Program-made: the position numbers and the translations under genes
The notes under the pieces: model-generated
Database searches by the model: none
What the model saw: the letters and a program-made list of their open reading frames with translations, nothing else
Told to the model about the DNA's origin: nothing
Shown here: positions 1 through 64,000 of the stretch, piece by piece
How positions within the stretch are numbered: position 1 is the first letter of the stretch
How the letters are laid out: every line of letters begins with the position of its first letter
Source of the DNA: Phytophthora colocasiae
Lineage: Eukaryota > Oomycota > Peronosporomycetes > Peronosporales > Peronosporaceae
Assembly: GCA_018806915.1 (NCBI GenBank)
Contig: JAGKQI010000064.1
Location: 1,240,001 to 1,304,000 of the forward strand
DNA: 64,000 bases
Direction of reading: 5' to 3'

Positions 1-7
1 GGGGGCA
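1..7 (+). tRNA. 3' end of a tRNA-Thr, cut by the window edge
   Basis: The first seven bases, GGGGGCA, align with the 3' acceptor strand and discriminator of the complete tRNA at 865-936. Here the last acceptor base is C, which restores a G1-C72 pair where the complete copy has G-T. Confidence 0.55.
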
Positions 8-746
8 AACTCCTTGCATTCGTTTCGCGTGCGCACGCTCTGTGTGTCGTTCGTGATCGAGGCGTGTTGCACGCCGTCTTTGCTCTTTTGCTCTTTTGCT
101 CTTTTGCTCTTTTGCTCTAGCTCTTGCACAGCTGCACGCTACCTCTTTTCGAGTCGCGTTAATGCACTCACTTGCCTAAAACCACGCGCTTCCCTCGACA
201 TTCGCTGCAATACAATACACTAGATACACTACTCCAGTCCCACCCAGTCCCACCTAGTCCTACCTAGTCCCGCTGGTCCTTTCAATTCGTCTTTCCAAGA
301 AGTACCGTGTCGCTTGTACTTGCTGTCGTCTTTATTTTCTGATCACCAAATGGGCTAACGGTGGCACGCGTATTGGATAGTGAACAGTCCATAGCGTCAA
401 TGGCAACTTCGGCCTTAGTAGAGGACCGGCGCGCTCATTTCAGGTGGATGGATGGCCATCGAGAGGCGAAAAGCCGTCACATCGAATGACTCGTTTGGTA
501 CATGTACACATCGGCCCATCGAAGCTAACCATCGCAAGCTATGGATCGTGAGGCACTGTTGACACGTACCTCACAGCACGGTGTTGTGGTGTAGGCAGAG
601 TGAGAGAGAGCGTTGGCGATATTGGTGTCGAGCGATAGTATGGGAGTGTTATGTAGTAGGGGTATTGTGAGTGGCGGACGATATGGAGCGTGAAGAGAGG
701 TCGATGTAGTAGTAGGGAGGGTGTGTAAGGTGTGTATGGTGTGTAT

Positions 747-791
747 GGTGCAGGTGGTGCAGGTGGTGCAGGTGGTGCAGGTGGTGCAGGT
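747..791 (+). repeat. 9-bp microsatellite (GGTGCAGGT)n
   Basis: About five direct repeats of GGTGCAGGT, preceded by tgtgtatgg repeats, sit upstream of the tRNA. The second unit is interrupted before this point, so copy-number variation cannot be judged. Confidence 0.8.
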
Positions 792-864
792 GTTTAAGCA
801 TGGTTGAGAGTTGTGGTGTGTGTTCTAGGGGTTGAAAATGTGTGTGTTTTTGTGTGTTGTAAGA

Positions 865-936
865 GCCCCTATAGCTCAGTGGTAGAGCACCCGCTTAGTA
901 AGCGGAAGGTCGGTAGTTCAATCCTGCCTGGGGGTA
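865..936 (+). tRNA. tRNA-Thr (anticodon AGT)
   Basis: The sequence folds as a cloverleaf: 7-bp acceptor stem (865-871 with 929-935), D stem GCTC/GAGC, anticodon loop TTAGTAA with anticodon AGT at 897-899, and a 5-bp T stem around TTCAATC. A-box (tagctcagtgg) and B-box-like (gttcaatcc) promoters are present. The outermost anticodon-stem pair is a C-A mismatch and the first acceptor pair is G-T, so it may be a slightly decayed copy. There is no intron. The first T runs that could stop RNA polymerase III lie about 80 nt downstream in the CTTTTG repeats. Confidence 0.88.
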
Positions 937-1662
937 AACTCCTTGCATTCGTTTCGCGTGCGCACGCTCTGTGTGTCGTTCGTGATCGAGGCGTGTTGCA
1001 CGCCGTCTTTGCTCTTTTGCTTTTTTGCTCTTTTGCTCTTTTGCTCTTTTGCTCTAGCTCTTGCACAGCTGCACGCTACCTCTTTTCGAGTCGCGTTAAT
1101 GCACTCACTTGCCTAAAACCACGCGCTTCCCTCGACATTCGCTGCAATACAATACACTAGATACACTACTCCAGTCCCACCCAGTCCCACCTAGTCCTAC
1201 CTAGTCCCGCTGGTCCTTTCAATTCGTCTTTCCAAGAAGTACCGTGTCGCTTGTACTTGCTGTCGTCTTTATTTTCTGATCACCAAATGGGCTAACGGTG
1301 GCACGCGTATTGGATAGTGAACAGTCCATAGCGTCAATGGCAACTTCGGCCATAGTAGAGGACCGGCGCGCTCATTTCAGGTGGATGGATGGCCATCGAG
1401 AGGCGAAAAGCCGTCACATCGAATGACCCGTTTGGTACATGTACACGTCGGCCCATCGAAGCTAACCATCGCAAGCTATGGATCGTGAGGCACTGTTGAC
1501 ACGTACCTCACAGCACGGTGTTGTGGAGTAGGCAGAGTGAGTGAGAGCGTTGGCGATATTGGTGTCGAGCGATAGTATGGGGGTGTTATGTAGTAGGGGT
1601 ATTGTGAGTGGCGGACGATGTGGAGCGTGAAGAGAGGTCGATGTAGTAGTAGGGAGGGTGTG

Positions 1663-3011
1663 TGTGGTGAAGCGCGAATAAGAAATCCGAGAAAAGGCAA
1701 CGTCAGGCCCTAAGAGAGTCGGATCAAGCGACAGGGGCCTCTGGCGAAGCAAGATGTCAGTTGATGACCCCAGATTGCGCGAACGATGGCTGACGAATGG
1801 ATCCAGATCGATGTTCGTCTGGATCTCGCCAGCGATGAATGGATGGCGTCTTGGTCAAGTGAGACTAAGTGATTGGAGAACCCGTCGTGCGGTCCCGCGT
1901 GGCGGCTCAGGGTCGGAGGAGAAAAGGGCGCCTTGCCTGAGGTCGCATGAGAAGGAGATCAAGGCGGCAGAGGGTCGGGATCGGTGTGATCTATGGTGGG
2001 CCGGTGACAACATAACCGTGAGATGCTGCCGAGGGGACCTGATGGCAGTGTTAGTCGCGTGGGGAGTGGTGATCAAGTCTGGGAAGCTCAAGACCTGGAA
2101 TGTCGACGACGCAGGCACGCGAGATCAAGTATGAAGGCTGCTGATCGGGATCATTGTTCAAGACGGTGGACCAAGATCGATGACCGAGATGGTTGATCGA
2201 GATCGGCTGATCGCCAGATCGGCTGATCGGCTGATCGCCAGATCGCCTGATCGCCAGATCGCCAGATCGCGATCAGGGGTTAGGTGAGATCAAGATCGAA
2301 GATCGGAAGGGCAGCTGTGTAGCCGGATGTCAGGTAATCGTAGGATAGCAGATGAGGATGGGGCTAGTAGACATAGGAATAACCATAAACAGAATCGAAT
2401 TTGCTCTGGACATCACAAGTGCCTTCGTTCAAGACCGGAACTGGGAATTACATTGGCCCCCCGGCATCAAGAAGGTAAGGAGAAGAGATCTAGCATAGAG
2501 GTTAATTCTGGATAATACATTGGCCAGTTTGACCCTATCTAGTGATCTATCCTTTACGTGCGAACTACGGATCGGAAGGAATTGGCTGCTTGGCCTGACG
2601 ATCTCGTCGACTCTCAACCCATCAAGACACCCGCTATAGGAAGCGGCAAGCATCGTAAAGGAAGGGATCAGATCCCCAACATTGGACCTTTGGAAGACCT
2701 GGATCGAAGACCAGGTGACCGGATCAAGGCTCGAGAACTCGCCTGTGACCCGGATCAACCCCTCCGAGGTAGAGTGAAGTATTCCCACGCTATCTCCACC
2801 CCTACGTCACCCAAGACATTCTTCTCGTCCCAAGACATCTTCAGAAGTCACCTGGAAGAGCGTAACCCGCCTACCGACGGGTACACAAGGTGAACACTAC
2901 ACGCAGCAAGATCACGGATCATCAGGGGACCCCTCCGTTAGTCGGTGTCTGGGCGCAAGTGGCGATCGCGATCGGCCTCAACCAGATTTTGGCCAGATCC
3001 GCTCCACCACA
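1663..3011 (+). repeat. Element A 5' LTR
   Basis: 1349 bp, starting TGTGGTG and ending CACCACA (7-bp terminal inverted repeat). It matches 13990-15363 with only scattered substitutions, except for a GATC-rich simple-repeat patch (about 2200-2275) that is longer in the 3' copy. The ORF at 1754-2134 recurs only because the LTR recurs; it is not a gene I can support. The first part (U3) differs strongly from the LTRs of D, B and G, while the part after about 2330 is clearly related to them. Confidence 0.92.
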
Positions 3012-5341
3012 ATGGTGCGCGTGCCCGGATCTTCTGGTGACTTCGGATATCACCGTGAGTCCCAAGAAGATGTCAAGATTAAGGAAGAACAAGGGAAGAA
3101 GTGCCTACGAATGTTGGATCGGCGGAGGCACCACTGAAAACGGAAAGATCCACAGATCAGCAGAGTTCTGGGAGGATCTCTACTGACAGGCACGAGGCAG
3201 ACCTGGATCGCAATCCAGATCTTGAAGAAAAACCTCGAATTCCTCCCAAGGCCCCTTCGAGGGCCACCACGGATCTCGATGAGAATCGAGATCCGCACAC
3301 AACGATAAGGAATCAGCAAAGCTGAAACCTAATCTGCTCACCAAGTCCACTGTTGCCTCCAAGATCGACCAAGAAAAAGAAGATCAAGAGCACCCGGACG
3401 AAAATTGAAAGCTCCAGACTCAGAGCCAGAAGACATGATCAGCCCGGGATCGACGATTACCAGGACGCGATCAGGCAGGCCTATTACAGGAAGATGCTAA
3501 GCGAGACCTTGCTTAACGACCCCGTTCTTACGATCATACAAGTCCGCCAGATCGGTAACCTCACCGGCCCAGTGTCGAAACCCCGGACTAGCTCGGACCG
3601 CCTGAACGCGGTGAAGATTCTACTTGATCTGCTCCAAGAGGCTGGTTTAGTGGCTGGAGAATTCGACCCAAACTCTCTATTTGACCTGGAACTGGAAGCG
3701 ATTCAGTATGCAACCCATGACCTATTCAACTCTCTCAAAGTCTTGGTCGGCGAACGCCCACTGACGCCCGATCTAGGTTATCAGACTGGATCGTCATGCT
3801 ACGCGTCAGCGACCTCGGAACCAGATTCCGACAGCCCGAGAAGGCTGCAACGCATGTCGTTAGGCCCCTCCGGTGCCAAGTTCCTGAAATCGCGTATGAA
3901 GAAACAAGATACACGATCGATGGCCACGAAACTGGAGGCTAAGACACCTGATCAGCGAGAAAATCGCCGGACCCGAACAGACCAGACCGCGCCGACGACT
4001 AATTCCATGGGATCGAGCAACAAGCTGGACGACTACTTTCAAATGGCGATGGATCGTTTCTTAAAAGAACGGAATCTCGCGACACCCCGATCGCCGATCA
4101 AAGGGGAGTTGGATGTTGAAATGGAGTCCGTTACGGCCTCGGATCCGGATGCATGGGAATACGATCCGGACGATATGGGCATACCAAGTTCCGGTGGACA
4201 GATGTCGAGCCGAGCAGCGATCGCATCCGCGGCGATCGGTCAAGGAGGATCGTCGATGATCCAGCGGGTCCGGATCTCAGCAATCTCAGATCTGAAAGAT
4301 TTTGCGGGTAAAGATCTGGACGAAGATCGCGCTCGGGCCTGGATCAGTAAAGTCAAGTCAGCATTTCAGCGTGATCAGGCTACGGAAGAAGAAAAATGCC
4401 TCACGTTTGCAGATCTGATGGTGGGACCGGCAAAGAACTGGTACAGGCAGCTCAGTCGAACGACGAAAACCAAGTGGGCGGATCTGCTGGACAGTTTCCA
4501 GACCCAGTATTGTGGGTTGGGTATGTCGGTCGCGTGGCAATACTATCACGCTCACGCAAGCGATCGGAAGAAACTCCCTTGATTACCTCTACCGGCTCAA
4601 CGTGGCGGCTTTACGTGCTAGACTGAAGATCAAGGATGGGAGCCCTAAGGCCCGCCGGGAACATGTAGACCACTACATCGAGACATTGGGAGATCCGGAG
4701 TTAGCTGATCGGCTGACCCTACTCCGACTGAGCGACGTCGATGAACTGGAGGAGGTACTTCGTGCCCGGGAACGGGCGAAAAGCAGACAACGTAAATCTG
4801 CGTTCGGATCGAAGTACAGACAAAGGCACCGGCCAGTGCCCCGGCGGCACCCACCCGAGCGGTGGTACGGGCGATCCAAGCCCAAGATCCGAGCTCGGAA
4901 TCAGAGGAAGTATCCGGATCGGACGGATCCGATTCTGAAGGCGATCTCCGGAGGATATATCTTGCCGCGTCGGAAGACAAGCAGATCGGCACTGGGGGCG
5001 TTCCCCACCAACAGGATCAGTCGCGATCGCAGGTGAACGCGCAAGATCGAGGCCGGATCGCGGATCGCAGGGGTACGTCAGACCACGATCGAGGTCGCTG
5101 TTCACACTGTGGATCGCGGAAGCATACGGATCTGGACTGCTGGAGACGTCTAACTTGTGAAAAGTGCGGGAAGAGGGGTCACCCAACGGATCGCTGTCTG
5201 TATACCTGCCGTGGTTGTGGGGAGATCCATGAAGCTGGAGAATGCCCCATGGAAGAATTCTACAACCAGATCCGCAAGTGGTACGACCCGACCCGACATG
5301 CCGGATTGTTCCCCGAGAAGGTGGAGAAGATGTTAAACTAG
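3012..5341 (+). pseudogene. gag: Element A gag (capsid plus three zinc knuckles), frameshifted
   Basis: Reading starts at the ATG overlapping the PBS (MVRVPGSSG). Single-base losses near 3095 and 3305 and a 2-base gain near 4553 break the frame, with a further break near 4830; the same protein is nearly continuous in element B. The conserved capsid region around FAGKDLDEDRARAWISKVK begins near 4300. Three CCHC knuckles lie at 5100-5245: CSHCGSRKHTDLDC, CEKCGKRGHPTDRC and CRGCGEIHEAGEC. The N-terminal third is charged and low in complexity. The stop TAG is at 5339-5341, directly after the slippery heptamer. Confidence 0.88.
3013..3030 (+). other. Probable tRNA primer-binding site, family 1
   Basis: TGGTGCGCGTGCCCGGAT starts 1 base after the LTR. 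It begins with TGG as expected for pairing with a tRNA CCA end, and its complement could form a T-stem plus acceptor arm. The same sequence follows the LTRs of B, D and G. The tRNA species is not identified. The gag ATG at 3012-3014 overlaps it. Confidence 0.65.
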
Positions 5342-5381
5342 GACGCTCGCCGGTTTGGAAACCGGTACGAGCCGAGCGTTC
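5332..5381 (+). promoter_or_regulatory. -1 ribosomal frameshift signal at gag/pol junction (GTTAAAC-TAG plus stem-loop)
   Basis: GTTAAAC occupies 5332-5338 in the gag phase G TTA AAC, immediately followed by the gag stop TAG. Slipping back one base enters the protease frame, which is open here. A 9-bp stem (5341-5349 with 5373-5381) enclosing a CCGGTTT/AAACCGG hairpin (5350-5365) follows within a few bases. Heptamer, stop and stem are identical in element D. GUUAAAC next to UAG is, to my knowledge, also the arterivirus frameshift site. That slippage occurs is inferred. Confidence 0.8.
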
Positions 5382-6730
5382 TGAGTACTGCATCTATGCA
5401 TATGTGAACAAGAAATCGAGAGATCAAGATAGGGAGAATTCGGATCTGCGCGGTAATACATGTAAGTTGTATTCGTATACTGCTAAGATCGCGAGTCTTC
5501 CTCAGATCGATGAGTTCTCTCGATCTGGTGCGGAAGTGGCTCTGAATCTCAAGGAAGGAGAGTCCAGGGGGTATTGGAAATACCACGCACCCGGAAAATG
5601 GTTCCGCCAAGCCAAGATCTCAGGCAAGATCAATCACGAAAGAGCGATCTTGCTCCTGGACACTGGCGCCGAGGTATCCATCTTGGATACCGCCTTTGCT
5701 CGTAAGGTTGGGTGCCACTTTGACACTAGTCAGTGTTGGGATCGGTGATAATGTGTACACCACCGAGGGAAGAACGAGGGTCAAGATCACGCTTGCGGGA
5801 TACTTGGTCTACTTTTTCGATATTTGGATCGGGGATCTATCCGGGCAAGATGCGATCCTGGGTATGGATTTCATGATCCCGGCTGGAGTCCGGATGGATC
5901 TGGCGAAGGGATCGATGTGCTTACCTAATGAAGTGGGGATCCCACTTAGTGGTCGCAAGAGATTATACGGGGAGAAGGTAAGATCGGTAAAATTGGAGGA
6001 AGATCTACATATCCCAGTTGGGGGATCTGAGGAGATCGCATCGAGAGTGAAATTATCGGCGACAGAAAAATTGTGGGTGACCAGAGGCGACCAATGGGTA
6101 CCTACAGTGGTGAATGGACCCGGCCGAACTCGGTACTTAGTGATCACGAATTTGAGCGAGAAGATTTTACGACTGGATCACAGATTACATGTTGGAATGG
6201 TACTTGATCAGGAAAAAGTGCCTCGATTCCCCGGGTTTGTGTCGATCGGATCCCGACGTTACATGGAGTGGCAGAATCTAGCTCTAGAAGCGACTGTGGA
6301 CGCAAGACCAGAACCTCAGGAATCCGTGGAGATCCCCTTACCGTCGGTCGAACGGCCGACCTACGATACGCCGCGATCCATACTCCGCCGAGGTGGGGCA
6401 ACCAGGACCGACCCTGATCCTGCACCAATATCGACACCGGAACCGCGATCACCAACCGATACAGCCGAAGTCAAGGTCGCATTCATCGATCCCCAACCGG
6501 ATCCCATGGATACCCCACCGATCACGATCAGTTCCGACAAGACCCCGAGTGGCGAAGCTGGGGGCGGTGAGACTGAGACGAATGAGAGCTTGCCAGATCA
6601 GGCCCCAGATCGGACAGATCGGACATGCGAAGAAGAGATCGAGTAATAAACAGTAAAACCAGATTTTCAAATCGAGATCAAACATGAATCCGACGCCGAT
6701 GCCGTCCCCAGGGTTAAAGACACCCCGATC
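5335..6730 (+). pseudogene. pro: Element A protease and linker
   Basis: Pepsin-like retroviral aspartic protease in the -1 frame relative to gag. The active site LLLDTGAEVSILD lies near 5650 and the second conserved strand (ILGMDFMIP) near 5858. About 11 bases present in D are missing near 5727, which breaks the frame after the active site. A Pro/Asp/Thr-rich linker follows (about 6300-6700). It contains a TAA at 6644-6646 where element D reads on through a lysine-rich stretch. Proteolysis by this copy is therefore unlikely. Confidence 0.85.
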
Positions 6731-8863
6731 TTGACAGCCAAGGACGATAGGCTGCGTGATCAATCAACGGATGAACCGGATCCGACATCTCCTGAAGGGA
6801 TCGAGAACGCTGATCAGACCCACTTACACGAAAGTGGTGATTTTTCGACCGAAGATCTAGCCGATAGTCTCGCAGTAGTACCGGAGATCCAGATTTCCAC
6901 CACTGAAGAAGTCAGGATCGAAGATCTGCAAGTAGGAAATCCGGGATCGGCTACCCCGGAGGAGATCGAGAAACTTCGACAGATTATTTGGAAGAAGCGA
7001 CATCTCCTGATCGGAAAGGGAAACGCACTTCCTCCAGCGGCCAAGGGTGTTATATGCGATATCGACGTGGGCGATGCAAAGCCGATTGCACAACGAGTCC
7101 GAAAGGTGGCGCCACAGTTCCGCGAGAAAGTATCGGATCTCATCAAAGGACTCCTAGCTGCCAAGATCATTCGGCCATCGACCTCGCCATGGGCATCTCC
7201 GATCGTGGTGATCATCAAGAAGAACGGTGTAGACATCCGACTGTGCATCGATTATCGGCTGGTGAACGGTCTCACAAGGCTGATGATCTACCCGATGCCT
7301 CTGATCAATGACCTGTTAGAAGATCTTGACAAGGTTCTGTGGTATTGTTCATTAGACATGGCGAGTGGATTCTGGGTCGTATCAATGACCGATCGAGCTC
7401 GCGCGATCTCGGCTTTCATCACTCCATTTGGCCTTTTCGAGTGGAATCGCATGCCGTTCGGGCTGAAGAACGCTCCTCAGATCTATCAACGCCTTGTGGA
7501 CAATGCCCTATATGGATTTCTGAAGATCTCCCAGTCCGGAGATGTGGAAGGCTCTGCGGATGTGTTCGAATCAAGGATCCCGGAAGATCCCGGTCGTCCG
7601 TCGGTGCTAGGTCGGAGATCATACATCGACGATATCTTGATCACGGCTGGATCATGGGATCAAATGTGCGATCGGGTGGAAGGCCTATTGGAGGCCTGCG
7701 ATAAGTGGAATCTCTCGATCAGTGTGGCAAAGAGCTTCTGGGGCATGGATAAGGTGGAATATCTCGGACACAAAGTGTCGATCGATGGATTGGAGGCAAA
7801 CCCGAAGGACCTGAAGTCTCTGACGGATCTACCATTCCCTGGATCACTCCGATCCATGCAATCGTTCCTTGGAAGTTTGAATTACTATAGTCGGTTCATC
7901 GAGGATTATGCGATCTATGCATCGGTCCTATATGAACTACGTGAGGTGGAGTTCGCAGAACTGAAGAAGCGACCAGATCTACGAAAGATCATGGATAGCA
8001 TGGACCTGATCACTCAAGATCCCGTCGCGCTTAAGTCGGATCGGGATAGATCGCTAGATATCCCGACTCAAAGAAGCGATAGTACAACGGATCCTGACTT
8101 GGGGGCGATGTCTTCACCCTGTTCAAGCAAGATCGGAACCAACCTGGGCCTAAAGACTGGTGACGAAAGGTGGGGTAGGGCATACAGGGCGTTTACAGCC
8201 TTGAAGACCAAGATCGCGTCGACCCCGATCCTTCGCCACTTCGACACGACGAAGTTACCCGTGGTGATCGTGTACGCTAGTGACTGGGCGATTTCCGCCG
8301 CACTAATGCAGGAACACGACCAGATCTACCACCCGGTCGCGTTTGCCAGCCGAACCTTGAAGACGAACGAGTTAAACTATAATGTTGCCGAAAAGGAGGT
8401 GTTGGCTCTACTTCGGATCTTGGATCTACACTACACCCTGTTGGTGGGACGTCGGATCAAGGTCCTAACCAGACACTCCACGCTTGCCTGGCTGTTCAAG
8501 TCTGCCGGCCTCCAAGGACGTCTGGGACAATGGTCTGCTCTTCTGTCCCCGTGGACACTCGAGATCACGAAGTGTACGAAGGGAGAGGATGAGATACTGG
8601 GGGCGATCGCAACTAATATAACGCCTAGATCGGAGATCGACGAAGCCCTGATCGCGATCGCGCCACAGAAGGAACCAAGACGTAAGATCCAGGTGCCGAT
8701 TCCCACCGTAGATCCAGGTGAGGAGCTATGGGTAGTAAATTTCGACGGTTCGGCACGCGTGAAACGAGGAGGAGGCGCTTTCAGCGCGATCGTGTGGAGT
8801 TTGCCGGAGTGGAAAGTGATCAAGGCTAGATCAGACTATGCGGAGAGTCTTACTGTCAATTAA
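6731..8863 (+). pseudogene. pol: Element A reverse transcriptase and first RNase H
   Basis: A 710-residue open stretch. RT motifs in order: IRPSTSPWASPIVVIIKK, LDMASGFW, MPFGLKNAPQIYQRL, and the catalytic box SYIDDILIT. About 35 extra residues lie between the NALYGFL segment and the YIDD box. A thumb segment and a gypsy-type RNase H follow (VIVYASDWAISAALMQ, NVAEKEVLALL). The expected TDH is TRH in LTRHSTLAWL, suggesting that this first RNase H is only structural. A second RNase H begins (LWVVNFDGSARVK, near 8730) but is cut by TAA at 8861-8863 where D has GAA. Confidence 0.9.
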
Positions 8864-10919
8864 GCGGAATACCGTGGACTCTTGCTAGGTTTTGGCATGA
8901 TCGCACAGTTAGAACGCCGCCGTTTGGTCATTTGTGGCGATTCGAACCTAGTGATCCGACAAGTCCGGGGCGAGATCGACTGCAAGGCGCCAGGATTGAC
9001 GCTACTGAAACAGAAGGTGCTAGATCACTTGCGGAATTGGGGAGATCACGAGCTGGTCCATGTGAAGAGAGACTGGAATGGGAGCGCAGATAGCTTGGCG
9101 AGTGCCGCGCTGCAGCGAGGAAGCGGGATCGAAGTCCACGATGAGACAGATCGATGCGATCTGATCACCCTGAATCGGCTTAATGAGGTGTTGATCCCTC
9201 GAGTTGAAGATCGATCTGTGCAAGTGTCGGCAGTAGCCACGCGTGCAGCCCGAAGCGCGACCTGGCACCGCTGTCTTGCGGAAGGAACTGATCCGGGAGA
9301 TGCGGGTTGATCGGATCAGGCGAGCCCAGGACGAGGAGGTCTGGATCGCAGGACTAAAGAAGTACCTGGCTGGGCAGATCGCGGATCTTACTCGAGCCGA
9401 ATCCGGATCCTACGCCAAGATCGCCTCCGAGTACGAGGTAGATGAACAAGATCTGTTGTTTTACTGCCCACCAGGGCCGAGATCAAGAGGTGATCGCGAT
9501 CGCCTGATGAGACTTGTAGTTCCAGAAACGCTACAGCAGGATGTCCTCCACCACTATCATACGACTCTGGAAGGAGGACATCAGGGGATCGGACGCACTT
9601 ATCAGCGGATCCGAGATCATTTCCACTGGAGGGATTATATCGGAGCGTGCAGCGATACGTAGGCGAGTGTGTAGATTGTGAGACCGGGAAGGGAGACCCA
9701 CGATCCAGGGCGAGTCGCCGGTGAATCTGCAGGCGACATACCCATTCCAGATCATAGCAATGGATCACATACCTTCTCTGCCCAGATCCAACAAAGGCAA
9801 CACCGAACTACTGATCTGGGTCGATCTGTTCACGGGATATGTGATCGCAAAGGCCAGTTCCTCCCGATCGGCCCAGACCGTCGCGGAATCTTATGAAGAA
9901 TGCGTGTTCCGCAGATTTGGTGCTAGCGAGATGATCAGGCACGATCGAGAACCGGGTTTCATGTCCGACTTCTTCAGATCGTTCAATAAGATCCTGGGGC
10001 AGCGACAACGGGCGACGATGGCCTACCGGCCGCAAGCCAACGGGACTGCGGAACGGATGGTGCAAACGGCGACTAGGGCGATCAAGATGTATGTTCAAGA
10101 TCTCGATCAGAAGGACTGGGATGAATACGCGGAGAGACTGACGTTCGCCATTAATACGGCTCACGATCGGGTTCGGGAGATACCCCTCATTACCTGGTAC
10201 ATGGATGGGATCCGAGATCGACGTTGGAGGCAACGATCCCGATCGGATCGACCAGACGCCACGATCGCGATCCAAGACGGTGGAGGTATCGGGTTCAGAG
10301 ATACTACCAGCAGTCGCGAGAGCAGGTCAACGCTAGACTACGAGAGGCGATTGCAGATCGAGCCGATCGGCACAATGAGGATGTCGATCCGCATCAGATC
10401 GAAGCTGGATCACGAGTTTGGCTATACCTAGATCGTGTGAAGGAAGGGTATGCACGTAAACTCGCTCACCTTTGGCACGGCCCGTTCCGTGTTGCAGAGA
10501 AGCTCAACGAATTCACGATCAAGCTGGAGATCGCGGGATCTGATTACCATATCTTTCCAGTGGTCCATGTTTCTAAGCTAAAGCTGGTGCGGAATTTTCC
10601 GGATCGACCGCGGGTCGAGTTGACTGTGGATGAAGCAGATCGGCTCGATTTCGATGAGATCCTCCTTCCGGAGGACAGTTGGGTCCCAGATCTGGATGCC
10701 GACGAGTACGAGGTCGAACGGATCTCGGACATGCGAAGTGGGAAACGGACTCGCTACGGCCGGATCTATCGTGAATTCCTGGTGCACTGGGTCGGTTATG
10801 ATGAACCAACTTGGGTCGACGAAGCTGATCTTAACTGTGGAGCCATACTGAGCGCGTTCCTACGTGATCATGCTAACCGAAATCGGTTTGGCGTGATGCA
10901 GTCGCACGAAGAGGTGTAG
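8864..10919 (+). pseudogene. int: Element A second RNase H, integrase and chromodomain
   Basis: After the stop, the second RNase H resumes (AEYRGLLLG, ICGDSNLVIRQV, RDWNGSADSLA). Integrase has an HHCC finger (HTTLEGGHQG...CVDC), DDE residues in IAMDHIPSL, RHDREPGF and NGTAERMVQ, a GPF/Y segment (WHGPFRVAEK), and a C-terminal chromodomain from YEVERISDM through FLVHWVGYDEPTW. Breaks occur near 9300 (bases lost relative to D), near 9630 (lost G) and near 10190 (gained C), so the protein is split in several frames. It ends MQSHEEV with TAG at 10917-10919. Confidence 0.88.
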
Positions 10920-11291
10920 ACGCAGAGAAGGCGACGTGACCGGGTCACAACGCCGAGATCGCGGATGCTGATCTGGATGTCTATCTGGATCGGATGTGGA
11001 GATTTTATATTTTTCGTGGAGATTTTATATTTTTCTTGTATATGCATGTGAAACCGGGTGATTGGATGGAAGGTGTGGAGATTTCGAAGATGCTAAGTGG
11101 GATCGAAACTGTGGAGTAAGTATGGAGAAGAACGCTGGTTTTGAAGCTGGAAAGATTACGTGGAATTGAAAAGAGGCTAGGCTGGAGTCAGGATCGCGTG
11201 GCGAAGTACCGGATCGTGATAGAGAATATGTAAGCGTGCTGACCGACTCCGGGCTCAGCTGATCACCTCCGGACTGGTCGAGATCGCGGGA
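10920..11291. other. Spacer between the converging pol and antisense genes
   Basis: No ORF. It contains a direct duplication of gtggagattttatatttttc (about 10997-11036) and lies where sense and antisense transcripts would converge, so it may carry 3'-end signals for both. Similarity to element D stops at the pol stop codon. Confidence 0.5.
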
Positions 11292-12946
11292 TCAGGGAGT
11301 CCCAGGAGGTGTAGGTGGAGCAGGCGGGTTAAACTTGTTTTCGAGCCGTGGGATCTGCCGGGACGGGTGATCTGCCGGCCGATCGCGGTAATGGTTGCGC
11401 CAAGGGTACTCCTGATCGCATTCTGCCAACGCAGAGATCAGATCGGTGGGCTCCGGTCGGTTCAGAGTCGGCTGGGCCAGGTTAGCCATTCGGGAGGCCG
11501 ATCCGGGGTACCAGTATACCCGATCACGGATAGTAGGGAAGTGCAGGAAGTAGGGATCGAGCAGAAGATCGATGTCCGCCCACATCGCCCTCATCATGGG
11601 CAGAATCGTCCCAACAGCAGCCGCCAACGTTCTCCGGTACGGCTACGCCGTTGCCGACGCTCGAGTAATACCGACGGAGATCAGGATCAGCTTCATACAT
11701 CGCCTTCGTGATCTCGAGATAATGGGTCGATTCCCAGTAGGCCTGCAGGTGATCTGACTCGAAGGCGGCGTAGGCATCCGCGATCTGCCCCAGCATGGTT
11801 CCAGCACGACGATGTAGACCGAGATCGAAGGTGAGGGGGGCCGGTCGGTTGCGGAGCACCTCCCAAGGTCGGGTAGCAAGTAGGGCCTGCACGTTGGGCC
11901 CAGTGATCAGGCTAGCCAACCAACCGACCCCGGATCGGGAAGGGCGATTAGCCGGTGATCTCGCGGGGTAGAGGAATCCGGGAGGTAGCAGCAGCCTCTT
12001 GGACAATGTGGAAGGATCATACCGACGATCGCCAAAGTTCCGACGAACATCGGATCCCACGGGAAGACATCACCAGCCGCAAACTGCCGGACGTTCGCAT
12101 ACCCGGGAATAGACAGGCTGATCGCGAACAGGGGAGGGTGCAGCTGGGGGCGTGGCGAGCCGCCGGGAGAGCCGCCACCCGGAGATCCCCCACCGGGAGG
12201 GCTCCCGCCAGCTGGACTACCCCTCGGGGACCCCTGAGGAGAAGTGATCGGAGTCTGTGGGGAACTGCCGCCCGGAGGTGTCGGCTGCGCCGGAGGCGTC
12301 GATGGAGCAGGCCCCCCTTGATCACCGGATGCTGGAGGAGGATTTCCATGCCGGCGGTGCCACGACAGCGATCGGAGTATCGTAGCCCGAAGAGCGTCGT
12401 CGGATCCAGCGCCAGAATCCTCCGCGTCATCGTCATGCTCTGGATCGGGTTTACGTTTGGACCGATCCGAGCCAGGGAAGGTGCTTCCACGGTCACTTGC
12501 GAGGTGGCCTGGGTGCGATCTGCTTCCTCCGCATCCGGCCCAGTCGGGATCGCGGGTTCAGGACCCAGATCGAAGGGGTCTGGGCTTTCCTCGTGCTTTT
12601 CTTCGAGCTCGGTCGCCTGGGCCTGGCCACCGGGTTGGTCTCCAGCGGGAACATCAGGTGGGGCCGCGTCGTGATCGGCCGGGGGAGGCTCCGTCCGCGA
12701 GGTCTTGTGCGGGGGCGATGTAGCAGGAGATGGGGGCGGACTGAGAGCACGTTTGACCCCCCGTTCATCTTGAGCAGCGCGGAGCCGAGACACCATTTCG
12801 GTCAGGACGTTGGTGGTCGCCATTACGTCACCTTCTGCCTGATCGTAGTTCTCCTGCAATGCCTGAAGACTCGCTTCTAACTCCTGCACTTCGGCATGGG
12901 TACCGATCAGATCATCCTCTACGACAAACAGAATATGAGTGATCAT
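11292..12946 (-). pseudogene. Element A antisense gene, C-terminal globular part
   Basis: Three overlapping frames encode, in order, a short helical tail (EVQELEASLQALQENY), a Pro/Glu/Asp-rich region, and a globular domain with LTFDLGLH, AYWESTHYLEITKAMYEADP, DIDLLLDPYFLHFP and WYPGSASRMANLA. The same domain order is in element D at 48276-51077, but the proteins are far less alike than the neighbouring gag-pol. Function is unknown; I have an unverified impression that similar hypothetical proteins occur in oomycete genomes. Frameshifts near 12060 and 11630 break it. Confidence 0.7.
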
Positions 12947-12963
12947 GGTCAGGTGGAGGGGAT

Positions 12964-13863
12964 CTAGACTATATGCGCACCTAGACGAGTGGATCGTTGT
13001 CGCTCGGCGCTGAGATCCGCCTGTGCTCTGTCACGATCTGCGAACGCTTGGTCTCGTTCCACGAGTAGGCGATCCCGCTCCGAAGTGACTCTGTTCAGTT
13101 CGGAGTTAGCGTGGGCGAGTTGATCGGTGGCTAGGTCACGTTCACCAGCGATACTGGTCAGGGAAGCGATCGCTCGGGCGGAGTCCGCCAAGGCTCGATC
13201 TCGCTCAGCCAGGGCCAATCGGGTGGGAGCCCTGTCGAAGGCGTGGGGCTGGAATCCAGTTGGAGATGTGCAAAGATCAGCCGAGATCCGGTTGTAGCTG
13301 GCCTTGGCAGTGATGGAGTCTTGCTTCGCCTCAGCCAGATCGCAAGCATGGATCCGGGCTTCCGCCTGGAGATCCTGGATCTCGTTGGTGGCTTGTTCCA
13401 CCTCTTCGGTCAGACGATCCCTGTCCTCTGTAGCTCGATCTAGGTCTGCCTGGGCAGAGTTGAGACGCCGCGCGAACTCGTCGCGTTCCGATCGGAGCTG
13501 GTGAACCTGCATACGCAATCCATCGAGATCAGAGGCTTCCTCCGCGAGATCAGCGATCTCGCGCTCCAGACGCGCAATCTCGCCCTGCTGGTCTGCCCGG
13601 AACCGCTCCATGGCGTCGACATGCGCCCGAAGTTCCATGGCTTCACGACTTAGTTGATCACGTTCGCGCACCAGGCGATCCCACCCTGGACTGCCCGGCA
13701 TCGGCCCAGCCTCATCGGATGAGAGCGGGCGTGCGTGGTCTGGAGCCGGACCCGACGAACGTCGCGAGATGTCGGAATGGGGAGATGGCGGACCGTCGGG
13801 GATCTTGGGAATCAGGAGGTGTAGGCAAATAATCGCTCCGGGATCACTTCCTTGCTGGCTCAT
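12964..13863 (-). CDS. Element A antisense coiled-coil protein (299 aa)
   Basis: Starts MSQQGSDPGAII, has a Ser/Pro-rich N-terminus, then about 230 residues of heptad-like coiled coil (RLEREIADLAEEASDLDGL; LNRVTSERDRLLVERDQAF). It reads opposite to gag-pol from a point about 125 bp inside the 3' LTR, so its promoter may be in that LTR. Element D keeps coil and C-terminal domain in one long frame, so this ORF and 11292-12946 were probably one gene joined near 12955. No known function. Confidence 0.65.
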   Translation of the reverse strand: MSQQGSDPGAIICLHLLIPKIPDGPPSPHSDISRRSSGPAPDHARPLSSDEAGPMPGSPGWDRLVRERDQLSREAMELRAHVDAMERFRADQQGEIARLEREIADLAEEASDLDGLRMQVHQLRSERDEFARRLNSAQADLDRATEDRDRLTEEVEQATNEIQDLQAEARIHACDLAEAKQDSITAKASYNRISADLCTSPTGFQPHAFDRAPTRLALAERDRALADSARAIASLTSIAGERDLATDQLAHANSELNRVTSERDRLLVERDQAFADRDRAQADLSAERQRSTRLGAHIV

Positions 13864-13977
13864 GGAGACTGGAAGGGATCCGTTGGTGGTGGTCGAAGTG
13901 TTGTCGGGGTGACTTGTGCCTTGGGCTGAAGATTGGAGAATGAGACCTGAAGTGGACCGAGACGGACCAACTTGCAG

Positions 13978-13989
13978 GCTGGGGGCGGA
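13978..13989 (+). other. Polypurine tract of element A
   Basis: GCTGGGGGCGGA lies directly before the 3' LTR. The same 12 bases adjoin the 3' LTR of element D (complement at 48173-48184), although the DNA next to them is unrelated. This is the expected site of plus-strand priming. Confidence 0.75.
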
Positions 13990-15363
13990 TGTGGTGAAGC
14001 GCGAATAAGAAATCCGAGAAAAGGCAACGTCAGGCCCTAAGAGAGTCGGATCAAGCGACAGGGGCCTCTAGCGAAGCAAGATGTCAGTTGATGACCCCAG
14101 ATTGCGCGAACGATGGCTGACGAATGGATCCAGATCGATGTTCGTCTGGATCTCGCCAGCGATGAATGGATGGCGTCTTGGTCAAGTGAGACTAAGTGAT
14201 TGGAGAACCCGTCGTGCGGTCCCGCGTGGCGGCTCAGGGTCGGAGGAGAAAAGGGCGCCTTGCCTGAGGTCGCATGAGAAGGAGATCAAGGCGGCAGAGG
14301 ATCGGGATCGGTGTGATCTATGGTGGGCCGGTGACAACATAACCGTGAGATGCTGCCGAGGGGACCTGATGGCAGTGTTAGTCGCGTGGGGAGTGGTGAT
14401 CAAGTCTGGGAAGCTCAAGACCTGGAATGTCGACGACGCAGGCACGCGAGATCAAGTATGAAGGCTGCTGATCGGGATCATTGTTCAAGACGGTGGACCA
14501 AGATCGATGACCGAGATGGTTGATCGAGATCGGCTGATCGCCAGATCGGCTGATCAGCTGATCGCCAGATCGACAGATCGGCTAATCGGCTGATCGCCAG
14601 ATCGGCAGATCGAGATCGCGATCAGGGGTTAGGTGAGATCAAGATCGAAGATCGGAAGGGCAGCTGTGTAGCCGGATGTCAGGTAATCGTAGGATAGCAG
14701 ATGAGGATGGGGCTAGTAGACATAGGAATAACCATAAACAGAATCGAATTTGCTCTGGACATCACAAGTGCCTTCGTTCAAGACCGGAACTGGAAATTAC
14801 ATTGGCCCCCCGGCATCAAGAAGGTAAGGAGAAGAGATCTAGCATAGAGGTTAATTCTGGATAATACATTGGCCAGTTTTACCCTATCTAGTGATCTATC
14901 CTTTACGTGCGAACTACGGATCGGAAGGAATTGGCTGCTTGGCCTGACGATCTCGTCGACTCTCAACCCATCAAGACACCCGCTATAGGAAGCGGCAAGC
15001 ATCGTAAAGGAAGGGATCAGATCCCCAACATTGGACCTTTGGAAGACCTGGATCGAAGACCAGGTGACCGGATCAAGGCTCGAGAACTCGCCTGTGACCC
15101 GGATCAACCCCTCCGAGGTAGAGTGAAGTATTCCCACGCTATCTCACACCCCCTACGTCACCCAAGACATTCTTCTCGTCCCAAGACATCTTCAGAAGTC
15201 ACCTGGAAGAGCGTAACCCGCCTACCGACGGGTATACAAGGTGAACACTACACGCAGCAAGATCACGGATCATCGGGGGACCCCCTCCGTTAGTCGGTGT
15301 CTGGGCGCAAGTGGCGATCGCGATCGGCCTCAACCAGATTTTGGCCAGATCCGCTCCACCACA
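13990..15363 (+). repeat. Element A 3' LTR
   Basis: 1374 bp, TGTGGTG...CACCACA, nearly identical to 1663-3011 with an expanded GATC-type simple repeat around 14530-14620. It abuts inverted gag sequence at 15364 with no target duplication matching the left flank. Confidence 0.92.
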
Positions 15364-17577
15364 GATCTCCCCGCAACCACGGCATGTATATAAGCAGCGA
15401 TCCGTTGGGTGGCCCCTCTTTCCGCATTTGTCACAGGTTAAACGTCTCCAGCAGTCCAGATCCGTGTGCTTCCGCGATCCACAATGCGAACAGCGACCTC
15501 GATCGTGATCTGATCCCCTGTGATCCGTGATCCTGCCTCGATCTTGCGAGTTCGTGTGCGATCGCGGCTGATCCTGTTGGTGGGGAGCGCCCCCAGTACC
15601 GATCGGCTTGTCTTCTGACGCGGCAAGATATATCCTCCGGAGATCACCTTCAGAATCGGATCCGTCCGATCCGGATATTTCTTCCGATTCCGAGCTCGGA
15701 TCTTGGGTTTGGATCGCCCGCACCACCGCTCGGGTGGGTGCTGCCGGGGCGCTGGCCGGTGCCTTTTGTCTGTACTTCGATCCGAACGCAGATTTACGCT
15801 GTCTGCTTTTCGCCCGTTCCCGGGCACGAAGTACCTCCTCCAGTTCATCGACGTCGCTCAGTCGGAGTAGGGTCAGCCGATCAGCTAACTCCGGATCTCC
15901 CAATGTCTCGATGTAGTGGTCTACATGTTCCCGGCGGGCCTTAGGGCTCCCATCCTTGATCTTCAGTCTAGCACGTAAAGCCGCCACGTTGAGCCGGTAG
16001 AGGTAATCAAGGGGAGTTTCTTCCGATCGCTTGCGAGCGTGATAGTATTGCCACGCGACCGACATACCCAACCCACAATACTGGGTCTGGAAACTGTCCA
16101 GCAGATCCGCCCACTTGGTTTTCGTCGTTCGACTGAGCTGCCTGTACCAGTTCTTTGCCGGTCCCACCATCAGATCTGCAAACGTGAGGCATTTTTCTTC
16201 TTCCGTAGCCTGATCACGCTGGAACGCTGACTTGACCTTACTGATCCAGGCCCGAGCGCGATCTTCGTCCAGATCTTTACCCGCAAAATCTTTCAGATCT
16301 GAGATTGCTGAGATCCGGACCCGCTGGATCATCGACGATCCTCCTTGACCGATCGCCGCGGATGCGATCGCTGCTCGGCTCGACATCTGTCCACCGGAAC
16401 TTGGTATGCCCATATCGTCCGGATCGTATTCCCATGCATCCGGATCCGAGGCCGTAACGGACTCCATTTCAACATCCAACTCCCCTTTGATCGGCGATCG
16501 GGGTGTCGCGAGATTCCGTTCTTTTAAGAAACGATCCATCGCCATTTGAAAGTAGTCGTCCAGCTTGTTGCTCGATCCCATGGAATTAGTCGTCGGCGCG
16601 GTCTGGTCTGTTCGGGTCCGGCGATTTTCTCGCTGATCAGGTGTCTTAGCCTCCAGTTTCGTGGCCATCGATCGTGTATCTTGTTTCTTCATACGCGATT
16701 TCAGGAACTTGGCGCCGGAGGGCCCTAACGACATGCGTTGCAGCCTTCTCGGGCTATCTGAGTCTGGTTCCGAGGTCGCTGACGCGTAGCATGACGACCC
16801 AGTCTGATAGCCTGGGTCGGGCGTCAGTGGGCGTTCGCCGACCAAGATCTTGAGGGAATCGAATAGATCCTGGGTCGCAGATTGAATCGCTTGCAGCTCC
16901 AAGTCAAATAGAGAGTTCGGGTCGAACTCTCCAGCCACCAAACCAGCTTCTTGGAGCAGATCAAGTAGGATCTTCACCGCGTTCAGGCGGTCAGAGCTAG
17001 TCCGGGGCTTCGACACTGGTCCGGTGAGGTTACCGATCTGGCGGACTTGTATGATCGTGAGAACGGGATCGTTAAGCAAGGTCTCGCTTAGCCTCTTCCT
17101 GTAGTAGGCCTGCTCGATCGCATCCCTGGTGATCGTTGATCCTGGGTTGATCACATCTTCTGGCTCTGAGTCTGGAGCTTTCAATTTCGTCCGGGTGCTC
17201 TTGATCTTCTTTTTTTTGGTCGATCTTGAGGCAACAGTGGACTTGGTGAGCAGATTAGGTTTCAGCTTTGCTGATTCCTTATCGCTCGTGTGCGGATCTC
17301 GATTCTCGTCGAGATCCGCAATGGCCCTCGACGGGGCCTGGGGAGGAATTCGAGGTTTTTCTTCGAGATCTGGATTGCGATCCAGGTCTGCCTCGTGCCT
17401 GTCAGTAGAGATCCTCCCAGAACTCTGCTGATCTGTGGATCTTTCTGTTTTCATCGGTGCCTCCGTCGATCCAACCTTCGTAGGCACTTCTTCCCCTTGT
17501 TCTTCTTTAATCTTGACATCTTCTTGGGACTCACGGTGATATCCGAAGTCACCAGAAGATCCGGGCACGCGCACCAT
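15364..17577 (-). CDS. gag: Element B gag, open but 3'-truncated
   Basis: The best preserved family-1 Gag: about 738 residues from the ATG at 17577 (overlapping the PBS) to the third zinc knuckle (CRGCGEI), where the A LTR cuts it. It has a charged N-terminal region with a KKKKIKSTRTK patch, the capsid-like region (FAGKDLDEDRARAW, FADLMVGPAKNWYRQL) and two full CCHC knuckles. The same frame is open upstream through the LTR end to an ATG at 17700, so translation might start inside the LTR. About 38 C-terminal residues and the frameshift site are lost. Confidence 0.85.
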
Positions 17578-19065
17578 TGTAGTGGAGCGGATCTGGCCAA
17601 AATCTGGTTGAGGCCGATCGCGATCGCCACTTGCGCCCAGACACCGACTAACGGAGGGGGTCCCCCGATGATCCGTGATCTTGTTGCGTGTAGTGTTCAC
17701 CTTGTGTACCCGTCGGTAGGCGGGTTACGCTCTTCCAGGTAACTTCTGAAGATGTCTTGGGACGAGAAGAAGGTCTTGGGTGACGCAGGGGTTTGAGGCG
17801 GCGTGGAAGTTCTTCACTCCACCTCGGGGTACTTGATCCCGGTCGTAGGCGAGTTCTCGAGCCTTGATCCGGGTGCCTGATTCTTGATCCAGGTCTTCCA
17901 ACAATCCAATGTTCGGGATTCAGTCCCTTCCTTTCCGTTGTTTTCCGCTTCCGATAGCGGGGGTCTTGAGGGGGCGAGATTCGACGGGATCCTTAGGCTA
18001 AACAACCAATTCCTTCCGATCCGATGTATGCACTTAAAGGATAGTTCACTAGATAGGGCAAAGCTGGCCAATATATTATCCAGACTTAACCGCTATACTA
18101 GGTCACGTATCCTTACCTTCCTGACGCTTGTAGGACCAATGTAGTTCCCGGTTCCAGGCGTAGCGAAGACACTTGAGTGGTTCAGGGCAAATTCGATTCT
18201 GTTTATGGTTATTCCTATGCCTACTAATCCCATCCTGATTTACTATCCTACGACCACATGACACTGGCTACAGAGCTGATCCCTAGCTTGGTTCCCCTAA
18301 CCCTGATCTTGAGCCGATTCCGTACTTAACCGAAGCTTGATCTCGCACCTAACCGAAGCTTGATCTCGCACCTAACCGAAGCTTGATCTCGTACTTAACC
18401 GAAGCTTGATCTCGCACTTAACCGAAGCTTGATCTCGCACTTAACCGAAGCTTGATCTCGCACTTAACCGAAGCTTGATCTCGTACTTAATCGGGACTTG
18501 ATCTCGCACTTAACCGGAGCTTGATCTCGTACTTAATCGGGACTTGATCACTGCCTGATCCCGCTTGGTGATCCTTCAAAGAATCCGGATCAGGCCACCA
18601 GAAGAGTCTGCGTCGCGCCTGGGGTTGACCTTGATCCGGAGCTGATCTCGTACTTATACGGGAGAGGATCATTGCGTGATCCTGCGTGATCTCGCTTCGT
18701 CGCCGCCCGGGGAAGTTGGATCGTGCTGTTAGAGGCTTCGGGGCGCCCGGGTAAGCTGATCGTGCTCGCTTGGGGCCCCGTCATCGTTGATCGCGCGAGA
18801 ACATCCTTGATTTCCCCATTCTTCCTCCGGCAGGATTCGGATCACCCACGGACACCACGGCAGGATTCGGATCACCCACGAACACCGCTCCACTTGCTTC
18901 TTCGCCGGTGTCTCCGTTGCCTGTTCCCGGCGGGACCCATCGTACCTTCGTCTGATTCGACCCAGATCTGGGGATCACAGGTCCCCCCTGTCGCTCGTTC
19001 CGACTCTATTCGGGTTCGTGGCTGATATCGCCTCTCCGGGAAAAATTTTCGTCCGCTTCACCACA
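17578..19065 (-). repeat. Element B LTR
   Basis: 1488 bp, running on the minus strand from TGTGGTGAAG at 19065 to CTCCACTACA at 17578. It is of the D/G type, not the A type, in its first half, and contains a 24-bp minisatellite. Confidence 0.9.
18310..18560 (-). repeat. 24-bp minisatellite in family-1 LTR
   Basis: About ten direct repeats of the unit cttaaccgaagcttgatctcgca, each with a HindIII site in most copies, with variants such as cttaatcgggacttgatctcgta at one end. The same array occurs in both D LTRs (about 47430-47655 and 60095-60320) and in short form in G (about 35430-35510). Copy number differs among LTRs. Confidence 0.85.
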
Positions 19066-19273
19066 CTGCAGATCGAGAAACTCCGCTCTCGATGTGAACT
19101 CGTTCTTCGGAGGCTCAAATGCAAGTTTGAGTTCCTCCTTGAACTCCTCGTACGTGCTGAAGCACGTAGGATCCGAGAGTCGGCGCCCATAGGCCCAACT
19201 CCTCGCACGTCCGCCAAGACATGACATGGCGAACGCGACCTTCGACATCGGATCGACGATACGTCGAGCCGCA
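19066..19273 (-). pseudogene. gag: C0 gag fragment
   Basis: Matches about 26042-26249 of C1 gag (around RSWAYGRRLSDPTCF). It is fused at 19273 to the interior of an LTR, so the LTR end, PBS and gag start are missing, and its other side is cut by the B LTR. Confidence 0.85.
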
Positions 19274-19573
19274 ATATACCGTAAAAATGAGAACTGTTAT
19301 TGAATTTGGCATAAGCCAATTATGGACCTCCTAAAACTGTTTGTTATCTATTTCAAAAGGGTCTGCCAACGTGTGGTTGGCAGAAACTCTGCTCAGTGAT
19401 TGGTAGAAATCCGTTACTTTCTACCAATAATATGCACAAATGCACACGAACCACCCAATAATGTGGTTCGCCCATGTATCCTTTGGTGTGTACAGCACAC
19501 CAAGGTCTGAGGCCCATTTCCAACCTCTAACAGTTATCCTAACTGTTAGAGTTACAAGTGGTACTACGTTACA
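19274..19573 (-). repeat. C1 3' LTR, partial
   Basis: 300 bp matching the last-named half of the 26654-27095 LTR. It shares with that copy a shortened terminus (gtggtactacgttaca) in place of the longer terminus in the 461-bp LTRs. The polypurine tract complement (ccatccccccgtt) adjoins at 19574. Confidence 0.85.
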
Positions 19574-19674
19574 CCATCCCCCCGTTAAGATTCGACGTAT
19601 CGGTCTCGATACGTCAATCAACAGAACTTGACAAAACCGTCAAGTTCCCGAGAGAAATCCGAGTTCATTTCGCA

Positions 19675-20916
19675 ATGGACTCGCCAACGCCCACGTCTCC
19701 GTCCGCTACTGCGGATGCGCAAGCCTCACCTGCTGCCTCTGCAGCAGGAACAACGACCTCAGCAGTGCTCACTAGCACTGCTGCTTCCAGCGGTCCGACA
19801 GAGAAGCTCTCTGTCACCAAGTACCATGCTCTCCATAAGAAGAAGCATGAGAAGAAGACTTCTTCTTCTTCTCTAGCAGAGATTAAGAATCCTGCGTCCC
19901 TCTCAAAGAACTCTTTGGAGAGGACTACGAAGACATCCTCGACTACGATGAGGATGTCGAGGAGGGGGAGGTTGATGTCAAGGCTCCCGCTCCCGTGTCT
20001 TCGTCTGAAGACACGTCAGACCCACCCGTGGGATCTCGACGACCACGTGATGAGGCCTCGGACGCTTCAAGCTCGAAGCGTCCGCGCAGTGATGATGAAG
20101 CGTCCCCCATGTCGAGGGCGCTCACTGCCCCGCGCACTGATCCGCCAGTGCGTGCACCATGGATGTCGCTACTACACTTACACTACACGTGGTAAGTGTG
20201 AACGCCTCCATGATCAGTCCAAGGAAGCGGGGATCCCATGTGCCGTTCCCTTTGGCACACTCTGCCCGTGTTGCCAACCCTTGGCAACACGCCTCTCAGA
20301 AAGTTATCTCCTGGGGTACACGGTCGTCCGTGTACCCGATCACATCAAGGAGCTTCGTGGTCGTCTCGAGCGACGCGGAGCTCCGAGTGCTGTGGCTGAC
20401 CGCAGCACTCCTCGTGCAGGGCTTACCCCTGCAAGTTATGGTGGGCTTCGTACGCCCTCACCATTTCCGGAACGTCCTCCATCAGGACGTTCCGCGGCTC
20501 CCACGTATCTCGATGGGGAGGAAATCCTCTCCAACGAATACGAAAACGAACCTCTTGAGAGTTCGTTCTCTTATGAGCCACGATCCGCTCAACAATCCAG
20601 CGGATCGCTCCACGCGCGTCGCGCAACGGCGGCGGAGGGGGCGGGAACACTCCCTCCGTATGGTCACCGCTATGACCATGACGATCGTGCCCTGCACGAT
20701 CGAGTTGCTGCGCTGGAGCAGACACAGAGCGCTGAGATAGCGGCTCTGAAGCAGGAGGTTCGTGTCCTCCGCGCTGAGGTCTGCGAGGCAGCTCAGACTG
20801 CCTCGAACCTCTCGTCCGGTCTTGGGACGAGAGTGAACCGGTTGATCGACCGTGTCGACGGTCTCGAGAAGGCCTTCCAGGCCTCTCGCACTCCTCAGTC
20901 GGACTACCAGCCCTAG
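19675..20916 (+). pseudogene. C1 antisense ORF (coiled-coil, Cys-rich)
   Basis: Starts MDSPTPTSPSATADAQ and ends in a coiled coil (LEQTQSAEIAALKQEVRVL) and SDYQP. Relative to the 496-residue C3 version, about 300 bases are missing before YYTYTTRGKCERLHD, and the section after about 19885 is read in another frame before returning. The last 494 bases overlap the chromodomain-end coding sequence of integrase on the other strand. Role unknown. Confidence 0.6.
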
Positions 20917-21915
20917 GTAGTCCGTGCTGCACGTACAGCTTCAACCGCCCGACGTAGAAGGTCGGGTGGAGCCTCATGCTGGACGGTATGTCCAGCCGGT
21001 ACGCGTTGCCGTGCCGTTCAAGTACTTTGAACGGCCCAATGAATCTTGGAGCAAGTTTGCTTGCTCCAAAGTCAGACACTGCATGTCTAGGTAGGTTTTG
21101 TGTAGCTAACAAAACTAATGAACCCTTTTCGAATTCATTTGTGTTGCCTCTACTAACAGTATCAGCGTTCAGCTTCTGTCGATCGACAGAAGCTGCGATA
21201 GCATCCTGGACAAACCGTATGACGGCTTGTCTTCGCTGGACAAAGTCTAGCGCACCCGAGCTGAATCCTTTCAGCTTGTCGCCCTTGTCAGCAGCAGGTC
21301 CTGCCTGCTCGCTATCATCTCTCATGTCTGTGCCCGGCACAGACATCGCGCGCTCGTTCCTGCTCGAACGAGACGTCGCACGCGTCACCGCAGCTGATAG
21401 TGTGCTGATATCAGTTGCATTCTGCGGTTGTTCGACGCAACCGTAGATCCTCCCCCACTTAAGGAGGGAGCTACCCCACCGAGCATGCTCGGCAATCGTG
21501 GATGCCTCATGGCGTTCACGTAGAACGGTGTATGCCCTGTCGAGGCATGCACCGAGTTGTTGATGGCAAACTCTGCCATCGGCAAGCACTCGCTCCAGTG
21601 CGGGAACGAGTGAGCGTAGCTCTTCAACGTGTCACCCAGTACACGGTTGACACGTTCGGTCTGTCCGTCCGTCTGCGGATGATCCGCAGTCGACATTGAT
21701 AATTGTGAACCAAGAAGTGTAAACACTTCTTGCCAGAACCGCGCTGTGAAGCGTGGATCACGGTCCGACACAATGTCGAGCGGCATGCCATGGTGTTTGA
21801 ACACCATGTCAACAAACAGTCGCGCAGTCTGCGCGGCTGTAACAGTAGCCGGGACGGCAGCAAGATGAACCATCTTGCTGAATCGGTCCACAAAGACAAC
21901 GATGCCCGTCCTCCG
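20423..21915 (-). pseudogene. int: C1 integrase core and chromodomain
   Basis: Begins after the TAG at 21916-21918. It contains the second and third DDE motifs (IVSDRDPRF, QTDGQTERVNR), then a frame change near 21400, the GPF/Y module (RFIGPFKVLERHGNAYRL) and a terminal chromodomain (WIVERIVAHKR...RWRGFPPHRDTWEP). The first catalytic Asp, upstream, is changed to Asn in this copy (SKNFVFGL against SMDFVFGL in C2 and C3), so the integrase should be dead. Confidence 0.85.
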
Positions 21916-23988
21916 CTAGCTGTCAGGCGGAAGACCAAAGACAAAGTTCTTGGACATGGACTGCCAACACTCCGACGGAGTCGGTAGTGACTGAAGAGGA
22001 GCCTGCGAGAACCGCGCAGGCTTCACGCGTTGACAAACCTCGCAAGCACGTACGTACTTGCGAACCCACTTGTACTGGTGGTGCCAGTAGAAGTCACGCG
22101 TGAGAAGAGTGTATGTCTTCTCACGACCCGGATGCCCTGCCGTGGGGGCATCGTGATACTCGAACATGATCCTCAACCGGAGGTCATGATCATTAGGAAC
22201 GACAATGCGATCCGCATTGTCGTCTAGTGCACTGTACAACAGTAGGCCTTCGTGTACACGATAGCGGTGTACACGAGCTCGAAGATGAGGGGTTAGCTTC
22301 CGACGTGCCACGTCGGAAGGTGCTGCGAGGAACTCCAGCAGCCCCTTCGCGTCTGCATCCCTTGCATACGCGTTCTTCACGTCGTCAATCAACGTTGACG
22401 ACGGCACACTTGTCCTCACGACGCCAACAGCGTTGGCGTCGACCGTCTCCGCGTAGTCAGGTCGACGCGATAACGCGTCGGCCACTACATTGAGTCTTCC
22501 GGGTTTGTACTCCACCCGGAAGTTGTACTCCGCGAAGAAGGAAAACCATCTCGCCATACGTTGCGAGATGTGCGGCGACTTAATCGCCGTACGCAGTGAT
22601 GCGTGGTCTGTATAGACCACGAACGGTCTACACACAAGTAGACACACTCGGAACTTTGCGAGTGCATACTTCATGGCAAGGAGCTCCTTGTCATGTACGG
22701 GATAGTTACGCTCAGCTGGCTTCAGCTGACGCGATTGATAGTAGACTACACGATCACGCCCTTCGTGATCGTGTTGCATCAATGCACATCCGATTGCAAA
22801 GTCGGATGCATCGCACACTACGTGGAATGGACGATCTTGGTCCGCCACGGCCAAGATCGGCGCTTCAGTCAAGCTCTGCTTGACTGCACCGAATGCATCC
22901 TCGCACTCGGTCGTCCAAATCCACTCAGCTTCTTTCTTAAGAAGCTGTGACAACGGGCGAATCTTGCCCGCATAGTTGTCCACGTACTTGCACAAGTACG
23001 TGGCAAGCCCAAGGAACTTCCTCAGTTCCTTCACATTGGATGGCGTGGGCCATTCATTGATCACTCTGACCTTCTCTTGGTCAGGGCGCACGCCGTCTTT
23101 CCCCACGAGACACCCCAGCACGGGTATCTCACTCGCCCCGAAGATACACTTCTTCAGGTTCGCATAGAGCTTATGTTTCCTCATACGCTCTAGCAGCTTC
23201 CGGAGATGCACCTTGTGCATCTCAATGTCCGTCTTCCCGTTCACAGCCCGGCTGTGGACGAACACGTCGTAGAAGTAGCTCGGTGCGAAGTCGCGCACCG
23301 AGCGCAATAGATGTGTCACGCATCTATTGAACGTCGCAGGGGCGTTCTTAAGCCCCTGTGGCATGACGAGCCACTCCCAAAGCATACCGCTTGGAGTGCT
23401 TACCGCAGTGAGAGGGATGTCCCTCTCATGCATGAGGATCTGATAGAATCCATCACGCAGATCTAGAGCACTGAAGATAGTGCTCAAGGCCATCGAATCG
23501 ATGATAACATCTTTTCGCGGTATCGGCGTCTGCGCCGGTATCGTCGCATCGTTCAACTTGTTGTACGCATGAACGATGCGCCAGCCGCCCTGTGGTTTCT
23601 TAACACAGAACGTTGGGGCACTGTGCGGGGACTTTGACTCCCGCACTTGACCTGCAAGACGACGACTTTCAAAGAAGTCGTCGATCGCTTGCACTTGTTC
23701 ACGCGGCAGTGGCCACTGCCGTGTAACACAGTACTTCGTGCCCGGCACGAGATCAATCTCGTGCTGTACGCCCTTGTCCTTCGGAAGCTCCGAAGGAATC
23801 TCGTCCGGGAGTACATCCTTGTACTCCCGCAGAACTTCGTAGTAGGGACTCGACCTCAACGAGTCCCAACTCTGCTCTTCGAAGCGCTGCTTCTTAGTCT
23901 TCGCACTGAGGGAGTCATCACCCTCAGTGATCCCATCGACGACGAGCTGCTTCAGCTCTTCGGCTTCGCGATCCACTCTCTCGATATC
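21916..23988 (-). pseudogene. pol: C1 reverse transcriptase, RNase H and integrase finger
   Basis: A 686-residue open stretch (23976 to 21916). RT: SALDLRDGFYQILM, MPQGLKNAPATFNR, then SYFYDVFVHS where YFDD is expected, so the first catalytic Asp of the palm box is Tyr. RNase H: VCDASDFAIGCAL, HDKELLAMKYAL, YTDHASLRTA. Integrase HHCC finger: HDAPTAGHPG and CEVCQRV. It ends in TAG at the same place in all three family copies. Confidence 0.9.
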
Positions 23989-25641
23989 CTAGAGAATGAA
24001 AATTTGTTCGATGCGTCCATCGTACAAGTCTCGCGCGAAGCGCTTCCAACTCATCGTTGGAAGTGCGGTCAACGCCGACGCACTCGTCGGCGGATTCTCC
24101 AACCGCATTCTCTGGTACTGTAACCCAGTACCAGTACGTGTCAAGACGTTCAACGTCTCGACACTCGGTGTCTGCACTGCAGATACACCCGTCTCAGTAC
24201 CGGACTGAGACTCGCGCAGCTCCCTGAGCTTGCGCCGCGAAGGTCTACCGTGGAGCCCGGCTCCAGGTGCTCCACGTCCAAGGCATCGCACCTTGGACGG
24301 GACGTTATCGCAATCGTCAGCGGATTCCTTCCGCTGACTCGCACTACTAAGCCCGGCTTGAGTGCCGCTTATCGCGTGCAGCGCTGCTGCACGTGAGCAC
24401 GCAGGGTGTTCGGGTGCTGGGCGTTTGCAACCGCCAGCACCTCCTGCCGCGCAGTCGGTTCCCTGTACCGCTGCGCCTCCATCCGCTCCCGGAGCGGATG
24501 AAGCAACCGCATCGTCGACTCCCGGAGTCGACGTGCTCTCGCTAGCTTCCTGCGCTAGCGAGTGTTCGCTTGTACACATATCGTCAGCTCCCAGAGCTGA
24601 CGCACGATCGCTAGTTCCCGGAACTAGCAGCGAACGTTCGCCTGTACACGCATCATCAGCTCCCGGAGCTGATGCACGATCGCTAGTTCCCAGAACTAGC
24701 AGCGACGCGCCAGTGGCGTCAGCTCCCAGAGCTGACGCACGCCTTTCGGTTCCCCGAATATTATTTGCTTCGTCAACTCCCAGAGTTGACGCGACGTCGT
24801 CGGCGCGACCCTTGGGGGCTTGAAGTACCTCCAAGGATACCGGTAATACCGGTATTTTACATTCTCTCAGGTGAATGCGATTCACCTGACCATCACTCAT
24901 GTGACAAACATCATTCAGATGTTTATGCGTCAGGTGATTCACATTCACCTGACCATCACTCATGTGACCGCGACCCTTCGGCTCAGATTTCTGAGTCGAC
25001 ACACATTTTCTCCCAACGACTCTCGGAGTCGTTGATGGTCGCCGGCGGCGATCGGAGGCAGCGGCGGACGCTGCTGCCTCAACTGGGGAAACACATGCAT
25101 CGCCTGGTGCATGTGCAGCACTGACAGGGCCATCGCTCTCTGTCGCGCATGTGTTGTTGAAGCGTACGAGCGTACGCTTCTTCCAGTTGATCACCGGGTC
25201 ATGCCGTGCAAGCCACGGCATGCCTAATACCAAGTCGAACTTATCGTCTAGATCCAAGACGATAAGATCTTCTACAAACGTCCTTCGTTTGTAAGAGAAG
25301 CGCACACGGACTACGCGCTTCTCAGTCCTCCCGGTGGCACCCGTTGCCAACCGCACCTCCAACACGCTGCGAGGCGTGTCGGCCTCTTCGAAGTCAAGTC
25401 TTCGAAGACTTCCCGGTCGAACAAAGTTGTTCGACGCGCCCGAGTCCACTAGGGCACGAAGAGAGTTCACTCTCTTCGACATCACGTTCAGGATGACAAG
25501 GTTTGGCTTGTCATCTTGCAGCTTACAGCGAGAAACCTTCTCGCTGGGGGCAGCAGTCCTCATTGTCGCGTGTCCAAGCTCGACACGCGAGACTGCATCA
25601 CCAGTAGGACGCCCCGCGCCTACTGGTCCTTGGCGTTTTTT
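23989..25641 (-). pseudogene. pro: C1 protease and repetitive linker
   Basis: Entered by -1 frameshift from gag. Protease active site RALVDSGASNNFVRPG and flap-end motif LVLGMPWLARHDP. A linker of about 300 residues follows, built of palindromic in-frame repeats (TSDRASALGADD-like). TAG at 23989-23991 replaces the TCG serine codon of C3, separating this part from RT. Confidence 0.85.
25601..25641 (-). promoter_or_regulatory. C1 -1 frameshift signal (AAAAAAC plus hairpin)
   Basis: On the minus strand AAAAAAC lies at 25641-25635 in gag phase A AAA AAC, followed after 8 bases by the stem CCAGTAGG/CCTACTGG (25626-25619 with 25608-25601). The gag stop lies in the stem. Confidence 0.75.
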
Positions 25642-26540
25642 GAACGCCCGCCCGCTGTGCACTCGCGTGCATAGTGACCGATGTTACCACACAGGTAACA
25701 TCGAACCTTGACGTTCTTATGCTGCTGTTGACCAGCAGTCGTAGCACTCGAGAGGTCCATAGGTTCCGGACCTCCCCTCTTCGCAACAGGACGCGCCGGC
25801 TTCGGCGCGTTCGCATGGAGTTTAGCTTGACGCCGGCTAAACTCCTCTTGCATTGCAAGGCTGATCGCCTCCTCGAGAGTATTCGGATACTCTCGGAAGA
25901 GATACGTCTTGACGGGACCATCTCTTAGTCCCTTCATGAACGTGACGACCTTGGTCGCCTCGTCGATCGGGTTCGCCACTATGTTCGATACCAAGTATCG
26001 AGCACGCTGGGCAAAGGTGTGAACATCATCCTTGCCCTGCTGCAGATCGAGAAACTCCGCTCTCGATCTGAACTCGTTCTTCGGAGGCTCAAATGCAAGT
26101 TTGAGTTCCTCCTTGAACTCCTCGTACGTGCTGAAGCACGTAGGATCCGAGAGTCGGCGCCCATAGGCCCAACTCCTCGCACGTCCGCCAAGACATGACA
26201 TGGCGAATGCGACCTTCGACATCGGATTGACGATACGTCGAGCCGCAACGGCTGTATCAAGTTCGACAATCCAACGAAGGAGGGTCTCGTCCTCCTTCCC
26301 CGTGTAGGTACTCACGTGGAGTTTCAACGACTCCACGCGTGGCTTAGGGGAAGCCACCGAGGCAGCAACATCTCGTTGCTCCTTAACAATGTACCCCAGA
26401 GCAACACCGTGTTGCTCTGTCGGCGATAGCGTACGAAGCATCGTCGCTACCGCTGCCTCTCCAATGACTCGCGAGAGTCTTTGGAGAGCCTCCCACTCTG
26501 GATCAGACAGGTGGGCGCAGTCCGTGCGCGTCACGGACAT
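25620..26540 (-). CDS. gag: C1 gag (306 aa)
   Basis: Capsid-type Gag of family 2: MSVTRTDCAHLSDPEWEAL at the start, a capsid core (KVAFAMSCLGGRARSWAYG; LKLAFEPPKNEFRSRAEF), and one CCHC knuckle (CYLCGNIGHYAREC). C2 has 22 more in-frame N-terminal residues from an upstream ATG. Here one base is missing just upstream, so that start is out of frame and the true start is uncertain. Confidence 0.88.
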   Translation of the reverse strand: MSVTRTDCAHLSDPEWEALQRLSRVIGEAAVATMLRTLSPTEQHGVALGYIVKEQRDVAASVASPKPRVESLKLHVSTYTGKEDETLLRWIVELDTAVAARRIVNPMSKVAFAMSCLGGRARSWAYGRRLSDPTCFSTYEEFKEELKLAFEPPKNEFRSRAEFLDLQQGKDDVHTFAQRARYLVSNIVANPIDEATKVVTFMKGLRDGPVKTYLFREYPNTLEEAISLAMQEEFSRRQAKLHANAPKPARPVAKRGGPEPMDLSSATTAGQQQHKNVKVRCYLCGNIGHYARECTAGGRSKNAKDQ

Positions 26541-26653
26541 TTGAGGGTCCCAGCGGATCCCTCATCCATTGGGAGTTCTCTACCCCGCGTTCGTATGACT
26601 CCATACGAACGAACAGCAGTCGGTCGTGTGACGGACTACAAAGTGCTACCAGG

Positions 26654-27095
26654 TGTAATGGGTCTACCTAGACCTATTAGGTGGCGTACACGTGCGCTTA
26701 GGTGTATGAGGAAGCGTGCAATTAGAATAGACTTAATTTAAGTATACTTATTTAAATAAGTATAATTAAATCAAATATAACTAAATTAAACTGCAAAAAT
26801 ACCGTAAAATGAGAACTGTTATTGAATTTGGCATAAGCCAATTATGGACCTCCTAAAACTGTTTGTTATCTATTTCAAAAGGGTCTGCCAACGTGTGGTT
26901 GGCAGAAACTCTGCTCAGTGATTGGTAGAAATCCGTTACTTTCTACCAATAATATGCACAAATGCACACGAACCACCCAATAATGTGGTTCGCCCATGTA
27001 TCCTTTGGTGTGTACAGCACACCAAGGTCTGAGGCCCATTTCCAACCTCTAACAGTTATCCTAACTGTTAGAGTTACAAGTGGTACTACGTTACA
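26654..27095 (-). repeat. LTR shared by C1 (5') and C2 (3')
   Basis: 442 bp; on the minus strand it runs TGTAACG...-type to CCCATTACA. It lacks about 20 bases near its start compared with the 461-bp LTRs. PBS tggtagcactttg follows on the C1 side (around 26651-26635) and the polypurine tract on the C2 side. Confidence 0.88.
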
Positions 27096-27196
27096 CCATC
27101 CCCCCGTTAAGATTCGACGTATCGGTCTCGATACGTCAATCAACAGAACTTGACAAAACCGTCAAGTTCCCGAGAGAAATCCGAGTTCATTTCGCA

Positions 27197-28437
27197 ATGG
27201 ACTCGCCAACGCCCACGTCTCCGTCCGCTACTGCGGACGCGCAAGCCTCACCTGCTGCCTCTGCAGCAGGAACAACGACCTCAGCAGTGCTCACTAGCAC
27301 TGCTGCTTCCAGCGGTCCGACAGAGAAGCTCTCTGTCACCAAGTACCATGCTCTCCATAAGAAGAAGCATGAGAAGAAGACTTCTTCTTCTTCTCTAGCA
27401 GAGATTAAGAATCCTGCGTCCCTCTCAAAGAACTCTTTGGAGAGGACTACGAAGACATCCTCGACTACGATGAGGATGTCGAGGAGGGGGAGGTTGATGT
27501 CAAGGCTCCGCTCCCGTGTCTTCGTCTGAAGACACGTCAGACCCACCCGTGGGATCTCGACGACCACGTGATGAGGCCTCGGACGCTTCAAGCTCGAAGC
27601 GTCCGCGCAGTGATGATGAAGCGTCCCCCATGTCGAGGGCGCTCACTGCCCCGCGCACTGATCCGCCAGTGCGTGCACCATGGATGTCGCTACTACACTT
27701 ACACTACACGTGGTAAGTGTGAACGCCTCCATGATCAGTCCAAGGAAGCGGGGATCCCATGTGCCGTTCCCTTTGGCACACTCTGCCCGTGTTGCCAACC
27801 CTTGGCAACACGCCTCTCAGAAAGTTATCTCCTGGGGTACACGGTCGTCCGTGTACCCGATCACATCAAGGAGCTTCGTGGTCGTCTCGAGCGACGCGGA
27901 GCTCCGAGTGCTGTGGCTGACCGCAGCACTCCTCGTGCAGGGCTTACCCCTGCAAGTTATGGTGGGCTTCGTACGCCCTCACCATTTCCGGAACGTCCTC
28001 CATCAGGACGTTCCGCGGCTCCCACGTATCTCGATGGGGAGGAAATCCTCTCCAACGAATACGAAAACGAACCTCTTGAGAGTTCGTTCTCTTATGAGCC
28101 ACGATCCGCTCAACAATCCAGCGGATCGCTCCACGCGCGTCGCGCAACGGCGGCGGAGGGGGCGGGAACACTCCCTCCGTATGGTCACCGCTATGACCAT
28201 GACGATCGTGCCCTGCACGATCGAGTTGCTGCGCTGGAGCAGACACAGAGCGCTGAGATAGCGGCTCTGAAGCAGGAGGTTCGTGTCCTCCGCGCTGAGG
28301 TCTGCGAGGCAGCTCAGACTGCCTCGAACCTCTCGTCCGGTCTTGGGACGAGAGTGAACCGGTTGATCGACCGTGTCGACGGTCTCGAGAAGGCCTTCCA
28401 GGCCTCTCGCACTCCTCAGTCGGACTACCAGCCCTAG
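27197..28437 (+). pseudogene. C2 antisense ORF
   Basis: Nearly identical to the C1 antisense ORF, including the shared loss of about 300 bases relative to C3, with one further base lost near 27508 that ends the first frame at 27529. The remainder reads from about 27568 to the coiled-coil end at 28437. Confidence 0.6.
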
Positions 28438-31400
28438 GTAGTCCGTGCTGCACGTACAGCTTCAACCGCCCGACGTAGAAGGTCGGGTGGAGCCTCATGC
28501 TGGACGGTATGTCCAGCCGGTACGCGTTGCCGTGCCGTTCAAGTACTTTGAACGGCCCAATGAATCTTGGAGCAAGTTTGCTTGCTCCAAAGTCAGACAC
28601 TGCATGTCTAGGTAGGTTTTGTGTAGCTAACAAAACTAATGAACCCTTTTCGAATTCATTTGTGTTGCCTCTACTAACAGTATCAGCGTTCAGCTTCTGT
28701 CGATCGACAGAAGCTGCGATAGCATCCTGGACAAACCGTATGACGGCTTGTCTTCGCTGGACAAAGTCTAGCGCACCCGAGCTGAATCCTTTCAGCTTGT
28801 CGCCCTTGTCAGCAGCAGGTCCTGCCTGCTCGCTATCATCTCTCATGTCTGTGCCCGGCACAGACATCGCGCGCTCGTTCCTGCTCGAACGAGACGTCGC
28901 ACGCGTCACCGCAGCTGATAGTGTGCTGATATCAGTTGCATTCTGCGGTTGTTCGACGCAACCGTAGATCCTCCCCCACTTAAGGAGGGAGCTACCCCAC
29001 CGAGCATGCTCGGCAATCGTGGATGCCTCATGGCGTTCACGTAGAACGGTGTATGCCCTGTCGAGGCATGCACCGAGTTGTTGATGGCAAACTCTGCCAT
29101 CGGCAAGCACTCGCTCCAGTGCGGGAACGAGTGAGCGTAGCTCTTCAACGTGTCACCCAGTACACGGTTGACACGTTCGGTCTGTCCGTCCGTCTGCGGA
29201 TGATCCGCAGTCGACATTGATAATTGTGAACCAAGAAGTGTAAACACTTCTTGCCAGAACCGCGCTGTGAAGCGTGGATCACGGTCCGACACAATGTCGA
29301 GCGGCATGCCATGGTGTTTGAACACCATGTCAACAAACAGTCGCGCAGTCTGCGCGGCTGTAACAGTAGCCGGGACGGCAGCAAGATGAACCATCTTGCT
29401 GAATCGGTCCACAAAGACAACGATGCCCGTCCTCCGCTAGCTGTCAGGCGGAAGACCAAAGACAAAGTCCATGGACATGGACTGCCAACACTCCGACGGA
29501 GTCGGTAGTGACTGAAGAGGAGCCTGCGAGAACCGCGCAGGCTTCACGCGTTGACAAACCTCGCAAGCAGTATCGCACGTACTTGCGGAACCCACTGTAC
29601 TGGTGGTGCCAGTAGAAGTCACGCGTGAGAAGAGTGTATGTCTTCTCACGACCCGGATGCCCTGCCGTGGGGGCATCGTGATACTCGAACATGATCCTCA
29701 ACCGGAGGTCATGATCATTAGGAACGACAATGCGATCCGCATTGTCGTCTAGTGCACTGTACAACAGTAGGCCTTCGTGTACACGATAGCGGTGTACACG
29801 AGCTCGAAGATGAGGGGTTAGCTTCCGACGTGCCACGTCGGAAGGTGCTACGAGGAACTCCAGCAGCCCTTCGCGTCTGCATCCCGTGCATACGCGTTCT
29901 TCACGTCGTCAATCAACGTTGACGACGGCACACTTGTCCTCACGACGCCAACAGCGTTGGCGTCGACCGTCTCCGCGTAGTCAGGTCGACGCGATAACGC
30001 GTCGGCCACTACATTGAGTCTTCCGGGTTTGTACTCCACCCGGAAGTTGTACTCCGCGAAGAAGGAAAACCATCTCGCCATACGTTGCGAGATGTGCGGC
30101 GACTTAATCGCCGTACGCAGTGATGCGTGGTCTGTATAGACCACGAACGGTCTACACACAAGTAGACACACTCGGAACTTTGCGAGTGCATACTTCATGG
30201 CAAGGAGCTCCTTGTCATGTACGGGATAGTTACGCTCAGCTGGCTTCAGCTGACGCGATTGATAGTAGACTACACGATCACGCCCTTCGTGATCGTGTTG
30301 CATCAATGCACATCCGATTGCAAAGTCGGATGCATCGCACACTACGTGGAATGGACGATCTTGGTCCGCCACGGCCAAGATCGGCGCTTCAGTCAAGCTC
30401 TGCTTGACTGCACCGAATGCATCCTCGCACTCGGTCGTCCAGAATCCACTCAGCTTCTTTCTTAAGAAGCTGTGACAACGGGCGAATCTTGCCCGCATAG
30501 TTGTCCACGTACTTGCACAAGTACGTGGCAAGCTTCCAAGGAACTTCCTCAGTTCCTTCACATTGGATGGCGTGGGCCATTCATTGATCACTCTGACCTT
30601 CTCTGGGTCAGGGCGCACGCCGTCTTTCCCCACGAGACACCCCAGCACGGGTATCTCACTCGCCCCGAAGATACACTTCTTCAGGTTCGCATAGAGCTTA
30701 TGTTTCCTCATACGCTCTAGCAGCTTCCGGAGATGCACCTTGTGCATCTCAATGTCCGTCTTCCCGTTCACAGCCCGGCTGTGGACGAACACGTCGTAGA
30801 AGTAGCTCGGTGCGAAGTCGCGCACCGAGCGCAATAGATGTGTCACGCATCTATTGAACGTCGCAGGGGCGTTCTTAAGCCCCTGTGGCATGACGAGCCA
30901 CTCCCAAAGCATACCGCTTGGAGTGCTTACCGCAGTGAGAGGGATGTCCCTCTCATGCATGAGGATCTGATAGAATCCATCACGCAGATCTAGAGCACTG
31001 AAGATAGTGCTCAAGGCCATCGAATCGATGATAACATCTTTTCGCGGTATCGGCGTCTGCGCCGGTATCGTCGCATCGTTCAACTTGTTGTACGCATGAA
31101 CGATGCGCCAGCCGCCCTGTGGTTTCTTAACACAGAACGTTGGGGCACTGTGCGGGGACTTACGCCCTTGTCCTTCGGAAGCTCCGAAGGAATCTCGTCC
31201 GGGAGTACATCCTTGTACTCCCGCAGAACTTCGTAGTAGGGACTCGACCTCAACGAGTCCCAACTCTGCTCTTCGAAGCGCTGCTTCTTAGTCTTCGCAC
31301 TGAGGGAGTCATCACCCTCAGTGATCCCATCGACGACGAGCTGCTTCAGCTCTTCGGCTTCGCGATCCACTCTCTCGATATCCTAGAGAATGAAAATTTG

Positions 31401-33167
31401 TTCGATGCGTCCATCGTACAAGTCTCGCGCGAAGCGCTTCCAACTCATCGTTGGAAGTGCGGTCAACGCCGACGCACTCGTCGGCGGATTCTCCAACCGC
31501 ATTCTCTGGTACTGTAACCCAGTACCAGTACGTGTCAAGACGTTCAACGTCTCGACACTCGGTGTCTGCACTGCAGATACACCCGTCTCAGTACCGGACT
31601 GAGACTCGCGCAGCTCCCTGAGCTTGCGCCGCGAAGGTCTACCGTGGAGCCCGGCTCCAGGTGCTCCACGTCCAAGGCATCGCACCTTGGACGGGACGTT
31701 ATCGCAATCGTCAGCGGATTCCTTCCGCTGACTCGCACTACTAAGCCCGGCTTGAGTGCCGCTTATCGCGTGCAGCGCTGCTGCACGTGAGCACGCAGGG
31801 TGTTCGGGTGCTGGGCGTTTGCAACCGCCAGCACCTCCTGCCGCGCAGTCGGTTCCCTGTACCGCTGCGCCTCCATCCGCTCCCGGAGCGGATGAAGCAA
31901 CCGCATCGTCGACTCCCGGAGTCGACGTGCTCTCGCTAGCTTCCTGCGCTAGCGAGTGTTCGCTTGTACACATATCGTCAGCTCCCAGAGCTGACGCACG
32001 ATCGCTAGTTCCCGGAACTAGCAGCGAACGTTCGCCTGTACACGCATCATCAGCTCCCGGAGCTGATGCACGATCGCTAGTTCCCAGAACTAGCAGCGAC
32101 GCGCCAGTGGCGTCAGCTCCCAGAGCTGACGCACGATCGCTAGTTCCCGGAACTAGCAGCGAACGTTCGCCTGTACACGCATCATCAGCTCCCGGAGCTG
32201 ATGCACGATCGCTAGTTCCCAGAACTAGCAGCGACGCGCCAGTGGCGTCAGCTCCCAGAGCTGACGCACGCCTTTCGGTTCCCGAATATTATTTGCTTCG
32301 TCAACTCCCAGAGTTGACGCGACGTCAGTCGGCGCGACCTTGGGGCTTGAAGTACCTCCAAGGATACCGGGAAGACCGGTATTTTACATTCTCTCAGGTG
32401 AATGCGATTCACCTGACCATCACTCATGTGACAAACATCATTCAGATGTTTATGCGTCAGGTGATTCACATTCACCTGACCATCACTCATGTGACCGCGA
32501 CCCTTCGGCTCAGATTTCTGAGTCGACACACATTTTCTCCCAACGACTCTCGGAGTCGTTGATGGTCGCCGGCGGCGATCGGAGGCAGCGGCGGACGCTG
32601 CTGCCTCAACTGGGGAAACACATGCATCGCCTGGTGCATGTGCAGCACTGACAGGGCCATCGCTCTCTGTCGCGCATGTGTTGTTGAAGCGTACGAGCGT
32701 ACGCTTCTTCCAGTTGATCACCGGGTCATGCCGTGCAAGCCACGGCATGCCTAATACCAAGTCGAACTTATCGTCTAGATCCAAGACGATAAGATCTTCT
32801 ACAAACGTCCTTCGTTTGTAAGAGAAGCGCACACGGACTACGCGCTTCTCAGTCCTCCCAGTGGCACCCGTTGCCAACCGCACCTCCAACACGCTGCGAG
32901 GCGTGTCGGCCTCTTCGAAGTCAAGTCTTCGAAGACTTCCCGGTCGAACAATGTTGTTCGACGCGCCCGAGTCCACTAGGGCACGAAGAGAGTTCACTCT
33001 CTTCGACATCACGTTCAGGATGACAAGGTTTGGCTTGTCATCTGTGCAGCTTGCAGCGAGAAACCTTCTCGCTGGGGCAGCAGTCCTCATTGTCGCGTGT
33101 CCAAGCTCGACACGTGAGACTGCATCACCAGTAGGACGCCCGCGCCTACTGGTCCTTGGCGTTTTTT
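27944..33167 (-). pseudogene. pol: C2 pol polyprotein, heavily broken
   Basis: Contains protease (DSGASNNIVRPG), the repetitive linker with an in-frame 135-bp tandem duplication (31996-32265), RT with the same FYD box, RNase H, integrase and chromodomain (down to 27944). Lesions include frameshifts near 33140, 32280, 30530 and 29860, the TAG of C1 near 31385, and loss of about 145 bases just upstream of RT near 31160. It keeps MD in the first integrase Asp motif. Confidence 0.88.
33128..33167 (-). promoter_or_regulatory. C2 -1 frameshift signal
   Basis: AAAAAAC at 33167-33161 and the same 8-bp hairpin 3' to it (33152-33145 with 33135-33128). One C is missing from the hairpin loop compared with C1, which also shifts the downstream pol frame. 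Confidence 0.7.
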
Positions 33168-34132
33168 GAACGCCCGCCCGCTGTGCACTCGCGTGCATAG
33201 TGACCGATGTTACCACACAGGTAACATCGAACCTTGACGTTCTTATGCTGCTGTTGACCAGCAGTCGTAGCACTCGAGAGGTCCATAGGTTCCGGACCTC
33301 CCCTCTTCGCAACAGGACGCGCCGGCTTCGGCGCGTTCGCATGGAGTTTAGCTTGACGCCGGCTAAACTCCTCTTGCATTGCAAGGCTGATCGCCTCCTC
33401 GAGAGTATTCGGATACTCTCGGAAGAGATACGTCTTGACGGGACCATCTCTTAGTCCCTTCATGAACGTGACGACCTTGGTCGCCTCGTCGATCGGGTTC
33501 GCCACTATGTTCGATACCAAGTATCGAGCACGCTGGGCAAAGGTGTGAACATCATCCTTGCCCTGCTGCAGATCGAGAAACTCCGCTCTCGATCTGAACT
33601 CGTTCTTCGGAGGCTCAAATGCAAGTTTGAGTTCCTCCTTGAACTCCTCGTACGTGCTGAAGCACGTAGGATCCGAGAGTCGGCGCCCATAGGCCCAACT
33701 CCTCGCACGTCCGCCAAGACATGACATGGCGAATGCGACCTTCGACATCGGATTGACGATACGTCGAGCCGCAACGGCTGTATCAAGTTCGACAATCCAA
33801 CGAAGGAGGGTCTCGTCCTCCTTCCCCGTGTAGGTACTCACGTGGAGTTTCAACGACTCCACGCGTGGCTTAGGGGAAGCCACCGAGGCAGCAACATCTC
33901 GTTGCTCCTTAACAATGTACCCCAGAGCAACACCGTGTTGCTCTGTCGGCGATAGCGTACGAAGCATCGTCGCTACCGCTGCCTCTCCAATGACTCGCGA
34001 GAGTCTTTGGAGAGCCTCCCACTCTGGATCAGACAGGTGGGCGCAGTCCGTGCGCGTCACGGACATTTGAGGGGTCCCAGCGGATCCCTCATCCATTGGG
34101 GAGTTCTCTACCCCGCGTTCGTATGACTCCAT
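33146..34132 (-). CDS. gag: C2 gag (328 aa)
   Basis: Same Gag as C1 but with an intact N-terminus starting MESYERGVENSPMDEGSAG, 49 bases below the LTR end. Capsid core and a single CCHC knuckle are intact. This is the best guide to the real start codon of family-2 Gag. Confidence 0.9.
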   Translation of the reverse strand: MESYERGVENSPMDEGSAGTPQMSVTRTDCAHLSDPEWEALQRLSRVIGEAAVATMLRTLSPTEQHGVALGYIVKEQRDVAASVASPKPRVESLKLHVSTYTGKEDETLLRWIVELDTAVAARRIVNPMSKVAFAMSCLGGRARSWAYGRRLSDPTCFSTYEEFKEELKLAFEPPKNEFRSRAEFLDLQQGKDDVHTFAQRARYLVSNIVANPIDEATKVVTFMKGLRDGPVKTYLFREYPNTLEEAISLAMQEEFSRRQAKLHANAPKPARPVAKRGGPEPMDLSSATTAGQQQHKNVKVRCYLCGNIGHYARECTAGGRSKNAKDQ

Positions 34133-34161
34133 ACGAACGAACAGCAGTCGGTCGTGTGACG

Positions 34162-34179
34162 GACTACAAAGTGCTACCA
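34162..34179 (-). other. Primer-binding site of family 2
   Basis: On the minus strand, two bases after the LTR end ...TTACA, the sequence reads TGGTAGCACTTTGTAGTC. It starts with the TGG expected of a PBS. C1 has the same site next to 26654; C3 has lost it. The tRNA is not identified. Confidence 0.6.
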
Positions 34180-34181
34180 GG

Positions 34182-34642
34182 TGTAATGGGTCTACCTAGA
34201 CCTATTAGGTGGCGTACACGTGCGCTTAGGTGTATGAGGAAGCGTGCAATTAGAATAGACTTAATTTAAGTATACTTATTTAAATAAGTATAATTAAATC
34301 AAATATAACTAAATTAAACTGCAAAAATACCGTAAAATGAGAACTGTTATTGAATTTGGCATAAGCCAATTATGGACCTCCTAAAACTGTTTGTTATCTA
34401 TTTCAAAAGGGTCTGCCAACGTGTGGTTGGCAGAAACTCTGCTCAGTGATTGGTAGAAATCCGTTACTTTCTACCAATAATATGCACAAATGCACACGAA
34501 CCACCCAATAATGTGGTTCGCCCATGTATCCTTTGGTGTGTGCAGCACACCAAGGTCTGAGGCCCATTTCCAACCTCTAACAGTTATCCTAACTGTTAGA
34601 GTTACAAGTGGTACAACCACTTGTACGTGTAACCCCGTTACA
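34182..34642 (-). repeat. C2 5' LTR
   Basis: 461 bp, minus strand TGTAACGGGG...CCCATTACA, equal in length to the C3 5' LTR. It is full of short perfect inverted repeats. Its outer end abuts family-1 leader sequence of G at 34643. Confidence 0.92.
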
Positions 34643-36009
34643 CACGGTGATATCCGAAGTCACCAGAAGATCCGGGCACGCGCACCATTGTGGTGGAGCG
34701 GATCTACCAAAATCTCGTTAAGGCAGGTCCCGATCACCACTTGCGCCCAGACACCGACTAACGGAGGGGGTCCCCCGATGATCCGTGATCTAGCTGTGTG
34801 TAGTTTCACCTTGTGTACCCGTCGGTAGGCGGGTTACGCTCTTCCAGGTGACTTCTGAAGATGTCTTGTAGGTCGGAAGAAAGTATTGCGTGACGCAGGG
34901 GTTTGAGGTAGCGTGGAAGTTCTTCACTCCACCTCGGGGTACTTGATCCCGGTCGTAGGCGAGTTCTCGAGCCTTGATCCGGGCGCCTGGTTCTTGATCC
35001 AGGTCTTCCAATAGTCCAATGTTCGGGATTCAGTCCCTTCCTTTCGTTGTTTTCCGCTTCCGATAGCGGGGGTCTTGAGGGGGCGAGATTCGACGGGATC
35101 CTTAGGCTAAACAACCAATTTCTTCCGATCCGATGTATGCACTTAAAGGATAGTTCACTAGATAGGGCAAAGCTGGCCAATATATTATCCAGACTTAACC
35201 GCTATACTAGGTCACATATCCTTACCTTCTTGACGCTTGTAGGGCCAATATAGTTCTCGGTTCCAGGCGTAGCGAAGACACTTGAGTGGTTCAGGGCAAA
35301 TTCGATTCTGTTTATGGTTATTCCTATGCCTACTAATCCCATCCTGATTTACTATCCTACGATCACATGACACTGGCTACATACCTGATCCCTAGCTTGG
35401 TTCCCCTAACCCTGATCGTGAGCCGATTTCGTACTTATCTGGGACTTGATCTCGCACTTAGCCGAGCCTTGATCTCGCACTTAATCGGGACTTGATCTCG
35501 CACTCAGTCGGGGAGGTGATCGCTGCCAGATCCCGCTTGGTAGTCGTTCGGAGAATTAGGATCAGGCCACCTGAGGAGTCTGCGTCGGACCTGGGGCTGA
35601 GCTTGATCCGGAGCTGATCTCGTACTTAAACGGGAGGGGATCACTACGTGATCCCGCTTCGCCGCCGTCCGGGGAATCAGGATCATGTTGTTAGAAGGCT
35701 CCAGGGTGTCGGGGTGAACCGTGAGCCAAGATTGTGCTCACTTGGGACCCCACCATTGCCGATCGCGCGAGGACACCCTTGATCTGCCCATTCTCCCACC
35801 CGGTAGAACTCGGATCACCAACGAACCGTGCTCCGCTAGGCCTTCCGCAGGTGTCTCCGCTGCCTGTTCCCCGGCGGGACCCATCGTACCTTCGTTTGAT
35901 TCGACTCAGATCTGGGCATCACAGGTCCCCCCTGTCGCTTGTTCTGGCTCTCTTCGGCTTCGTGGCTGATATCGCCTCTCCGGGAAAGATCTTCGTTCGC
36001 TTCACCACA
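34643..36009 (-). mobile_element. Element G: family-1 LTR with 46 bp of leader
   Basis: The LTR is 34689-36009 (1321 bp, exact TGTGGTGAAG end at 36009). It is followed on the minus strand by the PBS and leader to 34643, where the C2 LTR interrupts it. The 24-bp minisatellite is reduced to about three units. The outer end lies in Helitron coding DNA. Confidence 0.88.
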
Positions 36010-37677
36010 CCTTCGTTTACAGGTGGGCCTCACTACATGTATCAAAGGTTTCAAGATGCCATGGCCATCGTTCGCGAATTAGGTGCTCCCAACCTGTTCA
36101 TTACCATGACATGTAACCCAAAATGGGTGGAGATAAAGGAGAATATTCGGCCGGGACAGACACCATCAGACAGACCTGACATCGTGGCTCGAGTTTTTAT
36201 GCGGAATTTGAAAAGCCTTTGTAAGGATCTAGATGAGGGAATTTTGGGAATTCAGACGGCTCGGATTCATGTCGTCGAATATCAAAAGCGCGGACTGCCT
36301 CATGCACACATTTTGATGATTTTACGACCCGAGGATAAGCCATTTACAGCAGAAGCCATCGACCGTTTGGTTTCGGCGGAGTTACCTGACCCAGACAAAA
36401 CCCCTGACCTACGAGACTGTGTTGCTGTGTATGATGCATGGTCCATGTGGAGATCAGAACAAAACGTGTCCGTGTATGAAGAATGGGAAATGCTCAAAGA
36501 AGTTCCCTAAGCCGTTCGCGGAAGCAACGACAATGGCGGTGGCTACGTACCAGTACACAGACGACGTCGACGAGGGGCTGGGCATTTGCAGCGTGGGGAC
36601 AAAGTGTGGGATAATGCCACGATCAACCAATGGATTGTCCCGTACAATCCATACCTTTCGCAAAAGTACAACTGTCACATCAATGTGGAGGTATGTGCGA
36701 CGAACAGGGCGATCAAGTACATCTACAAGTACGTGTACAAAGGAGCAGACATGACCACCATTACGATCGAAGGTCAGATTGAAGAGCACTCCCTTAACGA
36801 AATCCTGCAGTATTTACTGGCGAGATATATATCCCCTGTCGAAGCGTGTATGCGCCTTTTCAGACATCCTACCCAAGGATCAACGCACAACGTGGTTAAA
36901 CTGGCTGTCCATTTGCCTGGGCAGAGCTCAGCAGTGTACCGGGCAAGCGCAACAAACGATCAGATTCGCCGGATGATTCGTCGGGGTGACAGGACAACAC
37001 TGACCGCGTTTTTCTTGCTGTGTATTATGGAGCCAAACGTAGCTGGGAGAATGTTGTACAAGGATATCCCCACGGTATACCGGTGGTACAAGAGGAATAA
37101 AGAATGGGTACAGTACAGAAAGTATGTACCTTTCATTGGGCGAATTGTTCACGTCTCACCACAAGATCCGGAACGGTTCTACTTGCGACTTTTACTTGGT
37201 AACATACGTGGACCAACGTCGTTTGAAGACTTAAGGACTATTGACGGGACTACGTACGGTACTTTTCACGAAGCTGCTCTGGCAGCTGGGTATTTAGACA
37301 ATGATCGGGAATGGAAGGAGTGTCTGGCTGAAGCGGCACATGAGCGTATGCCGTACCAACTCCGACAGCTTTTCGCTATTATTTTGGTGTACTCTCTTCC
37401 AAGTAGTCCACTTGGTTTGTGGGAACGATTCAAGAGCCAGCTAAGTGAAGATTTTCAACGAGCGTTTGATGCTGGCATGGACAACCCTCGGGTGGAGTAT
37501 AGAACTCTGCAAAGTATCGACAAAATTCTCCGCGCTAATAGTAAAACTCTAGCCAATTACGCACTCCCTCCACTCGATAATTACGACCAGGACGCGGTTT
37601 ATGACCACCACGAAGAAGATTTGATTGATCAAGAACTTAACGCCTATCCGTTAGAACAATTGGAGAGTGCCGACTAG
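36010..37677 (+). pseudogene. Helitron Rep (HUH nuclease) region
   Basis: Helitron N-terminal domain from FTGGPHYMYQRFQDAMAIV, with LFITMTCNPKW, the HUH motif in GLPHAHILMIL (near 36295), a Cys-rich strip (CMMHGPCG, CMKNGKCSKKFP) and the paired-Tyr motif IKYIYKYVYKG (near 36711). Frames change near 36420 and 36590. The stretch to 37677 is then open for 363 residues and ends in TAG just before the helicase. The N-terminus is lost to the G LTR. Confidence 0.88.
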
Positions 37678-38259
37678 GGTGTAGATAAGATGAACGACGG
37701 TCAAAGGCTCATTTTTGATCAATTGATTGGTGCAGTAGAGAATCCAGAAGTTGGTCAGAAACTATTCTTTATCGACGGACCAGATGGTACCAGTAAATCG
37801 TTCCTGCTCGAACAAATTCTTGTCAGAGTACGTTTGGACGGAGGGGTAGCAGTGGCAGTCGCTTCCAGTGAAATCGCAGCACCATTGCTGACAGGGGTCA
37901 TACGGCGCATTCGACATTTCGTATTCCGCTAAAATTGAGCGATCATTCCACCTGTAGCATCTCCAAACAGAGCCAGAAAGCTAAGTTGATACGCCGAGCC
38001 AATTTGATTCTCTGGGACGAGGCCCCCATAGAGACGCTAAAGGTGTTTTTCAAGGCATCTCCATTATGGCAGTATCTTCGACAAGTACAACTGATCGAAA
38101 ATATGCGCGTGAAGACAGCACCTGATCCAGACAGTGCGGCAGAGTTAGCTGAATTTTCAGACTTCTTGCTACAGATTGGTGAGGGGAGCTATCCTGTGAA
38201 TCGCAACAGCGATGATAGCGATATTTGCATCCCAAAGGCTATGTGCGTCGGGACGTCTG
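37678..38259 (+). pseudogene. Helitron helicase, N-terminal part
   Basis: PIF1-like helicase start (MNDGQRLIFDQLIG) with a Walker A region degraded to GPDGTSKSFL, followed by a frame break near 37905. Walker B reads LILWDEAP, after which internal sequence is deleted (to SPLWQYLRQVQLIENMR). C3 is inserted at 38260 after the GTCTG copy at 38255-38259. Confidence 0.85.
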
Positions 38260-38720
38260 TGTAACGGGGTTACACGTACAAGTGGTTGTACCACTTGTAA
38301 CTCTAACAGTTAGGATAACTGTTAGAGGTTGGAGATGGGCCTAAGACCTTGGTGTGCTGTACACACCAAAGGATACATGGGCGAACCACATTATTGGGTG
38401 GTTCGTGTGCATTTGTGCATATTATTGGTAGAAAGTAACGGATTTCTACCAATCACTGAGCAGAGTTTCTGCCAACCACACGTTGGCAGACCCTTTTGAA
38501 ATAGATAACAAACAGTTTTAGGAGGTCCATAATTGGCTTATGCCAAATTCAATAACAGTTCTCATTTTACGGTATTTTTGCAGTTTAATTTAGTTATATT
38601 TGATTTAATTATACTTATTTAAATAAGTATACTTAAATTAAGTCTATTCTAATTGCACGCTTCCTCATACACCTAAGCGCACGTGTACGCCACCTAATAG
38701 GTCTAAGTAGACCCATTACA
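38260..38720 (+). repeat. C3 5' LTR
   Basis: 461 bp, TGTAACGGGG...CCCATTACA. It holds many perfect inverted repeats, for example around ttggtgtgctgtacacacc and gtagaaagtaacggatttctac. Confidence 0.93.
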
Positions 38721-38721
38721 G

Positions 38722-39393
38722 GACGAGACCCTCCTTCGGTGGCTTGTCGAACTCGACACAGCCATTGCGGCTCGACGTATCGTCGATCCGATGTCGAAGG
38801 TCGCGTTCGCCATGTCATGTCTTGGCGGACGTGCGAGGAGTTGGGCCTATGGGCGCCGACTCTCGGATCCTACGTGCTTCAGCACGTACGAGGAGTTCAA
38901 GGAGGAACTCAAACTTGCATTTGAGCCTCCGAAGAACGAGTTCAGATCGAGAGCGGAGTTTCTCGATCTGCAGCAGGGCAAGGATGATGTTCACACCTTT
39001 GCCCAGCGTGCTCGATACTTGGTATCGAACATAGTGGCGAACCCGATCGACGAGGCGACCAAGGTCGTCACGTTCATGAAGGGACTAAGAGATGGTCCCG
39101 TCAAGACGTATCTCTTCCGAGAGTATCCGAATACTCTCGAGGAGGCGATCAGCCTTGCAATGCAAGAGGAGTTTAGCCGGCGTCAAGCTAAACTCCATGC
39201 GAACGCGCCGAAGCCGGCGCGTCCTGTTGCGAAGAGGGGAGGTCCGGAACCTATGGACCTCTCGAGTGCTACGACTGCTGGTCAACAGCAGCATAAGAAC
39301 GTCAAGGTTCGATGTTACCTGTGTGGTAACATCGGTCACTATGCACGCGAGTGCACAGCGGGCGGGCGTTCAAAAAACGCCAAGGACCAGTAG
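38722..39393 (+). pseudogene. gag: C3 gag, lacking its N-terminus
   Basis: Open from the LTR edge (DETLLRWLVELDTAIAARR) to TAG at 39391, with capsid core and CCHC knuckle intact. About 90-110 N-terminal codons and the leader with PBS are missing; the LTR end joins gag coding sequence directly. An internal ATG at 38791 could start a shorter protein, but there is no evidence for that. Confidence 0.85.
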
Positions 39394-39412
39394 GCGCGGG
39401 GCGTCCTACTGG
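39372..39412 (+). promoter_or_regulatory. C3 -1 frameshift signal (AAAAAAC plus hairpin)
   Basis: AAAAAAC at 39372-39378 in gag phase A AAA AAC, 8-base spacer, then the perfect stem 39387-39394 with 39405-39412. The pol frame is open across it and is the -1 frame. This is the classical arrangement; activity is inferred. Confidence 0.78.
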
Positions 39413-41332
39413 TGATGCAGTCTCACGTGTCGAGCTTGGACACGCGACAATGAGGACTGCTGCCCCCAGCGAGAAGGTTTCTCGCTGTAAGCTGCAAGAT
39501 GACAAGCCAAACCTTGTCATCCTGAACGTGATGTCGAAGAGAGTGAACTCTCTTCGTGCCCTAGTGGACTCGGGCGCGTCGAACAACATTGTTCGACCGG
39601 GAAGTCTTCGAAGACTTGACTTCGAAGAGGCCGACACGCCTCGCAGCGTGTTGGAGGTGCGGTTGGCAACGGGTGCCACCGGGAGGACTGAGAAGCGCGT
39701 AGTCCGTGTGCGCTTCTCTTACAAACGAAGGACGTTTGTAGAAGATCTTATCGTCTTGGATCTAGACGATAAGTTCGACTTGGTATTAGGCATGCCGTGG
39801 CTTGCACGGCATGACCCGGTGATCAACTGGAAGAAGCGTACGCTCGTACGCTTCAACAACACATGCGCGACAGAGAGCGATGGCCCTGTCAGTGCTGCAC
39901 ATGCACCAGGCGATGCATGTGTTTCCCCAGTTGAGGCAGCAGCGTCCGCCGCTGCCTCCGATCGCCGCCGGCGACCATCAACGACTCCGAGAGTCGTTGG
40001 GAGAAAATGTGTGTCGACTCAGAAATCTGAGCCGAAGGGTCGCGGTCACATGAGTGATGGTCAGGTGAATGTGAATCACCTGACGCATAAACATCTGAAT
40101 GATGTTTGTCACATGAGTGATGGTCAGGTGAATCGCATTCACCTGAGAGAATGTAAAATACCGGTATTACCGGTATCCTTGGAGGTACTTCAAGCCCCCA
40201 AGGGTCGCGCCGACGACGTCGCGTCAGCTCTGGGAGCTGACGCCACTGGCGCATCGCTGCTAGTTCTGGGAACTAGCGATCGTGCATCAGCTCCGGGAGC
40301 TGATGATGCGTGTACAAGCGAACGTTCGCTGCTAGTTCCGGGAACTAGCGATCGTGCGTCAGCTCTGGTAGCTGACGATATGTGTACAAGCGAACACTCG
40401 CTAGCGCAGGAAGCTAGCGAGAGCACGTCGACTCCGGGAGTCGACGATGCGGTTGCTTCATCCGCTCCGGGAGCGGATGGAGGCGCAGCGGTACAGGGAA
40501 CCGACTGCGCGGCAGGAGGTGCTGGCGGTTGCAAACGCCCAGCACCCGAACACCCTGCGTGCTCACGTGCAGCAGCGCTGCACGCGATGAGCGGCACTCA
40601 AGCCGGGCTTGATAGTGCGAGTCAGCGGAAGGATTCCGCTGACGATTGCGATAACGTCCCGTCCAAGGTGCGATGCCTTGGACGTGGAGCACCTGGAGCC
40701 GGGCTCCACGGTAGACCTTCGCGGCGCAAGCTCAGGGAGCTGCGCGAGTCTCAGTCCGGTACTGAGACGGGTGTATCTGCAGTGCAGACACCGAGTGTCG
40801 AGACGTTGAACGTCTTGACACGTACTGGTACTGGGTTACAGTACCAGAGAATGCGGTTGGAGAATCCGCCGACGAGTGCGTCGGCGTTGACCGCACTTCC
40901 AACGATGAGTTGGAAGCGCTTCGCGCGAGACTTGTACGATGGACGCATCGAACAAATTTGCATTCTCTCGGATATCGAGAGAGTGGATCGCGAAGCCGAA
41001 GAGCTGAAGCAGCTCGTCGTCGATGGGATCACTGAGGGTGATGACTCCCTCAGTGCGAAGACTAAGAAGCAGCGCTTCGAAGAGCAGAGTTGGGACTCGT
41101 TGAGGTCGAGTCCCTACTACGAAGTTCTGCGGGAGTACAAGGATGTACTCCCGGACGAGATTCCTTCGGAGCTTCCGAAGGACAAGGGCGTACAGCACGA
41201 GATTGATCTCGTGCCGGGCACGAAGTACTGTGTTACACGGCAGTGGCCACTGCCGCGTGAACAAGTGCAAGCGATCGACGACTTCTTTGAAAGTCGTCGT
41301 CTTGCAGGTCAAGTGCGGGAGTCAAAGTCCCG
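39372..41332 (+). pseudogene. pro: C3 protease and repetitive linker
   Basis: Protease DSGASNNIVRPG and LGMPWLARHDP, then a linker of repeated SALGAD/TSDRAS-type blocks encoded by palindromes (40220-40500) and a conserved pre-RT region (LPDEIPSELPKDKG). A C missing near 41330 shifts the frame at the start of RT. The Ser codon that is TAG in C1 and C2 is intact here. Confidence 0.87.
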
Positions 41333-42727
41333 CACAGTGCCCCAACGTTCTGTGTTAAGAAACCACAGGGCGGCTGGCGCATCGTTCATGCGTACAACAA
41401 GTTGAACGATGCGACGATACCGGCGCAGACGCCGATACCGCGAAAAGATGTTATCATCGATTCGATGGCCTTGAGCACTATCTTCAGTGCTCTAGATCTG
41501 CGTGATGGATTCTATCAGATCCTCATGCATGAGAGGGACATCCCTCTCACTGCGGTAAGCACTCCAAGCGGTATGCTTTGGGAGTGGCTCGTCATGCCAC
41601 AGGGGCTTAAGAACGCCCCTGCGACGTTCAATAGATGCGTGACACATCTATTGCGCTCGGTGCGCGACTTCGCACCGAGCTACTTCTACGACGTGTTCGT
41701 CCACAGCCGGGCTGTGAACGGGAAGACGGACATTGAGATGCACAAGGTGCATCTCCGGAAGCTGCTAGAGCTTATGAGGAAACATAAGCTCTATGCGAAC
41801 CTGAAGAAGTGTATCTTCGGGGCGAGTGAGATACCCGTGCTGGGGTGTCTCGTGGGGAAAGACGGCGTGCGCCCTGACCCAGAGAAGGTCAGAGTGATCA
41901 ATGAATGGCCCACGCCATCCAATGTGAAGGAACTGAGGAAGTTCCTTGGGCTTGCCACGTACTTGTGCAAGTACGTGGACAACTATGCGGGCAAGATTCG
42001 CCCGTTGTCACAGCTTCTTAAGAAAGAAGCTGAGTGGATTTGGACGACCGAGTGCGAGGATGCATTCGGTGCAGTCAAGCAGAGCTTGACTGAAGCGCCG
42101 ATCTTGGCCGTGGCGGACCAAGATCGTCCATTCCACGTAGTGTGCGATGCATCCGACTTTGCAATCGGATGTGCATTGATGCAACACGATCACGAAGGGC
42201 GTGATCGTGTAGTCTACTATCAATCGCGTCAGCTGAAGCCAGCTGAGCGTAACTATCCCGTACATGACAAGGAGCTCCTTGCCATGAAGTATGCACTCGC
42301 AAAGTTCCGAGTGTGTCTACTTGGGTGTAGACCGTTCGTGGTCTATACAGACCACGCATCACTGCGTACGGCGATTAAGTCGCCGCACATCTCGCAACGT
42401 ATGGCGAGATGGTTGTCCTTCTTCGCGGAGTACAACTTCCGGGTGGAGTACAAACCCGGAAGACTCAATGTAGTGGCCGACGCGTTATCGCGTCGACCTG
42501 ACTACGCGGAGACGGTCGACGCCAACGCTGTTGGCGTCGTGAGGACAAGTGTGCCGTCGTCAACGTTGATTGACGACGTGAAGAACGCGTATGCAAGGGA
42601 TGCAGACGCGAAGGGGCTGCTGGAGTTCCTCGCAGCACCTTCCGACGTGGCACGTCGGAAGCTAACCCCTCATCTTCGAGCTCGTGTACACCGCTATCGT
42701 GTACACGAAGGCCTACTGTTGTATTAG
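41333..42727 (+). pseudogene. pol: C3 reverse transcriptase and RNase H
   Basis: RT fingers and palm: FSALDLRDGFYQILM, MPQGLKNAPATFNR, and SYFYDVFVHS at about 41677-41706, with Tyr in place of the first Asp of the FDD box. Gypsy RNase H follows with catalytic residues present (CDASDFA, DKELLA, YTDHASL), then ALSRRPDYAETVDA. It ends at 42727 through a one-base gain. Confidence 0.9.
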
Positions 42728-44536
42728 TGCACTGAACGACAATGCGGATCGCATTGTCGTTCCTAATGATCATGACCTCCGGTTGAGGATCATGTTCGAG
42801 TATCATGATGCCCCCACGGCAGGGCATCCGGGTCGTGAGAAGACATACACTCTTCTCACGCGTGACTTCTACTGGCACCACCAGTACAAGTGGGTTCGCA
42901 AGTACGTACGTGCTTGCGAGGTTTGTCAACGCGTGAAGCCTGCGCGGTTCTCGCAGGCTCCTCTTCAGTCACTACCGACTCCGTCGGAGTGTTGGCAGTC
43001 CATGTCCATGGACTTTGTCTTTGGTCTTCCGCCTGACAGCTAGCGGAGGACGGGCATCGTTGTCTTTGTGGACCGATTCAGCAAGATGGTTCATCTTGCT
43101 GCCGTCCCGGCTACTGTTACAGCCGCGCAGACTGCGCGACTGTTTGTTGACATGGTGTTCAAACACCATGGCATGCCGCTCGATATTGTGTCGGACCGTG
43201 ATCCACGCTTCACAGCGCGGTTCTGGCAAGAAGTGTTTACACTTCTTGGTTCACAGCTATCAATGTCGACTGCGGATCATCCGCAGACGGACGGACAGAC
43301 CGAACGTGTCAACCGTGTACTGGGTGACACGTTGAAGAGCTACGCTCACTCGTTCCCGCATTGGAGCGAGTGCTTGCCGATGGCAGAGTTTGCCATCAAC
43401 AACTCGGTGCATGCCTCGACAGGGCATACACCGTTCTACGTGAACGCCATGAGGCATCCACGATTGCCGAGCATGCTCGGCGGGGTAGCTTCCTCCTTAA
43501 GTGGGGGAGGATCTACGGTTGCGTCGAACAACCGCAGAATGCAACTGATAGCAGCACACTATCAGCTGCGGTGACGCGTGCGACGTCTCGTTCGAGCAGG
43601 AACGAGCGCGCGATGTCTGTGCCGGGCACAGACATGAGAGATGATAGCGAGCAGGCAGGACCTGCTGCTGACAAGGGCGACAAGCTGAAAGGATTCAGCT
43701 CGGGTGCGCTAGACTTTGTCCAGCGAAGACAAGCCGTCATACGGTTTGTCCAGGATGCTATCGCAGCTTCTGTCGATCGACAGAAGCTGAACGCTGATAC
43801 TGTTGGTAGAGGCAACACAAATGAATTCGAAAAGGGTTCATTAGTTTTGTTAGCTACACAAAACCTACCTAGACATGCAGTGTCTGACTTTGGAGCAAGC
43901 AAACTTGCTCCAAGATTCATTGGGCCGTTCAAAGTACTTAAACGGCACGGCAACGCGTACCGGCTGGACATACCGTCCAGCATGAGGCTCCACCCGACCT
44001 TCTACGTCGGGCGGTTGAAGCTGTACGTGCAGCACGGACTACCTAGAGCTGGTAGTCCGACTGAGGAGTGCGAGAGGCCTGGAAGGCCTTCTCGAGACCG
44101 TCGACACGGTCGATCAACCGGTTCACTCTCGTCCCAAGACCGGACGAGAGGTTCGAGGCAGTCTGAGCTGCCTCGCAGACCTCAGCGCGGAGGACACGAA
44201 CCTCCTGCTTCAGAGCCGCTATCTCAGCGCTCTGTGTCTGCTCCAGCGCAGCAACTCGATCGTGCAGGGCACGATCGTCATGGTCATAGCGGTGACCATA
44301 CGGAGGGAGTGTTCCCGCCCCCTCCGCCGCCGTTGCGCGACGCGCGTGGAGCGATCCGCTGGATTGTTGAGCGGATCGTGGCTCATAAGAGAACGAACTC
44401 TCAAGAGGTTCGTTTTCGTATTCGTTGGAGAGGATTTCCTCCCCATCGAGATACGTGGGAGCCGCGGAACGTCCTGATGGAGGACGTTCCGGAAATGGTG
44501 AGGGCGTACGAAGCCCACCATAACTTGCAGGGGTAA
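42728..44536 (+). pseudogene. int: C3 integrase and chromodomain
   Basis: HHCC finger (HDAPTAGHPG, CEVCQRV), first Asp in SMDFVFGL, then TAG at 43041-43043, then IVSDRDPRF and DGQTERVNR. A frame change near 43555 leads into the GPF/Y module (IGPFKVLKRHGNAYRL), a basic low-complexity stretch and a chromodomain (WIVERIVAHKR, RFRIRWRGFPPHRDTWEP). The TAG and the frame change recur at the same places in C1 and C2. The last 494 bases are overlapped by the antisense ORF. Confidence 0.9.
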
Positions 44537-45533
44537 GCCCTGCACGAGGAGTGCTGCGGTCAGCCACAGCACTCGGAGCTCCGCGTCGCTCGAGACGACC
44601 ACGAAGCTCCTTGATGTGATCGGGTACACGGACGACCGTGTACCCCAGGAGATAACTTTCTGAGAGGCGTGTTGCCAAGGGTTGGCAACACGGGCAGAGT
44701 GTGCCAAAGGGAACGGCACATGGGATCCCCGCTTCCTTGGACTGATCATGGAGGCGTTCACACTTACCACGTGTAGTGTAAGTGTAGTAGCGATCGCGAG
44801 CCGCAGCAACGCGATCGCGATATGCCTTCGGGTCTTTGTTGAAGTTATCAACAAAGGCGTTCCACGACTGAGTGCCCTGCCACTCGGGCACTTTGGCGAC
44901 GTCTTCTTCGTTGCATAGCATCGGAGCCTGCGGAAGAGCCCGATATAGGTCGCGTCTTTGAGGTCTCGGACTAAAGACAACCTTAGCGTGGCGACGTCGT
45001 CGTCGATACTGTTGCATGAATACAACAGTATCGGGCCCGTGGTGAACTAGCACCGAACCGGTCATGGATCTCGCCCTCAGTAGGCATTCATGGTGCACGC
45101 ACTGGAGGATCAGTGCGTGGAGCAGTGAGCGCCCTCGACATGGGGACGCTTCATCATCACTGCGCGGACGCTTCGAGCTTGAAGCGTCCGAGGCCTCATA
45201 ACGAGGTCGTCGGGATCCCACGGGTGGGTCTGACGTGTCTTCGTAGTCCTCGACATCCCCGTCGTAGTCGAGGATGTCTTCGCAGTCCATCAAGAGTTCT
45301 TTGAGAGGGACAGCAGGATTCTTAATCTCTGCTAGAGAAGAAGAAGAAGTCTTCTTCTCATGCTTCTTCTTATGGAGAGCATGGTACTTGGTGACAGAGA
45401 GCTTCTCTGTCGGACCGCTGGAAGCAGCAGTGCTAGTGAGAACTGCTGAGGTCGTTGTTCCTGCTGCAGAGGCAGCAGGAGAGGCTTGCGCGTCCGCAGA
45501 AGCGGACGGAGACGTGGGCGTTGGCGAGTTCAT
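44043..45533 (-). CDS. C3 antisense ORF, 496 aa, coiled-coil protein
   Basis: The longest version of the family-2 antisense gene. Order: Ser/Ala/Thr-rich start (MNSPTPTSPSASADAQ), Lys-rich patch (HALHKKKHEKK), acidic strip (CEDILDYDGDVEDYED), Arg-rich section, a segment with WQGTQSWNAFVDNFNKDP, a possible metal site (CERLHDQS...CAV...CPCC), and a C-terminal coiled coil (LEQTQSAEIAALKQEVRVL). It begins about 100 bp from the 3' LTR and reads away from it, so the LTR could drive it. Function unknown. Confidence 0.7.
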   Translation of the reverse strand: MNSPTPTSPSASADAQASPAASAAGTTTSAVLTSTAASSGPTEKLSVTKYHALHKKKHEKKTSSSSLAEIKNPAVPLKELLMDCEDILDYDGDVEDYEDTSDPPVGSRRPRYEASDASSSKRPRSDDEASPCRGRSLLHALILQCVHHECLLRARSMTGSVLVHHGPDTVVFMQQYRRRRRHAKVVFSPRPQRRDLYRALPQAPMLCNEEDVAKVPEWQGTQSWNAFVDNFNKDPKAYRDRVAAARDRYYTYTTRGKCERLHDQSKEAGIPCAVPFGTLCPCCQPLATRLSESYLLGYTVVRVPDHIKELRGRLERRGAPSAVADRSTPRAGLTPASYGGLRTPSPFPERPPSGRSAAPTYLDGEEILSNEYENEPLESSFSYEPRSAQQSSGSLHARRATAAEGAGTLPPYGHRYDHDDRALHDRVAALEQTQSAEIAALKQEVRVLRAEVCEAAQTASNLSSGLGTRVNRLIDRVDGLEKAFQASRTPQSDYQL

Positions 45534-45624
45534 TGCGAAATGAACTCGGATTTCTCTTGGGAACTTGACGGTCTTGTCAAGTTCTGTTGATTGACGTATC
45601 GAGACCGATACGTCGAATCTTAAC

Positions 45625-45634
45625 AGGGGGATGG
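45625..45634 (+). other. Polypurine tract of C3
   Basis: AGGGGGATGG directly precedes the 3' LTR; its complement adjoins the 3' LTRs of C1 and C2. Confidence 0.75.
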
Positions 45635-45987
45635 TGTAACGGGGTTACACGTACAAGTGGTTGTACCACTTGTAACTCTAACAGTTAGGATAACTGTTAG
45701 AGGTTGGAAATGGGCCTCAGACCTTGGTGTGCTGTACACACCAAAGGATACATGGGCGAACCACATTATTGGGTGGTTCGTGTGCATTTGTGCATATTAT
45801 TGGTAGAAAGTAACGGATTTCTACCAATCACTGAGCAGAGTTTCTGCCAACCACACGTTGGCAGACCCTTTTGAAATAGATAACAAACAGTTTTAGGAGG
45901 TCCATAATTGGCTTATGCCAAATTCAATAACAGTTCTCATTTTACGGTATTTTGCAGTTTAATTTAGTTATATTTGATTTAATTATA
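45635..45987 (+). repeat. C3 3' LTR, left part
   Basis: Matches the first 353 bp of the 461-bp LTR and stops at TA (45986-45987), the target site of transposon E. The LTR resumes at 61176. Confidence 0.9.
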
Positions 45988-46128
45988 CACCTTTGCCCGG
46001 CCAAAGTGGGCTAATCAGCATCCAATGTGGGCAGGATTAATTTTAGGCGGCTGACAGAAACCCAAAATAGCCCAAAACTTTTTTTTTCACACAATCAAAG
46101 TGGGCTAATCATCATTCAAAGCGGGCAA
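45988..46128 (+). repeat. E left terminal inverted repeat
   Basis: 141 bp, essentially identical to the reverse complement of 61035-61175, including a nine-T run. The motif aaagtgggctaatca occurs twice, a possible transposase-binding direct repeat. Confidence 0.9.
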
Positions 46129-46221
46129 CTACCAGCCAATCATTCGTACATGTACAGTACTTCGCATGCGCCCGAAACGGAGACCACAAAGTCAATCTGC
46201 AACTGATATTACACAACCCAG

Positions 46222-46679
46222 ATGCCTTCCCAAACCGCCACTAAGACCCACACACCTGAAGAACGCCGTCGCGTCCTCAAAGCATACCACGCCGGTGGCA
46301 ACTGGCGTGCTGTTGCCCATTATAACGGGTTCCCACGGAGCACAGCGGAGCGAGTTGTTAGCCTCGACCGTGCTGTTGACCTTCCTAACGCAAAGAGGCA
46401 GCATTAAAATGCAAACCAACGCCGACTTCGTAGAGGAGCTGTATGAGGTCATCAAGGAGAGCAACATCTATCACGAGGAGTATAGGGACAAGAAGATCGT
46501 CATCGTGTTCGACAATGCACCAGCACACTCTCGTACAGAGGAGCTTGTACAGACCCGCTGCGATCTTGCTTCGACTTGGTCCATACAGCCCCATGTGTAA
46601 CCCGATTGAAAACTGCTTTAGCGCTCTTAAAGCGCACATCAAAACCTACCTAGCTACAGCGAGGGAAGAGATGAACGAC
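46222..46679 (+). pseudogene. E transposase, N-terminal part and DDE remnant
   Basis: An N-terminal helix-turn-helix (TPEERRRVLKAYHAGGNW, FPRSTAERVV) is followed near 46370 by a deletion removing the first catalytic Asp region. A second-Asp motif (VIVFDNAPAHS, near 46500) and a third-residue motif (CNPIENCFSALKAHIK, near 46595) remain in other frames. Element D interrupts it after EEMND at 46679; the rest is at 60838-61033. Confidence 0.82.
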
Positions 46680-48172
46680 TGTGGTGGAGCGGATCTGACC
46701 AAAATCTGGTTGAGGCCGATCGCGATCGCCACTTGCGCCCAGACACCGACTAACGGAGGGGGTCCCCCGATGATCCGTGATCTTGTTGCGTGTAGTGTTC
46801 ACCTTGTGTACCCGTCGGTAGGCGGGTTACGCTCTTCCAGGTAACTTCTGAAGATGTCTTGGGACGAGAAGAAGGTCTTGGGCTTGGGTGACGCAGGGGT
46901 TTGAGGCGGCGTGGAAGTTCTTCACTCCACCTCGGGGTACTTGATCCCGGTCGTAGGCGAGTTCTCGAGCCTTGATCCGGGCGCCTGGTTCTTGATCCAG
47001 GTCTTCCAATAGTCCAATGTTCAGGATTCAGTCCTTCCTTTCGTTGTTTTCCGCTTCCGATGGCGGGGTCTTGAGGGAGGCGAGATTCGACGGGATCCTT
47101 AGGCTAAACAACCAATTTCTTCCGATCCGATGTATGCACTTAAAGGATAGTTCACTAGATAGGGCAAAGCTGGCCAATATATTATCCAGACTTAGCCGCT
47201 ATACTAGGTCACATATCCTTACCTTCTTGACGCTTGTAGGGCCAATATAGTTCTCGGTTCCAGGCGTAGCGAAGACACTTGAGTGGTTCAGGGCAAATTC
47301 GATTCTGTTTATGGTTATTCCTATGCCTACTAATCCCATCCTGATTTACTATCCTACGATCACATGACACTGGCTACATACCTGATCCCTAGCTTGGTTC
47401 CCCTAACCCTGATCGTGAGCCGATTTCGTACTTATCTGGGACTTGATCTCGCACTTAGCCGAAGCTTGATCTCGCACTTAACCGAAGCTTGATCTCGCAC
47501 TTAACCGAAGCTTGATCTCGCACTTAACCGAAGCTTGATCTCGCACTTAACCGAAGCTTGATCTCGCACTTAACCGGAGCTTGATCTCGTACTTAATCGG
47601 GACTTGATCTCGCACTTAACCGGAGCTTGATCTCGTACTTAATCGGGACTTGATCACTGCCTGATCCCGCTTGGTGATCCTTCTTAGAATCCGGATCAGG
47701 CCACAAGAAGAGTCTGCGTCGCGCCTGGGGTTGACCTTGATCCGGAGCTGATCTCGTACTTATACGGGAGAGGATCATTGCGCGATCTTGCGTGATCTCG
47801 CTTCGTCGCCGCCCGGGAAGTTGGATCGTGCTGTTAGAGGCTTCGGGGCGCCAGGAGTAAGCTGATCATGCTCGCTTGGGGACCCGTCATCGTTGATCGC
47901 GCGAGAACATCCTTGATTTCCCCATTCTTCCTCCGGCAGGATTCGGATCACCCACGAACACCACGGCAGGATTCGGATCACCCACGAACACCGCTCCACC
48001 TGCTTCTTCGCCGGTGTCTCCATTGCCTGTTCCCGGCGGGACCCATCGTACCTCCGTCTGATTCGACCCAGATCTGGCGATCACAGGTCCCCCCTGTCGC
48101 TCGTTCCGACTCTATTCGGGTTCGTGGCTGACATCGCCTCTCCGGGAAAATTTTTTCGTCCGCTTCACCACA
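46680..48172 (-). repeat. Element D 3' LTR
   Basis: 1493 bp, exact TGTGGTG/CACCACA ends. It differs from the 5' LTR (59343-60837) by scattered substitutions and small indels, and contains the 24-bp minisatellite at about 47430-47655. The polypurine tract complement follows at 48173-48184. Confidence 0.92.
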
Positions 48173-48275
48173 TCCGCCCCCAGCACGTAAGTTGAGCTGC
48201 CGCAACTCACTTCGGGTTTATTTCCACATTCACCACCTGGAACACAAGTCGTTCAAGCGCCACCACTCTCTCGAA

Positions 48276-51077
48276 ATGTCCGATCCGCCTTCCTCGCCCC
48301 CCTTGACGCCGAGGACGCCCTCGAGCGAGCACTCGCTCCGATCCGCCCGATCCACGGCCTCCGCTTCTCAACCCCGGGGTAAACCCTGAGCTGGTCACCT
48401 TGCAAGCGAGGCTGGCCCATAGCCAACGGATGCGCGAGACCTTGAGCCGCGATCGGGACCACCTGGACGACACCGTTCGCCGGTTGCGATCCGACATGGA
48501 GGATATGGAGCGCTTCCGGGACGACCAAGCGGAGGAGATTTTGCGGCTGAACGCCGAAATCGTTTATCTGCGATCGGGAACCGGAGATGCTATCGGTGGG
48601 GACGCGATCGCCGCCTTGCAGGATCAGCGGGCCCAGCACGACGCCGAACGACGGGAGTCTGAGCAGCGACTGGCCCGGATCCAGACGCGGCTAGACTCTG
48701 CGCTCGAGGATCTCGACTTCCGGCTGGCCGAACTTCGCATAGCCGGGGAGACGGAGATTGAACTCCGGGATGAGCTTCAGGATCGCGAACGGGAGCTCGC
48801 CGCCGTGCGTCATGACCTGACCCTCACTCAGCGTAGCCTTGAGCGCTGGCAGAGGAACGATTCCTCCCAAGGTCCACAAGCGGCTATGGCCATGCCTGCT
48901 GATCAGACTCGCCCGACGGCAGAGGAAGCTCGGTTAAGGTTGGAGTTAACGCGGACCCAAGCGGAGTTGCTCGCCGCTCGAGCCGAAGTCGCGTATCTGG
49001 AACGCGAGGCAGAGGATCACCAGGTTGAACTGGCTCGGGCACACCTCGCCTTGGAGGACGTATCCGCCCCGGATTCTCGCGCTCCGCCTCTGGGTGCAGC
49101 CGCCGATGCCGCCGCCGTATCCAGCCTGGAGCAAGATCTGGCAGACGCCTTGGGAAATCTGGAAATAATCCAGCACGACCGGGACCAGCTCTCAGTCCAG
49201 CATCGTGCCGCCATTGCCGAGCGGGATCAGGCCGTCGCAGACCTGGATCAGGCCCGCCTCGACCGGGATCAGGCAATGCAAGATCTCAATCGAGTAACGG
49301 CAGACCGTGATCGAATCCAGGTCGACCTGGACGATGCCACCCAAGATCGTTTGTCTGCCCTCGCAGACCTTGATGTGGCTCGTTCCGCCCGGGATGCGGC
49401 GACACAAGAGCTCGACCAACTCCAGCGACAGAACGCGGAGCTTCGACAGGCTCACCAAGAGCTGGACGCTGATTATGCCGAAGCCGAGCAACAGCTGCAC
49501 CACGCCGAGGATTCCTCTGCTCGATTGTCCTCGTGGATCGCGGATCGACGGGCGGCTCGTGCCACCAAAAGATCTCGAAGCGCCTCCGCTTCCCCGGCCG
49601 TTCCTCCTTCCTCACGCAAGCGTCCGGCTCGGAGCACCTCAGCTCCCCGTGATCTAAAACTTGCAGCTACCGAAGCTCCCGGGTCAACCCAGCCTGTCAC
49701 ACCCACGGTGGTCCTGACCCCGGCAGGATCAACGGCGAGTCCGCTGGATCTGTTGGCGGATCAAGCTTCTGGGCAAGCCGGAGGGGAGGAAACCGACACT
49801 CCAGCCCCTGATCCGACCCCAGCGCCTACGGATCAGTCCGGATCACTCCCCGCCGAGGGTGGTTCGCCGGATGAGGACGAGGAAGACTCCGACTACGATC
49901 CCCAGCACCCATTCTCGTCGCCGTCCGAAGAGGACGGAAGTCCAGAACCCAGCAATGGAACTAGTTCTGAAGCCGAATCGGAACGCTCCAACGGGGCGGA
50001 GGACTCCGAGGATGATGATATTTTTGCACATGAGCCGCCAACGATCTATCTCGACGCACCGGCGCGAGTCTGGTCAGGTTCGAGATCCGGACCTTCTGGC
50101 ACCCGTGGATCAGGGTCTCCGGACGGCTCAAGCCCATCTCCAGATGGATCAGGCCCGCCGTCTCCAGGATCACCTCCGGGTTCCCGTCACCGCCGCCACC
50201 TCCTTCCGGCGGTTCCTCGCCCCCCGGGCTCCGACCACCCCTGTTTCCGGTCGCCTCTTTCATTCCAGGGTACGATCGGCAGCGTACCTTCGCGGCTGCT
50301 GACATCGTGCCGTGGGATCCGCAGGTGATCGGGCAGTATTCGATCGTGGGTCTGATCGCCAGTTCTCTGGGCAAACGGTTGTTGATCCCTTCGGGTTGGC
50401 TGTTCCCTTCCCAGATACAGGCTGGGCCTGCACCGACCCCCCGCACCGAATACCTCCACGAGTTGATCACGGGCGTGAACGTGCTTGATCTGCTGGCTCT
50501 GGAGCCGTGGAACGACTTCGCGAACCCGGGTCCCCTTACGTTCGACCTCGATCTGCATGAGAGGGAGAGAACACCCCTCGCGGCCGTGGCCGCCACCTAT
50601 CGCGTTCTGGAGGAACGGCACCGTCAAGCATTTTGGGAGGCCACCCACAACTTCGAGATCACCTCTGCCATGCAGGATGCGGATCGTGAACTGCAGCGGT
50701 ATTACGCTGCTCGCAAGGCCCGGCGGAGTCGAGCTGGGTCTGCTTGGCGCCAATTCCTCGCCTCCTTCCCCGCCATAATGCGCGATCAGTGGTTCGATCT
50801 CGACATCCTGCTGGATCCGTTCTTCCTTCATCTCCCCATTCCGTCGGTGGATGTGGTTCGTTGGTATCCCGGAGTGGTCTCTCGGCGTGCCAACCTGGCG
50901 GATCCCAACGCGAACGTCCCAGAGCCGACGAACCTGATCGAGGCTCTGGAGGAGTGTGACGAGGCGGATCCGTGGCGTAACCAGTATCGGCAAGACCCGG
51001 TTAACCATCCTGCTACCAGGATTCCCCGACTTATCGGCAAGTTCAATCCTCCTCCCGCTGGGGCCGCTTCTCCGTAA
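48276..51077 (+). pseudogene. Element D antisense gene: coiled-coil, acidic linker, globular domain
   Basis: Starts MSDPPSSPPLTPRTPSSE. After a frame change near 48385 comes a coiled coil of over 300 residues (LRSDMEDMERFRDDQAEEI; DLDQARLDRDQAMQDLN), an acidic Ser/Pro-rich linker (SPDEDEEDSDYDP), a second frame change near 50270, and a globular domain (VPWDPQVIGQYSIVGLI, LTFDLDLH, AFWEATHNFEITSAM, DLDILLDPFFLHLP, WYPGVVSRRANLA). It lies between the pol stop and the polypurine tract, opposite to pol. Protein similarity to element A is only partial, although gag-pol of the two elements is nearly the same. Role unknown; a structural or Gag-interacting protein is one guess. Confidence 0.75.
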
Positions 51078-51431
51078 GTCGTGCGAACTTCGATCACTTG
51101 CAGCAAGGCTCGGGGCTTCTCCCCGAGTTCGGATTCGGAACCCCTTCCAGGGCCGTTCTACATTCTTCCATCTCCATTCGTAACTCCCATAATCTCCACT
51201 CGTAATTCTCGTATTCTCCATCCCCACAGTCATTCCATCGTACTCCATCATTTTGAGAATGTGATCCCCTTTCATCTCCATCTCGACATCCCGGATCACC
51301 ATCTTCCAGCGTCAAATTCCCTACGTACATGCACATACACAAATGTAAAATTCTCGCTCTGATCTGGATTCTCCTCCACATCAGCTTCCTCGATCACGGC
51401 GAGGCAACCCTGTCACCTCGCCTGACTCTCC
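51078..51431. other. Spacer between the antisense gene and pol ends
   Basis: C/T-rich on +, with repeated tctccattcgtaactc-like blocks (about 51165-51215). No gene. Unlike the matching spacer in element A. Confidence 0.5.
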
Positions 51432-54286
51432 TTACACCTCTTCATGTGACTGCATCACGCCGAATCGGTTCCGATTAGCGTGGTCACGTAGGAACGCGCT
51501 CAGTATGGCCCCACAGTTAAGATCAGCTTCGTCGACCCACGTTGGCTCATCATAACCGACCCAGTGCACCAGAAATTCACGATAGATCCGGCCGTAGCGA
51601 GTTCGTTTCCCACTTCGCATGTCCGAGATCCGTTCAACTTCGTACTCATCGGTATCCAGATCCGGGACCCAACTGTCTTCCGGAAGGAGGATCTCATCGA
51701 AATCGAGCCGATCTGCTTCATCCACCGTCAACTCGATCCGCGGTCGATCCGGGAAATTCCGTACCAGCTTTAGCTTAGAAACATGGACCACCGGGAAGAT
51801 ATGGTAATCAGATCCCGCGATTTCCAGCTTGATCGTGAATTCATTGAGCTTCTCTGCAACACGGAACGGGCCGTGCCAGAGGTGAGCGAGTTTACGTGCA
51901 TACCCTTCCTTCACACGATCTAGGTATAGCCAAACACGTGATCCAGCTTCGATCTGATGCGGATCGACGTCCTCATTGTGTCGATCAGCTCGGTCCGCAA
52001 TCGCCTCTCGCAGCCTAGCGTTGACCTGTTCTCTCGACTGCTGGTAGTATCTCTGAACGCGATATCTCCATCGTCTTGGATCGCGGTCATGGCGCCTGGT
52101 CGACCCGATCGGGATCGTCGCTTCCAACGTCGATCTCGGTCCCATCCGTGTACCAAATAGTGAGGTATCTCCCGGACCCGATCGTGAGCCGTGTTAATAG
52201 CGAAAGTCAATCTCTCCGCATATTCATCCCAGTCCTTTTGATCGAGATCTTGAACATACATCTTGATTGCCCTAGTGGCCGTTTGCACCATCCGTTCCGC
52301 AGTCCCGTTGGCCTGTGGTCGGTAGGCCATCGTCGCCCGTTGTCGTTGCCCCAGGATCCTATTAAACGATCTGAAGAAGTCGGACATGAAGCCCGGCTCT
52401 CGATCGTGCCTGATCATCTCGCTAGCGCCAAATCTGCGGAACACGCATTCTTCATAAGATTCCGCGACGGTCTGGGCCGATCGGGAGGAACTAGCCTTTG
52501 CGATCACATATCCCGTGAACAGATCCACCCAGATCAGCAGTTCAGTATTGCCTTTGTTGGATCTGGGCAGAGAGGGTATGTGATCCATCGCTATGATCTG
52601 GAATGGGTATGTCGCTCGCAGATTCCCAGGCGACTCGCCTCGGATCGTGGGTCTCCCCTTTCCAGTCTCACAGTCTACACACTCGCCTACGTATCGCTGC
52701 ACACTCCGATATAATCCCCTCCAGTGGAAATGATCTCGGATCCGCTGATAAGTGCGTCCGATCCCTTGATGTCCCCCTTCCAGAGTCGTATGGTAGTGGT
52801 GGAGGACATCCTGCTGTAGCGTTTCTGGAACCACGAGTCTCATCAGACGGTCGCGATCACCTCTTGATCTCGGCCCTGGTGGGCAATAAAACAACAGATC
52901 CTGTTCATCTACCTCGTACTCGGAAGCGATCTTGGCGTAGGATCCAGCCTCGGCTCGGGTAAGATCCGCGATCTGCCCAGCCAGGTACTTCTTTAGTCCG
53001 GCGATCCAGACCTCCTCGTCCTGGGCTCGCCTGATCCGATCCACTCGCATCTCCCGGATCAGTTCCTCTCGTAGGACGGCGGCATCGGGTCGTGCTCGGG
53101 CTGCGCCCGTGGCTACGGCCGACACTTGCACCGTTCGATCTTCAACTCGAGGGGTCAACACCTCATCGAGCCGATTCAGGGTGACCAGATCGCACCGATC
53201 TGCTTCATCGTGGACCTCGATCCCGCTTCCTCGCTGCAGCGCGGCGCTCGCCAAGCTGTCTGCGCTCCCATTCCAGTCTCTCTTCACATGGACTAGCTCA
53301 TGACCTCCCCAATTCCGCAAGTGATCTAGCACCTTCTGTTTCAGCAACGTCAATCCTGGCGCCTTGCAGTCGATCTCGCCCCGGACTTGTCGGATCACTA
53401 GGTTCGAATCGCCACAAATGACCAAACGGCGGCGTTCTAACTGTGCGATCATGCCAAGACCTAGCAAGAGCCCACGGTATTCCGCTTCATTGACAGTAAG
53501 ACTCTCCGCATAGTCTGATCTAGCTTTGATCACTTTCCACTCCGGCAAACTCCACACGATCGCGCTGAAAGCGCCTCCTCCTCGTTTCACGCGTGCCGAG
53601 CCGTCGAAACTTACTACCCATAGCTCCTCGCCTGGATCTACGGTAGGAATCGGCATCTGGATCTTACGCCTTGGTTCCTTCTGTGGCGCGATCGCGATCA
53701 GGGCTTCGTCGATCTCCGATCTAGGCGTTATATTAGCTGCGATCGCCCCCAGTATCTCATCCTCTCCCTTCGTACACTTCGTGATCTCGAGTGTCCATGG
53801 GGGCAGGAGAGCGGACCATTGTCCCAGACGCCCTTGAAGGCCGGCAGACTTGAACAGCCAGGCAAGCGTGGAGTGTCTGGTTAGGACCTTGATCCGACGT
53901 CCCACCAACAGGGTGTAGTGTAGATCCAGGATCCGAAGTAGAGCCAACACCTCCTTTTCGGCAACATTATAGTTTAACTCGTTCGTCTTCAAGGTTCGAC
54001 TGGCAAATGCGACCGGGTGGTAGATCTGGTCGTGTTCCTGCATTAATGCGGCAGAGATCGCCCAGTCACTGGCATACACGATCACCACTGGTAACTTTGT
54101 CATGTCGAAGTGACGGAGGATCGGGGTCGACGCGATCTTGGTTTTCAAGGCTGTAAACGCCCTGTGCGCTCTACCCCACCTTTCGTCGCCAGCTCTTTGG
54201 GCCAGATTGGCTCCGACCTTGCTTGAACAGGGGGGAGGCGTCGCCCCCAAGTTAAGATCCGGCGTACTATTCCCCTTTTGAGTCAA
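51432..54286 (-). pseudogene. int: Element D RNase H pair, integrase and chromodomain
   Basis: The first RNase H (YASDWAISAALMQ, TRHSTLAWL) is followed by an intact second RNase H (FDGSARVKRGGGAFSAI, NEAEYRGLLLGL, CGDSNLVIRQV, NGSADSLA). Integrase: HTTLEGGHQG/CVDC finger, IAMDHIPSL, RHDREPGF, NGTAERMVQ. One base lost near 52130 moves the GPF/Y and chromodomain (YEVERISDM, FLVHWVGYDEPTW) to another frame. It ends MQSHEEV at 51432. Confidence 0.9.
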
Positions 54287-55302
54287 GGTGTCGGTGATCC
54301 ATCCTGATTCGACTTAAGCGCAACGGGATCTCGATTGATCGGGTCCGTACTATCCATGATCTTTCGAAGATCTGGTCGCTTCTTCAGTTCTGCGAACTCC
54401 ACTTCACGTAGTTCATATAGGACCGATGCATAGATCGCGTAATCCTCGATGAACCGACTATAGTAATTCAAACTTCCCAGGAACGATTGCATGGATCGGA
54501 GCGACCCAGGGAATGGCAGATCTGTCAGAGACTTCAGGTCTTTCGGGTTTGCCTCCAATCCGTCGATCGACACTTTGTGTCCGAGATATTCCACCTTATC
54601 CATGCCCCAGAAGCTCTTCGCCACACTGATCGAGAGATTCCATTTATCACAGGCCTCCAATAGGTCTTCCACCCGATCGCACATTTGATCCCATGATCCA
54701 GCCGTGATCAAGATATCGTCGATGTAAGATCTCCGTCCTAGAACCGACGGGCGACCAGGATCTTCCGGGACCCCTGATTCAAACACATCTGTAGAGTCTT
54801 TCGTATTCCCTGACTGGGAGATCTTCAAAAATCCATATAGGGCGTTGTCCACAAGACGTTGATAGATCTGAGGGCGTTCGTCAGCCCGGGAACGGCATGC
54901 GATTCCACTCGAAGAGGCCGAACGGGTGATAAAAGCTGAGATCGCGCGAGCTCGATCGGTCATTGATACGACCCAGAATCCACTCGCCATGTCTAATGAA
55001 CAGTACCACAGAACCTTGTCAAGATCTTCTAACAGGTCATTGATCAGAGGCATTGGGTAGATCATCAGCCTCGTGAGACCGTTCACCAGCCGATAATCGA
55101 TACATAGTCGGATGTCTACACCGTTCTTCTTGATGATCACCACGATCGGCGATGCCCATGGCGAGGTCGATGGCCGGATGATCTTGGCAGCTAGGAGTCC
55201 TTTGATGAGATCCGATACTTTCTCGCGGAACTGTGGCGCCACCTTTCCGGACTCGTTGTGCGATCGGCTTTGCATCACCCACGTCGATATCGCATATAAC
55301 AC
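54283..55302 (-). pseudogene. pol: Element D reverse transcriptase
   Basis: RT motifs IRPSTSPWASPIVVIIKK, LDMASGFW and SYIDDILIT. Two compensating indels scramble about 20 residues where A reads MPFGLKNAP. Frames change at both ends, near 55240 and 54285. The catalytic aspartates are kept. Confidence 0.88.
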
Positions 55303-57026
55303 CCTTGGCCGCTGGAGGAAGTGCGTTTCCCTTTCCGATCAGGAGATGTCGCCTCTTCCAAATAATCTGTCGAAGTTTCTCGATCTCCTCCGGGGTAGCC
55401 GATCCCGGATTTCCTACTTGCAGATCTTCGATCCTGACTTCTTCAGTGGTGGAAATCTGGATCTCCGGTACTACTGCGAGACTATCGGCTAGATCTTCGG
55501 CCGAAAAATCGCCACTTTCGTGTAAGTGGGTCTGATCAGCGTTCTCGATCCCTTCAGGAGATGTCGGATCCGGTTCATCCGTTGATTGATCACGCAGCCT
55601 ATCGTCCTTGGCTGTCAAGATCGGGGTGTCTTTAACCATGGGGACGGCATCGGCGTCGGATTCATGTTTGATCTCGATTTGAAAATCTGGTTTTTCTGTT
55701 TTTTTCTCGATCTCTTCTTCGCATGTCCGATCTGTCCGACCTGGGGCCTGATCTGGCAAGCTCTCATTCGTCTCAGTCTCACCGCCCCCAGCTTCGCCAC
55801 TCGGGGTCTTGTCGGAACTGATCGTGATCGGTGGGGTATCCGTGGGATCCGGTTGGGGGTCGATGAATGCGACCTTGACTTCGGCCGTATCGGTCGGTGA
55901 TCGCGGTTCCAATGTCGATATTGGTGCTGGATCAGGATCGGTCTTGATTGCCTCACCTCGACGGAGTATAGATCGCGGCGTAACGTAGGTCGGCCGTTCG
56001 ACCGACGGTAAGGGGGTCTCTACGGTTTCCTGAGGTTCCGGTCTTGCGTCCACTGTCGCTTCTAGAGCTAGATTCTGCCACTCCATGTAACGCCGGGACC
56101 CGATCGACACAAACCCGGGGTAGCGAGGAACTTTTTCTTGATCAAGTACCATCCCGACATGTAATCTGTGATCCAGTCGTAAAATCTTCTCGCTCAAATT
56201 CGTGATCACTAGTACCGAGTTCGGCCGGGTCCATTTACCACGGTGGGTACCCATCGGTCGCCTCTGGTCACCCATAATTTCTCCGTCGCCGATAATTTCA
56301 CTCTCGAGGCGGTCTCTTCAGATCCCCCAACTGGGATATGTAGATCTTCCTCCAATTTCACTGATCTCACCTTCTCCCCGTATAATCTTTTGCGACCACT
56401 AAGTGGTATCCCCACTTCATTAGGTAAGCACATCGATCCCTCTGCCAGATCCATCCGGACCCCAGCCGGGATCATGAAATCCATACCCAGGATCGCATCT
56501 TGTCCGGATAGATCTCCGATCCAAATATCGAAAAAGTAGACCAAATATCCCGCAAGTGTGATCTTGATCCTCGTTCTTCCCTCGGTGGTGTACACATTAT
56601 CGCCGATCCCAACACACTCCTGTCTCTGACTAGTGTCAAAGTGGCACCCAACCTTACGAGCAAAGGTGGTATCCAAGATGGATACCTCGGCGCCAGTGTC
56701 CAGGAGCAAGATCGCTCTTTCCTGATTGATCTTGCCTGAGATCTTGGCTTGGCGGAACCATTTTCCTGGTGCGTGATATTTCCAATACCCCCTGGATTCT
56801 CCTTCCTTGAGATCCAAAGCCACTTCCGCACCAGATCGCGAGAACTCATCGATCCGGGGAAGACTCGCGATCTTAGCAGTATACGAATGCAACTTACATG
56901 TATTACCGCGCAGATCCGAATTCTCCCTATCTTGATCTCTCGATTTCTTGTTCACATATGCATAGATGCAGTACTCAGAACGCTCGGCTCGTACCGGTTT
57001 CCAAACCGGCGAGCGTCCTAGTTTAA
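55240..57026 (-). pseudogene. pro: Element D protease and linker
   Basis: Protease with LLLDTGAEVSILD and LGMDFMIPAG, intact across the region deleted in A, then one frame change near 56240 and an open acidic/Pro-rich linker with the EEIEKKTEKPDF segment that is stopped in A. A conserved block before RT (PGSATPEEIEKLRQIIW) follows. Confidence 0.87.
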
Positions 57027-57027
57027 C
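56978..57027 (-). promoter_or_regulatory. Element D -1 frameshift signal
   Basis: On the minus strand GTTAAAC (57027-57021), stop TAG (57020-57018) and the same nested stem-loop as in element A. Preservation in a copy that has decayed elsewhere supports its identity, though the copies may be too similar for this to prove selection. Confidence 0.78.
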
Positions 57028-59342
57028 ATCTTTTCCACCTTCTCGGGGAACAATCCGGCATGTCGGGTCGGGTCGTACCACTTGCGGATCTGGTTGTAGA
57101 ATTCTTCCATGGGGCATTCTCCAGCTTCATGGATCTCCCCACAACCACGGCAGGTATACAGACAGCGATCTGTTGGATGACCTCTCTTCCCGCACTTTTC
57201 GCAGGTTAGACGTCTCCAGCAGTCCAGATCCGTATGCTTCCGCGATCCACAGTGTGAACAGCGACCTCGATCGTGGTCCGACGTACCCCTGCGATCCGCG
57301 ATCCGGCCTCGATCTTGCGTGTTCACCTGCGATCGCGACTGATCCTGTTGGTGGGGGACGCCCCCAGTGCCGATCTGCTTGTCTTCCGACGCAGCAAGAT
57401 ATATTCTCCGGAGATCGCCTTCAGAGTCGGATCCGTCCGATCCGGATATTTCCTCTGATTCCGAGCTCGGATCTTGGGTTTGGATCGCCCGTACCACCGC
57501 TCGGGTGGGTGCTGCTGGGGCAATGGCCGGTGCTTTTTGTCTATACTTCGATCCGAACGCAGATTTACGCTGTCTGCTTTTCGCCCGTTCCCGGGCACGA
57601 AGTACCTCCTCTAGCTCATCGACGTCACTCAGTCGGAGTAGGGTCAGCCGATCAGCTAACTCCGGATCTCCCAATGTCTCTATGTAGTGGTCCACATGTT
57701 CTCGGCGGGCCTTAGGGCTCCCGTCCTTGATCTTCAGTCTAGCACGTAAAGCCGCCACGTTGAGCCGGTAGAGATAATCGAGAGGAGTCTCTTCCGATCG
57801 CTTGCGAGCGTGATAGTATTGCCACGCGACCGACATACCCAACCCACAATACTGGGTCTGGAAACTGTCCAACAGATCTGCCCACTTGGTTTTCGTCGTT
57901 CGACTGAGCTGCCTGTACCAGTTCTTTGCCGGTCCCACCATCAGATCTGCAAATGTGAGGCATTTCTCTTCTTCCGTAGCCTGATCGCGCTGAAATGCTG
58001 ACTTGACTTTACTGATCCAGGCCCGAGCGCGATCTTCGTCCAGATCTTTACCCGCAAAATCTTTCAGATCCGAGATCGCTGAGATCCGGACCCGCTGGAT
58101 CATCGACGATCCTCCTTGACCGATTGCCGCGGATGCGATCGCTGCTCGGCTCGACATCTGTCCACCAGAACTTGGTATGCCCATATCGTCCGGATCGTAT
58201 TCCCATGCATCCGGATCCGAGGCCGTGACGGACTCCATTTCAACATCCAACTCCCCTTTGATCGGCGATCGGGGTGTCGCGAGATTCCGTTCCTTCAAGA
58301 AACGATCCATCGCCATTTGAAAGTAATCGTCCAACTTGTTGCTCGATCCAGTGGAATTAGTCGTCGGCGCGGTCTGGTCCGTCCGGATCCGGCGATTTTC
58401 TTGCTGATCGGGCATCTTGACCTCCAGCTTTGCGGCCATCGATCGCGTATCCTGTTTCTTCACACGCGATTTCAGGAACTTGGCGCCGGAGGGCCCTAAC
58501 GACATGCGTTGCAACCCTCTCAGGCTATCTGAGTCTGGTTCCGAGGTCGCTGACGCGTAGCATGACGACCCAGTCTGATAGCCTGGGTCGGGCGTCAGTA
58601 GGCGCTCGCCGACCAAGATCTTGAGGGAGTCGAATAGATCATGGGTCGCAGATTGAATCGCTTGCAGTTCCAAGTCAAATAGAGAGTTTGGGTCGAACTC
58701 TCCAGCCACCAAACCAGCTTCTTGGAGCAGATCAAGTAGAATCTTCACCGCGTTCAGGCGGTCAGAGCTAATCCGGGGCTTCGACACTGGGCCGGTGAGG
58801 TTACCGATCTGGCGGACTTGTATGATCGTAAGAACAGGATCATTAAGCAAGGTCTCGCTTAGCCTCTTCCTGTAGTAGGCCTGTTCGATCGCGTCCTTGG
58901 TGATCGTTGATCCTGGAGTTGATCACATCCTCTGGCTCTGAGTCTGGAGCCTTCAATTTCGTCCGGGTGCTCTTGATCTTCTTTTCTTGGTCGATCTTGA
59001 GGCACCAGTGGACTTGGTGAGCAGATTAGGTTTCAGCTTTGCTGATTCCTTATCGCTCGTGTGCGGATCTCGATTCTCATCGAGATCCGCACCTCGACAG
59101 GGCCTTGGGAGGAATTCGAGGTTTTTCTTCGAGATCTGGATTGCGATCCAGGTCTGCCTCATGTCTGTCAGTAGAGATCCTCCCAGAACTCTGCTGATCT
59201 GTGGATCTTTCCGTTTTTAGCGGTGCCTCCGTTGATCCAACCTTCGTAGGCACTTCTTCCCTTGTTCTTCTTTAATCTTGACATCTTCTTGGGACTCACG
59301 GTGATATCCGAAGTCACCAGAAGATCCGGGCACGCGCACCAT
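57018..59342 (-). pseudogene. gag: Element D gag
   Basis: ATG overlapping the PBS at 59342-59340, then frame breaks between about 59250 and 58880. From MLNDPVLTIIQVRQIG at 58850 it is open for 610 residues through the capsid-like region and three zinc knuckles to TAG at 57018. The sequence is nearly that of A and B. Confidence 0.88.
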
Positions 59343-60837
59343 TGTGGTGGAGCGGATCTGACCAAAATCTGGTTGAGGCCGATCGCGATCGCCACTTGCG
59401 CCCAGACACCGACTAACGGAGGGGGTCCCCCGATGATCCGTGATCTTGTTGCGTGTAGTGTTCACCTTGTGTACCCGTCGGTAGGCGGGTTACGCTCTTC
59501 CAGGTAACTTCTGAAGATGTCTTGGGACGAGAAGAAGGTCTTGGGCTTGGGTGACGCAGGGGTTTGAGGCGGCGTGGAAGTTCTTCACTCCACCTCGGGG
59601 TACTTGATCCCGGTCGTAGGCGAGTTCTCGAGCCTTGATCCGGGTGCCTGGTTCTTGATCCAGGTCTTCCAATAGTCCAATGTTCGGGATTCGGTCCCTT
59701 CCTTTCCGTTGTTTTCCGCTTCCGATAGCGGGGGTCTTGAGGGGGCGAGATTCGACGGGATCTTTAGGCTAAACAACCAATTCCTTTCGATCCGATGTAT
59801 GCACTTAAAGGATAGTTCACTAGATAGGGCAAAGCTAGCCAATATATTATCCAGACTTAACCGCTATACTAGGTCACGTATCCTTACCTTCCTGACGCTT
59901 GTAGGGCCAATGTAGTTCCCGGTTCCAGACGTAGCGAAGACACTTGAGTGGTTCAGGGCAAATTCGATTCTGTTTATGGTTATTCCTATGCCTACTAATC
60001 CCATCCTGATTTACTATCCTACGATCACATGACACTGGCTACATAGCTGATCACTAGCTTGGTTCCCCTAACCCTGATCTTGAGCCGATTCCGTACTTAA
60101 CCGAAGCTTGATCTCGTACTTAACCGAAGCTTGATCTCGCACTTAACCGAAGCTTGATCTCGCACTTAACCGAAGCTTGATCTCGCACTTAACCGAAGCT
60201 TGATCTCGCACTTAACCGAAGCTTGATCTCGCACTTAACCGGAGCTTGATCTCGTACTTAATCGGGACTTGATCTCGCACTTAACCGGAGCTTGATCTCG
60301 TACTTAATCGGGACTTGATCACTGCCTGATCCCGCTTGGTGATCCTTCTTAGAATCCGGATCAGGCCACAAGAAGAGTCTGCGTCGCGCCTGGGGTTGAC
60401 CTTGATCCGGAGCTGATCTCGTACTTATACGGGAGAGGATCATTGCGCGATCTTGCGTGATCTCGCTTCGTCGCCGCCCGGGGAAGTTGGATCGTGCTGT
60501 TAGAGGCTTCGGGGCGCCAGGGTAAGCTGATCATGCTCGCTTGGGGACCCGTCATCGTTGATCGCGCGAGAACATCCTTGATTTCCCCATTCTTCCTCCG
60601 GCAGGATTCGGATCACCCACGAACACCACGGCAGGATTCGGATCACCCACGAACACCGCTCCACCTGCTTCTTCGCCGGTGTCTCCATTGCCTGTTCCCG
60701 GCGGGACCCATCGTACCTCCGTCTGATTCGACCCAGATCTGGCGATCACCGGTCCCCCCCTGTCGCTCGTTCCGACTCTATTCGGGTTCGTGGCTGACAT
60801 CGCCTCTCCGGGAAAAATTTTCGTCCGCTTCACCACA
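59343..60837 (-). repeat. Element D 5' LTR
   Basis: 1495 bp, minus strand TGTGGTGAAG at 60837 to CCACCACA at 59343, with minisatellite at about 60095-60320 and a duplicated cggcaggattcggatcaccc block near 60600. Confidence 0.92.
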
Positions 60838-61033
60838 CGACCCACTGACCGAGAGTATTACTGGTCCACCCATTTCGAAGACAGAAGCTCGCATGAGGCT
60901 TCTCGAGCGAGCTACCAACACTTGTATGCCGCTAATCACTCAGCGCATGGTGCAGAACGTAGAGTTGCACGCTTCGAAGTTTGTGCATGCAGCAATTCGT
61001 AAGGAAGATACATGTATGTCCTATGGCCAGTAG
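60838..61033 (+). pseudogene. E transposase, C-terminal end
   Basis: Continues the transposase reading frame after element D: PLTESITGPPISKTEARM to CMSYGQ and TAG at 61031-61033, just inside the right inverted repeat. Confidence 0.75.
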
Positions 61034-61034
61034 T

Positions 61035-61175
61035 TTGCCCGCTTTGAATGATGATTAGCCCACTTTGATTGTGTGAAAAAAAAAGTTTTGGGCTATTTTG
61101 GGTTTCTGTCAGCCGCCTAAAATTAATCCTGCCCACATTGGATGCTGATTAGCCCACTTTGGCCGGGCAAAGGTG
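61035..61175 (-). repeat. E right terminal inverted repeat
   Basis: 141 bp, reverse complement of 45988-46128, ending GGCAAAGGTG next to the TA duplication. Confidence 0.9.
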
Positions 61176-61283
61176 TATTTATTTAAATAAGTATACTTAA
61201 ATTAAGTCTATTCTAATTGCACGTTCCTCATACACGTAAGCGCACGTGTACGCCATCTAATAGGTCTAGGTAGACCCATTACA
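61176..61283 (+). repeat. C3 3' LTR, right part
   Basis: Completes the LTR (tttatttaaataagtata to CCCATTACA), preceded by the second TA copy. It is followed by GTCTG and then Helitron DNA. Confidence 0.9.
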
Positions 61284-62133
61284 GTCTGAGTCTGGTAGTG
61301 CTTCGAGAGCAACCGAGTCATCGGACGAGGATTCAGAATATGAGTTCCCACATTTCGCGTTGCTACCACCGGTCGTGTCTGTAAGCGAACACGAGTCGGA
61401 TGACGATCGCAGTACCCAAAATGTCAACGCATTGATTGACGCTGTTTATCCCGGAGTTGAGGGTGCTGATTTACCGGATGAGTACTTTATGAACCGTGCA
61501 ATTTTGGCTCCCACCAATGCAAGCATTCGCAGAATTAACGAATTGGTAGCTGAACGGTTGTCTGGAGAGACAAGAGAGTATCGTTCCAACGATAGCCTTA
61601 ACGGCCCCGGACATCAAAACCTATTTGAGACTGAGTTTTTGAATTCTCTGAATTTCTCAGGGATGCCGCCTCACAAGATGGTTCTCAAAGTTGGCTCTCC
61701 TATCATTATGATCCGCAACTTAAATATTGATGAAGGGTTGTGCAACGAGACGCGTCTGCGAGTGGTGTCGTTGCATGAAAAGTGTATTGACACGACCATA
61801 ATGTCGGGAACTCGGCGCGGCCAACGAGTGTTCATCCCACGTATCGTGTTTCTCAGCGATAATAAGGATAAGGAGTTTCCATTTACGTTGAGACGTAAAC
61901 AGTTCCCTGCCGTACCAGCGTTCGCGATGACAATTAACAAGGCACAAGGCCAGTCGATCCACAACGTAGGAATCTACCTGGAATCGCCTGTGTTTGCGCA
62001 CGGCCAACTCTACGTTGCACTATCAAGAGTTACATCCAGAAAGGCGATCAAGATAGCCATCGATCCGAGAGCAATCGATGATAGTGGTGCAGCGCACACC
62101 AAAAACATTGTATATCGAGAGATTTTTCAGTAG
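61284..62133 (+). pseudogene. Helitron helicase, C-terminal part
   Basis: Continues the Helitron gene after C3: an acidic Ser-rich stretch, then YFMNRAILAPTNASIRRIN, VGSPIIMIRNLN, the helicase motif FAMTINKAQGQSIHNV and the arginine-finger region LYVALSRVTSR, ending EIFQ with TAG at 62131-62133. This part has no internal stop over 257 residues, so it is better kept than the N-terminal part. Confidence 0.9.
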
Positions 62134-62209
62134 TAAACTGTATTTCATAATAACAGGATAATTTGCTGCTAATACGTCTTCCTATTCGGCTAATTTCTAA
62201 ATAAAAACC

Positions 62210-62240
62210 GCGCCCGCGTAGCGGGCGCCACCAGCCCTAG
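62210..62240 (+). other. Helitron 3' terminus (hairpin plus CTAG)
   Basis: An 8-bp perfect hairpin GCGCCCGC-GTA-GCGGGCGC (62210-62228), 8 bases, then CTAG (62237-62240) followed by T. This fits the canonical Helitron end: a GC-rich hairpin about 10 bases before CTRR, with insertion before a T. Confidence 0.85.
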
Positions 62241-62322
62241 TATTAACAGTATGGGAAAGTCACGTCCCTGACATTTGGGGGTAGTGTATTTTTTGTATGG
62301 GTTTTTAACCCAGGGGCGTGTC

Positions 62323-62361
62323 GGTTTAGGAACCCTAAACCCTAGGCCTAAACCCTAGGCC
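62323..62361 (+). repeat. Telomere-like and palindromic CCCTAAA/CCTAGG block
   Basis: Contains TTTAGG, CCCTAAACCCTAGG and CCTAAACCCTAGG in close order, 83 bp after the Helitron end. CCCTAAA is the complement of the TTTAGGG telomere repeat reported for oomycetes and plants. Confidence 0.55.
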
Positions 62362-63277
62362 AATCCGCCGCAACCTGTTTGTTGCTTTCTTGCTTTTTTG
62401 TTTTTCTGCTATACAGCTTTTTATACCGTACGAACAGAATGCTGTCAAAATTGCTCGAGTATATATTGTTAGCTGAGCTTCGAAGCCAACCTTAAAGAGG
62501 CGCCCTGTGCGTTGTAGTTGGTGTTAGTCGGGAAGTCGCTGTGCAAATCGTATCTACAGATCGAGACGGATCGATTGATGGTGGTGGCAGGCCCCCTAGC
62601 CGCAAAAAAGTGTCGTGCCGTCATGTAATGTTTTGTGGATAGACACCCAGGCGCGGGCGGCACGTGCCGAGCTGCTATTTACTTGAACTCGGTAAAGTAC
62701 GCATCTGCGCCCATTGGTCACTTCCCATATGTTGATGGCATGGTGCAACCAGATAGATGCTTGCCACTCCGTCGCATTTTGGCGCATACATCATTTCACT
62801 GGTAGTGTATGTTTTATCAGCATTATGCTTTATAAAGATCTCTGATTGGCTATAAAGTGATGCTAAAACATATGTATATACTCTCTAATAAAGGCAATTC
62901 GATCAAATGTGCACCCTTGCGAAATTTCAGGTCCATCAGAGGACGATGTGGTGAGTTATGGATATCGATAAATGTACATGCAAAATGTCCTTTTTATACA
63001 TATTCGACTGCGAAACGCATGCTACATACAAATCACTGATGTGTGTCTGTTTTTTTTCTTGGAAACAACGACTTTTGGCTTCGCTACAGGCCGAAATGTG
63101 TGTGTTCTTGCATCTGGTCAGGGCGCGGAAACGCTCAAAGTTAATTTACAGAGGTACCGAATATTAACTTTGGATTTTCTGAACCTTTCAATAGAGGGAA
63201 AAGTGCACCCGCGACGCCTAAACTAAGGGGCGGAAATGCGCCCGAGAACCCTGGCGATAGATTCTTATCGCCGAGAT

Positions 63278-63278
63278 C

Positions 63279-63312
<34 letters not shown>
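63278..63312 (+). repeat. (AT)n-(AG)n microsatellite
   Basis: About nine TA repeats followed by about eight GA repeats. Just upstream lies the inverted repeat ggcgata/tatcgcc (63253-63272). Confidence 0.9.
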
Positions 63313-64000
63313 GCTGGGGCGCTCGAGCTGCCACCAGGTGATACAGCACTGCCGCCATCACCACCTCGCGGTGTTACGGATGCCGAAGCGGGTTCAGTGC
63401 CCGAGGTGCCGCGAGTAGTAGAAGCCGGGAGAGCCCGTGGTTGTTGAATCTTCTTCCGACATACTCGTCAGAAAGGAAATCGGGATGTGGCCGTTTGTTG
63501 GGAGCACCGTTGGCTACTTCTGAGTCTGACGGAATCAGCGTGAAGCTGTGACTCTACAAAATTTCAATGGACTGCCGTTTCCCAGAGCCAGAGCGGCGTT
63601 GAGGATATTATTCGTCCACGTGATTTCAGGGTTAAGGCTCAGCTGTGGGTGCTAAGGGACAAGGGCAAGCCTGTGAAGGGTCGCCAGATCCAAAAGACAA
63701 AACCGACTCCAAAGGATCCTGACATCCTCCGGATGATGCACTCCAGATGATTCGTATGCTGAAACCAAGTGACTTTTCGGAAGTGCCACGACCAAGGGGT
63801 TATATTTCTGGAGTATCTGCGAGATTCAAGTTATCAGTCGAAGGTTCGAGGTGGATATTTATGGTTGGGCTTTCGGAGAGGCTGTCTGATTTGTACTCTG
63901 TGTCCTGGTAGAGTTTCGGGCATACTCAAGGCCATATATTTCCGACCGACCAAGACGACCGACGATGATGTGTCCGATGATGTGTGTGGAGCCACCTCGA

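Follow-up and report, generated by a model that had tools for sequence, protein, structure and literature searches.

Short perfect hairpins saturate a Ty3/gypsy retrotransposon of Phytophthora colocasiae, with template switching as a candidate cause

Introduction

A reading made from the sequence alone noticed that one retroelement in the window (the whole stretch of 64,000 nucleotides of Phytophthora colocasiae DNA that was analysed) is full of short perfect inverted repeats. The locus raises the question of whether these hairpins exceed what base composition and codon usage would yield and, if so, which process wrote them into an element that still encodes recognisable proteins.

Results

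Element structure and identity

The features of the element (copy C3 of family A, the "family 2" of the sequence-only reading) and of two further copies were as follows.

38259..45988, plus strand: C3, family A element, Ty3/gypsy chromovirus by sequence
38259..38614, plus strand: 5' LTR of C3, 7 perfect stems with arms of 7-12
38791..39393, plus strand: gag ORF of C3, Retrotrans_gag and CCHC zinc knuckle
39351..41405, plus strand: protease/linker ORF of C3
40254..40402, plus strand: 72-bp tandem repeat in the C3 linker, each unit itself a hairpin
41402..42727, plus strand: RT-RNase H ORF of C3, holding the 14 hairpins listed by the sequence-only reading
43361..44536, plus strand: C3 ORF with Tf2-1-like SH3 and chromodomain
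44046..45533, minus strand: antisense ORF of C3, 496 aa, with homologues in Phytophthora
45634..45988, plus strand: 3' LTR of C3, 99.2% identity to the 5' LTR
26760..34644, minus strand: C1, second family A copy, 14.2 hairpins per kb
19066..27090, minus strand: C2, third family A copy, 14.0 hairpins per kb

C3 is assigned to the Ty3/gypsy chromoviruses by its two LTRs, gag with CCHC knuckle, protease, RT, RNase H and chromodomain. It shares with them the gag zinc knuckle, protease, RT, RNase H, Tf2-1-like SH3, chromodomain and LTRs, and is set apart from them by its hairpin saturation and by the 496-aa antisense ORF that overlaps the 3' end of pol. The element had been ended at 45634 in the sequence-only reading; this was corrected to 45988, 45634-45988 being the 3' LTR. 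C1 and C2 apparently have one LTR in common, near 26760-27089. The Pfam order in C3 was Retrotrans_gag, zf-CCHC, RVP_2, RVT_1 and RT_RNaseH, all above cut-offs, and the chromodomain at the integrase end scored 46.2 bits with PF00385 and 56.2 bits with PF24626 in a scan that covered C3 alone. As to an integrase downstream of RNase H, positions 42728-43360 had stops in the frame tried; several Phytophthora relatives of the C3 RT ORF bear PF00665 or PF17921. RT relatives showed 87% identity across the full ORF, and a family A motif occurred 246 times. No primer-binding site complementary to the LTR was found at 8-14 bases. Relatives in viral contigs were not confirmed, and a second search of these gave 0 matches. 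An Rfam scan of 38200-46050 gave 0 matches at the gathering threshold, and a structured RNA known to Rfam was rejected on that result.

Hairpin density

Perfect inverted repeats (IRs) with an arm of at least 8 and a loop of 0-10 numbered 14.4 per kb in C3, 14.2 in C1 and 14.0 in C2, compared to 0.54 per kb elsewhere in the window (40,691 bases) and 0.16 in dinucleotide shuffles of that remaining sequence. Greedy selection of non-overlapping perfect stems with arms of at least 6 gave 175 stems in C3, with 48.8% of bases in hairpins, and the same count placed 5-7% of bases in hairpins in shuffles (n=5). Hairpins occurred approximately once per 44 bp throughout the element, LTRs included (7 stems with arms of at least 7 within the 356 bp of the C3 LTR), element borders were sharp for hairpin density, and four tested 1-kb flanks held 0 stems with arms of at least 8.

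Codon usage did not account for this density. Stems with arms of at least 8 numbered 6 in the gag ORF compared to 0.18 in codon-preserving shuffles (n=200 for each ORF), 40 compared to 1.0 in the protease/linker ORF, 18 compared to 0.6 in the RT-RNase H ORF and 10 compared to 0.46 in the chromodomain-end ORF. For the four C3 ORFs, shuffles yielded approximately 3% of the observed stem number. Family 1, another retroelement of the same host with RNase H and integrase domains, showed no hairpin excess, with 0, 1 and 0 stems in three ORFs of its stretch compared to 0.2-0.4 in codon shuffles. The hairpin saturation of the family A element was confirmed and is very strong.

The sequence-only reading had described the pattern as running through coding DNA and LTR alike and as absent from family 1, and had proposed codon-preserving shuffles as a check; the gag, protease/linker, RT and chromodomain ORFs were far above the shuffles, the LTR had its 7 stems and family 1 was at shuffle level, in line with that description. 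The 14 IRs that it listed were all found where it had placed them with arms at least as long as given, although two given as 7 bp reach 9 bp (41629-41653 and 42099-42126), and the eight that it counted with arms of at least 8 are nine in its own list.

The excess was limited to short loops (0 to approximately 16) with a maximum at 3, and in a direct-repeat control short-offset repeats of at least 8 were mildly raised (15 compared to 2-6 in 5 shuffles). Under a published definition (arm of at least 10, spacer up to 8), C3 had 109 arm-bp per kb compared to 1.8 elsewhere in the window; the eukaryote mean given in PMC13155455 is 1.91 IR bp per kb, a figure that may or may not count spacers. Single-mismatch stems were also over-represented in C3 (61 compared to approximately 5.5 in shuffles, 9-pair windows), which is unlike perfectly efficient correction. 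Most C3 stem pairs were the same in C1, in C2 and in all 10 mapped copies from other contigs. The codon phase of pairing was near shuffles (28, 19 and 27 of 74 coding stems), and arm base skew was too weak to use.

Sister gypsy families

Density per family was counted as stems with arms of at least 8 per 10-kb stretch, where stretches take in flanks and other repeats. Family A had 84, 84 and 105 stems, family B 27-44 (six stretches), family C 29-30 (three stretches, with 18 in the C-related L024) and family D 8-16 (seven stretches). Hairpin enrichment followed related element families and not the genome at large; the property that had been ascribed to family 2 was confirmed there but extends at lower density to its relatives. 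Stems of the RT gene centred as an A stem were 3 of 22 in B, 0 of 11 in C, 1 of 11 in D and 0 of 8 in L030, while B and C had 3 stem centres in common. Since stems lie mostly at differing sites of the same RT gene, a process is indicated and not one conserved structure, which was rejected because stem centres rarely coincide between families. Judged by these positions, the hairpins arose largely independently in the sister families.

Changes between copies

A total of 18 of 20 stretches were used, with L037 and L042 dropped since they did not map to the element. For completion and breakage counts, 540 of 998 singletons were kept after removal of those in dense clusters or near gaps. L008 was excluded from the re-formed-pair count, L008, C1 and C2 were excluded from the stem, loop and spacer variant counts, and L029 was only partly aligned in one copy comparison.

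Family A singletons completed stems 27 times compared to 14.6 expected and broke them 112 times compared to 122.8, which is near neutral. Shared variants completed stems 16 times compared to 9.0 expected and broke them 35 times compared to 72.3. L017, which diverges most among the copies, contributes nine of the 27 completing singletons, and the spacer inversion at 45335 accounts for 2 of the 16 completing shared variants. A count that kept clustered singletons, with another null, gave 59 completing changes compared to 20 at arms of at least 8. Completing changes in B were 12 compared to 7.9 (singletons) and 2 compared to 0.7 (shared), and in D 7 compared to 3.0 and 1 compared to 1.0; completing singletons pooled over A, B and D were 46 compared to 25.5 (Poisson P 1.6e-4). 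The sequence-only reading had asked whether substitutions preferentially complete hairpins, and such an excess is present in both the singletons and the shared variants of A. Re-formed pairs in A accounted for 12 of 62 shared stem-site changes compared to 11 of 247 private ones. By these counts shared variants avoid breaking stems and favour completing them, showing that pairing is conserved in the replicating lineage.

Shared variant sites were commonest in loops (14/284), with 8/1065 in stems and 32/2302 in spacers; shared compared to private variants, in stems compared to loops and spacers, did not differ significantly (Fisher P 0.12). The avoidance of stem-breaking shared variants is also predicted by selection.

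Changes in RT-gene stems interleaved across arms (35 left, 49 right, 8 both). No significant bias of arm direction was found (35 left and 49 right in C3, 33 and 51 in L028), and the strand therefore cannot be named. Multiple changes showed no one-arm excess: in A, two changes fell 65 times on one arm and 50 on both, three changes 17 and 45, and four changes 2 and 14, while two changes were near chance in B (11 and 9), C (4 and 6) and D (11 and 11), in overlapping comparisons made up mainly of private changes. Most multiple changes at stems may be post-insertion decay. As changes alternate between the arms of a stem, many small events are needed.

Spacer inversions at intact stems

Comparison of 129 haplotype pairs that differ at two or more positions gave exact inversions of the spacer between family A copies at 6 hairpins.

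40124..40146: stem of 10, 3-nt spacer, CGC in 7 copies and GCG in 2
43890..43913: stem of 10, 4-nt spacer, CAAG in 1 copy and CTTG in 3
44668..44692: stem of 11, 3-nt spacer, GGG in 16 copies and CCC in 2
45165..45190: stem of 10, 6-nt spacer, GAGCTT in 19 copies and AAGCTC in 2
45335..45359: stem of 10, 5-nt spacer, AGAAG in 3 copies and CTTCT in 10
45459..45480: stem of 9, 4-nt spacer, AGAA in 2 copies and TTCT in 1

A random-base null gave a mean of 0.5 inversions and a maximum of 3 in 2000. The mirror control gave 0 and the complement control 2, both of 3 nt and both also reverse complements, so that 4 of the 6 inversions are unambiguous. The inversion at 45335 sits in an AGA/TCT-rich simple tract, where slippage is possible. 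Families B, C and D showed no spacer inversions among 5, 3 and 7 mapped copies, respectively. Spacer inversion by template switching is described in yeast, where the arms measure 10-16 and the spacers 2-5 (PMC8604942), and loops inverted through template switching are also described in rRNA hairpins (PMC8794818).

RNA-structure tests

Allowing G.U pairs added 38 stems in A compared to approximately 27 in shuffles, which is no excess, and 69 in B compared to a total of 38 in shuffles, which is an excess. For several of the RT pieces in this test, stops lay in frame (L028 6, L016 7, L021 2, L023 9, L012 6, L030 3), so their codon shuffles are partly out of frame. Single-mismatch stems in B leaned to G.T over A.C (12 compared to 3 in L016), and shared stem changes in A were 17 G.T and 15 A.C. 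In A and in B, either strand gave extreme folding z-scores. The mean in A was -7.05 for the plus and -8.89 for the minus strand, giving no preference for the transcript strand, and the minus strand was the lower in 11 of 13 windows in A, 9 of 15 in B, 3 of 13 in C and 10 of 13 in D. At stem ends the next pair was silently fixable in 29 of 74 cases compared to 40% at random pairs. The lack of G.U tolerance in A together with the lack of transcript-strand preference argues against plain RNA-structure selection, and plain transcript-fold selection with G.U tolerance was rejected for family A on these data. RNA viruses with genome-scale ordered RNA structure fold in the transcript strand, with G.U and long-range pairs; C3 shares with them pervasive folding of coding sequence, whereas its stems are short-range, alike on both strands and without G.U excess in A.

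Discussion

The reading that we favour, by a narrow judgement, is that repeated template switches during replication, filtered by protein constraint, have reshaped the sequence of family A. The copying strand would fold onto itself, or meet its complement, at short quasi-palindromes; its 3' end would be lengthened by a few nucleotides copied from the other arm of an imperfect hairpin before it returned to the template, so that an imperfect inverted repeat becomes perfect or the spacer of a perfect one is inverted. Such events would recur in each cycle over the entire element, LTRs and both coding strands included. Purifying selection on the proteins would purge damaging events, and stems of approximately 6-13 bp would build up where the code permits and stay perfect as new mismatches are copied away. 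That stems end regardless of silent fixability, and that A has no G.U excess, supports template switching. The sequence-only reading had proposed switching by the element's own RT; spacer inversions, stem completion, the absence of a G.U excess in A and the enrichment in related element families speak for the switching, whereas the interleaved changes in both arms speak against a simple rewriting of one arm. The element's own RT is a candidate for the enzyme, given that the hairpin excess is confined to related RT families within one host; the folding strand, and a limit set by protein constraint, are likewise inferred. More tentatively, and at somewhat below even chances, an RT lineage could be so prone to nascent-strand switching that the whole element became a string of perfect hairpins, an outcome reached for the most part separately in several sister families of one host, with the error mode of the enzyme and not RNA or protein needs setting the copied sequence.

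Selection for local folding of the element RNA or of single-stranded cDNA, in which point mutations are kept if they complete stems and lost if they break them, was the other cause offered by the sequence-only reading and is a possible but less probable one. It would account for shared variants breaking stems at half the expected rate (35 compared to 72.3), for the re-formed pairs (12/62 compared to 11/247), for z-scores that are extreme on either strand of A and of B, for single-site changes on either arm without one-arm clustering, and for the G.U-stem excess (+69 compared to 38) and G.T lean (12 compared to 3, L016) in B. Its purpose could be, for example, hiding from small-RNA silencing, packaging or RNA stability; Phytophthora 25/26-nt small RNAs, proposed as silencers of transposable elements (PMC3804510), fit the first. 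It is weakened, however, by the lack of G.U tolerance in A (+38 compared to approximately 27; G.T 17 compared to A.C 15), the unpreferred transcript strand and the little conserved stem position between families. Stems are also no longer where silent extension was possible, entire spacers invert between copies, and the completing excess is present in private, largely post-insertion variants as well, where breaking ones were not purged.

Correction by the host, with extruded hairpins or cruciforms mismatch-repaired or converted from either arm after integration or in extrachromosomal cDNA, is unlikely. It accounts for changes on both arms, the absence of a G.U excess from A and spacer inversion, and repeat conversion has been proposed for nematomorph mitochondrial palindromes (PMC6649704), but family 1 and other DNA of the window are unaffected. 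Private, mostly post-insertion, mutations moreover break stems near-neutrally (112 compared to 122.8), so there is no visible correction of copies once integrated, and the variant left by these data, itself within that low probability, is correction in cDNA prior to integration. Chance, base composition, codon usage or an alignment or assembly artefact has a negligible probability: dinucleotide and codon-preserving shuffles reject chance and codon bias, and stem pairs mostly unchanged in C1, C2 and the ten other-contig copies, with sharp element borders, stand against an artefact.

Recurrent template switching has partial parallels elsewhere. Nematomorph mitochondrial genes are described as carrying many perfect inverted repeats in functional coding sequence, gained and lost in different species, for which the authors considered a conversion such as template switching (PMC6649704). 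Gain and loss at differing sites in relatives is a trait that family A and its sisters share. Those lie in an organelle genome, with arms of up to 284 bp and almost no imperfect repeats reported (PMC6649704), whereas family A is a nuclear retrotransposon with arms of 6-13 bp, LTRs included, and imperfect stems also in excess (61 compared to approximately 5.5). Template switching in yeast genes is alike in arm homogenisation, spacer inversion and stem size, but concerns 39 genes across a species lineage (PMC8604942), whereas in family A a whole element would have been reshaped many times by a polymerase that may be RT. In RNA hairpins the class of mutation is alike, including compensatory changes and inverted loops, but the genes are under structural selection (PMC8794818), whereas family A shows little positional conservation and no G.U signature. 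The sequence-only reading knew of no retrotransposon of this kind, and the literature searched likewise gave no precedent for a hairpin-saturated one.

Should template switching prove responsible, a mutational process that is reported mainly as isolated events would here have left an exceptionally dense record, datable in the roughly 250 copies that bear the motif. The element would also be a natural test of RT driving sequence evolution against codon constraint, and the origin and upkeep of perfect short inverted repeats in coding DNA would become testable. Under selection, the element would represent an extreme among folded retrotransposon genomes, which would bear on silencing. With either cause, the genes can still be recognised although hairpins take up approximately half of the bases in the element, which shows how flexible the code can be.

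Structure and copies of the family A element

The hairpin-rich retroelement of the window (family A) is a Ty3/gypsy chromovirus. Its copies C1, C2 and C3 and an antisense ORF were located as follows.

38259-45988, plus strand: C3, with LTRs of approximately 356 bp that were 99.2% identical to each other
Between 19066 and 34644, minus strand: C1 and C2, with one LTR apparently common to both
44046-45533, minus strand: antisense ORF (496 aa) that overlaps pol at its chromodomain end, with the same region in other copies

C3 encoded gag with a zinc knuckle, protease, reverse transcriptase (RT) and RNase H, with SH3 and a chromodomain at the end. This copy is probably inactive because its RT catalytic motif (41681-41700) departed from the form in the listed family A copies; copies with the usual motif exist. 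A family A motif occurred 246 times in the 92.5-Mb genome. The RT ORF had relatives in Phytophthora cactorum (87% identical over full length), and close relatives were also found in several further species of Phytophthora. The arrangement at 19066-34644 resembled a tandem array with a single common LTR and an extra gag-start fragment at 19066-19274. Tandem repeats of 72 bp, whose units are hairpins, were present in the linker of C2, C1 and C3 (24557-24705, 31951-32270 and 40254-40402, respectively) and varied in unit number among the three copies. Tandem arrays of 23 bp with about 4 to 10 units (18324-18536, 35425-35512, 47422-47655 and 60095-60307) were found in repeats surrounding the hairpin elements.

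The antisense ORF is probably a real gene of these elements. It had at least 344 homologous proteins (E ≤ 0.001), the best being 66% identical; among the 120 matches listed, every homologue with a named organism was from Phytophthora. A Pfam search of this ORF gave no match. Among 25 tblastn-matched copies, 7 had it open and free of stops as a single piece for 80% or more of its length; many of the remaining copies were cut by the ends of the fetched stretch.

Hairpin density and controls

All 14 hairpins listed for C3 by the sequence-only reading were found. A count of perfect inverted repeats (arms ≥ 8, loops 0-10) gave 14.4 per kb for C3, 14.2 for C1 and 14.0 for C2, compared to 0.54 for the rest of the window (40.7 kb) and 0.16 for dinucleotide shuffles. 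Window DNA outside the elements thus carried approximately three times as many perfect hairpins as the shuffles. When codons were shuffled within each ORF, about 3% of the hairpins remained, which placed the density far above the codon-preserving control: 6 hairpins were observed vs 0.18 in shuffles for gag, 40 vs 1.0 for the protease/linker ORF, 18 vs 0.6 for the RT-RNase H ORF and 10 vs 0.46 for the chromodomain-end ORF. Non-overlapping stems of at least 6 pairs, loops included, covered 48.8% of C3 (5-7% in shuffles), and division into 39 bins of 200 bp left 2 without a stem of at least 7. The excess was limited to loops of up to about 16, with none at longer loops, and short-offset direct repeats, used as a control for the inverted repeats, showed a mild rise only (15 vs 2-6). 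No stem of at least 8 was found in the four flanking kilobases tested. Family 1, another retroelement of the same host, was unaffected as had been claimed; the three ORFs of its stretch held 0, 1 and 0 hairpins and matched their own codon shuffles.

The element belongs to a known kind and has a property for which no description was found in the literature surveyed (titles and starts of abstracts, mostly non-subscription literature), in agreement with the sequence-only reading; the same probably applies to its mode of evolution. The nearest published case was the mitochondrial coding palindromes of Nematomorpha, which differ in length, number and genome.

Hairpins in related families

A motif search showed 777 related RNase H sites of several sequence variants in the genome. 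Stems of at least 8 were counted in twenty 10-kb stretches.

Stems of at least 8 per 10-kb stretch
Family A: 84, 84 and 105
Sister gypsy family B: 27-44 (n = 6)
Sister gypsy family C: 29-30 (n = 3)
C-related stretch L024: 18
Sister gypsy family D: 8-16 (n = 7)

Enrichment was thus present in B, C and D but below that of A, and the property is not exclusive to family A. The RT regions of B, C and D were approximately 61-64% identical to that of A. The number of stems of at least 8 in this region was 17 and 15 for two copies of A, 3 and 3 for B, 6 and 5 for C, 1, 3 and 0 for D, and 2 for stretch L030, where codon shuffles expect 0.2-1.0; some pieces contained stops in the reading frame that was shuffled.

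On contig C5 of the same genome, motifs of family D lay in five convergent pairs with spacings of 4046, 4046, 4057, 4623 and 5986 bases. Inverted duplications with 97-98% identity were also observed, 1.0 kb long in stretch L010 (family D) and 1.3 kb long in stretch L016 (family B), and were not found in L011 and L014. The convergent pairs and the two duplications are possible inverted dimers of elements.

Stem changes between copies

Family A copies were compared across the element; for the 3' end, 18 of the 20 additional stretches could be used. Shared variants, defined as present in at least two of eight other copies at sites equal in C3 and stretch L028, affected 8 of the 1065 inner and 3 of the 139 terminal sites of stems, 14 of the 284 sites in loops and 32 of the 2302 sites in spacers; the corresponding numbers of private variants were 73, 9, 31 and 188. 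The contrast came chiefly from variable loops, and the difference between shared and private variants in stem vs loop plus spacer was not significant (P 0.12).

Measured against random sites with a matching base, substitutions in family A preferentially completed hairpins. Among private variants, 27 did so vs 14.6 expected (9 of the 27 from stretch L017), and among shared variants 16 vs 9.0 (2 of the 16 being one spacer inversion). Stem-breaking was near neutral among private variants (112 vs 122.8) and at half of expectation among shared variants (35 vs 72.3). A Watson-Crick pair was left by 12 of the 62 shared stem-site changes in A and by 11 of the 247 private ones. The analysis also covered B and D: singletons completed 12 vs 7.9 and broke 25 vs 34.8 in B, and completed 7 vs 3.0 and broke 11 vs 9.3 in D, while the few shared variants completed 2 vs 0.7 and broke 0 vs 2.7 in B, and completed 1 vs 1.0 and broke 3 vs 3.7 in D.

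Six family A stems of 9-11 bp had a spacer of 3-6 nt in both orientations among copies, the minority orientation often in only one to three copies. Among 129 spacer haplotype pairs with at least two differences, 6 were exact reverse complements and 0 were mirror images; two 3-nt cases are complement and reverse complement alike, which leaves four unambiguous inversions. A random-base null at the same sites gave a mean of 0.5 inversions and a maximum of 3 in 2000 trials. The spacer at 45335 was AGAAG in 3 copies and CTTCT in 10, and as it sits in a simple tract, slippage is a possible alternative there. The mapped copies of the other families (5 of B, 3 of C and 7 of D) showed no spacer inversions. 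Spacer inversion with intact arms is described as a template-switch signature in PMC8604942 and PMC8794818.

Origin of the hairpins

Selection for RNA structure or local folding could also shape hairpins; if local hairpins of about 9 bp were preferred, the picture would be much the same. Family B had the G.U excess that such selection would favour, as allowing G.U pairs added 69 stems, with 38 in all in shuffles. However, this explanation was weakened for family A, where allowing G.U on the transcript strand added 38 stems vs about 27 gained by shuffles, and allowing A.C (G.U on the opposite strand) added 49 vs about 17. Shared stem changes in A comprised 17 G.T and 15 A.C. A lower folding z-score for the minus strand was obtained in 11 of 13 windows for A, 9 of 15 for B, 3 of 13 for C and 10 of 13 for D. 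Single-mismatch stems leaned toward A.C in A (27 vs 14 in 9-pair windows) and toward G.T in B (in L016, 12 vs 3), which gives no consistent strand. In addition, stem ends were silently closable in 29 of 74 cases (39%) vs 40% of random pairs, a surprising result had longer stems been favoured.

The favoured explanation is that template switching recurs at quasi-palindromes as the element replicates, with protein constraint as the filter. Its simplest form is opposed by changes within one stem, which alternated between arms with no significant direction (35 vs 49), and by multiple changes in one arm vs both arms, which were at about chance level (65 vs 50 for two changes, 17 vs 45 for three); switching would therefore have to proceed by numerous small, incomplete steps spread across many cycles. 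The sequence-only reading had proposed the RT of the element as the enzyme. We infer this step from the restriction of the hairpins to related RT families in one host genome with family 1 unaffected, which points to the element's own enzyme.

Stem positions mostly differed between families. The same centre as an A stem was found for 3 of 22 stems in B, 0 of 11 in C and 1 of 11 in D, B and C had 3 centres in common, and one short stem was common to A, B and D. Several families thus built most of their hairpins independently within one conserved gene, which has the look of a process and not of an inherited structure.
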